Of a DNA stretch of 64,000 bases, positions 1 to 64,000 are shown one piece after another; position 1 is the first letter of the stretch; every line of letters starts with the position of its first letter. Origin of the DNA: Pelosinus fermentans JBW45 (GTDB lineage: Bacteria > Bacillota > Negativicutes > DSM-13327); assembly GCF_000271665.2 (NCBI RefSeq), contig NZ_CP010978.1:1210501-1274500 (forward strand), given 5' to 3'. A program made the translations under genes and the position numbers. The notes under the pieces are model-generated. The model worked only from the letters and a program-made list of their open reading frames with translations, did no database searches and had not been told where the DNA came from.

Positions 1-100
1 ACGGCAAATAGCAAGAATTACTGGCATACATCAAAGTATTATTTTTAAGGCATAACATATCTTAGAAGCAGACGAACCGTCCCGCTGCTTCACATAATAA

Positions 101-145
101 AAACCTCCAAGTTGATGTCTCTATTTTACATCAACTTGGAGGTTT
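101..145. terminator. Perfect 18-bp hairpin, terminator-like
   Basis: Arms at 101-118 and 128-145 are exact reverse complements around a 9-nt loop. On the minus strand the stem is followed by a T-rich tract (TTTTTATT), so it best fits a terminator for the leftward gene at 310-603. The rest of 1-309 shows no credible gene. Confidence 0.6.
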
Positions 146-309
146 ACACAGATTTCGGGATAGTCTCGAAAATTGAACGTTCTCGCACAGCCTGACGTCC
201 CTAACTGTCATTAATGCTATACAATATTAAAATTCAGTAACTATCTACGGATAAGTAGCTTAATCAACGAGGGACGAGGTTGCTTGTCTCATTCAAATAA
301 GTATATATT

Positions 310-603
310 TTACCGCCTTGATGGTTCCCAGGACAATGCCTGCATGATAAATCGTATCGAGTCAGAAAACCCTTGCCGATAACTAACGGCCATACACGCT
401 GCTTCCCTCTCATCGTTTTTATCCGCCAGCCTACTTAAAATGAGTTGTAAATTCTGAGGAAGTGCTGCACGCAGCTCATCTTCACATTGTTTAGCCGCTA
501 TATCCGAATAATAATAGTCGTTTGATATTTGCTGCAGTGGTATATTAAGACTAACATCCTCCATAGAATCCATTGCACTTTCAAAAAGGCTTTCTTTTCT
601 CAC
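310..603 (-). CDS. Small hypothetical helical protein (97 aa)
   Basis: I do not recognise a named family with certainty. The 97-residue product is predicted mostly helical, acidic in the middle, with no signal peptide or membrane segment. A C-terminal pattern of the form Y-R-Q-G-F followed by a hydrophobic helix recalls short uncharacterised proteins of the DUF6809 type, but that is a weak resemblance. The start is a GTG at 601-603, preceded on the minus strand by a good ribosome binding site (AAGGAGAGG) about six bases upstream. A strong hairpin with a T tract at 101-145 lies downstream and could end its transcript. It stands alone, with no co-oriented neighbour that would suggest a role. 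Confidence 0.55.
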   Translation of the reverse strand: MRKESLFESAMDSMEDVSLNIPLQQISNDYYYSDIAAKQCEDELRAALPQNLQLILSRLADKNDEREAACMAVSYRQGFSDSIRFIMQALSWEPSRR

Positions 604-743
604 GATAATCCTCTCCTTAGTATCTAAAATGAGCTCCTGCCATATCCTTAACCATGTACTCCGTGTAATCTTGTTGTATAAACATTACGATTCCTTACCT
701 CTTCTAACGCCACTATATATCCCCCCATCTTCATACTGCATGA

Positions 744-779
744 GGTTTCTTCTATCCGTATGCACGGATAGAAGAAACC
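744..779. repeat. Perfect 16-bp inverted repeat
   Basis: Arms GGTTTCTTCTATCCGT (744-759) and its exact complement (764-779) enclose the loop ATGC. No T tract follows on either strand, so a simple terminator is not obvious. It could be a recombination or structural element near the ncRNA candidate and the twintron. Confidence 0.6.
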
Positions 780-808
780 AGCAAACAGTTGTTTTTGGGG
801 GAAATTAA

Positions 809-848
809 AAAGCGCATGCGAGGTCTATTCAACCTACACATGCGCTTT
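809..848 (-). terminator. Hairpin with T tail on the minus strand
   Basis: AAAGCGCATG at 809-818 pairs with CATGCGCTTT at 839-848. On the minus strand it is followed by CTTTTTAATTTCC, as expected for an intrinsic terminator. The same tail occurs in the opposite orientation at the end of the ncRNA candidate (1045-1058), so 797-1061 is bounded by imperfect inverted repeats. Confidence 0.5.
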
Positions 849-924
849 GCTTCATCTTGATTGCATGCAGACGCAAAGCCTCTGCCAATACACCACAATA
901 CTATTATCCCGAACATACCATCCC

Positions 925-953
925 TTGTCTTCAAGGAAAGATCACGGTATAAT
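925..953 (+). promoter_or_regulatory. Sigma-70-type promoter of ncRNA candidate
   Basis: TTGTCT (925-930) and a consensus TATAAT (948-953) are separated by exactly 17 bp. The expected transcription start, about 6 nt downstream, falls on the first base of the closing stem of the structured RNA at 959. Confidence 0.6.
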
Positions 954-958
954 AAATT

Positions 959-1051
959 GTCGTCGTAGACAGCTAGCTGTTACGTGTAGGTGCTCATTCA
1001 CCTGCTCGTGCCTAGGAGTGTTCCACCACTCTTAGGACACGGCGACTTTTT
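959..1051 (+). ncRNA. Candidate structured small RNA with own promoter and terminator
   Basis: The predicted transcript of about 93 nt folds into a closed multi-branch structure. Stem P1 pairs GTCGTCGT (959-966) with ACGGCGAC (1039-1046). An inner CGTGT/ACACG helix encloses two hairpins: AGGTG/CACCT, and CCTAGGAGTG/CACTCTTAGG around a TTCCAC loop. The 3' strand of P1 is followed directly by TTTTT, so termination would follow P1. No open reading frame of note lies inside. It does not match tmRNA, 6S, SRP RNA or RNase P RNA as I know them. It sits about 20 nt upstream of the outer group II intron, which may have inserted beside a terminator. The fold is read by eye from the sequence and the class is unknown. 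Confidence 0.45.
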
Positions 1052-1567
1052 AATTTCCACCTATTTCTAATTGTGCGCACGTTGTGCGCTTCATATATAT
1101 TTCACAGAAATCATCGCTCCTGCGTTGCGATGTAAGACAACCGACTTACCTTATGCGAAAGCCGCTGGGGGACAATAGCATGTCGGTAAAGTCAGGATTA
1201 GACAGCAACTGCTATCGAGTAGCCTGGCGAGTCAGGCCATATATGGTAAAGCCTGTGGGCTGAATCCGGGTCTGTGGCTGTGTAGGCGCTGCCGGACGTA
1301 AACTCCGGTATCAATGGGTATCTCCAATATTAATTAGATTGGGTATAAGCAGGCCTATTGACGCACCTGCGGTAAGTAGGGAAACGACCAACCGGGTACC
1401 TACGTATGGAAACACTATATGGAGCTGCCAAACGTGACCTGCCTAAGTACCGGCTGACGGTATATGGCAGAGAGCCCTAATAGTAGCCTAACGGCCTTCT
1501 GTAATGGGAGGCACATGGTGAAGGGGGGCAGTATTCCAAGTTCCAACCTTGAAAGGAGTTGCTTTGG

Positions 1568-2480
1568 ATGGAGCAATCAAAACTCATGGAAAGACTGGAA
1601 GGTTATCGTCGTCGGAATAACGCCGACCATGGCTATGTCAACGGTGACCTCTATCGGTTGTTCTACGATAGGGACTTGTACATCATCGCCTACAATTCCG
1701 TAAAGTCTAACGACGGGGCGGAGACCTCCGGTGCTGATGGCACCTCCCTACATGGCTTTTGCCAAGAGTGGATTACTGAACTTATTACATCCATGCGCGC
1801 TGAGTCATACCAGCCTCAGCCAAGCAGAACAACGATGATCCCTAAAAGCAATGGTAAGATGCGCAAGCTCAGTTTTCCAAACGGAAAGGATAAACTGGTT
1901 CAGGAAGCAATCCGCATTATCTTGGAGTGCATATACGAACCTACCTTCTCCAACCTCGCGCACGGCTTCCGGCCAAAACGTTCTACACAAAGCGCCGTCG
2001 CTGAAGTGGAGACTTGGGGAGGTACGATTTGGTTTATCGAGGGGGACATCTCCGCTTGCTTTGATGAAATTGATCATCGCATACTTGAAACAATACTTCG
2101 GGAACGTATTAACGATGAACGTTTTATCCGGCTCATCAATAAAATTCTTAAGGCCGGCTACTTCGACATGCAGCACAACTGTCATAGAGCTAAAACTGGG
2201 AACGCACAAGGCTCCTGCTGCAGCCCTATACTCTGCAATATCTATCTCGATAAGCTGGACAGATTTATGGAATGCACTATAGAGCGAGACACGAAAGGCA
2301 ACTGCCGCAGACAAAACCCTGACTATTCCAAAGCGAGATATCAATACAAAAAGGCAGTCAGCAACGGCAGCGACCCGCAGAGCATTAAGTCCCTTTTCAA
2401 CAAAATGAAAACCATCCCGTCAGGTGACAGATACGACCCTAACTTTCGCCGGGTAAAGTATGTACGCTACGCTGACGATT
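1568..2480 (+). CDS. Group II intron RT-maturase, 5' exon part
   Basis: This is the N-terminal part of a reverse transcriptase. It holds RT blocks up to the catalytic motif YADD, including the FRPKRSTQSA block, the first-Asp block (EGDISACFDEIDH) and an AQGSCCSPIL block. The ATG at 1568 follows GAAAGGAG at 1551-1558. Reading continues into the invariant YADD and then meets the 5' end of another intron (GTGCG at 2481). If the inner intron is removed, the codon split across 2480 and 4350-4351 becomes Phe. The protein then runs in frame as YADDFLIG into the part at 4350-5206. Unspliced, translation stops within a few codons after YADD. Confidence 0.85.
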
Positions 2481-4349
2481 GTGCGCCACGAAGGAGTGTC
2501 CAAGTAGCGTAGCTACTTGAAGGCAGCCATGCTGTACAGATGATGGTGGTAGGTCCACCGAAATCGCCATACAGGTGGAGGTTTCAAACTACCTTAAGGT
2601 GCTGTGGCCAAAATCCATGGTATTGAGCGTTAAGGAAAAGGCAGTGATAAAACTGTCAAGTGCGTATTAAGGAGATGAATGAACAAATGAACCACTTACG
2701 AAAATGTCGATAGCGTAGAGATTCCATCAAAACCAGGGGGTAGTCGTTAATCTGGGATAAGTCTAGGGGAAACCTGTTTACTGCCTAGACGGTGGGCGGC
2801 ATAAAGGTGGCATGAACTTAATACAGGCGTCTGTACGGAACGTGGGAACCCACGGGCTGATGTTAAGGGAGTATATCAAGCGGAAGAACCGCAAGATAAG
2901 AGTACCAATGCAGTCATGGGGGCAGATTGGGTTGTAGTAGTGATGAAGTTTCTGTAATGGGAATGGAGCGAAGAACCCGAATTATTCAGTTTCAAGAATA
3001 AGTCAACTTTGAAAGGAGGAGGAACTTATGCAAGAAACAAAGCCATACAGTATTTCCAAAAGAGCAGTAATTACTGCTTATGAAAGAGTGAAAGCAAATA
3101 AGGGAACCTATGGAGTGGATGAGCAATCTATTGAGGATTTTGAGAGAAAGCTAAATAATAATCTCTATAAGATTTGGAATAGAATGTCGTCAGGAAGTTA
3201 TTTCCCGAAACCTGTAAAGGCAGTAGCAATTCCAAAGAAGAATGGTGGAACTCGTATTTTAGGAATACCAACCGTAGAGGACAGGATAGCGCAGATGGTA
3301 GCGAAGTTATACTTTGAGCCATGCGTGGAACCGATATTTTACGAAGATTCCTATGGATACAGGCCGAATAAATCAGCAATACAGGCAATAGAAGTAACAA
3401 GGAGAAGGTGTTGGAGAAAAGACTGGGTTTTAGAGTTTGATATAAAGGGTCTATTTGATAACATCAGACATGATTACTTAATAGAAATGGTAAAACACCA
3501 AACAAAAGAAGAATGGATTCTTCTGTATGTACAAAGGTGGTTGACAGCACCGTTTCAAATGGAGGATGGAACGATTGTTCTAAGAACTTCAGGAACGCCA
3601 CAAGGTGGGGTAATCAGTCCTGTACTTGCCAATCTATTTTTACACTATGTATTTGATGATTATATGACGAAAGAGTTTCCAGCAATACCGTGGGCAAGAT
3701 ATGCGGATGATGGAATTGCACACTGTGTGTCTCTTAAACAAGCGAAATATTTGCAACGCAGACTACAGGAACGATTTGAGTGTTTTGGATTAGAATTAAA
3801 TTTGGATAAGACAAGAATTGTATATTGTAAAGATGATGACCGAATAGGAAATCATGAATACACCTCTTTTGATTTTCTGGGATATACATTCAGACCAAGA
3901 CATGCAAAGAATAAATGTGGAAAGTTCTTCACTAACTTTCTGCCAGCAATGGGAGAAAAGGCGAAGAAATCCATAAGAAAAGTAGTTAGAAAGTGGAAGT
4001 TGCAGTTGAAACCGGATAAGGACTTATTGGACATAGCAAATATGTTCAATAGCCAAATACAGGGATGGATTAATTACTACACGCATTTTTATAAATCAGA
4101 GATATATGAAGTATTAAGATATATTAATGGACGTCTTGTTTACTGGGTTCGCAAGAAATACAAGAATCGAAAATCAAGACAAAGAGCTGAACATTGGCTT
4201 GGAGAAATAGCAAAGCGTGATAGAAAACTGTTTGCACACTGGAAATTTGGGATACTGCCAACGGCTGGATAATGGGAGCTGTATGAGCTGAGAGGTTCAC
4301 GTACAGTTCTGAGAGAGACTTAGGGGGAAGTTCCCTAGGTCTACTTGCT
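2481..4349 (+). mobile_element. Inner group II intron nested in the outer RT gene
   Basis: It begins with the group II 5' consensus GTGCGCC directly after the Asp-Asp codons of the host RT. About 545 nt of non-coding intron RNA run to 3027. It then encodes a complete RT (3028-4272) and carries a domain V-like hairpin at about 4276-4310 (GAGCTGTATGAGCTGAGAGG, then GTACAGTTC) and a domain VI-like hairpin (GACTTAGGG/CCCTAGGTC). The 3' boundary was set by restoring the host reading frame. 4349 gives YADDFLIG, and 4346 is the other in-frame choice. Insertion in the exact YADD codons of another intron's RT makes this a twintron. Confidence 0.85.
3028..4272 (+). CDS. ltrA: Group II intron reverse transcriptase/maturase (inner, intact)
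   Basis: The 414-residue product has the full RT palm and fingers, including SYGYRPNKSA, the catalytic-Asp block (LEFDIKGLFDNI), GTPQGGVISPVLANL and an intact RYADD. A maturase X domain follows (FNSQIQGWINYYTHFY) and then a basic tail. There is no HNH endonuclease motif at the C-terminus, so mobility would be endonuclease-independent, as in other En-minus intron classes. The ATG at 3028 has an excellent site (GAAAGGAGGAGG). The gene is AT-rich compared with the outer RT, which suggests a separate origin. It probably promotes splicing of the inner intron and retargeting. Confidence 0.9.
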   Translation: MQETKPYSISKRAVITAYERVKANKGTYGVDEQSIEDFERKLNNNLYKIWNRMSSGSYFPKPVKAVAIPKKNGGTRILGIPTVEDRIAQMVAKLYFEPCVEPIFYEDSYGYRPNKSAIQAIEVTRRRCWRKDWVLEFDIKGLFDNIRHDYLIEMVKHQTKEEWILLYVQRWLTAPFQMEDGTIVLRTSGTPQGGVISPVLANLFLHYVFDDYMTKEFPAIPWARYADDGIAHCVSLKQAKYLQRRLQERFECFGLELNLDKTRIVYCKDDDRIGNHEYTSFDFLGYTFRPRHAKNKCGKFFTNFLPAMGEKAKKSIRKVVRKWKLQLKPDKDLLDIANMFNSQIQGWINYYTHFYKSEIYEVLRYINGRLVYWVRKKYKNRKSRQRAEHWLGEIAKRDRKLFAHWKFGILPTAG

Positions 4350-5206
4350 TCCTGATTGGCCTGATTGCTCCCAAAGCCTATGCAGTCGTTTTGAAACAGA
4401 GAATCAAGGAATTCCTGAAAAACAATCTTTGCCTCAGGTTAAGTGACGAGAAAACTAAAATCACACACGCCGCAGATAAAAACGTAGTTTTTCTCGGATA
4501 TATCATCCGCAAGGGCTACGGCAACCACAACAGATTTAAATGCGATCCTTTTGACCCAACCCTCCGCATTTACATGAATGTGGAGGGTATCCTGAAAAAG
4601 CTGCGTGAAAACGGCATGTGTATAGCCAATGACTATCCCGTTGGTATCGCTCGTCTTCTTAGAGAACCCCCGGAAGAAATCATCAGATATGGCAACCAGG
4701 TACTCCGTGGACTACTGACTCAGCAACGCGGCTGCTACAACTTCTTTAAGGGCGGACACATCCAATACATCGTGCAGTTTTCCATAGCTAAAACTCTAGC
4801 TCGCAAATTCGACATAAGCTTAAAGAAAATTTTCGCACGCTACGGCAAGTCTCTTTCGGTCAATTATGAAAACGCCAAAGGCTACACCCGCTCAATTAGT
4901 TTGGCACTGTACAAGTCTTTTTCAAGGCAAAAGAGCTTCTTCGCTACTGTCAAATCGGCAATTACATCATTTCACCTGCCGAGTTACAGCTTGGTAAACC
5001 CGCTTACCCGTGCTTGCTACATCTGCGGTAATCCGCATCTTCATGTCAGCATGTATCACAGGCAAACAAAGAAAAAGCTCATTAAGCCCTATCCACCGAT
5101 TGTCACTGTCATGCTGACGATCAACCGGCGTCAGATACCCTTATGCAACCACTGTTTTGCCAATATCGAAACCAACAGGTTTCATCTTAATCAACTCAGT
5201 CGATGA
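4350..5206 (+). CDS. Group II intron RT-maturase, 3' exon part with Cys-pair tail
   Basis: This continues the outer RT after the inner intron. It begins in frame with FLIGLIAPKAYAVVLKQR and runs through the thumb/X maturase region. It ends in a zinc-binding-like segment with CYIC near the start and CNHC near the end, plus several His residues, consistent with a diverged HNH endonuclease. The frame is open throughout, so the outer RT appears functional apart from the nested intron. Domain V of the outer intron starts about 20 nt after its stop. On its own it has no credible ribosome binding site, so it is an exon and not a separate gene. Confidence 0.85.
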
Positions 5207-5294
5207 TAACTCATTTGGAATATGGAGAGCCGTATGCGGTGAAAATCGCTTGTACGGTTCGGGAAGGGGCGGATTACTTTGTTAATCCGCCTAT

Positions 5295-5701
5295 TTCATA
5301 TATTACAATTCTTTGGGATTGCAAGCAAAAGTAAAGTGAAAATCTAAGTTTGGACAATTACAGTAACTACTCACCCGTAGGTAGTCACTGAAGTACCATA
5401 TTCGTGTTTGACTTCAGATGACGAGTAGATTATAATCTAAACATATTAGTGTATATACACTGAATAAAAATAAACATAGGAAAAGGTATTATGAATTGAA
5501 ACCGAGTGGACTGACTATTGCCCAATTGGGCTTGCTACGGCACCTTGAGTTAGTTCCGCGATCCGAAGCGCTTGTGAAACAATATTGTTATGGATGGATT
5601 TTTACATCCTGATGTGTGTATGTGCACATATCAGGCATAATAATATAAAAAATATAAGCAGGGGTGCTGATAGGCGTATTGACAGAAAGGAGGCTGGATC
5701 A
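5295..5701. other. Non-coding stretch after the twintron
   Basis: This runs from the 3' exon of the outer intron to the QueG-like gene. I see no credible gene, strong hairpin or RNA class. The only notable site is the AAAGGAGG ribosome binding site just before 5702. Confidence 0.4.
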
Positions 5702-6742
5702 ATGGAATCGTTAGTAACAGAGATAAAGAATGCAGCCCTCAGTATGGGGTATGAAAAGTGCGGCATTATTAAAATAGCTGATATGGCGGATTTTGAGGAA
5801 AAGCTTAACGAACGAATGGAGCATCTTCCAGAAACGAAACCTTTTTACGAACGCTTTACTGGTTTCGCTCATTTGCAAGATACTTATCCGTGGGCAAAAT
5901 CCATTGTTGTTTGCGTAGGGCAATATGGAAAATATCACGTACCTGAGCATCTACAAGGTTTGATTGGCAAGGCCTATTTATTTGACAACAGAATTGATGA
6001 GCGCGCTAAAGAGCATCAGGAAAGTTTGCGGTTTGAAGCAGCTATGCAAAAGATAGGGCTTAAAACCGAGACAAGCCGAAAATTTGGCATTACTGCGCTG
6101 CGTTGGGCGGCAGTAAAAGCTGGGCTTGGCATCGCCCGGAGAAATAATTTCTTCTATACCGAATCGGGATCATGGGTACATTTGGAGGCCTGGTTGATCG
6201 ACAAAGAGTTGGAATTGATAGAAGTCCCGGCAGTAAAGGAATGCCCCGAGCATTGTAATTTGTGCGTCAAATCCTGTCCAACAGCTTCTTTGTCAAAACC
6301 TTATACAATGAATCCCTTATCGTGTATTTCTTTCCTCACCACATTCGGCGGACGGAACTTGCCGCACGAAAGATGCAGTGGGCAAATGGGCGGCTGGATT
6401 TACGGCTGTGATGTATGCCAGGATGTTTGTCCGATGAATAAAAGTTGCTGGAAGGCAACTGAAGAATTTCCCGCTTTGGCTGAATTAAGTGAACATATTT
6501 CCCTGGAAAAAGTTCTTAAGATGGATTATGACTTTCTGGCGCAAGTAATGCCAGCCAAGTTTTTCTATATAACTAAGGACGATGCCTGGAAATGGAAAGT
6601 CAATGCCATCAATGCAATGGTGAATGACTACAAAGCGGAGTATGCGGAGCCTATATATGACGCATGCAATGACAGCAATGAAAAGGTAAGAGAAATGGCG
6701 GAATGGGCAATAAACAAATTGAATCTGCGTAAAAAGGGATGA
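5702..6742 (+). CDS. QueG-like 4Fe-4S double-cluster protein
   Basis: The 346-residue protein resembles epoxyqueuosine reductase (QueG) and related corrinoid/Fe-S reductases. It has an N-terminal DUF1730-like region (FGITALRWAAVKAGLGIARRN). A ferredoxin-type pair of Cys motifs follows (CPEHCNLCVKSCP, then CDVCQDVCP), suited to two 4Fe-4S clusters, and then a HEAT-like helical tail. QueG makes queuosine in tRNA. Several diverged paralogues in anaerobes have unknown substrates, and the segment between the Cys motifs is longer than in typical QueG, so I keep the function open. ATG 5702 is chosen because AAAGGAGG lies 8 bases upstream. No queuosine genes are adjacent. Confidence 0.75.
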   Translation: MESLVTEIKNAALSMGYEKCGIIKIADMADFEEKLNERMEHLPETKPFYERFTGFAHLQDTYPWAKSIVVCVGQYGKYHVPEHLQGLIGKAYLFDNRIDERAKEHQESLRFEAAMQKIGLKTETSRKFGITALRWAAVKAGLGIARRNNFFYTESGSWVHLEAWLIDKELELIEVPAVKECPEHCNLCVKSCPTASLSKPYTMNPLSCISFLTTFGGRNLPHERCSGQMGGWIYGCDVCQDVCPMNKSCWKATEEFPALAELSEHISLEKVLKMDYDFLAQVMPAKFFYITKDDAWKWKVNAINAMVNDYKAEYAEPIYDACNDSNEKVREMAEWAINKLNLRKKG

Positions 6743-7217
6743 CGTCGGCTATGTGGTAAAAGAAGCCATCAGGCGCGGCGAGCAGGCGATGGTCGAAGAA
6801 GCTAGGGTGAATGGAAAAGCACATCAGAACGCAAATTCGGAAAAACATCCCAATATTTGGAATAGGTAAACGATTATGTTATACTACGTAAGTAAAATAT
6901 ATATTTGCTGATCAGTAAACTGAAGGCTAAGGAAAAAACACTCAAGTGTTAGGATTACTGCTTTTCTGGAAAAAACTAACCTAAATCGTCCCGTCAGTAC
7001 GGGAACATATCTTTTGGAAGCATCAATTTTTTCCTATATCGAAAGGTTTAACCCATCAAGGAACGAAGTGGATTTACCTGGCGATGTTTTTTCCCTGTGT
7101 TACTGTGCGAAGGGAAACAGATAAATGGTTTTGTTCAGGATTATGATTGGTGGGACATTGGGAAAATGAATGATTATGATACACTTGTCCATATGCCACC
7201 GCAGCAAGCCGAGCTTT

Positions 7218-7313
7218 ATTAATAATCAAATTAAAGCTTTTATCTTTGATATGGATGGCGTACTTACTGATACTGTGGAATATCATTTTCAATCCTGGCA
7301 AGAACTAGTATGA
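7218..7313 (+). pseudogene. pgmB: Beta-phosphoglucomutase N-terminal fragment
   Basis: About 30 codons read IKAFIFDMDGVLTDTVEYHF and then SWQELV before a TGA. This is the HAD-superfamily motif I (DxDGVLTDT) with the Glu-Tyr-His continuation that is typical of beta-phosphoglucomutase. The remaining nine-tenths of the gene, including motifs II-IV, are missing, so it cannot be functional. Only the first 30 codons can be compared, so other HAD phosphatases are possible. Confidence 0.6.
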
Positions 7314-7337
7314 ACTAAATATTTCTTTTTCCATTAA

Positions 7338-7460
7338 TAAGGCAGTAATTTTTTTGTCGAAAAGTGATTTTAATATCAGCGAAATTGCCATGGCTGTCGG
7401 CTTTGATGATAGTAATTATTTCAGCCGATTATTTAAAAGTACCAAAAAGCATCACCATCT
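7338..7460 (+). pseudogene. AraC-family regulator C-terminal fragment
   Basis: The frame reads FLSKSDFNISEIAMAVGFDD followed by SNYFSRLFKSTKK. This is the second helix-turn-helix of AraC/XylS regulators (ISEIA..VGF.D.NYFSR.FKK). The upstream ligand domain and first HTH are absent, and the end runs into the terminator hairpin. It is interpreted as a truncated remnant of the regulator of the lost sugar locus. Confidence 0.65.
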
Positions 7461-7482
7461 GCGATACGAAAGTAAGAAGCTA

Positions 7483-7526
7483 AAAACAGGGGAGTCGCTT
7501 TTTATCAAGCGAAACTCCCCTGTTTT
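7483..7526. terminator. Bidirectional intrinsic terminator
   Basis: AAAACAGGGGAGTCGCTT (7483-7500) pairs with AAGCGAAACTCCCCTGTTTT (7507-7526) around TTTATC, with one bulge. T/A tracts on both flanks let it serve both strands, including the leftward CDF gene. Confidence 0.75.
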
Positions 7527-7617
7527 ACTGAAATTTCGGTGACGGTTCGAAACCACTGAAGAAGTCACCTATATTGATTCGTTACCTATTAAGGGACCAT
7601 TTTTATATGCATTGTCC

Positions 7618-8556
7618 TTAGGTTCGTGCATGGAGGGGGGGAGTTACCTGCAGGCATGTTTCATGATTGAAGTCTGCTATTTCAATTTGGATCGTAGTGT
7701 GGTTAATTTGAAACTGGTCGCGAATGATGCTGATTGCCTCCTGCAGGATGGTTTGGGCGTCTTGGCTCCCTTCAATTAACAGATGGCAGCTTAGTGAGTC
7801 GAGACCGGAGGTGATTGTCCAGATGTGAAGATCGTGGACATTACGAACGCCATCGATACGTTGCAGAGATTCTCTTACTTCCATCCAGTTGATTGTAGGA
7901 GGCGTTCCTTCGAGCAGAATGTTCACCGATTCATTGATCACACCCCACGCGCTTCGCAGAATTAACATTGCAACAATGACGCTGATGATGGGATCAGCCG
8001 TATACCAGGAGAAGAAATACATCAATAGCCCTGCGATTATGGCCCCGACAGAGCCGAGGGCATCGCCAAGAACATGAAGATATGCACTGCGTAGATTAAT
8101 GCTCTTGTCCATGTTTCCCTTTTTCGTCAATACCAAGGCACTTAATAAGTTGGCGAGCAAGCCGATCGCAGCAATGGCGATCATGTAGATACTATTGACT
8201 GACGGCGGTGCGAAGAAGCGTCCGTAGGCTTCCCAAACAATCAAGCCGGCAATAATAAATAAAGTCATTCCATTGAAAAAAGCGGCCAGTATTTCAAAAC
8301 GGTAAAATCCATAGGTTTTTTGGGGTGACGGCGGTTTAAGTGCCAAAACAGTTGCAAACAGACTTAATCCCAGTGAGGTAGTGTCACTGAGCATGTGTCC
8401 GGCATCAGAGAGCAAAGCAAGACTATTTGTAAACAATCCCCCCAGGAATTCAAGAACCATGATACCTGCGGTGATGATCAGTGATATTGTGAGTGCGGTG
8501 CGGTTGTTTTTTCCATGAAGAGGTCCTTCATGACTATGACCATGATGATGCCCCAT
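7618..8556 (-). CDS. CDF-family divalent metal (Zn/Cd/Co) exporter
   Basis: This 312-residue cation diffusion facilitator exports zinc-like metals in exchange for protons. It has the His-rich N-terminus (GHHHGHSHE) and six predicted membrane helices. Metal site A is seen in helix II (SDAGHMLSD) and helix V (HVLGDALGS), where the HxxxD pairs predict Zn2+ preference. The cytosolic C-terminal domain (NVHDLHIWTI) supports dimerisation and metal sensing. Its length is normal for the ZitB/CzcD branch. It is a single transcription unit with its own terminator at 7483-7526, and no metal-responsive regulator is adjacent. Confidence 0.92.
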   Translation of the reverse strand: MGHHHGHSHEGPLHGKNNRTALTISLIITAGIMVLEFLGGLFTNSLALLSDAGHMLSDTTSLGLSLFATVLALKPPSPQKTYGFYRFEILAAFFNGMTLFIIAGLIVWEAYGRFFAPPSVNSIYMIAIAAIGLLANLLSALVLTKKGNMDKSINLRSAYLHVLGDALGSVGAIIAGLLMYFFSWYTADPIISVIVAMLILRSAWGVINESVNILLEGTPPTINWMEVRESLQRIDGVRNVHDLHIWTITSGLDSLSCHLLIEGSQDAQTILQEAISIIRDQFQINHTTIQIEIADFNHETCLQVTPPLHART

Positions 8557-8673
8557 ATGATGTCTCCTTGTACGTTATTCACTGCTCTATTTCCTGGTTT
8601 TCGTCGACGATAAGGAAATCCTTCTGTTTACATTATATCACAAAGAATAACCCCATCCTGACACGCGTATTTA

Positions 8674-9129
8674 TTAATTTTTTCGGAAAGTGATAATAGT
8701 TTGGATAATCCAACCCAGTAGTACTCCGCTTATCATGCCGATAAGACCAAGTAAAATTGGTCCTAGCCTAATACCAAAAATTTCAAAGAATGTTGAATAT
8801 GTTACACCAAGTGTTCCCAAATAGGCACAGAAAACAATGGGTAGAAAAGAGTAGGATGACTTGCCTCCCCCTGCGTCGCGGAAAGCATCCCAAATTGCAA
8901 AAGAGTATACACATGGATAAAACATAATCCATTCATAATTTGTTTTTGCTATAGCCTGACCGATGTCACCCGTAAAGCTAAAGATAATAACCTCATTAAG
9001 GTTAGAGTTTACATTGATTAAAAATTCTAGAAATATAAATATTAAGCCTTTAATTAATTTTCCATTTAAAATTTGACCAAATCCGGGAAAGGCAATGCTC
9101 CAAAATATTTTTTCAACTGCATTTGTCAT
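8674..9129 (-). CDS. Hypothetical multi-pass membrane protein (151 aa)
   Basis: I do not recognise the family firmly. There are about four hydrophobic segments, a short conserved-looking N-terminal helix with FPGFGQILNGK, and a C-terminal pair of Gly-rich helices. The FPGFGQ..NG pattern resembles small TM2-like or YmxH-type membrane proteins, but no function follows. The ATG at 9127-9129 is preferred over one 13 codons upstream because GAAAGGA lies about seven bases before it. It is transcribed leftward. No partner gene is adjacent. Confidence 0.6.
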   Translation of the reverse strand: MTNAVEKIFWSIAFPGFGQILNGKLIKGLIFIFLEFLINVNSNLNEVIIFSFTGDIGQAIAKTNYEWIMFYPCVYSFAIWDAFRDAGGGKSSYSFLPIVFCAYLGTLGVTYSTFFEIFGIRLGPILLGLIGMISGVLLGWIIQTIITFRKN

Positions 9130-9168
9130 AAATATTCCTTTCTTGCAAAGGTAATCTAATTTGGTCAC

Positions 9169-9702
9169 TTATGAATATTTTAGCCAGGTAAGACACTCAT
9201 TTAGTGGATATTAATATAAATAACCCATCGTGACTGAAGTAACTCAGAAAGATGAGTATTGCCGTCAATATTTATTATTGGCATTTTCCTTTGCTATATA
9301 AGTTATTATTACCTATGATGGAGTAATTATCCTTGGTCCAAAATTCTTGAGAATGTAATCAATATTACACATTCCAGTAGTAGAACCAACTGTTAGCCAT
9401 TACAAAGCCATTGAGCGAAATTACCATGCCTAAAACCAGCAAGGCTGCAATGAAATAACAAAAAATAAAGAAACTAGTTACAAAATATGGAATATTATGA
9501 TATTCTATATTTTGTAACTAAGTGTTTAATTAATTTTCACCGGGAGTTATGCTAAATCTGGTTATTGTGTATGGTTGATTTAATTCTGGGGGATGAGCTA
9601 GATATTGCGATAAGCTATTGAACGTATTATGCTGCAGCCCTATGAAACGAGGGCATATCTGCTGGCAGGCAAATAAATGGGATAAAAGGGGGAGGAGTCA
9701 TA
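9169..9702. other. Non-coding stretch with AT-rich hairpin
   Basis: No gene can be supported. At 9478-9517 an AT-rich inverted repeat (TTACAAAATAT/ATATTTTGTAA plus GAATAT/ATATTC around TATG) could act as a terminator or protein site. The remainder is unremarkable until the GGGGGAGGAG site before 9703. Confidence 0.45.
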
Positions 9703-10269
9703 TTGCAGGGAAAAACGGAAAAACAAAAAATGATTGACGGCGAAATGTATAGTGCCTGGGATCCGGAACTGATTGCAGACAGGAGAAACGCCAGGCGGCT
9801 AACACGTTTGATTAATAACACCTTGGAAACCGAGTCGGAGAAAAGGGGCGACCTGTTAAAGCAGCTGTTTGGATCAACCGGGGCAGAACTATTTGTTGAG
9901 CCTGATTTTCGCTGTGATTACGGGTACAACATTCATGTGGGAGAAAACTTTTATGCCAATTTTAACTGTGTCATTCTGGATGTATGTGAAGTATGCATTG
10001 GTGACAACTGTTTTATGGCACCCGGTGTACATATTTACACCGCAACGCATCCGCTTGATCCGTATGAGAGAAATTCTGGCGTGGAATATGGTAAACCGGT
10101 GACCATCGGGAACAACGTCTGGCTTGGCGGTGGTTCGATTATAAATCCCGGTGTTACTATTGGGAATAATGTCGTAATAGCCTCCGGTACGGTGGTTACC
10201 AAAAATATTCCGGACAATGTCGTCGCAGGTGGAAATCCGGTCCGGATAATAAAACCTGTAATAGTATAA
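9703..10269 (+). CDS. maa: Maltose/galactoside O-acetyltransferase-like enzyme
   Basis: The 188-residue protein has the hexapeptide-repeat left-handed beta helix of the LacA/Maa/NodL acetyltransferases, which move acetyl from acetyl-CoA to a sugar hydroxyl. It has the Maa N-terminal helix ([14 protein letters not shown]), the [19 protein letters not shown] coil, the catalytic His in ATHPLDP and the final [14 protein letters not shown] coil. The start is a TTG at 9703 placed five bases after GGGGGAGGAG. An ATG at 9730 is an alternative. Length fits the family. The true acceptor sugar cannot be told from sequence. It is monocistronic. Confidence 0.88.
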
Positions 10270-10657
10270 AGATTAGAAAATCTTGTCAAGTGCTTAATCC
10301 CTAAAACTTATACATATACTACAAAAAAATCAACTCTATCATCACATTGGCGGCAGAGGTTCATTCTATTTCAATGGTTATACCTGTCTATAATTTCTCC
10401 AAAGCCACTCCAGTTTATGTCATCGAAAAAGCCCTTTTTATAGTGCATATAGGTGGGGCAGATCAGATCCCTGGGACTGTAGTCTCTCGTCTCTTCTTGA
10501 CGGCGATAACATTTCTCTTTACAATAAGGAGAAGATCATAGATGCTGTTAGACATTAGCAAAAGTGCAGGCACTATTTGTCGTAAAGAGGAATAGTGCCA
10601 TTTTTTATTGTAGATTTTCTATACTACTCACCTATATTTTAGAAAAGGATTGATGAT
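10270..10657. other. Intergenic region before the MFS gene
   Basis: No supported gene. It contains the intrinsic terminator at 10569-10607 and the weak AAAGGATT site of the next gene. Confidence 0.4.
10569..10607 (+). terminator. Intrinsic terminator
   Basis: GGCACTATT (10569-10577) pairs with AATAGTGCC (10591-10599), followed by ATTTTTTATT. It could end the transcript of the acetyltransferase. Confidence 0.75.
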
Positions 10658-11878
10658 ATGAATTGTACTCTGCAAGGTCAAGAAGATGTAATAAAAGATA
10701 AAGGGAAATTCTCTGTCTTATGGATTGCATTTCTCCTAGGAGCGCTGGCTTCTTTTGGACCTTTATCCATTGATATGTATTTGCCTGCATTGCCGCATCT
10801 GGTCACTGAGCTAAATTCCAGTACCTCTTTAGCGCAGTTGAGTTTGACGTCGTGCCTGCTGGGGATTGCCTTGGGACAATTATTTGTGGGACCTTTTAGC
10901 GATATATTTGGACGTAGGGGACCTTTACTAATCGGATTATGTATTTATGTTGTCTCGTCCTTGTTATGCATGTTTGCCACTACGATTTGGACGTTTATCA
11001 CGATGCGCTTTATTCAAGGGTTAGCAGGATCAGCGGGGATTGTTATTTCACGAGCGATTGTAAGGGATCTTTATTCTGGTTCGGAAATGACGAGGTTTTT
11101 TTCCCTGCTAATGTTAGTAAATGGAGTAGCTCCCATTCTGGCACCGATATTAGGCGGCCAGGTTTTGCAGGTTGCCTCCTGGCGAGGCATTTTTTTAATG
11201 TTATTTGCTGTGGGAGTGGCTATGTTAATTGCTATATTTTTTGGTTTGAAAGAAACCCTGCCTCTTAGCCGCCGCTCAAAGGGAGGTTTAAGAAATACGA
11301 TCCTTACCTTCCGTGAATTAATAAAAAATCGAAATTTTATGGGATATGCACTAGGACAAGGTTTTGTAATGGCTGGCATGTTTGCTTATATCTCTGGTTC
11401 TCCTTTTATCCTGCAAAATATTTTTGGTGTTTCACCCCAGATGTTTAGCTTGCTCTTTGGAATTAACAGCATTGGCATCATTATTGCCGGACAAATTACA
11501 GGGCGACTTGCAGGGAGAATTTCTGAGAAGAAACTTTTGATTGCTGGGCTGACTCTTTCTTTTGCAGGAGGGGTATTGCTGCTGCTTATGATCCTAATTG
11601 GGGGAGGACTTTATTCTATCTTACTGCCATTATTTGTGGTGGTTTCCAGCGTTGGGATTGTTGGCACCAGTAGTTTTTCATTGGCCATGCAGGATCAAGC
11701 AAAAGCGGCAGGCAGTGCAGCAGCTCTTATTGGAGTTTTGTCTTTTGTCTTTGGAGGGCTGATGGCACCTCTTGTTGGCATTGGCGGAAGTCATACAGCT
11801 CTTCCTATGGGGATTACCATTGCTGTTGCTGAAACCGCTGCGGTATTATCGTATTTCTTTTTAGTCAGACGAGCATAG
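10658..11878 (+). CDS. Bcr/CflA-type MFS drug efflux transporter
   Basis: This 406-residue inner-membrane transporter of the major facilitator superfamily has twelve predicted helices. The DHA1 Bcr/CflA signature is seen in the first helix (FGPLSIDMYLPALPHL), and motif A follows (GQLFVGPFSDIFGRRGPLL). Motif C-like GVAPILAPILGG lies in helix 5. Members export bicyclomycin, chloramphenicol, cysteine or similar small molecules with proton antiport. The substrate is not deducible. The ATG at 10658 has a modest AAAGGA site. It is separated from the gntR gene downstream by about 125 bp containing a separate operator, so it is probably its own unit. Confidence 0.85.
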   Translation: MNCTLQGQEDVIKDKGKFSVLWIAFLLGALASFGPLSIDMYLPALPHLVTELNSSTSLAQLSLTSCLLGIALGQLFVGPFSDIFGRRGPLLIGLCIYVVSSLLCMFATTIWTFITMRFIQGLAGSAGIVISRAIVRDLYSGSEMTRFFSLLMLVNGVAPILAPILGGQVLQVASWRGIFLMLFAVGVAMLIAIFFGLKETLPLSRRSKGGLRNTILTFRELIKNRNFMGYALGQGFVMAGMFAYISGSPFILQNIFGVSPQMFSLLFGINSIGIIIAGQITGRLAGRISEKKLLIAGLTLSFAGGVLLLLMILIGGGLYSILLPLFVVVSSVGIVGTSSFSLAMQDQAKAAGSAAALIGVLSFVFGGLMAPLVGIGGSHTALPMGITIAVAETAAVLSYFFLVRRA

Positions 11879-11952
11879 TCTAGTTAAGATTTCTTTTAAG
11901 CCTTATTATATATTTCTTTCATTATATTTTAGCTGGAAATATAGAGGAAATA

Positions 11953-11980
11953 TTGATATACTAATATATTAGTATATCAA
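11953..11980. promoter_or_regulatory. Palindromic GntR-type operator before gntR
   Basis: A perfect 28-bp palindrome centred on ATATAT, with core TACTA-N6-TAGTA, ends about 24 bp before the GntR start. A second site with the same ACTA-N6-TAGT spacing lies at 12872-12889 before uxuA. This suggests autoregulation and control of the uronate genes by the GntR protein (inference). Confidence 0.7.
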
Positions 11981-12003
11981 TGAAGATAATTTGGAGGAAC
12001 ACC

Positions 12004-12708
12004 ATGGAAGTAAGTATAATTGAAAAAAATCCTCGTGAATCTACGCGAGAATATGTATATCGATTTTTAAAATTTAATATAATGGAATTGAAATTAATTC
12101 CAGGCAGTGCTTTATCGGAAAAAGATATAGCACAGTTATTAAATGTAAGCCGAACTCCGGTTCGGGAAGCATTTATCCAATTATCTCAGGAATATTTGCT
12201 CGATATTTTACCACAGAAAGGGACATATGTATCTCTAATTGATATTGAGAATGTTGAGGAATCCAAGTTTTTGCGCGAAACGGTTGAGAAGGCAGTCATG
12301 GCTATGGCTTGTGTTGATTTTCCAAGTGATAAGCTTTTTGAACTTCAATCCAATATTGCATTGCAAGAATTATGCTTTAAGGAAAAAAACTATTTGCGGT
12401 TTTATGAACTAGATGAAGAAATGCATAAAATTATCTTTGTAGGCTGCAAGAAGGCACGTATTTGGTCCATGATTCAGCAGATGAATACACATTATAATCG
12501 AGTCAGAATGTTAAATATGGCTGGTGGGTATGATGTATCGCCCGTCTTAAAGCAGCATAAGGAACTGATTCTAGCGATTAAAGAAAAAGATGTAGATTTG
12601 GGAATGCGGACGATTGACCGTCACTTGAATAAAGTGAAATTTGATATTCAGGATTTATATCGAGATTATGCTGATTATTTTAAACAAAAGCAATCGATAT
12701 TGCTATAA
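12004..12708 (+). CDS. GntR/FadR-family regulator of hexuronate genes
   Basis: The 234-residue protein has an N-terminal winged HTH (residues about 10-75, with the recognition segment LLNVSRTPVREAFIQLSQE) and an all-helical FCD ligand domain. Metal-binding His and Asp residues are spread over the C-terminal half (DEEMHKIIF, KQHKELI, DRHLNKV). FCD regulators such as UxuR and ExuR respond to hexuronates and their keto acids. The ATG at 12004 follows GGAGG, and an in-frame ATG at 11980 lies inside the operator and is rejected. It is followed by its own terminator and then uxuAB, so a UxuR-like role is likely. Which uronate is the ligand is unknown. Confidence 0.85.
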   Translation: MEVSIIEKNPRESTREYVYRFLKFNIMELKLIPGSALSEKDIAQLLNVSRTPVREAFIQLSQEYLLDILPQKGTYVSLIDIENVEESKFLRETVEKAVMAMACVDFPSDKLFELQSNIALQELCFKEKNYLRFYELDEEMHKIIFVGCKKARIWSMIQQMNTHYNRVRMLNMAGGYDVSPVLKQHKELILAIKEKDVDLGMRTIDRHLNKVKFDIQDLYRDYADYFKQKQSILL

Positions 12709-12762
12709 GTTTAGTTTTGATAGAGGAATTCACATTCTGTAATTTTATAAGTATTGTACAAC

Positions 12763-12796
12763 AGCTGCTTAAAAGGATTTTCGCCTTTTAGGCAGC
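12763..12796 (+). terminator. Terminator after gntR
   Basis: AGCTGC-TTAAAAGG pairs with CCTTTTAG-GCAGCT around a short ATTTTCG loop. A short T-containing stretch (ATGTTTAATT) follows. Confidence 0.6.
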
Positions 12797-12871
12797 TATG
12801 TTTAATTGCAATAATGTTCTAAAAAAACTTAAGAATCAGATTTTATTAAAGATTACTGTTAAATGGTATTT

Positions 12872-12889
12872 ACACTAGTATGGTAGTGT
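12872..12889. promoter_or_regulatory. Putative GntR operator before uxuA
   Basis: ACACTA-GTATGG-TAGTGT is an inverted repeat with the same ACTA-N6-TAGT core as the operator at 11953-11980. It lies about 130 bp before uxuA. The rest of 12709-13017 is A/T-rich with repeated ATATCATTAA-like words and shows no gene. Confidence 0.6.
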
Positions 12890-13017
12890 GGTAATATCAT
12901 TAACAAGCAGATATCATTAATGAATTCGTTACTTGGTGAATTTATCATTAATATCATTGCAGATGCAGTTAATGAAATCAGTTTGCTATTTCAATTTCAA
13001 AGGGGGTCCGAATGTAA

Positions 13018-14088
13018 ATGATTATGTCATTTCGTTGGTACGGCAAAGAAAATGATTCCATATCCTTACAGAATATCCGTCAAATTCCTGGGATGAAAGG
13101 AGTAGTAGGAGCATTATTTGATGTTCCTGTTGGTGAAATTTGGCCATTAGATAAAATCCTTGCATTGAAGAAGGAGATCGAAGATCAGGGATTATTATTG
13201 GAAACGATTGAAAGTGTTAATATTCATGAAGATATTAAGTTGGGGCTTTCATCACGAGATCAGTATATTGAAAATTACATCACTTCGTTAAAGCACCTTG
13301 GTCAGGCTGGAGTGAAGGTCGTCTGCTATAATTTTATGCCAGTATTTGACTGGACACGAACCGATTTGGCTAAAGTACTTTCAGATGGTTCAACTGCTTT
13401 AGACTTTGATGTTAGATTGATTCAAGGCAAAGATCCGCAAAAATTGGTGGAAGAAATGCAGGCAAATTCCAATGGGTTCGAGCTCCCAGGCTGGGAAGAA
13501 TGGCGCTTAAAAGAGTTAAAACATCTTTTTGATTTATATAAAGATATTGATGAAGAAAAACTGTTTGGTCATTTGGAGTACTTCTTGAAAGCGGTAGTAC
13601 CTGCTGCAGAAGAATATGGTATCAAAATGGCAATCCATCCTGATGATCCCCCTTATTCCGTATTTGGTCTTCCTAGAATTGTAACCTCCAAGAAAAATCT
13701 AAAAAGGATTGTAGATATGGTTGATAGCACCAGCAATGGTTTGACTATATGCAGTGGTTCCTTGGGAGCCAATCTAGATAATAATATACCTGAAATCATC
13801 CGCTACTTTGGTGATCGAGTTGCTTTTGGACATGTGCGTAACGTACAGGTTCATGAACCTGGAATCTTTAATGAGACGGCTCACAAGGCTGATGAAGGCT
13901 CTCTTGATATGTATGAAATAATGAAGGCATTTCACGATATTGGATTTACAGGACCAATAAGGCCTGATCATGGTCGAATGATCTGGGATGAAAAGGGCAG
14001 ACCGGGTTACGGCTTGTATGATAGAGCCTTAGGAGCCAATTATTTGTGCGGCCTTTGGGATGCCATTGTGAGAGGCGCGAGTAAGTAA
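13018..14088 (+). CDS. uxuA: Mannonate dehydratase
   Basis: The 356-residue enzyme dehydrates D-mannonate to 2-keto-3-deoxygluconate in glucuronate catabolism. It is a TIM-barrel protein of the UxuA family, starting with the characteristic MSFRWYG. Metal/substrate motifs include IHPDDPP, CSGSLGAN, GHVRNVQ and PDHGRM. Length is slightly below the E. coli enzyme but typical of the Firmicutes branch. The ATG at 13018 lies 11 bases after AAAGGGGG. It is followed after 22 bp by uxuB in the same operon. The GntR operator at 12872 probably controls it. Confidence 0.95.
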   Translation: MIMSFRWYGKENDSISLQNIRQIPGMKGVVGALFDVPVGEIWPLDKILALKKEIEDQGLLLETIESVNIHEDIKLGLSSRDQYIENYITSLKHLGQAGVKVVCYNFMPVFDWTRTDLAKVLSDGSTALDFDVRLIQGKDPQKLVEEMQANSNGFELPGWEEWRLKELKHLFDLYKDIDEEKLFGHLEYFLKAVVPAAEEYGIKMAIHPDDPPYSVFGLPRIVTSKKNLKRIVDMVDSTSNGLTICSGSLGANLDNNIPEIIRYFGDRVAFGHVRNVQVHEPGIFNETAHKADEGSLDMYEIMKAFHDIGFTGPIRPDHGRMIWDEKGRPGYGLYDRALGANYLCGLWDAIVRGASK

Positions 14089-14110
14089 TGAAAGTGAAAG
14101 GAGCTTTTTC

Positions 14111-15724
14111 ATGTTAGTCCTAAACAAAGAAAGTATAAAAGATACCAGCCTATGGGAACAAGCAGGCATAGAAAATCTGAATTTTAATCATGAGAAAATG
14201 ACCATTTTGACAAAAGAAAGTCCTACATGGGTACACTTCGGTGCTGGTAATATCTTTAGAGGATTTATTGCCATGCTGCAACAATCACTTCTGAATTCAG
14301 GAACAGTAGATTCAGGAATTGTTGTAGTGGAAACCTATGATAGTGAAATTATCGATAAAATATATACTCCTTATGATAATTTAGGTTTGTTAGCCATTAT
14401 GAATACTGATGGTAGTTTAGATAAAAAAATTATCGGCAGCATAGGCGAAAGTCTCATAGGAGATCCTTTGAGAGAACGTGACTGGCAGAGAATACAAACG
14501 ATTTTTTCGGAGCCTTCACTACAAATGGCAAGCTTCACAATCACGGAGAAAGGCTATAGTTTAAAGAATGCTGCAGGTGACTATTCTGCTGATGTGCAGG
14601 AAGATATAGCAAATGGACCGGAAAAACCCAAAAGTGTTATGGCTAAAATCGCATCATTGGCTTATACCCGCTACCAGCACGGGGAATTACCCATTGCTTT
14701 TGTCAGTATGGATAATTGTTCTCATAATGGAGATAAACTGTATAACGCCGTGGAAACAATTGCGAGAAAATGGGCTGAGCAGGGTTTAGTAAAAAAGACA
14801 TTTCTGAGTTATATCAATAATCCAGAAAAGGTATCCTTTCCTTGGAGTATGATTGATAAAATAACCCCTAGGCCAGCTGAAAGTGTTAAACGTACATTGA
14901 TACAAAGCGGTTTTGCAAGTACAGATATTCTTTGTACAACCAAAAACACATTTATCGCTCCTTTTGTTAATGCAGAAAGGCCACAATACTTAGTAATCGA
15001 AGATAAGTTTCCAAATGGCCATATGCCCCTAGAACAGGTAGGCGTAATCTTTACTGACAGGCAGACTGTAGACCGGGTTGAGAAGATGAAGGTGTGTACC
15101 TGCTTGAATCCGCTCCATACTTCTCTTGCGGTGTTTGGCTGTTTGCTAGGTTACACCTTGATTGCAGACGAAATGAAAGATCCAAACTTAAAAAAATTAG
15201 TGGAAAAAGTAGGCTACGAAGAAGGAATGCCAGTAGTTGTGAATCCTGGAATTGTCGATCCAATAGCTTTTATCAAAGAAGTAATTGAAGTAAGGTTTCC
15301 TAATCCCTATATTCCCGACACTCCACAACGGATTGCATCCGATACATCCCAAAAAGTTGGGATACGATTTGGCGAGACAATTAAGGCGTATTGTCAAAGA
15401 GACGATCTGAATCCAACAAATCTTAACTATATTCCTCTTGTTATTGCTGGTTGGTGCAGATATTTGATGGGCTTAGATGATCAGGGTAATGAAATGGGTT
15501 TAAGTTCAGATCCATTGTTAGCTACGTTAAAAGAATATATTTCAGGAATCAAACTAGGAGATGTGAAATCGGTAGGGGCTTCTTTACAGCCAATACTTTC
15601 AAATGAAGAAATGTTTGGCGTAAATCTATATCAGGTTGGTTTAGGTGAAAAAATTGAGGGTTATTTAAAAGAAATGGTTGTTGGAACAGGTGCTGTAAGA
15701 GCTACCTTGCAGAAATATTTATAA
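14111..15724 (+). CDS. uxuB: Fructuronate reductase (mannitol dehydrogenase family)
   Basis: The 537-residue NAD-dependent polyol dehydrogenase reduces D-fructuronate to D-mannonate. It belongs to the long-chain mannitol dehydrogenase family. The N-terminal Rossmann region contains VHFGAGNIFRGF, and the catalytic Lys segment appears as FPWSMIDKITPRP. The C-terminal helical domain carries the CTCLNPLHTSLA motif. Its order after uxuA matches uxuAB operons. A clear AAAGGAGC site precedes the ATG. It could in principle act on tagaturonate (UxaB type), but the uxuA neighbour and the absence of uxaA favour fructuronate. Confidence 0.93.
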   Translation: MLVLNKESIKDTSLWEQAGIENLNFNHEKMTILTKESPTWVHFGAGNIFRGFIAMLQQSLLNSGTVDSGIVVVETYDSEIIDKIYTPYDNLGLLAIMNTDGSLDKKIIGSIGESLIGDPLRERDWQRIQTIFSEPSLQMASFTITEKGYSLKNAAGDYSADVQEDIANGPEKPKSVMAKIASLAYTRYQHGELPIAFVSMDNCSHNGDKLYNAVETIARKWAEQGLVKKTFLSYINNPEKVSFPWSMIDKITPRPAESVKRTLIQSGFASTDILCTTKNTFIAPFVNAERPQYLVIEDKFPNGHMPLEQVGVIFTDRQTVDRVEKMKVCTCLNPLHTSLAVFGCLLGYTLIADEMKDPNLKKLVEKVGYEEGMPVVVNPGIVDPIAFIKEVIEVRFPNPYIPDTPQRIASDTSQKVGIRFGETIKAYCQRDDLNPTNLNYIPLVIAGWCRYLMGLDDQGNEMGLSSDPLLATLKEYISGIKLGDVKSVGASLQPILSNEEMFGVNLYQVGLGEKIEGYLKEMVVGTGAVRATLQKYL

Positions 15725-16104
15725 ATTTATTCCTATAATAGTTATAAGACGTTTTCCTTATAGAGACTTATGTTATGACTAAGCCGCTCTAAGACTCCCA
15801 ATTTGACAACGTAGGCGAGCAAAGAGCGGCAAAGTCCTAGAACAGTGTACCTAAAATCCAGATAAAACTAAAAGGAGGTCTTCTCTAACGGCCTTATTTA
15901 CTGGTGGTTGAAGAAGTTACATATGAAGAAAAAAACGAAATATTTACATTTATCAAAACAAACCTGCTCTAAATAATGCTTTCCTCGCGATTATGGGGGC
16001 GTTTCTCAAAAGTCAAGTCCCAATTTTAATTTCAGTAAGAACTGGAGGAATATAATATCTCGGGTTTCTGAGAGAGTACCAAATATATTGGGGAGGAATT
16101 TTAA
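15725..16104. other. Intergenic region uxuB-GPH transporter
   Basis: No gene supported. GCCGCTCT (15783-15790) and AGAGCGGC (15823-15830) form the stem of a possible terminator with a long loop. An AAAGGAGG at about 15871 has no sensible following gene and may be a relic. The GGGGAGGA before 16105 is the next gene's site. Confidence 0.4.
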
Positions 16105-17895
16105 ATGACTATAGGTAATAGAAAGATTACTATTCCTATTGGTATAGGCTATGGACTTACGGACCTTATGGGCGGTGGTGCATTTTCGATTATTGCAGCT
16201 TGGCTGCTTTTCTTTTATACAACCTATGCAGGGCTTACTCCGGTAGAAGCAGCTTCTATTGTCGCGATTGCCCGTATTGTAGATGCTATTGTCAGTCTCT
16301 TTATTGGTAGTGTTACGGATAATTTTTTTAAAAATAGTCTAGGGAAACGTTTTGGGCGCCGCCGTTTTTTCTTATTGATAGGAGCACCGCTTATGGCAGT
16401 GTATGCTATGCTTTGGGTTACAGGCATGAGTTATTGGTATTATTTGGGATGCTACCTTGCATTTGAAATTATCGCAGCAATAGTGCTTATTCCATGGGAA
16501 ACTCTGCCGTCAGAGATGACAACGGATTTCAATGAACGTACCATATTGTCTACATCCCGTATGTTTATCTCAGCTACAGGTGTATTTTTATCAACTTTTG
16601 TACCGGCGTTGCTTATTCGCTTTTTTGGGGAAAGCAATGCTTATGCGTATACACTGAATGGTACAATTTTTGCGGTGCTTTTTGCAATTTGTATTTTTAT
16701 CAGCTACAAAGTTACTTGGGAACGTGAACTTACAGATACGATGAAGGCAGAATTATTACAGGCGGATCGCCCTAAGAGCTTCGGTGAAAGATGGCAGGAT
16801 CTTGTGGTTATTATGCATGATTATGGTTCGACGCTGAAGGTTAGAGCATTTCGTCAGCATTTACTAATTTATATTTGTTCATTTACAGGCAAAGATGTTT
16901 ATAATACCGTATTTGTTTTCTTTGCCGTCTATTGTCTTAATATTCCATCGGCGAATGCCGCGGATGTTCTTTCTTTGAGTATTATCGGCATTCCCACTAC
17001 AATCGCCGCAGGCTTGCTTTTAGTAAAAATCGGACCAAGCAATCTATATAAGATTTCGTATACGACAATGCTTGTTACTTTGGCTGGTTTCTTTGCAGTA
17101 TACCTCTATAATCCGTCTTCAAAACTAGTTATTTTGTATGCACTTAGCTTCTTTTACCAAATCGGGCGCCAGATTCTTGAGTTTACGCCATGGAATGTGT
17201 TTCCGTTCATTCCGGATGTGGATGAACTTATTTGCCAGAAACGGCGTGAAGGTTTATTTGCAGCAGTTATGACATTTTCGCGAAAAACTACAGTGGGGAT
17301 AGCTACCCTTGTTGTTGGCCTTGTTTTGCAGGAAGGTGGCTTTGTCAAGGGCCAGCTTCAACAGAGTCCAGAGGCCATTTACACGATTTCTTATACTTTG
17401 CTCATCGGAACAGGCGGTCTATTGATTATTGCGCTCATTTTAGCCTGCAGCTTCAAACTCGATAAGAAGACACATGCCATTCTTATCCATGAAGTCAATC
17501 GGCTGAAAGCTGGCGAAGCGAAAGCAGACGTTACAGCGGAAGCGCGTGCTGTTTGCGAAAATCTTACTGGTTATAAGTATGAAGAACTTTGGCCGCATCA
17601 GACAGCAGCTAGAGATCCATGGGCAGATGAACTTGTACTTGCCAAAGAAATTATTGCCAATGTTGGCGGTTCCTATAATATTGACTATTATACGTATTGT
17701 GTGACGCGTCTGCGCATTAAACTTACGGATCATGAGGCAGCGAATAGGGAAGTGCTGACAAACCTTGATGGCGTTAAAGGTATTACCATTGTCGGACAGG
17801 AATTGCAGATCGTACTTGGCCAAAAAGTCAATGCGGCTTATGAGGCGCTACAGAAGATTCTTGGCAACAAAAAACAATGGAAAAGAAGGCTATAA
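16105..17895 (+). CDS. GPH sugar/uronide transporter fused to a PTS EIIB-like domain
   Basis: The 596-residue protein has two parts. Residues about 1-450 form a twelve-helix glycoside-pentoside-hexuronide (GPH) cation symporter, with helix-1 YGLTDLMGGGAFSII, a basic GKRFGRRR loop and VLIPWETLPSEMTTDFNERT. A linker follows, and residues about 516-590 match the glucose-family PTS EIIB fold: IIANVGGSYNID, then TYCVTRLRIKL with the phosphorylatable-type Cys at residue 532, then GVKGITIVGQELQIVLG. In LacS-type GPH carriers the fused domain is EIIA with a regulatory His, whereas here it is EIIB-like. It likely imports glucuronate or glucuronides for the flanking uxu/uxaC genes. Its stop lies immediately before the uxaC start (17898). 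Confidence 0.88.
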   Translation: MTIGNRKITIPIGIGYGLTDLMGGGAFSIIAAWLLFFYTTYAGLTPVEAASIVAIARIVDAIVSLFIGSVTDNFFKNSLGKRFGRRRFFLLIGAPLMAVYAMLWVTGMSYWYYLGCYLAFEIIAAIVLIPWETLPSEMTTDFNERTILSTSRMFISATGVFLSTFVPALLIRFFGESNAYAYTLNGTIFAVLFAICIFISYKVTWERELTDTMKAELLQADRPKSFGERWQDLVVIMHDYGSTLKVRAFRQHLLIYICSFTGKDVYNTVFVFFAVYCLNIPSANAADVLSLSIIGIPTTIAAGLLLVKIGPSNLYKISYTTMLVTLAGFFAVYLYNPSSKLVILYALSFFYQIGRQILEFTPWNVFPFIPDVDELICQKRREGLFAAVMTFSRKTTVGIATLVVGLVLQEGGFVKGQLQQSPEAIYTISYTLLIGTGGLLIIALILACSFKLDKKTHAILIHEVNRLKAGEAKADVTAEARAVCENLTGYKYEELWPHQTAARDPWADELVLAKEIIANVGGSYNIDYYTYCVTRLRIKLTDHEAANREVLTNLDGVKGITIVGQELQIVLGQKVNAAYEALQKILGNKKQWKRRL

Positions 17896-17897
17896 CG

Positions 17898-19298
17898 ATG
17901 AAAAAGTTTTTGGACGAAGATTTTCTTTTGGAAAATGAAACAGCAAAATATCTTTATCATGAACACGCAGCAAAGATGCCAATTATTGACTATCACTGCC
18001 ATATTGATCCAAAAGAGATTGCTGAAAATCACAAATTTCAAAATATTACGGAGGCTTGGCTTGGTGCGGATCACTATAAATGGAGGATGATCCGTTCTAA
18101 TGGAGTAGAAGAAAAGTATATTATGGGTGATGCTTTGCCTCGTGAGAAGTTTCAGAAATTTGCAGAGGCGCTTGATAAGGCAATAGGAAACCCGCTTTAT
18201 CACTGGACCCATTTAGAATTGCAGCGGTATTTTGACTGCCAAACGCCTTTGGATGGAGAATCTGCTGAGGGTATTTGGCAATTATGCAATGAAAAGCTGC
18301 AACAACCGGAACAGTCTGTACTGGGACTGATTAAAGAGTCGAATGTAGAAGTGATTTGCACAACTGATGATCCGGTTGATGATCTCAGGTGGCATAAAAA
18401 AATCAAAGAAGATAATCGGTGTACGGCTAATGTATTACCAACTATGCGCCCGGATGGTGTCTTAAATATCGAAAAGAGCGAATTTGCTGCCTATTTATGC
18501 CGCTTAGGGGAAGGGGTGGGAACTGAAATTCAAAGTATAGATGATATCCGTCAAGTACTTGCTCAGCGTATTGCTTTTTTTGCCGAAGTTGGATGTCGCA
18601 TATCGGATCATGGTCTTGATTATATGTTTTATCGTGAAGCATCTGAGCAGGATGTCAATGCTATTTTGCAGAAGGCTTTGCGGGGAGATACGCTTACGGT
18701 TGAGGAAGTTGAGGCATATAAGACGTATTTGTTAGTTTTCCTTGCGGGGGAATATTATAAATACGATTGGGGAATGCAGATCCATTATTCTTGCCAGCGT
18801 AATCCAAATACGCGGGCTCTTGAAATACTTGGCTCTAATACAGGTTTTGACTGTATTGCTACTGGTAATGGAGGATATGCGCTTACCCGCTTTTTAGATG
18901 CACTCAGTCGGCAGGGAAAATTACCTAAGACAATCATTTATTCTTTAAATCCAAATGAGAATGCGCTTATTGGTTCTATTATCGGATCTTTCCAAGGACC
19001 AGAAATTGCCGGGAAGGTTCAACTAGGCGCTGCCTGGTGGTTTAATGATACCAAAACCGGAATGATAGATCAGTTGACTGCCTTTGCCAATTTCTCTGTA
19101 TTGGGCAACTTTATCGGTATGCTTACAGATTCAAGGTCATTTCTTTCTTATACACGGCATGAATATTTCCGCAGGATTCTTTGCAATTTGATTGGAACGT
19201 GGGCAGAAAATGGCGAATATCCGAATGACCGTAAAAAGCTTGGAAAGATGGTCGAAAATATCTCCTATTATAATGCATTAAGATATTTTGGGTTTTAA
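17898..19298 (+). CDS. uxaC: Glucuronate/uronate isomerase
   Basis: The 466-residue amidohydrolase-fold enzyme isomerises D-glucuronate to D-fructuronate and galacturonate to tagaturonate. Motifs include the N-terminal metal site DYHCHIDP, ICTTDDPVDDL, WGMQIHYSCQRN and LTDSRSFLSYTRHEYFRR. The ATG at 17898 gives the family's MKKFLDEDF start. An in-frame ATG at 17877 would overlap the transporter and lacks a site. Together with uxuB, uxuA and kdgK it gives glucuronate to fructuronate to mannonate to KDG to KDPG. Confidence 0.95.
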   Translation: MKKFLDEDFLLENETAKYLYHEHAAKMPIIDYHCHIDPKEIAENHKFQNITEAWLGADHYKWRMIRSNGVEEKYIMGDALPREKFQKFAEALDKAIGNPLYHWTHLELQRYFDCQTPLDGESAEGIWQLCNEKLQQPEQSVLGLIKESNVEVICTTDDPVDDLRWHKKIKEDNRCTANVLPTMRPDGVLNIEKSEFAAYLCRLGEGVGTEIQSIDDIRQVLAQRIAFFAEVGCRISDHGLDYMFYREASEQDVNAILQKALRGDTLTVEEVEAYKTYLLVFLAGEYYKYDWGMQIHYSCQRNPNTRALEILGSNTGFDCIATGNGGYALTRFLDALSRQGKLPKTIIYSLNPNENALIGSIIGSFQGPEIAGKVQLGAAWWFNDTKTGMIDQLTAFANFSVLGNFIGMLTDSRSFLSYTRHEYFRRILCNLIGTWAENGEYPNDRKKLGKMVENISYYNALRYFGF

Positions 19299-19477
19299 AA
19301 TAAAAAACTTTTGATATAGGGGGATGATCGTTGATGCTTATAATTAGTGAAATAATTAGGCATCTGAAAGAAAATAAGTAGTCAAAGATTCTGAGGATAT
19401 TTTGTGCTAGGCGAATAACCATAACCCGCGCATAGTGAGCTATGTAAGGGGCTTATATCAGAGGAGGGTATTATAAA
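19299..19477. other. Intergenic region uxaC-GH31
   Basis: No gene supported. It ends with the ribosome binding site GAGGAGGG ahead of the TTG start at 19478. Confidence 0.35.
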
Positions 19478-21985
19478 TTGATTAGTGCAAATAAATTTGA
19501 AAATCTGAAAAAGATAGAAAATGGTTATTTGATAGAAACAGACGGCCCATTTATAAAGCTTATCTTTTTAACTGAAGATATTATCAGAGTGAGGGCATCA
19601 TTTGATAAGAAATTTATTGAAGAATCGTATGTACTAACCTTAACTGCATGGAAAGATCGGTTAGATAGCTTTTTAGGCAAGGACAGAAAACGTATAACAG
19701 CGTTCGATGCTGCTTATACCGAAGATAGAAAGAAGCTGGTATTCAAGACAAGCAGTGTGATACTAGAAGTACACAAAGAACCGTTTGGTTTTAAACTATA
19801 TGACAATAATAAAAATTTACTGTACTCTGATTTGTTAGGCAGATCTTTTGTGGAAGATCAATTGGGCAGAAAGTACCATTACAATGCTATTGATTTAGAA
19901 AAAGATCATTTTTATGGATTTGGTGAGAAGACGGGAAAATTGGATAAAAAGGGTCGGAGAATGGTGATGAGTCCTAAAGATGCCATTGGACATGACCCGG
20001 AAAATGGAGATCCATTGTATAAACATATTCCTTTCTATATTCGCATCAATGAAACCAACAAAAAGGCAGCGGGGCTTTTCTACCACAATTCATATGATTC
20101 TGTATTTGACATGGGCTGCGAAATTAGTGGCTACTGGCCAAGATACAGTTACTATATGACAGATGGCGGCGATATTGATTTATTTTTAATTAATGGATCG
20201 AATGTTAAGGACATAATAGCAAGATATACGGATTTAACAGGTAAGCAGGCCTTTCCGCCCAAACAGACATTGGGCTATACAGCTTCTACAATGTATTATG
20301 CTGAGTTGAAAAAAAACTGTGATCAGGAAATTTACCATGTTATCGACAAACATATCAAAGAAGACATACCTATTGATAATTTTTGGTTAGCCTCAGGATA
20401 TTCAACAGGTGAATTTGACAATTTGCGTTATACATTTAATTGGAACACGAAAAAATTTCCTAACCCAGATGAATTTTTCCGTGTTATGAATGACAAAGGT
20501 ATTAATGTTATACCAAACTTGAAGCCAGGGGTTCTCAAAAATCATCCTTATGCTAAATATTATGAAGAACACGCGGCTTTCATTAAAGATGCAAAAAACC
20601 AAGTAGACTGCATAGGCAATTGGTGGGGGGGCCTAGGGCGATTTATTGATTTTACTAAGCCGAGCGGCAGAAATGCCTGGAAAAAGTTGCTGAAGGAAAA
20701 TATCTTGCAAAAGGGAACTTATACCGTATGGAATGATAATTGCGAATATGACGGGATTACTGACAAAGATGCGGTTTGCGACTTTGATGGCGGATCAGGA
20801 ACTATGGCGCATTTGAAGATTCTGCAAAGTAATTTAATGGCGCATGTTGGCAGGGAAGCAATTGGCGAAGTTTATTCAGAACAACGACCTTATATTATTA
20901 GCCGAGCTGGTTTTGCCGGCATCCAAAGATATGCACAAACTTGGGCAGGAGATAATTTGACAGATTGGCGCACACCTAAGTTTAATATCAATACCATAAT
21001 GGGTATGGGACTGTCTGGTGTAGCCAACAATGGTTGTGATATTGGCGGTTTCGCTGGGAGAGCACCTGAGGCCGAATTGTTATTACGATGGATTCAAAAC
21101 GGTATTTTTCAGCCTAGATTTGTCATGAATTCAGCAAATAATGATAATACAGTAACTGAGCCATGGATGTATGCTGAAAACACTGATTTGGTAAGAGCGG
21201 CATATAAATTAAGATATAGATTATTGCCATATATGTACTCTTTGATGTATGAAGCTTGTGGTGAAGGGACGCCCATAATTCGGCCGTTATTTTTAGAATT
21301 CCCAGAAGATGAACGGTGTCTGACTGACGAGAATTTTACATTCATGTTTGGGTCAAGCATATTAGTGGCTAATGTTTTTGATAAAGGCGCTGTGACCAGG
21401 AAATTATATTTGCCGACAGGTTCATCATGGTATTATTGGGAAACCATGGAGAAATTTGATGGTGGTCAAGAAATTGAAATACCAGTAGCTTTAGCGTCTA
21501 TCCCCATGTTTTTGCGAGATACTGCAATTGTCCCAATGACGGATGATATATTCAATATTACTCAAGACCAGGTTAAGAATTTAGAATTGCTTGTTTCTAG
21601 TGATAAAGACGGCAATTTCACACTTTATGAAGACGATGGAAAATCTAATGAATATTTAAATGGCGTATATTTAAAAACCAGGATTGATGTAAAAAATACG
21701 GCAAAAAGTGAGATTACTTTTACTAAAGAGGGCAGCTTTGTTTCAAGTATTGAAAACATGTTCTTAAAAGTGATTAATAAGCAAAAAGGTGCTTATTGGG
21801 TGACTGTTGGTGGCAAACAGATAAAACAATATTTGCATTTAGATAAGCTGGAAGAAGCAGAAGAAGGTTGGTACTATAATCCTTCCCAAAGTGCTGTATA
21901 TGCAAAGTATAAAAATATTCCGGGAAATTATACGGTAGTGGTAAGTTTTGAAAAGTTTGATTTAATTGGCATGGAAGACGAATAA
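19478..21985 (+). CDS. GH31 family alpha-glycosidase (first paralogue)
   Basis: The 835-residue glycoside hydrolase of family 31 is probably cytosolic, with no signal peptide. An N-terminal beta-sandwich carries DHFYGFGEKTGKLD, and then comes the catalytic TIM barrel. The nucleophile Asp420 sits in VWNDNCEYD and the acid/base Asp492 in TWAGDN. GH31 beta-sandwich domains close the C-terminus (LYEDDGKSNEYLNG). The family includes alpha-glucosidases, alpha-xylosidases and others. The nucleophile context WNDNxEY differs from the common WNDMNEP, so substrate is open. The start is a TTG after GAGGAGGG. Next to uronate genes and a second GH31, it may trim glucuronate-bearing oligosaccharides (inference). 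Confidence 0.9.
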   Translation: MISANKFENLKKIENGYLIETDGPFIKLIFLTEDIIRVRASFDKKFIEESYVLTLTAWKDRLDSFLGKDRKRITAFDAAYTEDRKKLVFKTSSVILEVHKEPFGFKLYDNNKNLLYSDLLGRSFVEDQLGRKYHYNAIDLEKDHFYGFGEKTGKLDKKGRRMVMSPKDAIGHDPENGDPLYKHIPFYIRINETNKKAAGLFYHNSYDSVFDMGCEISGYWPRYSYYMTDGGDIDLFLINGSNVKDIIARYTDLTGKQAFPPKQTLGYTASTMYYAELKKNCDQEIYHVIDKHIKEDIPIDNFWLASGYSTGEFDNLRYTFNWNTKKFPNPDEFFRVMNDKGINVIPNLKPGVLKNHPYAKYYEEHAAFIKDAKNQVDCIGNWWGGLGRFIDFTKPSGRNAWKKLLKENILQKGTYTVWNDNCEYDGITDKDAVCDFDGGSGTMAHLKILQSNLMAHVGREAIGEVYSEQRPYIISRAGFAGIQRYAQTWAGDNLTDWRTPKFNINTIMGMGLSGVANNGCDIGGFAGRAPEAELLLRWIQNGIFQPRFVMNSANNDNTVTEPWMYAENTDLVRAAYKLRYRLLPYMYSLMYEACGEGTPIIRPLFLEFPEDERCLTDENFTFMFGSSILVANVFDKGAVTRKLYLPTGSSWYYWETMEKFDGGQEIEIPVALASIPMFLRDTAIVPMTDDIFNITQDQVKNLELLVSSDKDGNFTLYEDDGKSNEYLNGVYLKTRIDVKNTAKSEITFTKEGSFVSSIENMFLKVINKQKGAYWVTVGGKQIKQYLHLDKLEEAEEGWYYNPSQSAVYAKYKNIPGNYTVVVSFEKFDLIGMEDE

Positions 21986-22144
21986 TACACTTCCTAACCG
22001 GGTTCCTGGGGCGCATCCCTAGAGGCTACTAAATTTATAAGCAATGCGCTGCCATACCAATTTGGTGGTTCTTTTGCTCTCTACAACCCAGCTTGGGAAT
22101 CTCAGTTATGGGAAAATGATTAAAACAGTATGGAGGCCTTTTAA

Positions 22145-24634
22145 ATGCAAGTAAGCGAAAAAATTGTGAGTGTTGAGAGTCATAATGATTATTTGAGCAT
22201 AGATATAGGGACGGCAAAATATCGGTTGTTTTTGTTAAATGATAATATTGTAAGGATTCGCTGCACTTTTGCAAGTGAATTTAAACCGGAAGCTTCGTAT
22301 GCCCTTGTTATGACAGCATGGCAAGATCATATGGATGATTTGCTGCGAGGGGAGCGAAAAAGTGTAGCGGCTATTAACACCACTTATGAAGATAGGAATA
22401 CGTATATTTTATTAACTACTAAAAAGTTAGAGATCAAAGTTTATAAAGATCCTTTTGTAATTGAGATTTTAGACAAAGATGGAAATATATTGCATTCGGA
22501 TTTGAAAGAAAGAGCCTGTGTACAGGATGATTTAGGCCGCCTTTATCATTATTCCTGCATGGATGATGGTGATTATTTTTACGGGTTTGGAGAAAAAGCG
22601 GGGTATTTAAATAAGAAAAACCGCAGAATGAGAATGCATAACGTAGATACGATTGGCTATGACTCTGAATTGACTGACCCGCTATATAAGCATATTCCAT
22701 TTTATATCAAGCTAAACAGCCGAAATAATATCGCAAGCGGTTTATTTTATCATAATTCTTATGACTCTGTTTTTGATATGGGCTGTGAGAGAAGCGGGTA
22801 TTATAATAAATTTAGTTATTTTTGTGCCGATGGGGGAGAATTAGATATATTCTTTATTTATGGTCCAAAAATAAAAGATGTCATAAAACATTATACTGAT
22901 TTGACAGGGAAAACGGTATTCCCGACAAAATATTCCCTTGGGTATATGGGTTCTACTATGTACTATACGGAATTGGATAATGATGCGGACAAGGCTATTT
23001 TGCAATTTTTAGATAAATGTAAAGAAGAAGAAATTCCTTGTGATGGATTCTTTTTATCATCCGGCTACACTACGGGGCAGGATGGAAAAAGATATGTATT
23101 TAACTGGAACTATGACCGTTTTAAGAATCCTAAAGAGTTTGTGAAAAAAATGAAAGAAAAAGGTGCTGATTTAGCACCAAATGTCAAACCGGGCATGTTA
23201 ACAACTCATCCTTTATATAGTGAGTTTGATGCAGCTGAGGCTTATATAAAAGATGAGTATGACGAGAAGTCACAAACTGACAGGTATTGGGGAGGTCAAG
23301 CTTCTTTTGTAGATTTTACAAATCCTAAAGGCCGTGAGTTGTGGAAAAAGCATTTAAAAGAAGAAATTGTTTCTCTTGGAGTAACCTCAATTTGGAATGA
23401 TAACAATGAATATGAAATTAATAATTCCGCTTCAGTCTGTCATTATGAGGGACTAAAGCAAGGAGTTAATGCTTTGCGTCCCATTATGCCAAATCTTATG
23501 GCTTTTATGGCCCAAAAAACTGTTTTAGAGGTTTATCCTAATAGCAGGCCATACGTTGTAAGCAGGGCTGGTTTTGCTGGTATTCAACGTTACGCTCAAA
23601 CTTGGGCGGGAGATAATAATACAAGTTGGAAAAGTCTAAAATTCAATGTACCAGTTATACTTGGAATGGGGTTGTCCGGAGTAGCGAACCAAGGCTGTGA
23701 TATTGGAGGATTCTTTGGACCTGCCCCAGATCCGGAGCTATTTGTTAGATGGATTCAAAATGGAATATTTCAACCGAGATTTTCAATACATTCTTGTAAT
23801 ACGGATAATACGGTTACTGAACCATGGATGTTTCTTTCATATACAAAATATGTAAGAGAAGCTATACAACTTAGGTATCGGTTAGTTCCATACTTATATT
23901 CATTACTTGCAGAAGCAGCAACTGAGGGTTCTCCGATAATGAGGCCGTTAGTTTATGAATTTCAAGAAGATCACAATGTGTTAGAAGAAAGTTTTGATTT
24001 TATGATTGGAAGCTCATTATTGGTTGCTAATGTTCTGGAAGAAGGGGTGAAAACAAAGAAAGTTTACTTGCCGGCCGGAGCAACCTGGTTTAATTGGCAT
24101 ACCAAAGAGCGTTATGAGGGCGGACAGACGATTGAGATAGAAGTATCTTTGGATTCTATACCGATGTTCATTAAAAGCGGTGCTATTATACCAATGAGTG
24201 AAAAACTAATGAATATTCATACGGATGTAGTAGAAACACTTCACCTTCTCCTGGAACCTTCACAAAAATCTGAGTTTATTTTATATGATGATGATGGAAT
24301 TACCAATGATTATAAAAATGGTGAGTATTTAAAAACAGTAATTAAAATAAAGAAAAATAAGGGAACAGAAATCACTTTTACTCATGAAGGAAGTTATTTG
24401 ACACCCATTAAAGCAATGATTGTAGAATTAATTTGTCAGGATATTGCGCCAATCCAAGTTCGATTGCAAGATAAAAAACTTCCAATGTTTCTTGATAAAA
24501 GAAAATGGGAAGAAAACAGAGCGGGCTGGTATTATGATATGGAGCAAAAAACAGCAAATATCAAATATGACTATCTTTGTGAAGACTATACAATACATGT
24601 AGATTTTGATGTTAAAGATCTAATTTCAGTGTGA
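22145..24634 (+). CDS. GH31 family alpha-glycosidase (second paralogue)
   Basis: The 829-residue enzyme is colinear with its neighbour at 19478 and shares long identical blocks (YHNSYDSVFDMGCE, RAGFAGIQRYAQTWAGDN, GLSGVAN.GCDIGGF). Nucleophile Asp419 lies in IWNDNNEYE and acid/base Asp490 in WAGDN. The tail LYDDDGITNDYKNGEYLKT is the usual distal beta domain. No signal peptide is visible, so substrates are imported first. The ATG at 22145 follows GGAGGCC. The two genes are an old tandem duplication that has diverged, suggesting two related substrates. A role in hexuronoside degradation is inferred only from the operon context. Confidence 0.9.
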   Translation: MQVSEKIVSVESHNDYLSIDIGTAKYRLFLLNDNIVRIRCTFASEFKPEASYALVMTAWQDHMDDLLRGERKSVAAINTTYEDRNTYILLTTKKLEIKVYKDPFVIEILDKDGNILHSDLKERACVQDDLGRLYHYSCMDDGDYFYGFGEKAGYLNKKNRRMRMHNVDTIGYDSELTDPLYKHIPFYIKLNSRNNIASGLFYHNSYDSVFDMGCERSGYYNKFSYFCADGGELDIFFIYGPKIKDVIKHYTDLTGKTVFPTKYSLGYMGSTMYYTELDNDADKAILQFLDKCKEEEIPCDGFFLSSGYTTGQDGKRYVFNWNYDRFKNPKEFVKKMKEKGADLAPNVKPGMLTTHPLYSEFDAAEAYIKDEYDEKSQTDRYWGGQASFVDFTNPKGRELWKKHLKEEIVSLGVTSIWNDNNEYEINNSASVCHYEGLKQGVNALRPIMPNLMAFMAQKTVLEVYPNSRPYVVSRAGFAGIQRYAQTWAGDNNTSWKSLKFNVPVILGMGLSGVANQGCDIGGFFGPAPDPELFVRWIQNGIFQPRFSIHSCNTDNTVTEPWMFLSYTKYVREAIQLRYRLVPYLYSLLAEAATEGSPIMRPLVYEFQEDHNVLEESFDFMIGSSLLVANVLEEGVKTKKVYLPAGATWFNWHTKERYEGGQTIEIEVSLDSIPMFIKSGAIIPMSEKLMNIHTDVVETLHLLLEPSQKSEFILYDDDGITNDYKNGEYLKTVIKIKKNKGTEITFTHEGSYLTPIKAMIVELICQDIAPIQVRLQDKKLPMFLDKRKWEENRAGWYYDMEQKTANIKYDYLCEDYTIHVDFDVKDLISV

Positions 24635-24771
24635 GTTATTGACACTATCTTTATGCTAGATTGTAGAAATGCTTCAAAAATATACATTTATTATATAACG
24701 ATAAAAAGAGGCATCTGCTTTATCAGGAAAGGATATTGCGCAATTATTTGAAATGAGGTGCGGAAAAGAGA

Positions 24772-25719
24772 ATGCCAGCAGTAATAACAATAGGTGAGAG
24801 CATGGCTCTAATGATTGCAGAGCAAAGTGGACCGTTAGAATTTGTAACAAGCTTTACACGTAAAGTTGCGGGAGCAGAATCGAATGTAGCTATCGGTTTG
24901 TCTCGGTTAAGTCATCAGACTGGATGGATTAGTTCCATTGGTGACGACCCTTTTGGTACATATATACGGAATACCATTCGTGGCGAAGGCGTAGACACAT
25001 CACTTGTTACGGTGTCTTCAAGTTACAGGACAGGTATGATGTTAAAAGAGCAAAGCGACATAGGAGATCCTAAAATCTATTATTATCGGGAAAACTCAGC
25101 TGCTAGCCATATGAATCCATCAGTCTTGATTGATAGTTATTTTGATAATGCAAAAATACTCCATATTACAGGTATCTTTCCCATGCTGAGTCCAGAATGC
25201 CAGGAAACAGTATTTGCTGCAATTGTTCTTGCCAAGAAGAATGGTTTACTTGTATCCTTTGACCCTAACATACGCAAACAGCTTTGGAAGGGTGAGGAAT
25301 CAAGGCGCATGTTATTAGAAATTGCGCAGCAAGCCGATATTATACTGCCTGGAATTCAGGAAGCGGAGCTATTAGTGGACAGCTTGGATTGGAAGGATAT
25401 TTCAGCAGCTTTTCATTCCAAAGGAATTCGCTTTATCATTATGAAAGACGGCGCAGCGGGAGCCTATTACTCAATGAAAATGACAGATGATGGGATCATT
25501 AGTGGGTATGAAAAGGGTTTCCAAGTCAAACGCGTTGTAGATTCTGTTGGTGCTGGGGATGGTTTTGCAGTCGGTGTACTTTCCGGGATTCTTGAGGGAT
25601 TGCCTCTAAATGAATCCGTTCGCCGCGGAAATGCAATTGGCTCCCTTGCAGTTATGGTAAAAGGGGATTCTGATGGTTATCCCACACGTAAAGAACTTGA
25701 TGAATATCTTAGTAGGTAA
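24772..25719 (+). CDS. kdgK: 2-keto-3-deoxygluconate kinase (PfkB family)
   Basis: The 315-residue ribokinase-fold enzyme phosphorylates 2-keto-3-deoxygluconate to KDPG. It shows the N-terminal GESMALM, the family's first signature region (GAESNVAIGLSRL), SFDPNIRKQLW and the ATP/anion-hole motif DSVGAGDGFAVGV with the catalytic Asp. Length is normal. The ATG at 24772 is preceded by TGAGGTG. It completes the uronate route with uxaC, uxuB and uxuA. KDPG aldolase would be next, but the adjacent eda is only a remnant. Confidence 0.92.
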   Translation: MPAVITIGESMALMIAEQSGPLEFVTSFTRKVAGAESNVAIGLSRLSHQTGWISSIGDDPFGTYIRNTIRGEGVDTSLVTVSSSYRTGMMLKEQSDIGDPKIYYYRENSAASHMNPSVLIDSYFDNAKILHITGIFPMLSPECQETVFAAIVLAKKNGLLVSFDPNIRKQLWKGEESRRMLLEIAQQADIILPGIQEAELLVDSLDWKDISAAFHSKGIRFIIMKDGAAGAYYSMKMTDDGIISGYEKGFQVKRVVDSVGAGDGFAVGVLSGILEGLPLNESVRRGNAIGSLAVMVKGDSDGYPTRKELDEYLSR

Positions 25720-25780
25720 TTGTTGGATTCAAATGAAGAATAAAGCCATAAAATAATTTATTGAGGAGAGAAATTTGATA

Positions 25781-25931
25781 TGATACCTAAATTGAAGCTG
25801 GTACGGATATCGTAAAAGTATTTCCAGGTGAAGCCTTTGGTCCATCTTTTATTAAAGCAATTAAGGGGCCGCTGCCCCAAGCACCGGTTGGAGATCTTCT
25901 GGCATTTGAAACATTAAAAATCAACAGTTAG
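25781..25931 (+). pseudogene. eda: KDPG aldolase deletion remnant
   Basis: A ribosome binding site (TTGAGGAG) and ATG at 25781 are followed by only a few codons. Another frame then reads EAGTDIVKVFPGEAFGPSFI and KAIKGPLPQAP, the classic Eda segment with the conserved phosphate-binding region. The catalytic Lys segment (normally before it) and the PTGGV segment (normally right after PQAP) are missing, and the frame jumps to GDLLAFETLKINS and a stop. At least two internal deletions have reduced a ~210-codon gene to about 150 bp. It is non-functional, so aldolase activity must be encoded elsewhere. Confidence 0.75.
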
Positions 25932-25943
25932 GGAGAGATTAAC

Positions 25944-26369
25944 ATGAGTATTGGAAATGATTGTTTTTATTGTCTAAAAGATCAACGGTTAGATGACTTA
26001 ATGATCGAAATAAGTAAAATGGAAGTTTCCACTTTGTATCTATTTAAAGAACAAACCTATGAGGGTAGATGTGTACTAGCCTATAAGGGACATCAAAATC
26101 ATCTAACTGAGCTAGATGATAAAGAGTATGCACTTTATATGAAGGATTTGGCAAGAGCGGCAAAGGCAATTATGAAGGCGTTCAATCCTGATAAACTGAA
26201 TTACGGTGCTTATTCAGATAAATTATCTCACTTACATTTTCATTTAGTACCTAAGTATCAGGATGGACCCTCATGGGGAGGAACCTTTGAGATGATGCCC
26301 GCAAAGAAAGTATTGCTTAGTGAGGCAGAGTATATAAAAATGATCAATCTCATCCAGAAAAACTTATAA
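25944..26369 (+). CDS. HIT-family nucleotide-binding protein
   Basis: The 141-residue histidine-triad protein has HLHFHLVPKY as the triad (H-x-H-x-H) and an N-terminal CFYC pair that could bind zinc. HIT proteins hydrolyse or transfer nucleoside monophosphates from substrates such as AMP-NH2 or Ap4A. GGAGAG lies before the ATG at 25944. It directly follows the eda remnant and may share the kdgK transcript, but a functional link to uronates is not evident. A strong terminator follows at 26432-26474. Confidence 0.88.
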   Translation: MSIGNDCFYCLKDQRLDDLMIEISKMEVSTLYLFKEQTYEGRCVLAYKGHQNHLTELDDKEYALYMKDLARAAKAIMKAFNPDKLNYGAYSDKLSHLHFHLVPKYQDGPSWGGTFEMMPAKKVLLSEAEYIKMINLIQKNL

Positions 26370-26431
26370 TTTTAAATAGGAATTTATTATTAGATAAGCA
26401 GCCCTAAAAAATAGTAAAGATATAATAGTAA

Positions 26432-26474
26432 AATAATGCTTTATAAGTTATGATTTCGCTTATAAGGCATTATT
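26432..26474 (+). terminator. Terminator of the uronate operon end
   Basis: AATAATGCTTTATAAG (26432-26447) pairs with CTTATAAGGCATTATT (26459-26474), with one mismatch, and is followed by TATTTTTAG. Confidence 0.75.
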
Positions 26475-26576
26475 TATTTTTAGCTATTTTTTATTCTTTC
26501 GTTTTTGCAGGGGTGTAGAGAGTATATGTAGAAATCTGTAGTACAATCAAATTTGTTTGAGGAGATGAAAGATCAT

Positions 26577-27740
26577 ATGATCCAGCAAGCTGAGCGCATG
26601 AAAGGACTGACATCAGCAATTTTTTCGCAATTAGAAGAACTGCAGAAGAAGGCAGCAGCCTCTGGCGTGGATATCATTCAACTTTCCATTGGAAATCCAG
26701 ATATGGCTCCGGCACCCCATATTGTAGAAGCCATGAAACAGGCAGTGGAGTGCGGTGATAATTATGGCTATACGTTATCAAAAGGTAAGCCGGAACTTTT
26801 GCAGGCGATTGCCGGGTGGTATGATAAAAAATTTGATGTACAATTAGATCCCGATACCGAAGTCCATTCTCTGATTGGTTCTCAGGAAGGATTGGCTCAT
26901 ATTGGACTTTGCCTAGTGAATCCGGGAGATGTAGTGCTTATTCCTGATCCGGGATATCCTATTTTCAGCGCAGGTCCATATATTGCTGGCGCCCAGCTGC
27001 ATAAGATGTGTTTAACTCCTGAAAATAATTACCTGCCAGATTTGGATGGGATTGACGAAGAGATATTAAAACGTACTAAACTAATGATTTTGAATTATCC
27101 TAATAACCCTTTAGCTGCTACGGCAACACGTGAGTTTTATGAAAAAGTGGTAGCATTGGCACATCGGTATCAGTTTGTGGTTTGTAGTGATTTTGCATAT
27201 AGTGAATTAGTTTTTGATGATTATCGTCCTGAGAGCTTTTTAAGTATTCCAGGGGCGAAAGAAATTGGCATCGAGTTTAATTCCCTGTCTAAAAGCTATA
27301 ACATGTGCGGCTGTCGTATTGCATATGTTGTTGGTAATTCCCAGGTTATATCGCTGCTGGGCCGTCTAAAATCGAATTTTGACTATGGCATATTTGCGCC
27401 CGTGCAGCTTGCTGCTATTGCTGCGTTAACAGGTCCCCAGGATTGTGTAAGAGAAACGGCCGCTGCTTATCAAAGGCGCCGTGATATCATTGTGGATGGT
27501 TTTAATAGTATAGGATGGCATGTAGAACGTCCAAAAGCGTCCATGTATATATGGGCTAAGGTGCCAACAAAGCAAAGTTCTTTTGATTTTACTGTTGACC
27601 TGCTCAACCATACAGGTGTAGCAGTAGTTCCGGGTAAAGCCTTTGGTGATTGCGGGGAGGGTTTTGTCAGAATTGCCTTAGTACAGCCAGAAGAGAGATT
27701 GACGGAAGCGGTGGCAAGAATAAAGAAATGGCTAAGATAA
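26577..27740 (+). CDS. Class I aminotransferase, LL-DAP/aspartate type
   Basis: The 387-residue PLP enzyme is of the fold-type I DapL/AspC-like branch. It shows IIQLSIGNPD, GSQEGLAHI, the NYPNNPLAA block, an SDFAYSEL cofactor-Asp/Tyr segment, the Schiff-base Lys in SLSKSYNMCGCRIAYV, and the C-terminal Arg in FVRIAL. Such proteins are often annotated as LL-diaminopimelate or aspartate aminotransferases. The specific donor is not settled by sequence. ATG 26577 is preferred (MIQQAERMK matches family starts). A TTG 24 bases upstream and ATG 26565 are alternatives. It has no clear functional link to its neighbours. Confidence 0.85.
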   Translation: MIQQAERMKGLTSAIFSQLEELQKKAAASGVDIIQLSIGNPDMAPAPHIVEAMKQAVECGDNYGYTLSKGKPELLQAIAGWYDKKFDVQLDPDTEVHSLIGSQEGLAHIGLCLVNPGDVVLIPDPGYPIFSAGPYIAGAQLHKMCLTPENNYLPDLDGIDEEILKRTKLMILNYPNNPLAATATREFYEKVVALAHRYQFVVCSDFAYSELVFDDYRPESFLSIPGAKEIGIEFNSLSKSYNMCGCRIAYVVGNSQVISLLGRLKSNFDYGIFAPVQLAAIAALTGPQDCVRETAAAYQRRRDIIVDGFNSIGWHVERPKASMYIWAKVPTKQSSFDFTVDLLNHTGVAVVPGKAFGDCGEGFVRIALVQPEERLTEAVARIKKWLR

Positions 27741-28045
27741 ACAGGACGCATAGAGTTTCTCGGGGGTAAAAAATCAAAGTTGTTTTTTCGCTAGGACGGT
27801 CAAGGGGATGAGGCTGTTGATATTTGCAGGTTCATGAATTATAGAGAATAAGAGATGAAAATCAGAATATAACAACAATAATAAAACTAACTTAAATGTA
27901 TTGCAATGTATAAAAACATGATATATAATCTAAACAAGTTAAGTTAATGACGTTTAAGTTGTCTTTGGTTAAGAGTACAACGAAGTGCCGACCGAATGCC
28001 TGTGTGCATTCTGGTCGGCTATTACTTTTATAAGGGGGGAGTATA
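27741..28045. other. Upstream region of the nitrogenase locus
   Basis: No gene supported. The stretch from about 27880 to 27960 is A/T-rich and ends in hairpin element E1 at 27975-28030, just before the integrase-like gene. Confidence 0.45.
27975..28030 (+). promoter_or_regulatory. Conserved hairpin element E1 (Mo/nitrogenase-linked)
   Basis: GTACAACGAAGTGCCGACCG begins the element. Stem GCCGACC/GGTCGGC continues as GAATGC/GCATTC around a CTGTGT loop with one bulged T, and TATTACTTTT follows. The same leader word GTACAA-N-GA-N-GT-N-CCG and stem architecture recur at 39729 and 46040, each beside molybdenum or nitrogenase genes. It could be an RNA attenuator or a DNA operator of a dimeric regulator. 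Its closeness to the start at 28046 favours control of that gene. Confidence 0.65.
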
Positions 28046-29026
28046 GTGCCGGGTGATAGCACATTTGTTTTGACAGGATTGCAGCTAGTGATAATGGGTG
28101 ATGTGGAAGCGGATGCACCAGATGGGTCGATTGGGTTTACTAGGAATTCGTATAGAAAGGAAAGCAAAGAAGTTGCTGTTGTTTCTGAGGCTATGCCTCC
28201 TGTAACGAGTAACAAATTTACTAGAGAAAAACGTAGTGAGTTACTAATGACTATCTGCTTGAAGTATCCTTTTTGGAATGAATTTCGTATATTGGATTTT
28301 TTGAATAAGCATGGTATTTCTATGACAATGGAAGAGTTAAAAGGTCTGCGTAGAGAGTGTGGCATTGATAGTCGGGAAGATGTTTGCCTGGAGTTAATGC
28401 GGCTCTATTTTAATAAGGAAATTAAATTAGATAAAAAACAAGTACAGTTTATCGAAAGACTGAATCCAGCCTTTCGTGACCGAGAGTTTTTAGCAGCTAG
28501 ACCTGGTGATTTACTTGTATATGAATGTATTTTTTTTCGAAAGTTAAATAAAATGTTTTATCTCCACTTCGTATTTGATTTATTTAATGGTTATGCTTTT
28601 GGCAAAGTAAGCCGTCGTTGTTCAGGAGAAATAGGGTTGAAACTGCTGCAGGAAAAAATAGTTCCATTTTATCGTAAAAGAGGTTATAAAGTTCGTGCTA
28701 TTTTGCATTCGATCAAATCCACTCGGGAACATTGGGAGGCAGAAGAATCGAGTATCCGCGGAAGTGTTTTAGCAATGAGCATCGAGTGGTTGGACCCTAA
28801 ACATGAATTTGGCATTATACAACGTTTTAAGCAGGATTTCTTAGATGATTTTTTCAAAGATGCAGAGACGCTTGATGTATCTCTATTAATGATTCAGCCA
28901 GCTTTTGATCGGAGGATGATCAAATACAACTCTGCCTGTCCTTTTCATCAAAGGCGTAATCTATTAGGATATCTGGATGATTTAGAAAGTACGGACAGGA
29001 GACCTTTGGAAGTCAACTGTAATTAA
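28046..29026 (+). CDS. Integrase-fold (DDE-like) protein lacking catalytic acids
   Basis: The 326-residue protein matches the retroviral-integrase-like core of IS3/IS481-type transposases across residues about 150-315: PGDLLVYECIFF, VFDLFNGYAFGKV, VPFYRKRGYKVRAIL, GIIQRFKQDFLDDFF and a CPFHQRRNLLGYL tail. At the three catalytic positions the expected D, D and E are replaced: Glu160, His/Ser at 221-222 where TDNG is usual, and Gln259. Residues 60-130 are helical and HTH-like. The frame is fully open and preceded by AAGGGGGGAG and a GTG at 28046, so it is under selection rather than a dead transposon. It lies between hairpin E1 and the anfH leader. A DNA- or RNA-binding regulator of the nitrogenase operon is plausible (inference). 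No terminal inverted repeats are seen. Confidence 0.7.
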   Translation: MPGDSTFVLTGLQLVIMGDVEADAPDGSIGFTRNSYRKESKEVAVVSEAMPPVTSNKFTREKRSELLMTICLKYPFWNEFRILDFLNKHGISMTMEELKGLRRECGIDSREDVCLELMRLYFNKEIKLDKKQVQFIERLNPAFRDREFLAARPGDLLVYECIFFRKLNKMFYLHFVFDLFNGYAFGKVSRRCSGEIGLKLLQEKIVPFYRKRGYKVRAILHSIKSTREHWEAEESSIRGSVLAMSIEWLDPKHEFGIIQRFKQDFLDDFFKDAETLDVSLLMIQPAFDRRMIKYNSACPFHQRRNLLGYLDDLESTDRRPLEVNCN

Positions 29027-29055
29027 GACCGACGAATCCAAAACAATAACAAAAA

Positions 29056-29086
29056 GCTCCACGAGTATTCGTGGTACTCATGGAGC
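29056..29086 (+). repeat. anfH leader stem-loop R1
   Basis: A 31-nt hairpin pairs GCTCCA-C-GAGTA with TACTC-A-TGGAGC around TTCGTGG. The loop and upper stem (GAGTATTCGTGGTACTC) recur in R2 and R3 while the lower stem changes on both sides together, which is compensatory covariation. R1 lacks the conserved tail seen after R2 and R3. Confidence 0.75.
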
Positions 29087-29097
29087 AAAGTAAAAAT

Positions 29098-29187
29098 CTT
29101 TTATCAGTATTCGTGGTACTCATAAAGGGAGTCGAAATTCTAATTCCAGTGGCGCTAGGTCTATTTCGTTTACCCATTTTTCATATA
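29098..29187 (+). repeat. anfH leader unit R2 (stem-loop plus conserved tail)
   Basis: The stem-loop at 29098-29127 keeps the AGTATTCGTGGTACT top but has a TTTAT/ATAAA lower stem. A tail follows containing CCAGTGGCGCTAGGT and GTTTACCC. The whole unit aligns with R3 over about 89 columns with roughly three quarters identity by eye. The two copies could be tandem aptamer-like RNA domains. Confidence 0.7.
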
Positions 29188-29244
29188 TCAATCGGCTTCA
29201 TTATTAATTTAAGGGGGTGGTTTTATAGATTTTGCAATAAAAAT

Positions 29245-29332
29245 GCTTCATGAGTATTCGTGGTACTCATGAAGCGAGGCAAACTTCCTAATCCCAGTGG
29301 CACTAGGTTCATTCGATTTACCCGTTTCACAT
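29245..29332 (+). repeat. anfH leader unit R3 (stem-loop plus conserved tail)
   Basis: The perfect hairpin GCTTCATGAGTA/TACTCATGAAGC around TTCGTGG (29245-29275) is followed by the tail CCAGTGGCACTAGGTTCATT and ATTTACCC. It ends about 120 nt before anfH. Within 29027-29454 I see no coding gene and no clear sigma-54 promoter. Confidence 0.7.
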
Positions 29333-29382
29333 TATAACACGTTGGTTTTCTTTTTTCAACAAGAGGGTGAAAAAAGGAATGA

Positions 29383-30282
<900 letters not shown>

Positions 30283-30315
30283 TTGACAACAAAAAAATAG
30301 GAGGAGAGCGCATAT

Positions 30316-30642
30316 ATGATTATGGTTAGAGCAATTGTTAGACCAGATAAAAAAGAAGTAGTTCTTGACGAACTTTCCAGCGCTGGGTTTCATGCTGCTA
30401 CTGTAGTAGATGTTGTAGGTCGCGGGAAACAAAAGGGGATCAAGTTTGGCGATGTTATATATGATGAAATTCCGAAAAGTCTTATTATGTTAGTCATTCA
30501 TGATGAAGATAAAGAGGATGTACTAGATGTTATTATCCGTCATGCTAAGACCGGTGAAGCGGGAGCTTTTGGCGACGGGAAAATATTTATAAGTTCTACG
30601 GACGAAGTATATACCGTTTCCAGCGGCGTTGCTGGGTTATAG
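30316..30642 (+). CDS. nifI1: PII-like nitrogenase regulator NifI1
   Basis: The 108-residue GlnB/PII-family protein (MIMVRAIVRPDKKEVVLDEL, FGDGKIF near the C-terminus) is encoded directly after anfH. In methanogens and anaerobic bacteria, NifI1 and NifI2 form a complex that binds dinitrogenase and blocks it when 2-oxoglutarate is low and ammonium is present. The T-loop region GRGKQKGIKFGDVIYDEIPK lacks the uridylylation Tyr context of GlnB. It lies 34 bp after anfH and 14 bp before nifI2. Placement between anfH and anfD means this Fe-only enzyme has its own post-translational switch. Confidence 0.93.
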   Translation: MIMVRAIVRPDKKEVVLDELSSAGFHAATVVDVVGRGKQKGIKFGDVIYDEIPKSLIMLVIHDEDKEDVLDVIIRHAKTGEAGAFGDGKIFISSTDEVYTVSSGVAGL

Positions 30643-30655
30643 GGGAGGCGGTGTT

Positions 30656-31063
30656 ATGAAAGAAATTATAGCCGTAGTAAGGATCAATAAGGTCAGCGCT
30701 ACCAAAAAGGCATTGGTACAAGTCGGGGCTGCCGGTTTTACAGCTTTGAAGGTCATGGGGCGGGGCAGATTAGTAGAGGATAAAGCTGTAATTGCTGAAC
30801 GTAGAGCAACCCTATTAGCCTTAGCTCAGAAAGATGATTATAATACGGAAAAGCTGATAACCAAATTCTTAGACGGGACTCGTTTATTCCCCCGCAGGAT
30901 GTTTACTGTTTTAGCTCATGACGAAGATGTGCCTAAGATTGTCGCGGCCATCATTGAAGCTAATAAAACCGATTACAATGTTGGTGACGGGAAAATCTTT
31001 GTATTACCAGTGCTTGACGCAGTAAGGGTGAGAACGAAGGAATCTGGAGATGCGGCAATATAG
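30656..31063 (+). CDS. nifI2: PII-like nitrogenase regulator NifI2
   Basis: The 135-residue PII-family partner of NifI1 is longer in the T-loop region (LVEDKAVIAERRATLLALAQ and following residues), as typical for NifI2. It ends in NVGDGKIFVLPV. The ATG at 30656 follows GGGGAGG. An upstream in-frame start at 30629 would overlap nifI1. It acts with NifI1 to sense 2-oxoglutarate and ATP/ADP, according to work on methanogen homologues. Confidence 0.93.
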   Translation: MKEIIAVVRINKVSATKKALVQVGAAGFTALKVMGRGRLVEDKAVIAERRATLLALAQKDDYNTEKLITKFLDGTRLFPRRMFTVLAHDEDVPKIVAAIIEANKTDYNVGDGKIFVLPVLDAVRVRTKESGDAAI

Positions 31064-31086
31064 TGAAATGATTGTTAGATGATTAA

Positions 31087-32679
<1,593 letters not shown>

Positions 32680-32696
32680 GGGAGGGGAGGATATTT

Positions 32697-33047
32697 ATGG
32701 AAGATATGATGAAAGACAGAGTTGAACAACTGGTAGATTATATTATGAAAAAATGTCTGTGGCAGTTTCATTCCCGGTCCTGGGACAGAGAGAAACAAAA
32801 CGAGGGAATCCTGACGAAAACCATGCAGATATTGTGTGAAGAACCCGTTAAGAAAGAAACTCCGACGGATAAATGTTATTGGGTAGATGCCGTATATTTG
32901 GCTGATGCTTTTAAATCTCGTTATTCATGGATGGCTACGCTGGACAAAGAAGAAATTAAGCTACTTATGCAGGAACTCAAAGATCGCATAGACTACCTAA
33001 CGATTAAGGGATCCCTTAATGCAGAACTTACTGACCCGCATTATTAA
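32697..33047 (+). CDS. anfG: Fe-only dinitrogenase delta/gamma subunit
   Basis: The 116-residue third subunit is found only in V- and Fe-only nitrogenases. It shows [20 protein letters not shown] followed by [11 protein letters not shown], and a C-terminal helical region. The ATG at 32697 follows GGAGGGGAGG, and an ATG seven codons upstream is rejected. It lies 17 bp after anfD and 70 bp before anfK. It helps stabilise cofactor insertion in the D subunit, according to studies of the family. Confidence 0.95.
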
Positions 33048-33117
33048 AGCCTAACAATCAAAAAAACTGTGCCGTCACGGCGGACGCAAAATGAAACGAA
33101 AAGGAAGGAGTATTTCT

Positions 33118-34506
33118 ATGCAATGTGAAGTGAAAAACAAAGAGCGTGTCGGCGTTATCAATCCAATATTAACATGCCAGCCTTGTGGCGCGCAGTATGC
33201 CAGTATAGGAATAAAGGAGTGTATTGGGATCGTTCATGGAGGTCAGGGGTGCGTTATGTTCGTCCGTCTGCTGTTCTCCCAGCATTTTAAAGAGAGTTTT
33301 GAGCTTGCGTCTTCTTCCCTCCATGAGGATGGTGCAGTGTTTGGTGCTACCCATCGTGTGGAAGAAGCGGTAGATGTGCTTTTGATGCGGTATCCTCATG
33401 TGAAAGTTATACCTATCATCTCAACCTGCTCAACGGAAGTTATCGGCGATGATATTGATGGTGTCGTTTTGAAGCTGAATAGCGGGCTTTTGAAAGAAAA
33501 ATATGCTGGTCGGGAGGTTCATCTCATTCCCATTCATTCTCCTAGCTTTAAGGGGAGTATGGTGAGCGGCTACGATGTTGCAGTAAAGGATATTGTCAGT
33601 CATTTTGCAAAAAAAGATAAACCAAACGGAAAAATTAACTTGTTCACTGGATGGGTGAATCCGGGGGATGTAACAGCACTTAAACATCTTCTAACAGAAA
33701 TCCAGGTAGATGCTACCGTTCTTTTCGAAATTGAGAGCTTTGATTCTCCTCTGATGCCCGACGGAAACTCGGTGTCCTATGGTAATACGACAATTGAGGA
33801 TCTAACTGAAACAGCGGATGCCTTGGGAACTATCGCGCTAAACAGGTACGAAGGCGGTCAGGCTGCCAAATATCTTGAAAATGAATTTGATATTCCGACC
33901 ATCATTGGACCGACTCCTATCGGCATCCGCAATACGGATATCTTTCTTCAGAATGTGAAGAAAATCACCGGTAAACCAATTCCTGCGTCTCTTGTTCGAG
34001 AGCGTGGCATTGCCCTTGATGCGCTGACGGATCTTACCCATATGTTTTTTGCTGATAAGAAAGTCGCTATCTACGGGAACGCTGATCTTGTTATTGGTCT
34101 TGCAGAGTTCTGCCTTGATTTGGAGATGAAACCCGTGTTGCTTCTATTGGGTGACGATAATACGTCCTACCCTAACGATCCCCGTATTAAAGCACTTCAG
34201 GAAAACGTTTCCTTTGAGATGGAAGTCATTATGAATGCAGATTTGTGGGAACTGGAAAACCGGATTAAGAACGAGGGACTTGAACTGGATTTGATTTTGG
34301 GTCACTCTAAGGGAAGGTTTATCTCCATTGACTATAATATTCCCATGGTGCGTGTAGGTTTCCCAACTTACGACCGTGCAGGATTGTATCGTCATCCCGT
34401 TGTCGGCTATGCAGGTGCCACATGGCTAGGGGAAGAAATAGCAAATACGCTGTTTACCGACATGGAATACAAGAAGAACAAGGAATGGGTTCTCAATGTT
34501 TGGTAA
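33118..34506 (+). CDS. anfK: Fe-only dinitrogenase beta subunit
   Basis: The 462-residue beta chain shares the P cluster: NPILTCQPCGAQYASIGIKE and HGGQGCVMFVR carry the Cys ligands, with another in ISTCSTEVIGDD. The C-terminus is short and typical of AnfK (HPVVGYAGATWLGEEI). The ATG at 33118 follows AAGGAAGGAG, and a start nine codons earlier is rejected. It closes the structural operon. A long hairpin at 34570-34607 separates it from nifB. Confidence 0.96.
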   Translation: MQCEVKNKERVGVINPILTCQPCGAQYASIGIKECIGIVHGGQGCVMFVRLLFSQHFKESFELASSSLHEDGAVFGATHRVEEAVDVLLMRYPHVKVIPIISTCSTEVIGDDIDGVVLKLNSGLLKEKYAGREVHLIPIHSPSFKGSMVSGYDVAVKDIVSHFAKKDKPNGKINLFTGWVNPGDVTALKHLLTEIQVDATVLFEIESFDSPLMPDGNSVSYGNTTIEDLTETADALGTIALNRYEGGQAAKYLENEFDIPTIIGPTPIGIRNTDIFLQNVKKITGKPIPASLVRERGIALDALTDLTHMFFADKKVAIYGNADLVIGLAEFCLDLEMKPVLLLLGDDNTSYPNDPRIKALQENVSFEMEVIMNADLWELENRIKNEGLELDLILGHSKGRFISIDYNIPMVRVGFPTYDRAGLYRHPVVGYAGATWLGEEIANTLFTDMEYKKNKEWVLNVW

Positions 34507-34569
34507 GAGCATGTAATGCATTTGATTCTAAAAGGTCAATCATTGCAAAGTTAACGGTAATTTGTAGGA

Positions 34570-34607
34570 TTCTGCCAGTTCCTGATGATGATCAGGTTCT
34601 GGCAGAA
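34570..34607. terminator. Stem-loop between anfK and nifB
   Basis: TTCTGCCAG and CCTGAT pair with ATCAGG and CTGGCAGAA around GATG, with a symmetric internal TT/TT loop. No T tract follows, so it may be an mRNA-stabilising or processing structure rather than a full terminator. Confidence 0.5.
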
Positions 34608-34637
34608 CCATTATAGAAGAAGTTTGAGGTGAAGAAT

Positions 34638-35561
34638 ATGGATTGCCCAGGTTCAACGTCGGATACAAAAATGCAAACGACTGCTGCTATATTGGAGAAA
34701 ACCCAGAAGCATCCCTGTTACTCCTTTGACGCTCATCAAAAATTTGCCAGGATGCATCTGCCTGTTGCACCCTACTGTAATATTAGCTGTAATTATTGTA
34801 ATCGCAAATTTGATTGTGTAAATGAGAGTCGCCCAGGTGTGACCAGTGAAATACTTACGCCACAAGCAGCCAAAAAAAAGTTTGATAGAGTAAGTGAAAA
34901 GGTTGGAGAGCTTAGTGTAGTGGGGATTGCAGGACCTGGGGATGCTTTAGCTGATTGGGAAAATACAAGGCAGACCATAGGATTGATTCGTAAGGAAAAC
35001 CCGCAGATTGTTTTTTGTCTTTCAACAAATGGCTTGCTATTGCCTGAATATGCTCAGGAAATTGTAGAACTCGGCGTGACCCATGTTACAGTAACAGTAA
35101 ATTGTTTAGATCCTGCGATTGGTGCGAAAATTTATAAACATATTCATTATAAAGGACGGCATTATGGAGGGGAAGCAGGCGTAAAAATTCTGATTGAAAA
35201 TCAACTAGCTGGTATTCAAAAACTCACAAGCCAGGGGATTATTGTAAAAATTAATATTGTAATGTTAAAGGGCATCAATGATCATCACATTCCAGAAGTG
35301 GTTAAGAAGATGAAGGAACTTGGTATTTATATTACCAATATTATGCCCTTGATTCCAGCACCGGGCAGTGTGTTTGAAAATTTCCCTCAAACTACCATGA
35401 AAGATGTCAATGAGATGAGGAATTCCTGTGAATTAGATGTCATGCAAATGCGCCACTGTAAACAATGCCGTGCGGATGCTATCGGATTGCTTGGCGAGGA
35501 TCGTTCCCAAGAATTTCGGGATCATGATGAATCCCTTACCGTTTTTCAACGGGTAATGTAA
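34638..35561 (+). CDS. nifB: FeMo/FeFe-cofactor core synthase NifB
   Basis: This 307-residue radical-SAM enzyme joins two 4Fe-4S units and inserts carbide to give NifB-co, the core of all nitrogenase cofactors. It shows HPCYSFDAHQKFARMHLPVA, the SAM cluster motif CNISCNYCNRKFDC, GIAGPGDAL, and the C-terminal cluster-binding CKQCRADAIGLLG. There is no NifX-like C-terminal domain, as in archaeal and many clostridial NifB. The ATG at 34638 follows GAGGTG. It lies downstream of anfK, so this locus can make cofactor core on its own, with homocitrate from the nifV-type genes. Confidence 0.95.
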   Translation: MDCPGSTSDTKMQTTAAILEKTQKHPCYSFDAHQKFARMHLPVAPYCNISCNYCNRKFDCVNESRPGVTSEILTPQAAKKKFDRVSEKVGELSVVGIAGPGDALADWENTRQTIGLIRKENPQIVFCLSTNGLLLPEYAQEIVELGVTHVTVTVNCLDPAIGAKIYKHIHYKGRHYGGEAGVKILIENQLAGIQKLTSQGIIVKINIVMLKGINDHHIPEVVKKMKELGIYITNIMPLIPAPGSVFENFPQTTMKDVNEMRNSCELDVMQMRHCKQCRADAIGLLGEDRSQEFRDHDESLTVFQRVM

Positions 35562-35591
35562 TGATAGTTAGTATTGGAAGGAGTGGTCCAA

Positions 35592-36616
35592 ATGAGACAG
35601 ATGGTTATGGTGTCTGATCAGACGATCAATGAAGCATTACGCTTAGGTACATCAATGGATGCTATTGAGTTGATGATACCGATTTTGAAAAAATATGGAA
35701 TCGCAAATATCGATATGTCACTAGATTATTTGCCAAGTGATGGTGTTCCCAAACAGATCCTTTTATATCCCTTGCTGCGCTGTAAGATTCACTCTTCCTT
35801 GGAAGAAATAGCAAAGGTCAGACAAATGGGATTTTCAAAAGTAATCCTTTCCTGGCTTCATCAGCCCTCTCAGTCATCATTGGATCAACTTACAGATTAA
35901 CGACAGTCCGGGAATTTGCTCAGGAAATCTATTTATGTATTGAAAATGCAGAAGATCTCTCTATACCTGAGCTAACTTCCTATTGGCCGCTGCTATCTCG
36001 ATACCGGGTGAAACGATTTATTTATCAAGATGTGAGAAGTAGTCTCGAACCTTTGGGTGTTTGCCGAAAATTAGAGAGCTTGCAGCAGACAGTACCTTGT
36101 CCCATCGAATTTCATGGACATAATACCTATGGATTAGCTACTGCCAATAGTTTGGCAGCGCTTAGGGCAGGAGTTCAATATGTGGCAGCAGCAGTGAGTG
36201 GTATCGGATTGCCAAACCATGCTGCCATGGAAGAAGTCTTAATGGCGGTGAAGCATTTATGGAAACAAGATCAAGTGCCGTCAGGAAGTTCCTTGACTGC
36301 AGATTGTTTAGAAATATTGTCCTATATGGGGATTTCGCTGCCCGTTGATAAGGCACTGATTGGCCGCGGTGTATTCGCTCATGAATCGGGAATACATGTG
36401 GATGGCATTACCAAAAACCCGCTGCTTTATGAAGTCATTCGACCAGAGGAAGTGGGGCAAACCAGGCAATTGGTCATTGGTAAGCATTCAGGAACTATGT
36501 CTCTTAAAATAAAATTTTTGCAATGGAATTTAGAACTGGATCAGGCAGAAGCCTTAGAAATGTTAGAGAAGGTCAGGAGGCTTGCATCTGTGCAAAAAGA
36601 CCGTTATCTGATTTAG
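35592..36616 (+). pseudogene. nifV: NifV/omega-type homocitrate synthase-like gene, frame-disrupted
   Basis: Reading starts at ATG 35592 after GGAAGGAG with VMVSDQTINEALRLG and runs to a TAA at 35898. A second frame open across 35860-36616 continues the same protein: TVREFAQEIYL, then EFHGHNTYGLATANSLAALR with the metal-binding HGHN, and GRGVFAHESGIHVDGITKNP. The switch (frame 0 to frame 2) fits a one-base loss between about 35830 and 35897, where both frames are open. The N-terminus lacks the usual DTTLRDGEQ. The family makes homocitrate for the cofactor. A sequencing error, a recent mutation or a programmed shift cannot be separated here. Confidence 0.7.
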
Positions 36617-36710
36617 AGTTGCATCAACTATATTGGCGGAGGAATCAAATGGATCAAAGTCAGTTGGGGTAGCTGCCAGGGATAAAGGAGGAATGTATCA
36701 CGGATGGTAG

Positions 36711-37565
36711 ATGGGATTCCAACTTGTTGACACTACCTTTCGTGATGGCGAGCAGTCAGCAGGGGTTGTTTTTTCTACTGAGGAAAAAATAAATATGGCG
36801 ATTGCTCTTGATCGGGCTGGTGTTACTTGGATTGAGGCTGGTACACCAGCAATGGGCCAAGAAGAGCAAGAAACCCTGCGTTCTCTTTTGGCATTACCTT
36901 TACGGGCAACCCTAATTGCTTGGAATTGGGCAGAATTGGCGGATATTCGCGCATCTTTGGCCTGTGGCTTTTCTTGCATTCATATTTCATTACCAGTATC
37001 TGATTTGCATATATCCCAGAAGCTGAAAAAAGATCGTGATTGGGTGATTCAGCAATTGAGGACAGCATTGCAGCTAGTCCAAAGTTATGGCTGCACGATT
37101 ACAGTAGGTGCGGAAGACACTTCAAGAGCTGATTCTGATTTTTTCCTGCAATTTGCTGATGTCGCTGCTCAATATGGGGCCACGAGAATTCGATTTGCCG
37201 ATACGGTAGGCTGCTTAGACCCGTTTATGACATTCGATCGTTTGCAAGATGTAGTCAAACGATGTTCTCTGCCTATTGAGTTTCATGGTCATAATGATTT
37301 TGGTCTGGCTACAGCAAATACATTAGCTGCCTTTCAGGCTGGAGTTCAGTTTGCAAGTGTTACCTTAGCAGGGATTGGTGAAAGGGCGGGAAATGCATCC
37401 TTAGAGGAGGTTGTGGCTTCCTTGGAAAAATTTTATGGGTATCATTGCGGCATTGAAGCAAGTCATTTAGGTTCATTAGCTGATTTAGTTGCAAAGGCAA
37501 GCAATAGACCTTTATTTCCTTATCGTCCAGTGGTGGGATCCGTTTGCCGAATGACTATGCAGTAG
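36711..37565 (+). CDS. nifV: Homocitrate synthase-type NifV-alpha
   Basis: The 284-residue TIM-barrel enzyme of the HMG-lyase-like family shows LVDTTFRDGEQSAGVVFS and the metal site EFHGHNDFGLATANTLAAFQ. It condenses acetyl-CoA and 2-oxoglutarate to homocitrate. It stops early, before the HESGIH segment, as NifV-alpha of split NifV systems does. The start is odd: AAAGGAGG at 36685-36691 is badly spaced to 36711. The better-spaced ATG at 36704 is in another frame, and deleting one base near 36718 would give MVDGIQLVDTTFRDGEQ. A one-base insertion near the start is therefore suspected. Confidence 0.82.
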   Translation: MGFQLVDTTFRDGEQSAGVVFSTEEKINMAIALDRAGVTWIEAGTPAMGQEEQETLRSLLALPLRATLIAWNWAELADIRASLACGFSCIHISLPVSDLHISQKLKKDRDWVIQQLRTALQLVQSYGCTITVGAEDTSRADSDFFLQFADVAAQYGATRIRFADTVGCLDPFMTFDRLQDVVKRCSLPIEFHGHNDFGLATANTLAAFQAGVQFASVTLAGIGERAGNASLEEVVASLEKFYGYHCGIEASHLGSLADLVAKASNRPLFPYRPVVGSVCRMTMQ

Positions 37566-37606
37566 TAAATATAAGAAAGAGTAGTGCCCAAAAAGAGGAG
37601 AAAAAT

Positions 37607-38152
37607 ATGAAAAATATTGTTCATCATTATTTCGCCTATGGTTCGAATATGAATTTGGCGCAAATGCAGCAACGATGTTTGAACCCTAAAGTACTTGGAA
37701 TTGCTCGTTTACCTGGGTATAGAGTCGAATTTTATGGATATTCTGCCATATGGGACGGAGGGCAGGAAACGGTAGTTACTGATCGTGATTCGGAAGTTTG
37801 GGGCGTGTTATATGAATTACAGTTTTCTGATCGGGAGCAGCTAGACTTTTATGTAGATGCCCGTTTTGATGGAACAGGACAGTATTTTCACTATCCCTTG
37901 GATGTAATCGATAGTGAGCAAAGAGCAATCGATGCTGTGATTTATAAAAAAGATAAAGGTGGCGAAGAGACGTCTCCTAGTGCAGAATATTTAAGTTTCA
38001 TTATACAAGGTGCAAAAGAGCAAGGATTACCGGAAGGGTATATAGCACTATTGCAGAATAGAATAACCAAACCCGCTGCTTATGCAGTGCCTCTCGTGAG
38101 GAAATCGAAGTTAAGTTATATGAACATCAGTTGTGGCGATTGTGGTGAATAA
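37607..38152 (+). CDS. Gamma-glutamylcyclotransferase-like protein
   Basis: The 181-residue AIG2/GGCT-fold protein has the N-terminal FAYGSNMNLAQMQQR loop (YGSN) and a central GVLYELQF strand. Members cyclise gamma-glutamyl amines to 5-oxoproline. The family also appears near nif genes in several anaerobes, where its role is not settled. The ATG at 37607 follows AGAGGAG, and a longer reading overlapping nifV is rejected. A C-terminal CGDCGE could bind metal. Confidence 0.75.
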   Translation: MKNIVHHYFAYGSNMNLAQMQQRCLNPKVLGIARLPGYRVEFYGYSAIWDGGQETVVTDRDSEVWGVLYELQFSDREQLDFYVDARFDGTGQYFHYPLDVIDSEQRAIDAVIYKKDKGGEETSPSAEYLSFIIQGAKEQGLPEGYIALLQNRITKPAAYAVPLVRKSKLSYMNISCGDCGE

Positions 38153-38192
38153 CATTCTTTAAAAATTCAGTTATGAAAGGATAAAAACAAAC

Positions 38193-39440
38193 ATGAGACT
38201 CCACTATTTGCAGCATGTTCCATTTGAAAATCCCGGCAGTATTTTAACATGGGCAAAAGAAAATGACCATGTTATAACCAATACACAATTGTATCAAAAT
38301 GCCTCATTGCCAAAACAGCAGGATTTTGATTGGCTTGTGGTCATGGGTGGTCCAATGAATATTTATGAAGAAGAGAAATATCCATGGCTTGCCGTTGAAA
38401 AGGCATTTATCCGAGAAGCTATTGCATCTGGTAAAGTAATTATTGGTTTATGCCTGGGAGGTCAATTGATTGCCGATGCGATAGGCGGCAAGGTTACGCA
38501 AAACCCTTATAAGGAAATTGGCTGGTTTCCTATCCGCTTGAGTGAAGCAGCGCGGTTATCACCTTTGTTTTCTTTTTTTCCTGAGCAGTCAGTCGTATTT
38601 CAGTGGCATGGGGATACCTTCAGCATCCTGCCGGAAGATGCAGAGTGTATTGCCGAAAGCCAAGCCTGTAAGCATCAGGCCTTTATCTATAAAAAAAGAG
38701 TATTTGCCTTTCAATATCATATGGAAAATACGCCGGACATTATTGAGGGTCTTGTGGAAAATTGCAAAGAAGAAATGGTGCCGGATCTTTATGTGCAAAC
38801 CCCGGAAGAACTTCTGGCCCATCCTGAATATATCGAACAAAATAATAAGTGGATGAATCAATTTCTTGCACAACTGGAAAAAATGTATAGAAAGGGGGGA
38901 GCTTTGATGCATCAGATTAGTTATACGAAGCGCAATTGCACAGATCGAGAGAAAATCGAAACCTTTTTGTTGCGAGAAAGAGTAGGCGTGCTGGGCATGG
39001 TAAGCGATAGTTTGCCCTATGCCGTTCCGGTGAACTATGTGTGGCACAAGGGTTCTGTTTACTTTCATGGCATGGGTTCGGGAAAAAAGGTAAGTATCCT
39101 TTCCGATAATCCCCCTGTTATTTTCACAATCTATAAAGAACACGGGACTGTGACGGATCCGGTTCCTTGCCATGTTGATACATCCTATATGAGTGTAATG
39201 CTTTTCGGCCAGGCGGCAAAGGTGACTGATTCTGAAGAGGCTGCCGCAGTTCTCCAGAAACTGCTTGAAAAATTTATGCCTAAGTATTACAGCCATCCCT
39301 TAACCAGCACTTTGATTGAGAAGTATCGCTCGGGAATGGATGGGAATGGGGTTGCAGTTTATCGGCTAACGCCACAGGAAATGACGGCTAAAGAAAACGC
39401 GGTGGCAGCGGATCAATTGTTTAACCAAAAAGCGCAGTAA
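38193..39440 (+). CDS. Class I glutamine amidotransferase fused to FMN-binding (PNPOx-like) domain
   Basis: The single 415-residue reading has residues 1-232 as a GMP-synthase-like glutamine amidotransferase (VVMGGPMNIYEE, nucleophile Cys in GLCLGGQL, FQYHME). Residues 239-415 form a split-barrel pyridoxamine-phosphate-oxidase-like FMN protein (ERVGVLGMVSDSLPYAVPVNYVWH). The junction lies on a G6 run at 38894-38899. With five Gs the first frame would end in TGA overlapping the ATG at 38907, and AAAGGGGGG there looks like that gene's ribosome binding site. Two translationally coupled genes fused by a one-base change, or misread, is the best reading. Neither part has an obvious nitrogenase role. 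Confidence 0.75.
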   Translation: MRLHYLQHVPFENPGSILTWAKENDHVITNTQLYQNASLPKQQDFDWLVVMGGPMNIYEEEKYPWLAVEKAFIREAIASGKVIIGLCLGGQLIADAIGGKVTQNPYKEIGWFPIRLSEAARLSPLFSFFPEQSVVFQWHGDTFSILPEDAECIAESQACKHQAFIYKKRVFAFQYHMENTPDIIEGLVENCKEEMVPDLYVQTPEELLAHPEYIEQNNKWMNQFLAQLEKMYRKGGALMHQISYTKRNCTDREKIETFLLRERVGVLGMVSDSLPYAVPVNYVWHKGSVYFHGMGSGKKVSILSDNPPVIFTIYKEHGTVTDPVPCHVDTSYMSVMLFGQAAKVTDSEEAAAVLQKLLEKFMPKYYSHPLTSTLIEKYRSGMDGNGVAVYRLTPQEMTAKENAVAADQLFNQKAQ

Positions 39441-39504
39441 TTCATGATGAATTCTTTGCTATTGTCAGATCTGTTATTTGGAAGGAAAGAAAGGAATAAC
39501 GATT

Positions 39505-39587
39505 TAACCGCAGAGGCGCAGAGTACGCTGAGAAATTTTTAATTCTATCTATTTTTCTCTGTGTTCTCTGCGCCTCTGCGGTTAAAA
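39505..39587. repeat. Dispersed AACCGCAGAG repeat, two inverted arms
   Basis: AACCGCAGAGGCGCAGAG at 39505-39522 and its complement (CTCTGCGCCTCTGCGGTT, 39567-39584) flank an A/T-rich centre, with matching CTCTGTGTT sequence inside. Related copies lie at 43318, 50527 and 54026. This is a REP/MITE-like intergenic repeat of a kind found in several bacterial phyla. Confidence 0.75.
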
Positions 39588-39611
39588 ACATTGATCCCTT
39601 TTTTTAGTCTA

Positions 39612-39661
39612 CATAGAGAAGCCAACATTTTGCTGTGCAGCAGGATGTTGGCTTCTCTATG
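39612..39661. terminator. Perfect 17-bp hairpin
   Basis: CATAGAGAAGCCAACAT (39612-39628) is exactly complementary to the 3' arm ending at 39661. The loop itself contains GCTG/CAGC. No T tract follows. It lies between the dispersed repeat and hairpin element E2. No gene is present in 39441-39868. Confidence 0.55.
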
Positions 39662-39728
39662 GGAATAAATAGATTGAAAGCGATGAAACATATGGGTATA
39701 ATGAAAATAAACTAAAATCATCCTTTGT

Positions 39729-39785
39729 GTACAATGACGTACCGGTCGGATGTGCTGATGCACTCTTGAACCGGTTTTAATTTTA
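39729..39785 (+). promoter_or_regulatory. Conserved hairpin element E2
   Basis: It starts GTACAATGACGTACCGGTCG, with ACCGGT/ACCGGT and GTGC/GCAC pairings around TGAT, and is followed by TTTAATTTTAGG. It shares the GTACAA-N-GA-N-GT-N-CCG leader and stem arrangement of E1 and E3. It precedes the binding protein-GTPase-ATPase operon by about 85 bp. Confidence 0.65.
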
Positions 39786-39868
39786 GGTAAGAGAAAAAAG
39801 TTAGTAATTAAAACTAGAAAAACGGATATTCTGTAAATGATGCGATAGGAAAAGGGGGGGGGAAGGAT

Positions 39869-41107
39869 ATGGAGCAAATACAACTAACGATGACAATTGG
39901 TGAAATTATTAAGAACTATCCTGAAACACGGGAGGTATTTATTAATAATGGTTTCTCCATTTTTGCTGATGATACAGTAATACAGCAGTTGGGAGTGGTA
40001 TTAAAGTTAAAAACGGCCTTAAAAAGTAAAAATATAAACGAAGAATCTTTTATGAAGCTGCTGCAAGGAAAAATTGCAGAAACGGACAGATATAAGAACT
40101 TACAAACGACAGTGCTTGAAAATGACTCAAACCACTTAAATATGTTGTCCCTATTGCCTTGTCCATTAAAAGTTCCCATGCAAGGGGAATTAAAATTATT
40201 TCTGGACTACTTGCGTGAAGAAAAAAATCTGCCCTTGAATTACTGCATCGAATCTTTTTTCAATGATCATTTAGATTATGAAGATTATCTGGAGCATTTT
40301 GAAGAGGCTGATGAAATACCTGATATCATCATGACTGCTGGCTATGGCTTTTTTTATAAAAAATTCATGGATCGTTTTGTTGCCAAAGGAGTCTTTGCTG
40401 ACGTGATCAATCGTCCAGTAAATTCTCGTTTGGCTGAGGCTGGTATCATTGATCCTGATGGACATTTTACAGTGATTGGTGCCAATGTTCTTGTTATGGT
40501 AGTGGATAAAAATCGTTTAGGAAACATTCCTATACCTAAGACCTGGGGAGATTTATTAAAACCTGAATATGAAAATAAAGTAGTGATGCGTGGTCATGGC
40601 GACACGTTTTGTGATGTAGTGCAGCTTAACTATTATAAAGATTATGGGGCAGCGGGAGTGGAGCAATTAGGACGGTCCGTAAAGTATGGACTCCATCCGG
40701 CACAAATGGTAAAAGAGCTTACCAGCAGCCGCAAAGATGTGCCGCCCATTCATATTATGCCTTACTTTTTTTACAAAACTATGAAGGAGTCTGACCATAT
40801 AAGAATCCTATGGCCCGAAGATGGAATCTTAACCTATCCCATATCTGTATTGATCAAAGCGGATAAAATGCAAGAACTGCAAGAATTAGCGGAGTATCTG
40901 ACCGGTCCAGAAATTGCACGGATTTGCGCAGAAGCTTATTTCCCGGCGACCCATGGGGATGTAAAAGTGAACCTTCCTGAACATGTGAAATTAAAATGGC
41001 TGGGCTGGGATTTTATTAAAAGCAATGATATGAAATATCTCGTGGAAACCATGAATGATACCTTTATGCGGGTATATCGTGAGGGAGGAAAAGAAGTATG
41101 CAGCTAA
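39869..41107 (+). CDS. Cytosolic substrate-binding-like protein with DUF1858-like N-domain
   Basis: The 412-residue protein starts with a DUF1858-like helical domain (residues 8-50, MTIGEIIKNYPETREVFINN). A type II periplasmic-binding-protein fold similar to extracellular solute-binding proteins for iron or oxyanions follows (IPIPKTWGDLLKPEYENKVV, then YPISVLIKADKMQELQ). There is no signal peptide or lipobox, so unlike transporter partners it should stay in the cytoplasm. LPCPLKVPM at 96-104 carries a Cys. Its gene overlaps the next by 10 bp, implying coupled translation, and hairpin E2 lies upstream. Binding a metal oxyanion or cofactor inside the cell is inference. Confidence 0.7.
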   Translation: MEQIQLTMTIGEIIKNYPETREVFINNGFSIFADDTVIQQLGVVLKLKTALKSKNINEESFMKLLQGKIAETDRYKNLQTTVLENDSNHLNMLSLLPCPLKVPMQGELKLFLDYLREEKNLPLNYCIESFFNDHLDYEDYLEHFEEADEIPDIIMTAGYGFFYKKFMDRFVAKGVFADVINRPVNSRLAEAGIIDPDGHFTVIGANVLVMVVDKNRLGNIPIPKTWGDLLKPEYENKVVMRGHGDTFCDVVQLNYYKDYGAAGVEQLGRSVKYGLHPAQMVKELTSSRKDVPPIHIMPYFFYKTMKESDHIRILWPEDGILTYPISVLIKADKMQELQELAEYLTGPEIARICAEAYFPATHGDVKVNLPEHVKLKWLGWDFIKSNDMKYLVETMNDTFMRVYREGGKEVCS

Positions 41108-41784
41108 TTACTGTTGCCGGACCACCTTCGGCGGGGAAAACTTCCGTTATGTTAAAGATCATTGAAACTCTCCAGGAAGAAACGCTGAAAGTGGGTGTGA
41201 TCAAGTTTGATTGCTTGTCTACCCAGGATCAGATTCTCTATCAAAAAAAAGGCATCGAGGCAAAGATTGGTCTGTCGGGAAATCTTTGTCCAGATCATTT
41301 TTTTGTAAGTAATGTTCAGGATTGCTTAACATGGTCGCAAAAAAATAATTTAGATATGTTAATTACGGAGAGTGCTGGTTTGTGCAATCGGTGTTCTCCT
41401 CATATTCGTGATGTCATGGCAGTTTGCGTGATTGACAATTTGAGCGGAGTGAATACCCCAAGAAAAGTCGGACCCATGTTAAAATTAGCCGATATCGTCA
41501 TTATAACGAAAGGTGATATCGTTTCCCAAGCGGAGCGGGAGGTCTTTGCTTTTCGGGTAAAGCAGGCAAATCCAAGTGCAATCATTGTCCATGTAAATGG
41601 TATTACTGGTCAGGGGGCTAGGGAAGTTGGTCAACTCTTTAAAGGAGCTCAAGGTGTGGATAGCCTTACAGATTATCATCTGCGCTTTTCTATGCCGGCA
41701 GCTACTTGTTCCTATTGCTTGGGACAAACTCGTATCGGGCAAAACTTTCAAATGGGTAATGTTCGCAAAATGGATCTTAGCTAG
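41098..41784 (+). CDS. HypB/CooC-like P-loop GTPase with paired Cys motifs
   Basis: The 228-residue protein is of the SIMIBI nickel/metal-insertion GTPase group. The Walker A is GPPSAGKTS (residues 8-16), a switch-like segment follows ITESAGLCNRCSP, and TKGD (137-140) is the guanine-specificity motif. Cysteine pairs C96-N-R-C99 and C204-S-Y-C207 suit metal binding. HypB and CooC use NTP hydrolysis to load Ni into hydrogenase or CO dehydrogenase. Here the neighbours are a cytosolic binding-like protein and an orphan ABC ATPase, so a metallochaperone for another metal, perhaps Mo, is possible but unproven. Confidence 0.75.
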   Translation: MQLITVAGPPSAGKTSVMLKIIETLQEETLKVGVIKFDCLSTQDQILYQKKGIEAKIGLSGNLCPDHFFVSNVQDCLTWSQKNNLDMLITESAGLCNRCSPHIRDVMAVCVIDNLSGVNTPRKVGPMLKLADIVIITKGDIVSQAEREVFAFRVKQANPSAIIVHVNGITGQGAREVGQLFKGAQGVDSLTDYHLRFSMPAATCSYCLGQTRIGQNFQMGNVRKMDLS

Positions 41785-41836
41785 AAGTAGATCGCATTGT
41801 AGTAAGGTAGGTTGTTATTAGGAAGGTGGGTTTGTA

Positions 41837-42856
41837 ATGTGGGATCATTTGTCTGTAATGACAGTAAAACAATTGTTTACTTCATATCCTTATGCGACGG
41901 ATTTTTTTTCGTCGCTGCCAAATCTTCAGCAAAGTGAGGAATCTTCTGTTGCGGCATATTTCGCTGCTATCGAGGAAGATACGCTGCAAGATTTAGGAAT
42001 TGGTCGACAAGAGCTTTTAGATCAGTTTCTTTCTTTTATGCTGCAAATGGAAAAATTAAAAGAAGATAAGGTTAAAATTGAGTCCATTACTATTATAGGC
42101 GGCAGGGACAAGCAGGGAAAAGTCGAAGACATAGAACTAACGATACATGCGGGTGAAATTGTCTGCATTGTGGGACCTACTGGTTCCGGCAAGAGCCGAT
42201 TACTTGCTGATATTGAATGGGTAGCACAACATGATACACCGACCAATCGCAAAATATTGATCAATGGACAGCTGCCTGATATGAGATGCCGATTTTCTGT
42301 TGAACATAAGCTAGTAGCCCAGCTTTCTCAAAATATGAATTTTATTATGGATCTATCTGTAGAAGAATTTGTCAGTATGCATGCAGAAAGCAGGATGCTG
42401 GAGAATATAGAAGAAGTAACCAGTCATATTATCGCCAAAGCCAACGAATTGGCCGGAGAACAATTTAACCCCGATACACCTGTTACCTCTTTAAGTGGAG
42501 GTCAGTCTAGGGCTTTAATGATTGCCGATACAGCCTATTTAAGTTCGTCCCCCATTGTACTGATTGACGAAATCGAAAATGCCGGTATTGATCGTCAAAA
42601 TGCGTTGCGATTACTCATTGATAAGCAAAAAATAGTACTAATGGCAACTCATGATCCTATTTTGGCGCTAATGGGGGATAAACGAATTGTTATCAAAAAT
42701 GGCGGTATCAGTAAGGTAATTGAAACTTCTGAGAAAGAAAGAGAAAATTTAATCTTATTAACACAAATCGATCGAAAGATGTTAGCGATTCGAGAAGTGT
42801 TGCGTAGCGGTGGACGAATTAATGAAATTCCCGTGGAGTTGGAGGAAATAATTTAA
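41837..42856 (+). CDS. Orphan ABC-type ATPase with DUF1858-like N-terminus
   Basis: Residues 1-70 resemble the DUF1858-like helix seen in the gene at 39869 (MTVKQLFTSYPYATDFFSSL). An ABC nucleotide-binding domain follows, with Walker A GPTGSGKSR at 113-121, signature LSGGQSRALM, Walker B IVLIDEIENAG and H-loop MATHDP. No permease gene is near it, so it may be a soluble ABC ATPase, like those in Fe-S or metal-insertion machines, rather than a transporter part. AAGGTGG precedes the ATG at 41837. It is the third gene of the E2 operon, followed by a terminator at 42885-42910. Confidence 0.75.
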   Translation: MWDHLSVMTVKQLFTSYPYATDFFSSLPNLQQSEESSVAAYFAAIEEDTLQDLGIGRQELLDQFLSFMLQMEKLKEDKVKIESITIIGGRDKQGKVEDIELTIHAGEIVCIVGPTGSGKSRLLADIEWVAQHDTPTNRKILINGQLPDMRCRFSVEHKLVAQLSQNMNFIMDLSVEEFVSMHAESRMLENIEEVTSHIIAKANELAGEQFNPDTPVTSLSGGQSRALMIADTAYLSSSPIVLIDEIENAGIDRQNALRLLIDKQKIVLMATHDPILALMGDKRIVIKNGGISKVIETSEKERENLILLTQIDRKMLAIREVLRSGGRINEIPVELEEII

Positions 42857-42884
42857 TACGAATCGTGGTGCAAAAAAAGATCAT

Positions 42885-42910
42885 AAAAAAGCAATGTGTA
42901 TTGCTTTTTT
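42885..42910 (+). terminator. Terminator of the E2 operon
   Basis: AAAAAAGCAA pairs with TTGCTTTTTT around TGTGTA, ending in a T tract. Confidence 0.8.
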
Positions 42911-43011
42911 AAAGTATATTTATGTTGAAAAGAATGTAAGATAATGCTAAAGTTTGCATTAAAGGAGCTTGTTCTTTCGTACAAAACTATAATAGAAAAG
43001 GGGATATTACG

Positions 43012-43215
43012 ATGAAAATCAGCGGTAGAAACAAATTGCAAGGTATTGTCAAAGAGGTTGTAAAGGGCAGCGTAATGGCCAAAGTTGTAGTTGACTATAA
43101 AGGTGATGAAATTGTCGCTACTATCACTGTGGATTCCATTGATGATTTAGGATTAAAAGTTGGAGATGAAGTCACTGCTTTGATCAAGTCCACAGAAGTT
43201 ATGATCATAAAATAA
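43012..43215 (+). CDS. mop: Molbindin (single Mop/TOBE domain)
   Basis: The 67-residue Mop-domain protein (MKISGRNKLQGIVKEVVKGS, then VKVVVDYKGDEIVATIT-like strands, ending TALIKSTEVMIIK) matches the molybdate-binding OB-fold of Mop and the ModE/ModC C-termini. Such small Mop proteins assemble as hexamers that store molybdate or tungstate in the cytosol. The ATG at 43012 has an AAAAGGGG site. It is a separate unit between two terminators, next to modABC. Length is normal (about 68). Confidence 0.93.
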   Translation: MKISGRNKLQGIVKEVVKGSVMAKVVVDYKGDEIVATITVDSIDDLGLKVGDEVTALIKSTEVMIIK

Positions 43216-43222
43216 TAATTTT

Positions 43223-43268
43223 ACATATAAAAAGAAGGCGATTCGTGAATCGCCTTCTTTTTATATGT
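43223..43268. terminator. Perfect bidirectional terminator
   Basis: A 22-bp perfect stem, arms ACATATAAAAAGAAGGCGAT and TC against their complement, with a two-base centre. A and T tracts on both sides serve both mop and the leftward modC. Confidence 0.85.
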
Positions 43269-43317
43269 TAGCAAGTATATGATTTTGTTAAAGAAGACAG
43301 GAAGAAATGAAAGGAAC

Positions 43318-43352
<35 letters not shown>

Positions 43353-43385
43353 AAAATATGTGTTAACGTTTTTCTCTTATTAGCA

Positions 43386-44090
43386 CTAATAAAAATATTG
43401 AAAAGAACTCCTAGTTGGTTTACCATTGGCATTCATATTCCAAGAAGGTGGTGGCTCAGACACTTGTTGCCCTTGGTGGAGAAATAAGACTTCGCTGCCT
43501 ATTGCCTGGGCTTCTTCTGGTGAATGGGTGACAAGGACGAAGGGAATGTTCCAGATTTCCTGCAGTCTTTTTAGTTCATCCTGCAATTCGTAGCGACTTT
43601 GGGCATCAAGAGCAGATAAGGGTTCGTCGAGTAAAAGGATCTGAGGCTCAGCCATTAATGCACGAGCCATAGCCACACGTTGTTTTTCACCACCGGATAA
43701 TTGGCTTATGGAGCGGTGGGGTAGATGTTCGATTTTTAATAAAGTAATCAGCTTTTCGTATAATTCATTGGCTTCTTGGCTGGGAGTTTTTACACCATAC
43801 CAAATATTATGCTTAACATTCATGTGGGGAAACAGTGCGAAGTCCTGAAACATATAGCTGACATTTCTCTTTTTAGGTGGTAAATGAATAGTTTTCGTGG
43901 AAGAATAAAAAACAGTATCATTAGAAACAATACTGCCTTCATCTGGTTTCAGTAAACCTGCAATACAGCGCAAGATGGTTGTTTTACCACAGCCGGAAGG
44001 ACCAAATAAAACAATGGTTTTATTAGGAGCAGTAAAAGAGATATTCAGAGTAAAATCAGATAATTTTTTTTTGATATCTACTGTTAGCAT
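43386..44090 (-). CDS. modC: Molybdate ABC transporter ATPase
   Basis: The 234-residue nucleotide-binding subunit has Walker A GPSGCGKTT, signature LSGGEKQRVAMARAL, Walker B ILLLDEPLSALD and H-loop VLVTHSPEEA. It lacks the C-terminal Mop domain present in E. coli ModC, which is compensated by the free-standing mop gene at 43012. It follows modB after 16 bp in the same minus-strand operon. It powers uptake of molybdate through ModB. Confidence 0.92.
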   Translation of the reverse strand: MLTVDIKKKLSDFTLNISFTAPNKTIVLFGPSGCGKTTILRCIAGLLKPDEGSIVSNDTVFYSSTKTIHLPPKKRNVSYMFQDFALFPHMNVKHNIWYGVKTPSQEANELYEKLITLLKIEHLPHRSISQLSGGEKQRVAMARALMAEPQILLLDEPLSALDAQSRYELQDELKRLQEIWNIPFVLVTHSPEEAQAIGSEVLFLHQGQQVSEPPPSWNMNANGKPTRSSFQYFY

Positions 44091-44106
44091 GCTGTGCTCC
44101 TTCCTT

Positions 44107-44775
44107 TTAGTGCAAAGTAATGTTTTTTCCTTTCCAATGGTTTAATCCGAAAATAATAGAAAAGGTGATTACGCTGATAATGATTACATACATCCCTGCT
44201 GTTATTAAGTCATTTGATTCTGTGGCAAAATAAATTGCCAATGGAATGGTTTGTGTCTTACCGGGAATATTACCGGCAATCATAATGGTAGCGCCAAATT
44301 CTCCTAAGGTTCTTGCAAAGGATAATACTAAACCGGATACCAGCCCCGGCCAGGATAATGGCATGGTAACCGTCCAAAATACCCGCCATTCGCTAGCTCC
44401 TAAAGTACGGGCAGCATCTTCTAGTGTTTTATCGATACCTTCAAATGCTGCCTTAGTGCTCTGGTACATTAGCGGAAAGGATACAACAGTACCTGCCAGA
44501 ACAGCTGCAGATTGCGTAAAAATAATTTGCATGTCAAAATATTTCGTTAGAAGAATTCCTACGGGTCCTTGTTTACCAACTAAGATTAACAGTAAAAATC
44601 CAATGACGACAGGAGGCAAGACCAAAGGGAGAGTAAACAAAGATTCGAGGGCTGCTTTGCCTGGGATATCGGTGCTGCGCATGACATTAGCCGATAATAC
44701 GCCAAGAAAAAATACAAAGAGCACTGAAATAGATGCAACCTTGATTGAAAGAATAACGGGCTGCCATTCGACCAT
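44107..44775 (-). CDS. modB: Molybdate ABC transporter permease
   Basis: The 222-residue integral membrane subunit has about five to six helices and the ModB EAA loop (AARTLGASEWRVFWTVTMPL) that docks ModC. ARTLGEFGATIMIAGNIPGK is the typical ModB segment. It is encoded 152 bp after modA, and the gap holds a 102-bp imperfect palindrome. It partners with ModA (44927-45730) and ModC. Tungstate transport cannot be excluded by sequence, but the pattern is ModB rather than TupB. Confidence 0.92.
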   Translation of the reverse strand: MVEWQPVILSIKVASISVLFVFFLGVLSANVMRSTDIPGKAALESLFTLPLVLPPVVIGFLLLILVGKQGPVGILLTKYFDMQIIFTQSAAVLAGTVVSFPLMYQSTKAAFEGIDKTLEDAARTLGASEWRVFWTVTMPLSWPGLVSGLVLSFARTLGEFGATIMIAGNIPGKTQTIPLAIYFATESNDLITAGMYVIIISVITFSIIFGLNHWKGKNITLH

Positions 44776-44816
44776 ACGTTTTCACCTGCACCATCTTGTT
44801 AAATTTGTATTATATA

Positions 44817-44918
44817 AAACGCACTAAGGACTGCTTATATCTGGAAAGTGAAAGATACTATCGCTCTTTGCGTAACGTCTTTTTCACAATATCCTGACGG
44901 CTAATCGTTAGTGCGTTT
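44817..44918. repeat. 102-bp structured element between modA and modB
   Basis: Terminal arms AAACGCACTAA and TTAGTGCGTTT (11 bp perfect) enclose GTGAA/TTCAC and a small GCG/CGC hairpin, giving a long imperfect palindrome. No T tract follows. It may be a MITE-like insertion or an RNA that lowers modBC relative to modA. Confidence 0.6.
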
Positions 44919-44926
44919 GTAACTGA

Positions 44927-45730
44927 TTATTTACTCATGGTAAAACCGTATTTTTCAAAAATAGCTTTGCATTCCGGAGTGCTTAAATAGGCAAGAAAAT
45001 CGGCAGCTGCTTTTTCTTGTTTGGTTCCTGATAAAACTGCCGCTGGATAAAGAATTGGCTGGTGAGAACCTTCTGGTGCAGTAGCTGCGACTTTCACTTT
45101 GTCACTGGATACGGCATCCGTTTTGTAAACGATACCCGCTTCTACGTTGCCTGTCTCCACATAAGTTAAGACGGTACGAACATCTTTGGCAAGAACCGCT
45201 TTACTTTGTATTTTATCCCAGATTCCCAATTTCTTTAGAACTTCCTGTGCATATTGTCCTGCTGGTACCGATCCTGTTTCACCAATACTTACTTTTTGAA
45301 CATCGTTCTTTGTTAAATCTTCATATTTGGTGATGTTGAGGGTAGAGGCTGTAGGAACAATCACAACGAGTTTGTTCTCTACTAAGTTTTTGCGTGTAGC
45401 CTTATTTACCAGGTTTTTTTCTTCTAAGTCATTCATCTGTTTTGGTGCTGCGGAAATAAAAATGTCAGCGGGAGCACCTTGTTCGATTTGCTTTTGTAAA
45501 GCACCTGAGGCTCCAAGATTATAGACTAGCTTAACATTGGCATTTTTTGTTTCATAGTTCTTTTGGATTTCAGCAAGAGCATCCTTTAAACTGACAGCGG
45601 CAGAAACGTTTAGCTCAACTTTCTGCGGTGGTGCGGCTGGAGTTGCTGGTTTTTCGCCACCACATCCTGTGGTTATTGCAGCTATTATTAGTAAGGCTGC
45701 AATTAAAAATAATAACAAATGTTTTTTCAA
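44927..45730 (-). CDS. modA: Molybdate-binding lipoprotein ModA (first)
   Basis: The 267-residue substrate-binding protein has a signal peptide ending in the lipobox TTGCG, so it is anchored outside the cytoplasmic membrane. The ModA core appears as SAAVSLKDALAEIQK, GASGALQKQIEQGAPADIFIS, GETGSVPAGQYA and VETGNVEAGIVYKTDA. The Ser and Tyr segments match molybdate contacts. GGGGAGG precedes the ATG. About 300 bp upstream on its strand lies hairpin E3, probably its control element. It heads modABC. Confidence 0.95.
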   Translation of the reverse strand: MKKHLLLFLIAALLIIAAITTGCGGEKPATPAAPPQKVELNVSAAVSLKDALAEIQKNYETKNANVKLVYNLGASGALQKQIEQGAPADIFISAAPKQMNDLEEKNLVNKATRKNLVENKLVVIVPTASTLNITKYEDLTKNDVQKVSIGETGSVPAGQYAQEVLKKLGIWDKIQSKAVLAKDVRTVLTYVETGNVEAGIVYKTDAVSSDKVKVAATAPEGSHQPILYPAAVLSGTKQEKAAADFLAYLSTPECKAIFEKYGFTMSK

Positions 45731-46108
45731 TGAATTTTCCTCCCCGATTTTTAATTTGAATAGTTCACTCTATAAAAAAACAACTAACATAGCCCAACAG
45801 AACTAGATTAGTTGATACAACATCGTATCTTTATATTAAATAAAAGCAATGAACTATAATAACAGGATATATGTAAAGTAATAGTGACTTTATAATTAAA
45901 ATACTACAAAATGATACCAGAGTCAATATAAAAGTCTTTGTTTTTATGTTATAAAAGGATTGAATAATATATATCAGTGAGTTATAATTGGGTTAAGTTT
46001 AATATAATACTGTTTGGTGGAAATGCAACCAAATTGTGTGTACAAAGAAGTACCGGCTGAACATTATTATGTTCTCAGCCGGTACTTCTTTTGTAAAAAA
46101 ATGAAATA
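45731..46108. other. modA upstream region
   Basis: A/T-rich intergenic DNA with no gene. It holds E3 (46040-46093) at its far end and presumably the modA promoter, which I cannot pin down. Confidence 0.4.
46040..46093. promoter_or_regulatory. Conserved hairpin element E3
   Basis: It reads GTACAAAGAAGTACCGGCTG, then a 16-bp perfect stem AAGAAGTACCGGCTGA with its complement around a 14-nt loop. It is near-symmetric, and the minus strand reads ACAAAAGAAGTACCGGCTGA toward modA. It shares the E1/E2 leader and stem. It may double as a terminator of the HTH-PBP gene. Confidence 0.65.
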
Positions 46109-47047
46109 TTACAGTTCTGCCATTATTTCGCCCATTTGCGATACATCATAGCCGCCCATACCTGCGATTTCATTGCGGAATATAGAAGAACGCAGTATTG
46201 ATATCAAGGCTTGGAAGTGAGGTTTCTCTAAATCATGTCGTAACATAACTAAATCATAACGTTCTTTTTGCAAGGGAATAAATTCGACATTCTGTACCTG
46301 CATCGCCGCCTTTTCAATACCTAACCCAACATCAGCCTCACCTCGAGCAACTGCGCTGGCGATGGCGAGATGACTAGTTTCTTCCTGGCTATAGTTTGGA
46401 ATGGCTCTAGGATCAAGCTTGAGCTGCTGAAACTTCTCATCAAGCAGTACTCTGGCACCGGAGCCGCGTTCTCTGTTAATGAACCGAATATCAGATCGCA
46501 GTAAATCGGGCCAGTCTTTTATATTCTTAGGATTACCAAGGGCTACATAAAAGCCTTCTTGGCGATATACTAAATTAATAATCAGAGCCCGTTGACCAGG
46601 TAATAAGTGACGCACATAAGGCGTATTATACTCTCCCGTATCTCCGTCCCAAAGGTGAGTGGTAATCAAATTAGCTGTACCACGATAGAGGGCAATTAGG
46701 CCATCCATACTGCCGTTGTATGAACGCAGAAACCTAACATGAGGCATCTTTTTTTCCAGATGACGCGTTAATACATCAAGAGCAGCATCCTGTCCATAAA
46801 TGATCAAGCCATCCTGACTAGAAGCAGGAACATTAATCATTTGTTGAGTAGGTTGTGGTGAGGCTGGCTGAGGAGTGCCTTTCGCTTTTTTCATGAAAGT
46901 ATCTAAATCGGATGCTTCTATACGCAGCTTGCGTCCGATATGATACGCAGTTAATTCGCCGCGTTTGATAAATTCATAGATCGTAAAACGTGATAGTTTA
47001 AGTATTTTGGCTACTTCTTCGGGGGTGTACGATATAGTGTCAGACAA
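46109..47047 (-). CDS. HTH-PBP one-component regulator of molybdate type
   Basis: The 312-residue protein has an N-terminal excisionase-like winged HTH (YTPEEVAKILKLSRFTIYEF, residues 6-25, on to about 55) and a Pro/Gln linker. Residues 78-312 form a PBP-like ligand domain (GQDAALDVLTRHLEKKMP, FINRERGSGARVLLDEKFQ, GEADVGLGIEKAA). This class is usually called a molybdate- or substrate-binding transcriptional regulator, and it stands in for ModE in many Firmicutes. It lies between modABC and modD. It is the natural candidate to bind the E1-E3 hairpin elements (inference). GTG/ATG alternatives do not matter much: ATG at 47047. Confidence 0.82.
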   Translation of the reverse strand: MSDTISYTPEEVAKILKLSRFTIYEFIKRGELTAYHIGRKLRIEASDLDTFMKKAKGTPQPASPQPTQQMINVPASSQDGLIIYGQDAALDVLTRHLEKKMPHVRFLRSYNGSMDGLIALYRGTANLITTHLWDGDTGEYNTPYVRHLLPGQRALIINLVYRQEGFYVALGNPKNIKDWPDLLRSDIRFINRERGSGARVLLDEKFQQLKLDPRAIPNYSQEETSHLAIASAVARGEADVGLGIEKAAMQVQNVEFIPLQKERYDLVMLRHDLEKPHFQALISILRSSIFRNEIAGMGGYDVSQMGEIMAEL

Positions 47048-47228
47048 GTAGTTTCACCTCATAATTACATTATATTAGTGCTTACAGCATATCTTATTTT
47101 TAATTGTTTCACAACGGGCAATCCAAAGCTACAATAACTATTTTATAAAATTGGACAGATTTCATTCAAAAATGGTTGTTTTTTAATAAATTTAGATTGA
47201 ATAACGAGAAGGTATAGGAGGGAAAATC

Positions 47229-48035
47229 ATGCAAATCTATCCATTAGAAATTGGTTTACAGGAAGATTGCCCTTACGCTGATATTACCACAGAATTATTA
47301 GGTATAGCGGGACTGGGGCGCTTGCAATTTATCACAAGAGAGGAAGCCGTGATAACTGGCTCAATTCGTCTCAAAGAATTCTTTGAAAGACAAAAATTGC
47401 AAGTCTTATTCTATCAAAAACCAGGTGTCTTAGTAAAGCAGGGCGATATTTTAATTGAAGCCGTTGGTGATTTAAAGACATTGTTTAAAATGTGGCGGAT
47501 TAGTCAGACGTATCTCACTGCTCTTTGTGCGATTGCAACTGAGACTCGCAACATTGTGAGTGCGGCGAGACAGGTTAATCCGGAGATTGAAATAGTCGTT
47601 GCCTGCCGTAAAGCACACCTGGGGATGAGGCAAGAAGAAATTGAGGCGGTTCAGGATGGGGGCGGATTATATCACCGTAATTCTTTGAGCGATACGGTAT
47701 TGATTACGCAAAATCATTTGCGAGTGCTTGGAAAACTGCCGATGAATATAAAATCTTTTCATCATAAAATTGAAATTGAACCGCGTAATGAAGCGGAGGC
47801 TTATGAATGTGCTAGCTTTTCCGATGTTATCCTGCTCGATCATTTTGAACCAGAGGTACTGCAAACGGTAGTGCAAAAACTTAAAACACTAAACCCACGA
47901 TTAAAAGTTGGTGTTGCTGGAGGCATAGGAGCATCTCGGGTGAAGGATTTCGCAGAATTTGTCGATCTAATTGTCTTGAGCGCTGTATTATATGCTGCTC
48001 CATTGGATTTCACTTGTAAAATTGAACGTATTTAA
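47229..48035 (+). CDS. modD: ModD (quinolinate phosphoribosyltransferase-like)
   Basis: The 268-residue protein is related to NadC, with the ADITTELLG start, LVKQGDILIEAVG, ACRKAHLGMRQEEIEAVQDG and a TIM-barrel C-terminus ending GVAGGIGASRVKDFAEFVD. ModD proteins are encoded with molybdenum transport genes in phototrophs and anaerobes, and their biochemical role is not known. The ATG at 47229 follows TAGGAGGG. Here it diverges from the HTH-PBP gene and precedes a second modA, supporting a link to molybdenum rather than NAD synthesis. Confidence 0.88.
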   Translation: MQIYPLEIGLQEDCPYADITTELLGIAGLGRLQFITREEAVITGSIRLKEFFERQKLQVLFYQKPGVLVKQGDILIEAVGDLKTLFKMWRISQTYLTALCAIATETRNIVSAARQVNPEIEIVVACRKAHLGMRQEEIEAVQDGGGLYHRNSLSDTVLITQNHLRVLGKLPMNIKSFHHKIEIEPRNEAEAYECASFSDVILLDHFEPEVLQTVVQKLKTLNPRLKVGVAGGIGASRVKDFAEFVDLIVLSAVLYAAPLDFTCKIERI

Positions 48036-48125
48036 TAAATCCATCTCAATTTCACTTAAACGGGATATTTTCTGATAATGGACTTTCACTTTGTAATTAA
48101 GCAGTCAATGAATAAGGAGGAATGC

Positions 48126-48926
48126 ATGTTGTCAATGAATAGGCTATATACCAAACTATGTCTTTTAGTATGTACTATGATGGTTTTATCTGGCTGTGGA
48201 AAGACAGAGGCTCCTAAGCCTCCTAAAGATCAACTGGTAGAAATCAATATATCGGCAGCTATGGGACTTAAAGATGCTCTAGGGGAAATTCAAAAAAAAT
48301 ATGAAGCGGATCATCCTGTTAAAATTGTATTTAACTTGGCGTCTTCAGGGGCATTAAAAACTCAAATAGAGCAAGGGGCACCAACGGATTTATTTATTTC
48401 CGCTGCTAGTAAACAAATGGATGAATTGCAAAAAAAGAATCTAATTATTCCTGCTACGCGCAAGAATTTAGTCGGAAACCAATTGGTATTGATTGTACCT
48501 GAGACTTCTCAACTTGAGTTGCATAGCTTTCAAGATCTGGCTAACGTAAGTGTTACCCGCTTTGGCATGGGTGTGCCGGAGACAGTACCAGCCGGGGAAT
48601 ATGCCAAACAGGTACTGGAAAAATTACAAGTATGGGAAACTGTGAAAGAAAAAGCTGTAATGCCTAAAGACATTCATAGCGTATTGACTTATGTGGAGAC
48701 AAGGAATGTAGAGGCTGGAATTGTCTTTTCTACCGTGGCAGCTGCAAGCGACAAAGTAAAAGTCGCTGCCATAGCGCCAGCGAATAGTCATGAACCAATC
48801 ATATTTCTAGGCGCTGTCGTGAGTAGTGCTAAGCATCCTAAAGAAGCAGAAGCATTTTTACAATATTTGACGAGTTCTGATGGGATGGCAGTGTTTACTA
48901 AATATGGTTTCCAAGGGATGCAATAA
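48126..48926 (+). CDS. modA: Molybdate-binding lipoprotein ModA (second)
   Basis: The 266-residue paralogue of the protein at 44927 has a signal peptide with lipobox LSGCG, then SAAMGLKDALGEIQKKYE, ASSGALKTQIEQGAPTDLFIS, ETVPAGEYAKQVL and VETRNVEAGIVFSTVA. ATG 48126 is chosen because AATAAGGAGG ends six bases upstream. No permease or ATPase follows, so it may feed ModBC with a different oxyanion preference or affinity. It is followed by the terminator at 48950-48979. Confidence 0.92.
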   Translation: MLSMNRLYTKLCLLVCTMMVLSGCGKTEAPKPPKDQLVEINISAAMGLKDALGEIQKKYEADHPVKIVFNLASSGALKTQIEQGAPTDLFISAASKQMDELQKKNLIIPATRKNLVGNQLVLIVPETSQLELHSFQDLANVSVTRFGMGVPETVPAGEYAKQVLEKLQVWETVKEKAVMPKDIHSVLTYVETRNVEAGIVFSTVAAASDKVKVAAIAPANSHEPIIFLGAVVSSAKHPKEAEAFLQYLTSSDGMAVFTKYGFQGMQ

Positions 48927-48949
48927 AAGATAATCATATAAATATCATA

Positions 48950-48979
48950 AAAATGATCTCTACTTGTAGGGATCATTTT
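48950..48979 (+). terminator. Terminator after second modA
   Basis: AAAATGATC-T-CTAC pairs with GTAG-G-GATCATTTT around TT, followed by CTATATT. Confidence 0.75.
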
Positions 48980-49066
48980 CTATATTACTCAAAGCTATGC
49001 TATGATAGGTAGGATAAGTAGGGTAGAGATACTATAATTCAAGAAAAAATGAGGTTTTAAAATTAT

Positions 49067-50521
49067 ATGGACGAACAAAGTGTGGACAAGTATGCTCTTA
49101 GTAAAGAAATAGCACAGGCATTAGAGGGATTAGGGTACGAGATACTTACTAAGGTTCAGGAAAAAGTCATACCCTTGGCTCTTGCCCAGAAAGATATTAT
49201 AGTGAGGTCCCAAACGGGCAGCGGTAAGACAGCTGCTTTTGCTATCCCAATTTGTGAAAAAATAAGAGTAGAGCAAAAAAAACCTCAAGTGCTGGTTCTT
49301 ACGCCAACACGAGAATTGGCAGTACAGTTAAAACAGGATATTGCCAATATCGGCAGATTTAAACGAATCAGATGTGCTGCTGTTGTTGGCAGGCAATCAA
49401 TGGAAATACAAAAAAGGGAATTGAAGCAAAGAGTGCATGTGATCGTTGGTACTCCCGGGAGAACCTTAGATCATCTGGAAAGAAAAAGTATGAATGTAGA
49501 AGAAGTGCAGTACCTGATTATTGATGAAGCAGATAAAATGCTGGATATGGGCTTTATTGAGCAGGTGGAAGCTGTCATAAAAATGTTGCCCAACAATAGG
49601 GTTACCATGTTATTTTCTGCTACCATGCCTGAAAAGATTCAGGAAATATGCAGGCAATATATGAAGAATCCGATAAAAGTAGAAATTGATTCAGAAAATC
49701 CTAGTTTACAGAACATTGGACAATGGTATTATAGCGTAGAAGAAAATGAAAAGCTTACTCTGATTACGCAAGTAATACAGATAGAAAGACCGGACACCTG
49801 TATTCTCTTTTGCAATACAAGAGACAAGGTGGAAATGCTGTTGACAAAGTTGAAAGAGAAAGGCTATTCTTGCGGAAGCTTGCATGGCGGTATGGAACAA
49901 AGAGATCGTTTGGACTCCATTCAAAGTTTTAAAAGAGGGGAGTTTCAGTTTTTGATTGCGACGGATGTGGCGGCAAGAGGTATCCATATTGATGATATAT
50001 CCCTTGTGGTTAATTATGATATGCCACTAGATAATGAAAGCTACGTACATCGAATTGGCAGGACAGGGCGGGCAGGGAATGTAGGCACAGCTATTACTTT
50101 TGTAACGAGAATGGAATATAGGGATTTGCAGAGAATAGAGGAATATGTTCAGTATAAGATACCAAAAAAAGAGCTGCCAACGATGGCAGAAGTAGAAAAG
50201 AGACAGCTGATTTTTAGTATTCATGATGGATTTGAGCCTGCATTAAAGATTGATAAAAGTGAAAAGTTAAACAGACAGATTACGAGAATTCGGATTAATG
50301 CAGGGAAAAAGACGAAGATGCGCCCAGGAGATATACTAGGAGCAATCACTGCTATTTCAGGCGTTAGCGGCAATGATATTGGTATTATTGATGTCCAGGA
50401 TACCTGTTCCTACGTTGAAATTCTCGCCGATAAAGGCGACCTTGTAATAGAGTCTCTTCAATCTACAAAGATAAAGGGGAAAATATATACCACAAAGAAA
50501 GTGAATTTTTCGAGGATGTAA
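49067..50521 (+). CDS. dbpA: DEAD-box ATP-dependent RNA helicase, DbpA type
   Basis: The 484-residue helicase carries the Q motif region, SQTGSGKT (I), PTRELA (Ia), TPGRTLDHL, IIDEADKML (II), SAT (III) and HRIGRTGRAG (VI). The C-terminal 75 residues (INAGKKTKMRPGDILGAITA) form the DbpA RNA-binding domain. In E. coli and Bacillus that domain targets helix 92 of 23S rRNA, acting in large-subunit assembly. The ribosome binding site is weak (AATGAGG, about 12 bases away). It is a stand-alone housekeeping gene. Confidence 0.9.
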   Translation: MDEQSVDKYALSKEIAQALEGLGYEILTKVQEKVIPLALAQKDIIVRSQTGSGKTAAFAIPICEKIRVEQKKPQVLVLTPTRELAVQLKQDIANIGRFKRIRCAAVVGRQSMEIQKRELKQRVHVIVGTPGRTLDHLERKSMNVEEVQYLIIDEADKMLDMGFIEQVEAVIKMLPNNRVTMLFSATMPEKIQEICRQYMKNPIKVEIDSENPSLQNIGQWYYSVEENEKLTLITQVIQIERPDTCILFCNTRDKVEMLLTKLKEKGYSCGSLHGGMEQRDRLDSIQSFKRGEFQFLIATDVAARGIHIDDISLVVNYDMPLDNESYVHRIGRTGRAGNVGTAITFVTRMEYRDLQRIEEYVQYKIPKKELPTMAEVEKRQLIFSIHDGFEPALKIDKSEKLNRQITRIRINAGKKTKMRPGDILGAITAISGVSGNDIGIIDVQDTCSYVEILADKGDLVIESLQSTKIKGKIYTTKKVNFSRM

Positions 50522-50526
50522 TTATT

Positions 50527-50605
50527 GAACCGCAGAGTACGCTCCAGGAATATTTTTTTACCTATCTATCTTTTCTCTGTGTTCTCTGCATCTCTGCGGT
50601 TCAAA
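50527..50605. repeat. Dispersed repeat with inverted arms
   Basis: GAACCGCAGAG on the left and CTCTGCATCTCTGCGGTTC on the right flank an A/T centre. It is a relative of 39505-39587 between dbpA and the CCA-type gene. Confidence 0.7.
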
Positions 50606-50656
50606 AAGAATGGGTCAGTGTTTTTCTTAGATGGATAAAAGGAGAAAGAAGACATC

Positions 50657-51802
50657 ATGAGTGATAATGTATTAACAGAGAGAGAGTTCGCCAAAATCAT
50701 TGCGGAAAATGGTGGGCGTGTGTTTAGAGTTGGTGGTTGTGTCCGGGACAGTTTTATGGGCATCACACCAAAAGATATTGATTTCAGTGTTGTTGGTATG
50801 GTTAAGAAAAATTTTAAAATGCTATTTCCTAAGGCGGAAGAATGTGGTAAGTCCTTTCCAGTTTTTCGCTTGGCGATAGACGGTATAAAGCGTGAAGTCG
50901 CCTTTGCCAGGACAGAGTGGAAAGTTGGCAGCGGTTATAAAGGATTTAGAGTATCAGCCAAGCCAAAGATCACCATTGAGGAAGATCTTTTTAGACGAGA
51001 TACTACCGTTAACTCCATGGCGCAAGATAGCTTAACAGGAGAAATTATTGATCCTTTCCAAGGGCAGGAAGATATAAGGGCTAAGGTATTACGGGCGACT
51101 AGTCAGCATTTCTCCGATGACCCAATGCGCGCTCTGCGTCTTGCAGGTCAATCCGCTCGGTTTGGTTTTGCAATAGATTCAGCTACGTTGCTTTTTGCCA
51201 GGGATGTCAAGGAAGAGTTGATTCACGAACCTGTGGAACGGATGATTGCGGAATTGGGCAAGGTTGTAGCAGAGGCATCCGAACCAGGTCGATTTTTTAA
51301 AGTTCTGGCAGAAACGCAGTTATTGGAGGTTACCTTTCCAGAAATTGCAGAGTTGCCTGTAGACGATTTTGAAAAGGCAATGGCTGGGCTTAATTTAGTG
51401 GCAAAAGCTACATCAAGCTCTAAATTACGATTTGCATCCCTGGGTTTAGTGATGGATCAAATGCGTTTAGCACGATGGAATCAGAGAATGACTCTGCCTG
51501 GTGATTGGCTGGATGCGGCCCTTAGAGTTAATCAAATCACAGGCTTTTTAGAAGAAACCACTCCTGAGAAGATCGTAGATACGATTGGAAATTTAAGGCG
51601 TGGTTCTCTCAAAATTGAAGAATTGGATCTTATTATTACAGCAGCCAAATTAAAAATCTTAACATTAGGGCCACTAAAGGCTGCAATGGTCTTGCCTCAA
51701 GGGGAGAGTGTCCCTAAAACATTGCAGGGGAAAGAAATTGGTGAATGGCTGCGAAAAAAACATATAGAGGCTATCGCCAAACAATTGAATAGCAATTCAT
51801 AA
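50657..51802 (+). CDS. tRNA nucleotidyltransferase / poly(A) polymerase family protein
   Basis: The 381-residue class II nucleotidyltransferase has FRVGGCVRDSFMG (GGxVRD), the catalytic DID in PKDIDFSV, the RRDTTVNSMA motif C, and the SDDPMRALRLAGQSARFGF domain of CCA enzymes. It probably adds CCA, or part of it, to tRNA 3' ends. No HD domain is evident, and a paralogue could share the work. The ATG at 50657 has GGAGAAAG about 8 bases before. Its context does not add to the assignment. Confidence 0.82.
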   Translation: MSDNVLTEREFAKIIAENGGRVFRVGGCVRDSFMGITPKDIDFSVVGMVKKNFKMLFPKAEECGKSFPVFRLAIDGIKREVAFARTEWKVGSGYKGFRVSAKPKITIEEDLFRRDTTVNSMAQDSLTGEIIDPFQGQEDIRAKVLRATSQHFSDDPMRALRLAGQSARFGFAIDSATLLFARDVKEELIHEPVERMIAELGKVVAEASEPGRFFKVLAETQLLEVTFPEIAELPVDDFEKAMAGLNLVAKATSSSKLRFASLGLVMDQMRLARWNQRMTLPGDWLDAALRVNQITGFLEETTPEKIVDTIGNLRRGSLKIEELDLIITAAKLKILTLGPLKAAMVLPQGESVPKTLQGKEIGEWLRKKHIEAIAKQLNSNS

Positions 51803-51872
51803 AAAATCTTCTACATCCATAAAACGTAGATAAATGGCTAAGTTTACCAGAACTCGATGAAATAGACAACAT

Positions 51873-51912
51873 CAAGGTAACACAATTTGCTTATGTTACC
51901 TTGGCACTGTCT
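51873..51912 (+). terminator. Hairpin/terminator, left member of a mirrored pair
   Basis: CAAGGTAACA pairs with TGTTACCTTG, followed by GGCACTGTCTATTTTTAAT, so it can end the CCA-type gene transcript. Its 23-nt core (51877-51899) is the exact reverse complement of 52102-52124. Confidence 0.65.
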
Positions 51913-52101
51913 ATTTTTAATATATTACGTCAAAATTTGGTATTTTCCTTCTTTTGGCACTTATTAATTTTGAATAAACGGAGAAAATTCCCAGAAATAT
52001 TACATAAAGTACCAAATAAAAATTGAGAAAGCGACATAGTTCCATAAATTTTATGAAATTTAAGCTTATTCAACTTTAATTAGCTTAATACTCTTATTTA
52101 T

Positions 52102-52124
52102 GTAACATAAGCAAATTGTGTTAC
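52102..52124. repeat. Right member of a mirrored hairpin pair
   Basis: The 23-nt sequence, itself a hairpin (GTAACA/TGTTAC), is exactly complementary to 51877-51899. Between them TTTGGTA and TACCAAA also occur in mirrored places. The ~250-bp unit fits a small inverted-repeat element. The rest of 51803-52217 has no gene. Confidence 0.65.
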
Positions 52125-52217
52125 ATAAATATGGGATCTTTTAAAAAGGAGGGGTTCGTTAATAAACTGAAACCTATTTTTAACAAATCTATTTAGGGGA
52201 TAAGGTGGGAGAATTTT

Positions 52218-53906
52218 ATGCGGATATCAATAAGCAAGCAAATTCTATTTGTATGTATTATGATCGTTATAGCTTTTACAGGGCTTAACGTATATACATA
52301 TTATGAAATTGATAATGTGCAAGATGGCTATGATAATGTGCTAAAGCGAAGCGTTCCTTTAGTAGTCGAGGTTAAGGATCTTAATATTGAATTAAATGTT
52401 CAATCATCCCAGGTTCGAGGGTATATTTTAACGATGAATCCTACATATATTCAAGGGTATGAAGCCTCTAGGAAAAATATGGAGGCCACTCTGATTAGCT
52501 TGGAAAAGAAGTTAATTACACCTGAAGGCAAAGAAAAGGTAGCTACTCTGCGAGCATCACTAGCTGAATATCATAAGGTTTCTGATCAAGGAATTAATGC
52601 TCGAAAGACCTTAGGTCAAGAGGAAGCCTTAAAAGCAGTAGCTGCTTCAGGAGCAAAAATCCAAGCAGCTGAAAAAAATATGAGTGATACTGTAAAGTTT
52701 TTAACCGAACGTATGGATCTTAGGATTCAAGAGAATGTTAATGCAACAGATCGTATTCAGATGTTGCTTGGACTTTTAGATGTGATTATCTTGATTTTAG
52801 CTTGTATTTTGGCACTCTTTTTAGCACGGCGCATTTCTAAACCTCTTGGGCAAGTAGCTGCATCAGCGCAAAGTATCGCCAGCGGTGATTTGCGAGTGAT
52901 TAATATCCAATATTCTGCCAAGGATGAGATTGGCGATATGATTCAAGCATTTACGGCTATGACTGATAATTTACGCCATGTGGTAGGACAGGTAGCAAAA
53001 TCTGCTGAGCAAGTAGCAGCAGCCAGTGAAGAATTGACAGCCAGTTCTGAGCAGTCCGCTCAAGCGGCAGGACAAGTTGCTGAAACGGTTACTAATGTAG
53101 CCAGTGGTGCATCTAGTCAAATGGTGACAGTAGAACAAACGGTTTCAGTCGTAGGAGATATGGCGTCAGCTATTACTAATATTGCCAGCAATGCCAATCA
53201 GGTATCTGCAAAATCAGAGGAAACGGCTCAGGTGGCAAGTGATGGCACAGATGCAGTGAATCTGGCAACGAAACAAATGCAGATCATTGAAGAGTCCGTT
53301 GCCCAATCAGCACAAGTCGTACAGCAATTAGGGACAAGTTCGCAGCAAATTGGTGAAATTGTCGATGTCATCAGCGGCATTGCCGGGCAGACCAACTTAT
53401 TGGCGCTTAATGCTGCCATAGAGGCAGCCAGAGCTGGCGAGCAAGGACGAGGTTTTGCAGTGGTAGCGGATGAAGTCCGAAAGTTAGCTGAGCAGTCGCA
53501 AGAAGCAGCGCAAAGGATCGCTGTCATTATCCGTGATATCCAAGCAGAGACTGGCAAAGCAGTAGCAGCCATGAATCAGGGAACGATTGAAGCATCGAAA
53601 GGCACAGAGATTATTACGAGTGCTGGTGAGCGATTTCATGCTATTACTACAATGATTCAGCAACTAAATGGTCAGATCCAGGATATTGGTACAGCTGCTG
53701 AGAAACTTTCCATTTCCAGCGGTGATGTTGTTTCTTCTGTAGATAGTGTGAAAAGCATAGCAGGTAATACAGCAGGAGATACCCAGACCATTTCGGCGGC
53801 AACAGAAGAACAATCTGCTTCTATGGAGGAAATTGCATCTTCCAGCCAATCCTTAGCTAGTATGGCAAATGAATTACAAGTAGTCGTTTCTCAATTTCGA
53901 TTATAA
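52218..53906 (+). CDS. Methyl-accepting chemotaxis protein 1
   Basis: The 562-residue receptor has TM1 at about 7-29, a helical four-helix-bundle-type sensor outside, TM2 at about 183-203, HAMP, then the cytoplasmic signalling coiled coil. The hairpin tip [20 protein letters not shown] and [18 protein letters not shown] is canonical. Paired Gln/Glu sites occur in the methylation helices. The ATG at 52218 follows a poor GGTGGGAG site. No ligand can be predicted. It starts a run of three receptors with che genes. Confidence 0.93.
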
Positions 53907-53948
53907 TTAAAAATCGGACATGACTTTTTAAATAGGGCTTTATCCTAG

Positions 53949-53988
53949 CTAGGTACTTTTTTCATGACGAATAGGTGCCTAGTTTTTC
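53949..53988 (+). terminator. Terminator after chemoreceptor 1
   Basis: CTAGGTAC pairs with GTGCCTAG (one G-T pair), followed by TTTTTC. Confidence 0.65.
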
Positions 53989-54025
53989 TTTACTATATTA
54001 GAGTTTATAATTTATACAAAAAAAA

Positions 54026-54060
54026 TGAACCGCGAAGGTCACGAAGAAATTAGTGTTTTT
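54026..54060. repeat. Dispersed repeat, diverged single arm
   Basis: GAACCGCGAAGGTCACGAAG resembles the left arm of the 39505 and 50527 repeats, with several changes. Confidence 0.5.
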
Positions 54061-54160
54061 CGTATTGCTTAATTCGATTTGCAGGAGAATATGTAGGTGG
54101 TAGTCGAAATTCTCAAAAGATAGTACATTACATTTTTTAGAACAAGGAGATCTTTTAAAA

Positions 54161-55288
54161 ATGAATTTACAACGTATTTTTCCCAGCTATATTCTTATCG
54201 CTCTCATAGCCTGTTTACTTTTTGGTACCGTGCCCGTTCTAGGGGCAGGAAGCAATGCTGAATCCATTGAGTATGTGAATGGCGTGGTGTTATCAATACA
54301 ATCTTTGGATGTAGCACCCAATAAAAAAGTGGGTATCAGCAGTAAAAGTTTAGTTACAATCCTGCTCACATCAGGGGCAGAGTCCGGCAAGCAAGTGCAA
54401 AGCATTAATTATATTACGAATCAACCTTTATTTGATATTAGTCCCAGCCCTGGTGATAAAATTATTCTTGCAGTGAGTGATGTGCAAAATGAAAAACAGT
54501 ATCATATTGCGGATTATAATCGTCTTTTTCCCACGTATATTCTAGTTGGTCTTTTTATTTTATCCTTATTAATTCTAGGGAAGACCATAGGCATCAAAAC
54601 TATTTTTGTTATTTGCTTTTCAATAGTTATTATTCTTAAAGGTATGATTCCCTTGATCTTAAATTACCATTGGAACTTTATCATTGCCACGATGCTTGTT
54701 TGCGCAGTGATTACAGCCATTACTCAAATTACCATTAGTGGCTGGAACTCAAAGACCTGGGGTGCTATTTTAGGAACCGTTGGTGGTGTAGTGATTGCCG
54801 GTGTATTAGCTGCTATCTCCATTTCTTGGATGCATCTGACGGGGTTAGATAGTGAAGAAGCAATGATGCTAAAGGTTACGACCCTCACCTTTATGAACTT
54901 CCAAGAAGTATTATTTGCAGGCATTATTTTAGGATCATTAGGTGCTGTTATGGATGTTACCATATCCATTGCATCGACTCAATATGAAATCAAACAGTCC
55001 TGTCCTCATTATGGATTTAGAGAAATATTCAACTCGGGTATCAATGTTGGACGCGATGTTATGGGAACTATGGCAAATACCTTGATCCTGGCTTATACAG
55101 GCAGCTCTTTGCCGTTGGTATTTTTGATCGCATCACAAGATAATGTGTCTTTTATGCGCATTATGAATTTGAATATTGTTGCAACAGAAATTACAAGGGC
55201 CCTCACGGGAAGTATCGGACTTATTTGCTCTATACCGTTAACGGCTGTTATTACAGCTTTTCTTTTGAGTCGAAAACATAGTAAATAA
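54161..55288 (+). CDS. YibE/F-like membrane protein
   Basis: The 375-residue protein has a signal-like TM1 and an extracytoplasmic beta-rich domain of about 90 residues (YVNGVVLSIQSLDVAPNKKV). About seven transmembrane helices follow, with the YibE/F-family pattern (LFILSLLILGKTIGIKTIFV and a GAVMDVTISIAS helix). The family's transport or scaffold role is not established. AAGGAG lies about 10 bases before the ATG at 54161. It is transcribed between two chemoreceptor genes but has no evident link to them. Confidence 0.8.
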   Translation: MNLQRIFPSYILIALIACLLFGTVPVLGAGSNAESIEYVNGVVLSIQSLDVAPNKKVGISSKSLVTILLTSGAESGKQVQSINYITNQPLFDISPSPGDKIILAVSDVQNEKQYHIADYNRLFPTYILVGLFILSLLILGKTIGIKTIFVICFSIVIILKGMIPLILNYHWNFIIATMLVCAVITAITQITISGWNSKTWGAILGTVGGVVIAGVLAAISISWMHLTGLDSEEAMMLKVTTLTFMNFQEVLFAGIILGSLGAVMDVTISIASTQYEIKQSCPHYGFREIFNSGINVGRDVMGTMANTLILAYTGSSLPLVFLIASQDNVSFMRIMNLNIVATEITRALTGSIGLICSIPLTAVITAFLLSRKHSK

Positions 55289-55325
55289 TTATATATCCCT
55301 AACGTTCTAAAAAGTTTGGCATATG

Positions 55326-55354
55326 TTGACAGTTTATGTAATATAATGTAATAT
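55326..55354 (+). promoter_or_regulatory. Promoter of the riboswitch-chemoreceptor unit
   Basis: TTGACA (55326-55331), a 17-bp spacer and TAATAT (55349-55354) place the start near 55361, just before the aptamer. Confidence 0.7.
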
Positions 55355-55370
55355 TAAGTGGAAAAATATA

Positions 55371-55454
55371 TTGTGGCAAACTTATCCAAAGATAAGGACG
55401 CAAAGCCGTGGGTCTAAGGGAAGATATCCTATGATTGCCAGGTTGCCGATTCAA
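55371..55454 (+). promoter_or_regulatory. Cyclic-di-GMP-I (GEMM) riboswitch
   Basis: The aptamer shows all the class hallmarks: GGCAAAC, a short hairpin CTTATC-CAAA-GATAAG (the GAAA-like tetraloop arm), GGACGCAAAGCC, a second variable arm, then GCCAGGTTGCCG. The known ligand is c-di-GMP. It is followed by an intrinsic terminator, so c-di-GMP should set read-through into the chemoreceptor at 55532. The direction (on or off) cannot be read here. Confidence 0.92.
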
Positions 55455-55469
55455 TGTAGAATTGTAATT

Positions 55470-55505
55470 AGCACCAGCGTATCTTAGACTGGTGCTATAT
55501 TTTTA
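55470..55505 (+). terminator. Riboswitch expression-platform terminator
   Basis: AGCACCAG (55470-55477) pairs with CTGGTGCT (55489-55496), then ATATTTTT. It lies 16 nt after the c-di-GMP aptamer. Confidence 0.85.
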
Positions 55506-55531
55506 CATTTACATACTTTAGGGAGGTTTAT

Positions 55532-57238
55532 GTGAAGCTAAAGGTTAAGGGGAAAATACTTGCAATCATTTTAATAATATCAATTGCAACACTTTTAGTT
55601 GGTTCTATCGGATATTATTATACAAACACGATGAGTAACGAAATGAAAATTATGTATAGTGAAAATCTGTTGTCGATTAAAAGGTTAAATGAGACTCGAC
55701 ATAATTTTAGAGCCGTCCATGGAATGATTCTGGAAATGATTTTTGGTAATCTTGACAAAGCAAGAGAAGATGTCTTGGTCACTCAGATGAAATCGTTGTC
55801 GACGGAAACAGACCAAACATTAAAGGCATATGAAAGTCAAAATTTGGGGTCCTTCGAACGGGAAAAGTTAGTAGTGCTAAAAGAAGCAATCGGTCAATAT
55901 CGAACAGAACGTCAAAAAGCTATCGAATTATCTCAGCAAGGGCGCAAGCAGGAAGCGTATGCTTACTTCACCCAGCAGGCAGCCGGCAAACTGGAAATAG
56001 TCAATTCAACTCTTAAGGAGTTAGCTGACTTCATGTCAGATAAAAGTGAAAAGGCGAATCGTAAGGGACACGAGTATGCTGGATTTGCGGGAATCGTTAT
56101 TTTCACATTAACAGGATTTTTTGTTCTACTTTGCCTGTTCTTAGGTTGGAGATTATCCAATGCAATTGCCAGAAGGTTAAAATCCGTTTGCATGTTTCTA
56201 AATGAGATCGAAAAAGGAAATCTTGGTCTAGAGAGTATTAAGGTGGTAGACCAGGATGAAATTGGTGATATTGGGGTCGGATTAAATAGCATGGCTTGCA
56301 GCTTGCAGCGTTTGGTACGCCAGGTAGCATCTTCATCTGAGCAAGTTGCTGCCTCGTCAGAAGAGCTGACAGCAAGCGCAGAGCAATCGGCTCAAGCTAC
56401 GAATCAAGTAGCAGTGACGATTAGTGAAGTAGCCCAAGGAGCTGAGCAGCAGGCAAGTGCAGTGAATGTTACGACTGTTGTAGTACAGCAGCTTTCTGCA
56501 GGCATTGAGAAAGTTGCCGAGAATTCAGCGATCATAAGTGGCGTATCCGATCAAACCTCTAAAGCTACCCAAGATGGTACGCAAGCCGTAAATGCGGCAA
56601 TTAGTCAGATGGAAATCGTAGAGAAAACGGTGACTAAGTCAGCTCAAGTGGTGACGAGATTGGGAGAACGATCCAAAGAAATTGGACAGATTGTCGATAC
56701 GATATCGGGAATTTCTGCTCAAACCAACCTTCTGGCGCTAAATGCTGCTATTGAAGCGGCACGAGCAGGTGAACATGGCAGGGGCTTTGCTGTTGTTGCT
56801 GAGGAAGTTCGTAAGTTGGCAGAGCAATCCCAAGAAGCAGCCAAGAAAATTGCCGATTTAATTACGGAAACCCAGTCGGATACCGAAGAAGCAGTGGTTG
56901 CGATGACAGAAGGCAGCCATGAGGTTAATGTAGGAGCACAAGTGGTTAATACCGCAGGGCAAGCTTTTAGGGATATATCAGCACTCATTGACCAATTAGC
57001 GATGCATATAAAAGAGACTTCAACTTCTATTGAAGAAATGGCGTCTGGCAGTAAGCGAATTGTGGAATCGGTACACGACATTGATACGATTAGTCAAGAA
57101 ACGGTTGGCAGGACACAAACCGTGTCTGCCGCCACAGAAGAGCAGTCGGCATCTATGGAAGAAATTGCTGCATCCAGCCAAGCATTAGCTAAAATGGCAG
57201 AAGAACTTCAAGGAATTGTTAGACAATTTAGAATGTAG
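55532..57238 (+). CDS. Methyl-accepting chemotaxis protein 2, riboswitch-controlled
   Basis: The 568-residue receptor has TM1 at about 9-29 and an extracytoplasmic helical sensor of about 160 residues (4HB-type, with MIYSENLLSIKRLNETRHNF-like features). TM2 lies at about 188-210, then HAMP and the cytoplasmic coiled coil with tip [20 protein letters not shown]. The start is a GTG at 55532 after GGGAGG. The c-di-GMP riboswitch and terminator 5' of it mean its level follows the second messenger, which links lifestyle switching to chemotaxis. Confidence 0.93.
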   Translation: MKLKVKGKILAIILIISIATLLVGSIGYYYTNTMSNEMKIMYSENLLSIKRLNETRHNFRAVHGMILEMIFGNLDKAREDVLVTQMKSLSTETDQTLKAYESQNLGSFEREKLVVLKEAIGQYRTERQKAIELSQQGRKQEAYAYFTQQAAGKLEIVNSTLKELADFMSDKSEKANRKGHEYAGFAGIVIFTLTGFFVLLCLFLGWRLSNAIARRLKSVCMFLNEIEKGNLGLESIKVVDQDEIGDIGVGLNSMACSLQRLVRQVASSSEQVAASSEELTASAEQSAQATNQVAVTISEVAQGAEQQASAVNVTTVVVQQLSAGIEKVAENSAIISGVSDQTSKATQDGTQAVNAAISQMEIVEKTVTKSAQVVTRLGERSKEIGQIVDTISGISAQTNLLALNAAIEAARAGEHGRGFAVVAEEVRKLAEQSQEAAKKIADLITETQSDTEEAVVAMTEGSHEVNVGAQVVNTAGQAFRDISALIDQLAMHIKETSTSIEEMASGSKRIVESVHDIDTISQETVGRTQTVSAATEEQSASMEEIAASSQALAKMAEELQGIVRQFRM

Positions 57239-57574
57239 AAAATCATACTGAATATAAAAAACCTTTCTATAATACATAAAAAGACCCTACAGGGGAGACT
57301 TCTTTAGTGTCTGCTCTGTAGGGAACATTTTATATTAGAGAGGTTTTTATTATTTACTCATGGACACTTGTGATTTACATGTTAAGTTATAATCGTCAAA
57401 CCAAAATAGTCAGAAAGTGGAAGCATGATTTCCTTGATTTTTTGACTAAATCTCTTTAGAGTAGAAGGCAAGGTAAATCTAATAAGATCTAGCGGAGTAA
57501 GGCGAATCATTATATAGTAGTAAGATAGCTGTGAGTATAGAGCTGAAGATAATTTTAAAATAAGGTGAGGTCAA
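57239..57574. other. Intergenic region with terminator
   Basis: CCCTACAG (57285-57292) pairs with CTGTAGGG (57316-57323), enclosing GAGAC/GTGTC-like pairs and followed by AACATTTTATATT, and should end the chemoreceptor transcript. The remaining 250 bp has no gene. Confidence 0.55.
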
Positions 57575-58555
57575 ATGAAAGTATTAATCATTGATGATGA
57601 AAAAAGCATTCGGACCATCCTTTCAAAAATGGTACAGCAATGGGGATATGAAGTGACCCTTGCTGCTGATGGTGAAAGTGGATGGAAGATATTCCAGATT
57701 ATTAATGAGCCTGTTATTGTGCTCTTAGACTGGATTATGCCCGGTATAGATGGGGTGGAGCTATGTAAGAGGATAAAACAAGGCGCAAAAACGTCCCATA
57801 CGTATGTCATTATGCTAACAGCAAGAAAAAGCGATATAGAAGATATGGTTATTGGCTTTGATGCTGGAGCGGATGATTTTTTGACTAAGCCAATTGATCC
57901 AAGAGAACTGAGTTGCCGATTATCCGTTGGCAGCCGTATTTTAAGTTATCAATATGAATTAGAGCAGCGCAATGCCGCCTTATACGAGACTACACGAGTT
58001 ATGGAAAATATTATGCGGGAGTTACAGACTGTAAATGGAAAGTTAAAAGATCTTTCCATGGAAGATGAAGTTACAGGTATCGCCAATAGACGATGTTTGG
58101 AAAACTACTTGGCTAAAGAGTGGTGGCACGCATTGCGCGAGAAAAAAATAATGACATTTATCATGATTGATGTAGACTATTTCAAGCTTTATAATGATAC
58201 CTATGGACATCTGGCAGGAGATGAATGCCTAAAAAAGGTTGCAGCAGTATTGGATCATAGTGTGAAACGCAATTCAGATATAAAGGCACGTTATGGCGGT
58301 GAAGAATTTGCAGTTGTTTTGTATGCTACGGATTATGCTGGAGGAAAAAAGATCGCTGAAAAAATTAGGTTAGCTGTTGAAGAGTTGCAGATACCTCATA
58401 GTGCTTCTGCTATTAATCCCTATGTTACTATTAGTTTAGGCGTTGCCACAATGATACCAGATCCCGATTCCTCTTATGAGATGTTGATCAAGAAAGCCGA
58501 TGATGCTTTATATCGGGCGAAACGTGAAGGCAGAAATAGATGGATTGCTGTTTGA
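57575..58555 (+). CDS. Response regulator with GGDEF diguanylate cyclase
   Basis: The 326-residue protein has an N-terminal receiver (phospho-acceptor Asp52 in LLDWIMPG, LTARK, DFLTKPIDP), a helical linker and a C-terminal GGDEF domain. The active site is RYGGEEF. The inhibitory I-site RNSD lies exactly five residues before it, so product feedback is expected. It should make c-di-GMP when phosphorylated. The GGTGAG site precedes the ATG. The cognate kinase may be CheA, encoded 20 bp later, or another. Its product is the ligand of the riboswitch at 55371. Confidence 0.93.
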   Translation: MKVLIIDDEKSIRTILSKMVQQWGYEVTLAADGESGWKIFQIINEPVIVLLDWIMPGIDGVELCKRIKQGAKTSHTYVIMLTARKSDIEDMVIGFDAGADDFLTKPIDPRELSCRLSVGSRILSYQYELEQRNAALYETTRVMENIMRELQTVNGKLKDLSMEDEVTGIANRRCLENYLAKEWWHALREKKIMTFIMIDVDYFKLYNDTYGHLAGDECLKKVAAVLDHSVKRNSDIKARYGGEEFAVVLYATDYAGGKKIAEKIRLAVEELQIPHSASAINPYVTISLGVATMIPDPDSSYEMLIKKADDALYRAKREGRNRWIAV

Positions 58556-58574
58556 CTTAGGAAGAGGTGGTAGC

Positions 58575-61142
58575 ATGCTAAATGATGAAAAACTGATTCA
58601 AGAATTTGTTGTAGAAGCGAAAGAACATGTAGAAAAGATAGAGTCAGGACTGCTGTCCTTTGAACAAAAAGAGTATGATGAAAATGTGATCAATGCAATT
58701 TTTCGCTCGGCGCATAATATTAAAGGAACAGCAGGTTTTTTTGGCTTTCAAAAAATCGTTGAATTATCTCATGCCATGGAGAGTGTACTTGGAAAGATAC
58801 GGAGCAGGGAACTTGCTCTAATACTTGACATCGTGGATGCATTATTAATGGCTAATGATGAGCTGCGGGAATTATTAGATCACATCGCTATAAGTGAAGA
58901 ACGAGATATTGCTTCTTTGGTAAAAAGGCTGCAGCATATTTATATAAGTGGTAAAGATGCTCAGCTAATTGAAAGATTAGATGCTGCGGATGAGACCTTC
59001 ATTCCTCAAATACCCCAGAAAACAGCAGCAGAGAATCACAGGGATAATGCCACTAACAAGATGATTAGTGAATTGGGAAAGAAAGGTCATAAAATATATA
59101 AATATGTACATGAATTTGATTCTCAACAGATTGATGTAGAGAGATTTTCTATCAATATGTCAAAGAGTATTCAGTCCATTGGAACTATCTTGAATAGTTA
59201 TATTCGAAACAAGAATTTTTTAAAAGAAGAAAAATTCTCTAGGCAAGAAATAGTATTTTTATTTAGTACTGTGCTGGAAAAAGAACTGGCGGTAATGGCA
59301 ATTGGTGCCAATGCAAGAGATATTGAGGAGCTTTCCATTTCCACTCAAAGTGCAGAAATTTTTCAACTATTATCGGAAATAGAGGAAAAGTCAGCTTATC
59401 CTAAAGAAGAGAATTTACTTAAGAGTAAGCAGAAGGCTTTAGATTTTTCGGAAGAAAAAATTAAAAATGATTTGGCTGAAGAACGTATTAAAGTGGATGT
59501 TGCTTTACTTAATAATCTAGTAAACTTGTCTAGTGAGATGGTACTGGCAAGAAACCAATTACTGCGATTATTAGAAGCACATGTGGACGGGATACCGGGT
59601 ATTCGGCCTGTTTTACAAAAGATTGATCATACCACCACCGAAATGCAAGAAAAGATTATGCGTACCCGGATGCAGCCGATCTCCATTTTATTTCATTCCA
59701 TTCCACGTTTAGTACGTGATTTGTCAAAGAAATTGGGGAAAAGTCTTACACTGAAAATGGAAGGTAAGGAAGTGGAAATGGATAAATCTATTCTGGAAGG
59801 ATTGATCGATCCATTTACCCATCTGATACGTAATGCATTGGATCATGGCATAGAAAAGCCTGAGACTCGAAAGGCTTTAGGGAAAGATCCTACTGCAATG
59901 ATCGAGATAAAAGCGCGGCACGAAGGTGGCCGAGTGATTATCGATATCATGGATGATGGAGCAGGGATTGATGTGGAGAAGGTTAGGCAGCAAGCTTTGC
60001 AAAAAGGGCTGGTCGGGCAGGAAGAAGCAAAGGATATCAGTGAAAGTAAAATGGCAGAATTAGTCTTTTCACCAGGCTTTTCAACCGTCTCCCAGGTAAG
60101 TGATATTTCAGGCCGGGGCGTAGGTTTGGATGTGGTCCGATCGAATATTGAAAAATTTGGCGGTACTGTAGAGCTGCATACCTTGAAAGGAAAAGGAACG
60201 ACTTTTCGCTTGCTGCTGCCTTTAACCTTAGCGATTATACCTTCTCTCATTTTAGCAGTTGGCAAGCATAGCTTTGCTTTGCCTCAGGCTCATTTACAGG
60301 AAATTGTGCGAATCGTAGATGGACAAGAGACAGGGAGATTGCAGTGGATCCAAGGGCAAAGAGTACTGCAGCTGCGTGGGAAATTAGTTCCCATTGTTCA
60401 CCTTGCAAATGTGATTGGTTTGGAAAAAAACTTCGAAGCATCAAGCCCTATTACACGAATTCTGATTATAAAAATTGCCAGAAGAACCTTTGGTATCATT
60501 GTTGATGCCATTCATGGTCAGGAAGAACTTTTAGTAAAGCCCATGCCTAATCATTTAAAAGAAGTAAAAGTGTATTCAGGAGTGACGATCTTAGGTGATG
60601 GCAGTATTGCCATGGTTCTAGATGTTGAGGGGATTGCCAGTATGGGGAAATTGGTGTTTTCCGAAGAAGGGGTGGAAAGTTCTCATTCGGAAATGGTATC
60701 ATTAGATAGTCAAATACAAGAGATGCAGAATTTATTGCTATTTCAATGTTCCGGGCCAGAAATCTTTGGCCTGCATTTGTCCATGATCGCAAGGGTTAAC
60801 GAAATTAGCCCGCACCAGATCGAAGAAATTGGGAATAAACAATACTATAATTCTCAAGGTAATATCATGCAATTAATCCGATTGGAACAGTATCTGCCAG
60901 TTGTTTCTAAAGAACATTCAGGTGAGAAAATGTATGTGATTACACCTAAAGGGAATACCCTTTCCTTGGGTCTTCTGGTAAGAACAATAAAGGATACAGT
61001 ACAAGTGGACTCCTTGATGGTAGAAGAGGATATCCAAGGAAAAGGACTATTAGGATCGACGATCATCAATGAAAAAATCGTACTGTTAGTGGATTTGCAT
61101 GAAGTCTTTGAGATGAGTACTTCAGAACAGTTGCCCAATTGA
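58575..61142 (+). CDS. cheA: Chemotaxis histidine kinase CheA
   Basis: The 855-residue kinase has an N-terminal HPt domain (phospho-His47 in RSAHNIKGTAGFFGF), a long linker and dimerisation helices (LVNLSSEMVLARNQLLRLLE). The ATPase is complete (N box LIRNALDHGIE, G1 IMDDGAGID, G2 GRGVGLDVV, GKGTTFRLLLPL). CheW-like domains follow, and two can be recognised (LRGKLVPIVHLAN and the diverged C-terminal copy LLGSTIINEKIVLLVDL). A CheY/CheB-binding P2 domain is not obvious. ATG 58575 follows GAAGAGGTGG. A start inside the previous gene is rejected. It is the core of the che operon. Confidence 0.94.
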   Translation: MLNDEKLIQEFVVEAKEHVEKIESGLLSFEQKEYDENVINAIFRSAHNIKGTAGFFGFQKIVELSHAMESVLGKIRSRELALILDIVDALLMANDELRELLDHIAISEERDIASLVKRLQHIYISGKDAQLIERLDAADETFIPQIPQKTAAENHRDNATNKMISELGKKGHKIYKYVHEFDSQQIDVERFSINMSKSIQSIGTILNSYIRNKNFLKEEKFSRQEIVFLFSTVLEKELAVMAIGANARDIEELSISTQSAEIFQLLSEIEEKSAYPKEENLLKSKQKALDFSEEKIKNDLAEERIKVDVALLNNLVNLSSEMVLARNQLLRLLEAHVDGIPGIRPVLQKIDHTTTEMQEKIMRTRMQPISILFHSIPRLVRDLSKKLGKSLTLKMEGKEVEMDKSILEGLIDPFTHLIRNALDHGIEKPETRKALGKDPTAMIEIKARHEGGRVIIDIMDDGAGIDVEKVRQQALQKGLVGQEEAKDISESKMAELVFSPGFSTVSQVSDISGRGVGLDVVRSNIEKFGGTVELHTLKGKGTTFRLLLPLTLAIIPSLILAVGKHSFALPQAHLQEIVRIVDGQETGRLQWIQGQRVLQLRGKLVPIVHLANVIGLEKNFEASSPITRILIIKIARRTFGIIVDAIHGQEELLVKPMPNHLKEVKVYSGVTILGDGSIAMVLDVEGIASMGKLVFSEEGVESSHSEMVSLDSQIQEMQNLLLFQCSGPEIFGLHLSMIARVNEISPHQIEEIGNKQYYNSQGNIMQLIRLEQYLPVVSKEHSGEKMYVITPKGNTLSLGLLVRTIKDTVQVDSLMVEEDIQGKGLLGSTIINEKIVLLVDLHEVFEMSTSEQLPN

Positions 61143-61206
61143 AATTTGATAAGGCAGATGTATTGAAAAAAGTGGCAGATGTGCAAGTTGTAAGAGGAGA
61201 ACTTTC

Positions 61207-61635
61207 ATGACAGGAAAAATTTTGACCTTCTATCTTGGTGGTAGTTTGTGTGGCATCGATATAGTTTTTGCTAAAGAAATTAATCGAAATGTTAAGTATA
61301 CGGCTGTTCCAGGAGGGGCATCCCACGTAGTAGGTCTTTTGAATTTGCGTGGACAAGTAGTGACTTTATTTGACTTAACCCAGATATTACATTTAAATCA
61401 GAAACAAGAAGATAAGAAAACGAAATGTATGATTCTAAAAGGGCTTTTTCAGGGAGATCATGTAGGTTTTTTTATTGATAAGCTAGCAGAAGTGATTGAT
61501 ATAACACCTGATATGTGTGAATTACCACCAGCAAATATAAAGAATCTGCAAGGACGATTTATATCGGAAATAGTAAAGTTTAATAAAGAAATTATTTTAA
61601 TTCTAGATATAAATAAAATATTTGATGCGATATAA
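61207..61635 (+). CDS. cheW: Chemotaxis coupling protein CheW
   Basis: The 142-residue SH3-like adaptor links receptors to CheA. It shows [34 protein letters not shown] and the final [19 protein letters not shown]. The length fits. It lies 64 bp after cheA, with AAGAGGAG at about 61192. CheW and the receptor at 61662 follow in the same direction. Confidence 0.94.
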
Positions 61636-61661
61636 ATGGAACACGGGAAGGAGAAAATGGC

Positions 61662-63668
61662 ATGAAGTGGTTTAATAACTTAAATATTGGTAAAAAACTA
61701 ATGATTAGTTTTATGCTGATTGTCTTTATTGCGGGTCTTATGGGGTTAATGGGAATACATAATATTAAGGAAATAAAAATGAGTGATCAGCAGCTATATG
61801 AGGTCAATACCATTCCTCTGGGAGAACTTGCCCAGGCAGCGATGTCGTATCAGCAGATTCGAGTGCTTGTCGGTCAATCCATTATTGAAACAGATAAAGA
61901 GAAGAAAAAACAATATCGTACTTCTATTGATGAATTGCATAATAAGATGAATATGAAATTGGCGGAGTTTGAACAAAGTATTAAATCGCCAATGGTTCGA
62001 CAGGAATTCAATAAGTTGAAAATAATACAAGGTAAGTGGAGCGTTATTTTGGATGAAGTATTACGTCTTATCCAAGCAGGAGATAATCAGGCTGCTTATG
62101 CTATTTATGCCGGGCAAGGCAATCAATTTTCATTAGAACTCACTCAGCTTATTGATCGATTAATTGATTTACAAATGCTACATGCAGGTGAAACGGCAAG
62201 AAGTAACTCGGCAGAAGCAGAAGCGACAATTAAGAATATGGCAATTTTACTTGGTATAGGCTTTTTGGCAGCTATGAGTTTAGCTGTATTTATAACTAGG
62301 AAAATTACAGAGCCAGTGAAGGAACTGCAAACTCTTATGTCCCAGGTAGAAGACGGTAATCTTACCATAACGGGAAAAGCAAGTTCTCAAGATGAAATAG
62401 GGCAGCTGACTTTGTCTTTTAATAAACTCATTGAGACGATGCACCAAATGACGAAAGAAATCTATGACACCGTCATTGTTTTGAATCAATCTTCCAATAG
62501 CATGTTGATGGTTGCGGAGGTGGTAGCATCGAATAGCGAAGAAATGAGTGCTGTTATTAACAGTGCCAGTGAGTCTACAGAGGAAATCAATATAAGTGTG
62601 ACTCATGAAGCGAATGCATCTTTGGAGTTAAACGGAAATATCCATTCCATCTCTGTCGCCACAGAAGAAATTTCTTCAACTATTCATAGTCTGGCTTCTG
62701 CCTCTGAACAGGCATCTGTTAGTTTGGATCAAGTAAGTAATCTAATTGAGAAAATATCTAGGGGCATCAGCCTAGTTGCTGGTTCTGGCAAAGATGTATC
62801 AAGCTCTGTATCCGATGTGGTAATTGCCGTAAAGGAAATTAATCTTTCTTTAAATGAAGTCGGAAAAAATTGTCAGCAATCCATTACCGTAGCCAAAGAT
62901 GCAGAGTTGCGAGCACAGGAAACTACAATAATTATTCAGAATTTAAGCGGTGTATCAAAACAAATTGGTAAGGTAGTTAATTTGATCAATGACATTGCTG
63001 ACCAGACCAATATGCTGGCGCTAAATGCAGCTATTGAAGCTGCAGGTGCTGGTGATGCAGGCAGAGGATTTGCTGTTGTGGCTAATGAAGTCAAAGAATT
63101 AGCTAAGCAAACATCAGGAGCAACGGATGAGATAAGGGCCCAGATCGAGGCGATGCAAGATAAAATGCAAGAGGCAGTACAAGCGGTGTGCGGTATTACC
63201 CAGGTTATTGATGTGATGAATACGAATAGCAATAACATTGCAGCAGCTGTAACAGAACAATCTACCGTGGTGGGAGATATATCCTCTGCTGTAATTGTCG
63301 CTTCTGATAAGATACATCTGATATCCAATGAAATTGGCGATATTGCAGAGAAATCTCGCCATGTAGCCCGAGGGGCTGGGGAAAGTACACAGGGAGTGAA
63401 AGAAATTGCTCATTCTGTTAGCGAGCTTTCCTTGACAGCAGGGGAGTTGGCTAAAAATACAGAAGGTGCGTCGATAAAAATGAGTGAGGTAGCTAATACT
63501 TCCCAGAAAATCGCTGCCAATGTTGAAGAGATAGCCATTAGTATGAATGAGATCAATAAAGCCTCACATAACACAGCCAGTAAGGGAGTGGAGACCACCC
63601 AGGCTGCCGATGAGCTTGTCTTGGTTTCTGGGAAATTAGAAGCGTTAGCAAAACGCTTTCGAGTATAA
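61662..63668 (+). CDS. Methyl-accepting chemotaxis protein 3
   Basis: The 668-residue receptor has TM1 at about 12-32, a 4HB_MCP sensor of about 150 residues, TM2 at about 192-212, HAMP, and a long signalling coiled coil. The tip is [20 protein letters not shown] followed by [20 protein letters not shown]. Its Ala-Gly-Ala-Gly and [11 protein letters not shown] sequence differs from the canonical [23 protein letters not shown] of receptors 1 and 2, which marks another receptor class. It is in the cheA-cheW operon and just before cheR, so it is probably the dedicated receptor for this pathway. Confidence 0.93.
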
Positions 63669-63723
63669 GAATCAACCTTAAAAGCCACATAAAGAGATAA
63701 TAAAAAGACATATATTAGGGGGG

Positions 63724-64000
63724 ATGATGATGAATGGACACCTATCTTCCCAGGCATTTCAATTATTTCAGAAATATATTGAAGAACACTGCGGCATTGT
63801 AATTCGAGATGAAAAAGCGTATTTGATTGAGAGCCGACTTTCCAAATTCTTAATACGATTTGGCCTATCAAGCTTTGAAGAATTATATAACATGCTGCGT
63901 CAGCAGAAGCAAGCCGCTTTGACAGAAGAAATCATTGATGCGATTACAACAAATGAAACATTATGGTTTCGAGATAAAACGCCTTGGGAAGTTCTAGAAG
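63724..64000 (+). CDS. cheR: Chemotaxis methyltransferase CheR (5' part)
   Basis: The N-terminus of CheR is visible: LFQKYIEEHCGIVIRDEKAY, LSKFLIRFGLSSFEELYNML and TTNETLWFRD, the CheR N-domain plus the start of the SAM-binding region. It methylates receptor Glu residues using SAM. Three ATGs in a row (63724, 63727, 63730) follow a GGGGGG tract, and the exact start is open. The gene runs off the end of the window. Confidence 0.92.
   Translation, partial: MMMNGHLSSQAFQLFQKYIEEHCGIVIRDEKAYLIESRLSKFLIRFGLSSFEELYNMLRQQKQAALTEEIIDAITTNETLWFRDKTPWEVLE

Follow-up and report, generated by a model that had tools for sequence, protein, structure and literature searches.

A domesticated, catalytically dead IS481-type integrase as a candidate regulator in molybdenum and nitrogenase gene neighbourhoods of Negativicutes

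The window, by which we mean the whole stretch of 64,000 nucleotides of Pelosinus fermentans JBW45 DNA that was analyzed, holds a gene for an integrase-like protein that sits between an aminotransferase gene and anfH. A DUF1858 cluster, the molybdate importer genes modCBA and the gene for an HTH_17-PBP regulator are found about 11-18 kb downstream of it (Table 1). The DUF1858/CobW/ABC cluster may be an as yet uncharacterised system for the uptake of a metal or oxyanion. It travels with modABC or with the integrase-like gene, in the window as well as in L085, L088, L143, L145 and L026.

Table 1. Features in and around the integrase-like gene, in window positions, and the basis of each assignment.
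Feature	Position	Strand	Basis
Putative sigma-A promoter TTGCAA-17-TATAAT of the dead-integrase gene	27901..27929	+	10/12 consensus matches; weight limited by 5 promoter-like sites found in the region vs 4.9 expected
Leader hairpin ACAACGAAGTGCCGACC...GGTCGGC, between promoter and ribosome binding site	27973..28031	+	E 2.2e-6 (this leader is one of the 15 that built the model), covariation, fold z-score -2.3
Domesticated, catalytically dead IS481-type integrase-like protein, 326 aa	28046..29026	+	Frame, homology, triad, dN/dS, tree
Candidate small-RNA unit B (R1/R2 region), not specific to the dead integrase	29089..29174	-	Model E 4.0e-6
Candidate small-RNA unit A (R3), not specific to the dead integrase	29236..29322	-	Model E 2.6e-15 (window unit is in the model)
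anfH, two PII genes, anfD, anfG, anfK (Fe-only nitrogenase)	29449..34506	+	anfK above curated cut-off
Second leader copy, before DUF1858/SBP operon	39727..39787	+	E 0.05, weak
DUF1858 + SBP_bac_6 protein, CobW/HypB-like GTPase, ABC-type ATPase	39869..42856	+	Domains scanned on L085 and L029 homologues
modC, modB, modA (molybdate importer)	43386..45730	-	modB and modA above curated cut-off, modC below
Third leader copy, near-palindromic, between HTH_17-PBP regulator and modA	46038..46095	.	E 1.4e-4 on +, 0.014 on -
HTH_17 + PBP_like regulator, candidate molybdate sensor	46109..47047	-	Domains; function inferred
QRPTase/ModD-like protein + second ModA	47229..48926	+	Domain scan

The frame of the integrase-like gene comprises 326 codons with a GTG start and no internal stop, and a purine-rich stretch, AAGGGGGG, lies directly 5' of the start, as expected from an initial annotation of this DNA that described a single intact frame with a good ribosome binding site. 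The absence of terminal inverted repeats, likewise claimed there, was confirmed: four inverted pairs were found around the window gene, none of which marks both its ends. With one match at E<=0.001 in the 5.38 Mb genome the gene is single-copy, and both hallmarks of an IS element, terminal inverted repeats and multiple copies, are absent for the window gene. The promoter layout is similar in relatives as judged by eye. The placement of the gene between two regulatory elements is correct as to position, but the downstream one, R1-R3, also occurs where the gene is missing (see below).

A Pfam scan of the protein gave no match over the cut-off. The NCBIfam model for IS3 transposases matched residues 133-222 of the window protein at E 1.5e-4, with 21.1 bits against a cut-off of 160, and that for IS481 transposases was found in four of eleven family members tested (best 1.7e-6). 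The relationship became evident upon comparison by hhalign of an 11-row profile of the family with three IS481-like proteins, of which only L036/L075 have the full triad; it yielded a probability of 99.7 and an E-value of 6e-27 over 251 columns. The matched stretch corresponds to the second helix-turn-helix region and the integrase core of L036, parts in which the protein is like the IS481-family transposases (NCBIfam NF033577; Pfam rve PF00665, HTH_32 PF13565). Unlike these, it has its first helix-turn-helix region replaced, by alignment, with a short N-terminal peptide, lacks the D-D-E triad in 25 members and recurrently neighbours molybdenum or nitrogenase genes; the window gene further differs in that no terminal inverted repeats were found. 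Aligned to L036, an IS481-like protein with intact D-D-E, the catalytic columns of the window protein are E160, S222 and Q259. This agrees with the E, H/S and Q of the initial annotation, whose H/S denotes H221-S222, with the serine in the catalytic column. The triad is absent in all 24 members found in the class and also in the one outside it, G577 (25/25), which has E, T and Q in these columns; among the 24, the first aspartate is kept in one, the second in none and the glutamate in eight. With regard to a ribonuclease-H-like fold, an AlphaFold model from four sequences reached a pLDDT of 46 and is fair for the helices at 60-138 only; a Foldseek search with this low-quality query returned nothing at E<=0.001, and sequence searches of the PDB with family profiles found no integrase.

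A search of 60 relatives gave a match in 16 genomes. Among 380 genomes of the class, 25 have a match at E<=1e-15. In 24 of these it is a member, with an E-value no higher than 1.2e-61, the remaining one, G319, having a short transposase-like match only. A set of 299 genomes of the phylum, some of them of the same class, added a single member from outside the class, G577, with 39% identity. In a tree of 29 rows the 24 members and G577 stand on one side of a 100/100 branch, with G577 inside the group. Without G577 the 24 class members likewise form one group against four transposase-like rows, a comparison set that is thin because three of the four are themselves damaged and only one has an intact triad. 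Set aside as transposase-like were second or weak profile hits in G054 (the second), G303 (two), G311 (the second), G319 and G323 (the second), and a hit in G027. The ones in G054, G303 and G027 were read, and an intact triad was present in that of G054 only; those in G319, G311 and G323 were set aside on score alone. One frame in G303 (L079 1246-3153, G303:C38) consists of an IS481-like HTH and an integrase core with D, K and E, joined to what by eye is an HD-GYP-like region.

The dN/dS ratio, a measure proposed in the initial annotation, lies far from 1 for the integrase-like gene, at 0.15-0.34 for 21 pairs from seven Pelosinus sequences; the gene is therefore no pseudogene. In the same genus the ratio is 0.02-0.09 for anfD and 0.04-0.08 for the aminotransferase, and as the value for the integrase-like gene is several times that of anfD, the constraint on it is moderate. 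Homology, triad loss, dN/dS and tree thus agree in supporting a domesticated, catalytically dead protein under purifying selection, as had been supposed from the window alone.

The neighbours of the 24 members are diverse. The gene adjoins anf in seven of them, the six Pelosinus loci (the window, G001, G002, G004, G005 and G006) and G303, and vnf in two, G054 and G323, with a divergent orientation in the last three genomes named. Four are found beside modABC (G026, G039, G050, G007), one inside a Moco cluster (G046) and five beside the DUF1858/SBP cluster with its ABC component (G309, G311-G314), while G043 has its member at a contig end and the stretches read around those of G017, G034, G304 and G306 contain no molybdenum or nitrogenase neighbour. 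An anf/vnf, mod or Moco neighbour occurs in eight of twelve genera (in g10, in one of three genomes only), which corresponds to p of about 3e-6 under a 10% rate of such neighbours for a random gene, a figure that serves as a guide only because the 10% was assumed and the neighbour classes were chosen after seeing them. AnfG/VnfG is present in 14 of the 24 member genomes, and AnfG in 24 of all 380. Counted by genus, co-occurrence with AnfG is 8/12 versus 12/102, with a hypergeometric p of about 1e-6 that is not corrected for relatedness. All ten members without AnfG, as well as G003 and G577, come from genomes with NifH-family matches of E 1e-100 or better; only such strong E-values count here, because the NifH family also matches in 14 of 14 control genomes. 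In G577 the member begins about 50 bp after an AnfO-family gene (L162 8143-9795), and a second AnfO-family gene of this genome is located about 8 kb from its best NifH match.

These distributions bear on the proposal of the initial annotation that the protein regulates the alternative nitrogenase. In its strict form, a dedicated regulator would control anfHDGK (or vnf) only, and both the adjoining anf and vnf operons and the co-occurrence with AnfG are in its favor. The linkage is real, but it is not general: 15 of the 24 members are not beside an anf/vnf operon, mod and Moco genes are among their other neighbours, and ten of the 24 genomes with AnfG (G020, G045, G157, G158, G159, G161, G162, G305, G316 and G336) have no member at E<=1e-15. 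G007 has the gene, with no anf on its 7.3 kb contig and no AnfG found in the 85%-complete genome. We therefore regard a dedicated regulator as unlikely. What the family is linked to is molybdenum and nitrogen fixation at large, not anfH alone, and a role confined to anf is less likely than one in molybdenum homeostasis that includes anf where present.

Gain and loss were seen inside the genus Pelosinus. In G007 the gene is directly followed by a leader-like element, DUF1858, cobW, ABC and modCBA genes; the mod proteins are 94-97% identical and the last residues of the dead integrase are changed. In G003 the leader is kept and the gene is cut to an N-terminal remnant before the anfH operon (L139 about 5189-5300), on a contig that ends within anfD. 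G007 and G003 together imply that the gene can be retained where anf is missing, and vice versa, with the caveat that both are draft genomes in which an assembly error is possible. G313 has a decayed remnant beside its anf operon (L146 about 11069-11140) and an open-frame copy at its DUF1858 cluster. The idea that gene and anf were transferred as one block was rejected, because the gene, anfD and the aminotransferase do not agree with one another in their pairwise dS values.

Upstream of the start codon lies a leader hairpin whose conserved 5' arm is ACAAYGAAGTGCC. In 15 leaders, six of nine pairs show covariation, with a score of 0.462 against 0.197 upon shuffling (0/500) and at most 0.151 upon sliding; for two cruder covariation measures, 31 and 42 of 500 shuffles scored at least as high. 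At E<=0.01 the leader model detects the element before 21 of the 24 members, 15 of which built the model while the other six are congeners of those, and it gave no match for G017, G034 and G050. Across the 380 genomes it returned 25 further rows, one being the reverse strand of a leader and the other 24 located elsewhere. In Pelosinus, six extra copies are placed between the regulator gene and modA and three before the DUF1858 operon, with contexts that were read for the window and G004 and assigned by distance for the remainder. The second copy of the window recurs at matching distance in G001, G002, G005, G004 and G006. Further copies stand before the DUF1858 operon in G310, upstream of a further gene set in G004 (by position only), before a FecCD operon in G009, after the regulator gene in G046, once in G039, at the remnants in G003 and G313, and twice in G316, before an aminotransferase and before a transporter gene. 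The six weak rows from family f11, with E-values of 2.8e-4 to 6e-3, were not accepted as genuine, and the two inspected, in G229 and G281, look like terminators. Note that G009, G310 and G316 are genomes without the gene, and that several copies resemble ordinary terminators; the element is associated with the dead-integrase family, but not exclusive to it.

The position of the hairpin, which in 21 leaders stands between a TATAAT-like box (by eye) and the start codon, would suit an RNA-level switch, in which the protein, its integrase fold serving as a reader of RNA hairpins, would bind the transcript and influence termination or ribosome access. Covarying stem pairs and the U-rich runs that end several copies point the same way. 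The conservation, however, is on the 5' arm and can be explained by a DNA site too, no U-run is found in G312, G314 and G309, and the modA copy has no downstream gene on its better-scoring strand, so that we consider this switch quite unlikely. A sigma-54 reading of the leader was rejected: TGGCAC resembles a reverse-strand -24 box, but by eye the GC of the -12 box is missing. Of the 24 upstream regions 16 were used, and the 7-mer AAACTAA/TTAGTTT is present in 12 of these versus 2.2 expected; there is one copy within 300 nt upstream of the window gene and none before anfH.

The elements R1-R3 on the other side of the gene are candidate small RNAs opposite anfH and nifH. Read on the minus strand opposite anf, a unit of about 87 nt has a promoter TTGAAA-17-TATAAT, a CCTAGTGCCACTGGG hairpin and a terminator hairpin; in unit A the promoter is at 29359-29331 and the terminator hairpin at 29275-29245. 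The candidate usually comes in one or two tandem copies (L146, L081, L148, L164-L169, L210-L214 and window positions 29089-29322 on the minus strand). Its core pattern YCCAGTRGCRCTAGGNNYATT is present with up to two mismatches in 26, and with up to one in 16, of 33 genomes that were selected because they have the gene, AnfG or related sites, as compared to 10/33 for a backward control. Good matches just upstream of anfH are also found without the gene, in G020, G161, G162 and G316 (two mismatches). A model of the small RNA matched 46 of 369 class genomes at E<=0.001, a few of the 380 being outside this sample. Matches lie within 5 kb of AnfG in 22 of 24 AnfG genomes and within 250 nt of the best NifH match in eight of eleven class genomes, and at the five sites that were read they are divergent to nifH. 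Rfam models, including the Moco riboswitch, gave no match at gathering score in window positions 25000-45000 or at five loci, and three sub-threshold hits only on 27700-29500 at E<=10. As R1-R3 are found upstream of anfH with or without the gene, we rejected them as a specific target of the dead integrase. They belong to nitrogenase operons and represent a conserved candidate small-RNA family, a separate finding.

Since the gene is kept beside genes for molybdenum uptake and back-up nitrogen fixation, the dead integrase is probably a regulator of this metal switch, and a role in binding nucleic acid is plausible. The account that we favor, with some reserve, is that of a captured IS481-type transposase kept as a nucleic-acid-binding regulator of a molybdenum and nitrogen-fixation gene set, acting at the leader. 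The transposase would have lost the D-D-E triad and, by alignment, the first helix-turn-helix region, and would have been retained as a stand-alone regulator, with a reach that covers the genes for molybdate import and Moco synthesis, the DUF1858/ABC cluster and, in genomes that have one, the Fe-only or V nitrogenase. We infer binding, target, signal and direction of regulation as follows. The leader element, a hairpin with the conserved 5' arm given above, is the most likely binding site of the protein, on DNA or on the transcript. As the element is found both in the leader of the gene itself and beside some of the target operons, autoregulation and coordinated control by molybdenum status would result. 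Fe-only and V nitrogenases are generally repressed by molybdenum. As the dead integrase has no recognized ligand domain, it would receive the molybdenum signal through a partner, for example the HTH_17-PBP protein whose gene lies close by. More speculatively, integrase and leader may be a captured pair of transposase and transposon end, in which the hairpin derives from the end of the element and the protein still reads it but has lost the ability to cut. In Negativicutes the pair would then set, according to molybdenum status, whether molybdenum uptake and the Mo nitrogenase or instead the Fe-only or V nitrogenase is used; we judge this rather unlikely.

Alternatively, the protein could have been domesticated for something else, such as silencing the transposition of related IS481 elements or a structural role, and have its molybdenum neighbourhood by chance. 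Intact or decaying IS481-like copies do exist in G054, G303 and G381, and four members have no recognized molybdenum neighbour. Against this, such neighbours or nitrogenase genes recur in 8/12 genera and AnfO is a neighbour in another class, and the window genome has no second match to the protein; we hold this alternative to be improbable. A neutral transposase relic that has yet to decay, as the remnants beside anf in G003 and G313 might suggest, is already contradicted by the dN/dS values, by frames that have stayed open in eight families within the class and in a ninth from outside, and by the common loss of the second aspartate (0/24), and has next to no probability left.

The reuse of transposases as host genes is of a kind already known, and the titles and abstract openings that we surveyed contain no mention of the dead integrase, its leader or the small RNA, nor of an IS481-derived, molybdenum-linked bacterial family. 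The TunR-type tungstate/molybdate regulators of sulfate reducers are a case of an integrase-related protein reused in Mo/W regulation. TunR is a tyrosine-integrase-like protein with TOBE domains, and compared with this general description the dead integrase is of the DDE type and has no recognized ligand domain. The HTH_17-PBP_like one-component regulators (PF12728 + PF12727), candidate molybdenum sensors, neighbour the same modABC genes; they have a ligand-binding-type domain, and no sequence relation to the dead integrase was noted. Control of the alternative nitrogenase, part of the role proposed here, is shared with the NifA/AnfA activators of nitrogenase genes. NifA/AnfA are AAA+ enhancer-binding proteins, and in contrast to these no AAA+ domain was found by Pfam in the dead integrase.

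To our knowledge, the choice among Mo, V and Fe nitrogenases in anaerobic Bacillota is poorly understood. With a candidate regulator family, a candidate cis element and gain and loss within one genus, in G003 and G007, this question becomes directly testable. If the proposed role is true, the dead integrase would exemplify the conversion of a DDE transposase into a housekeeping regulator, something unusual among bacteria.
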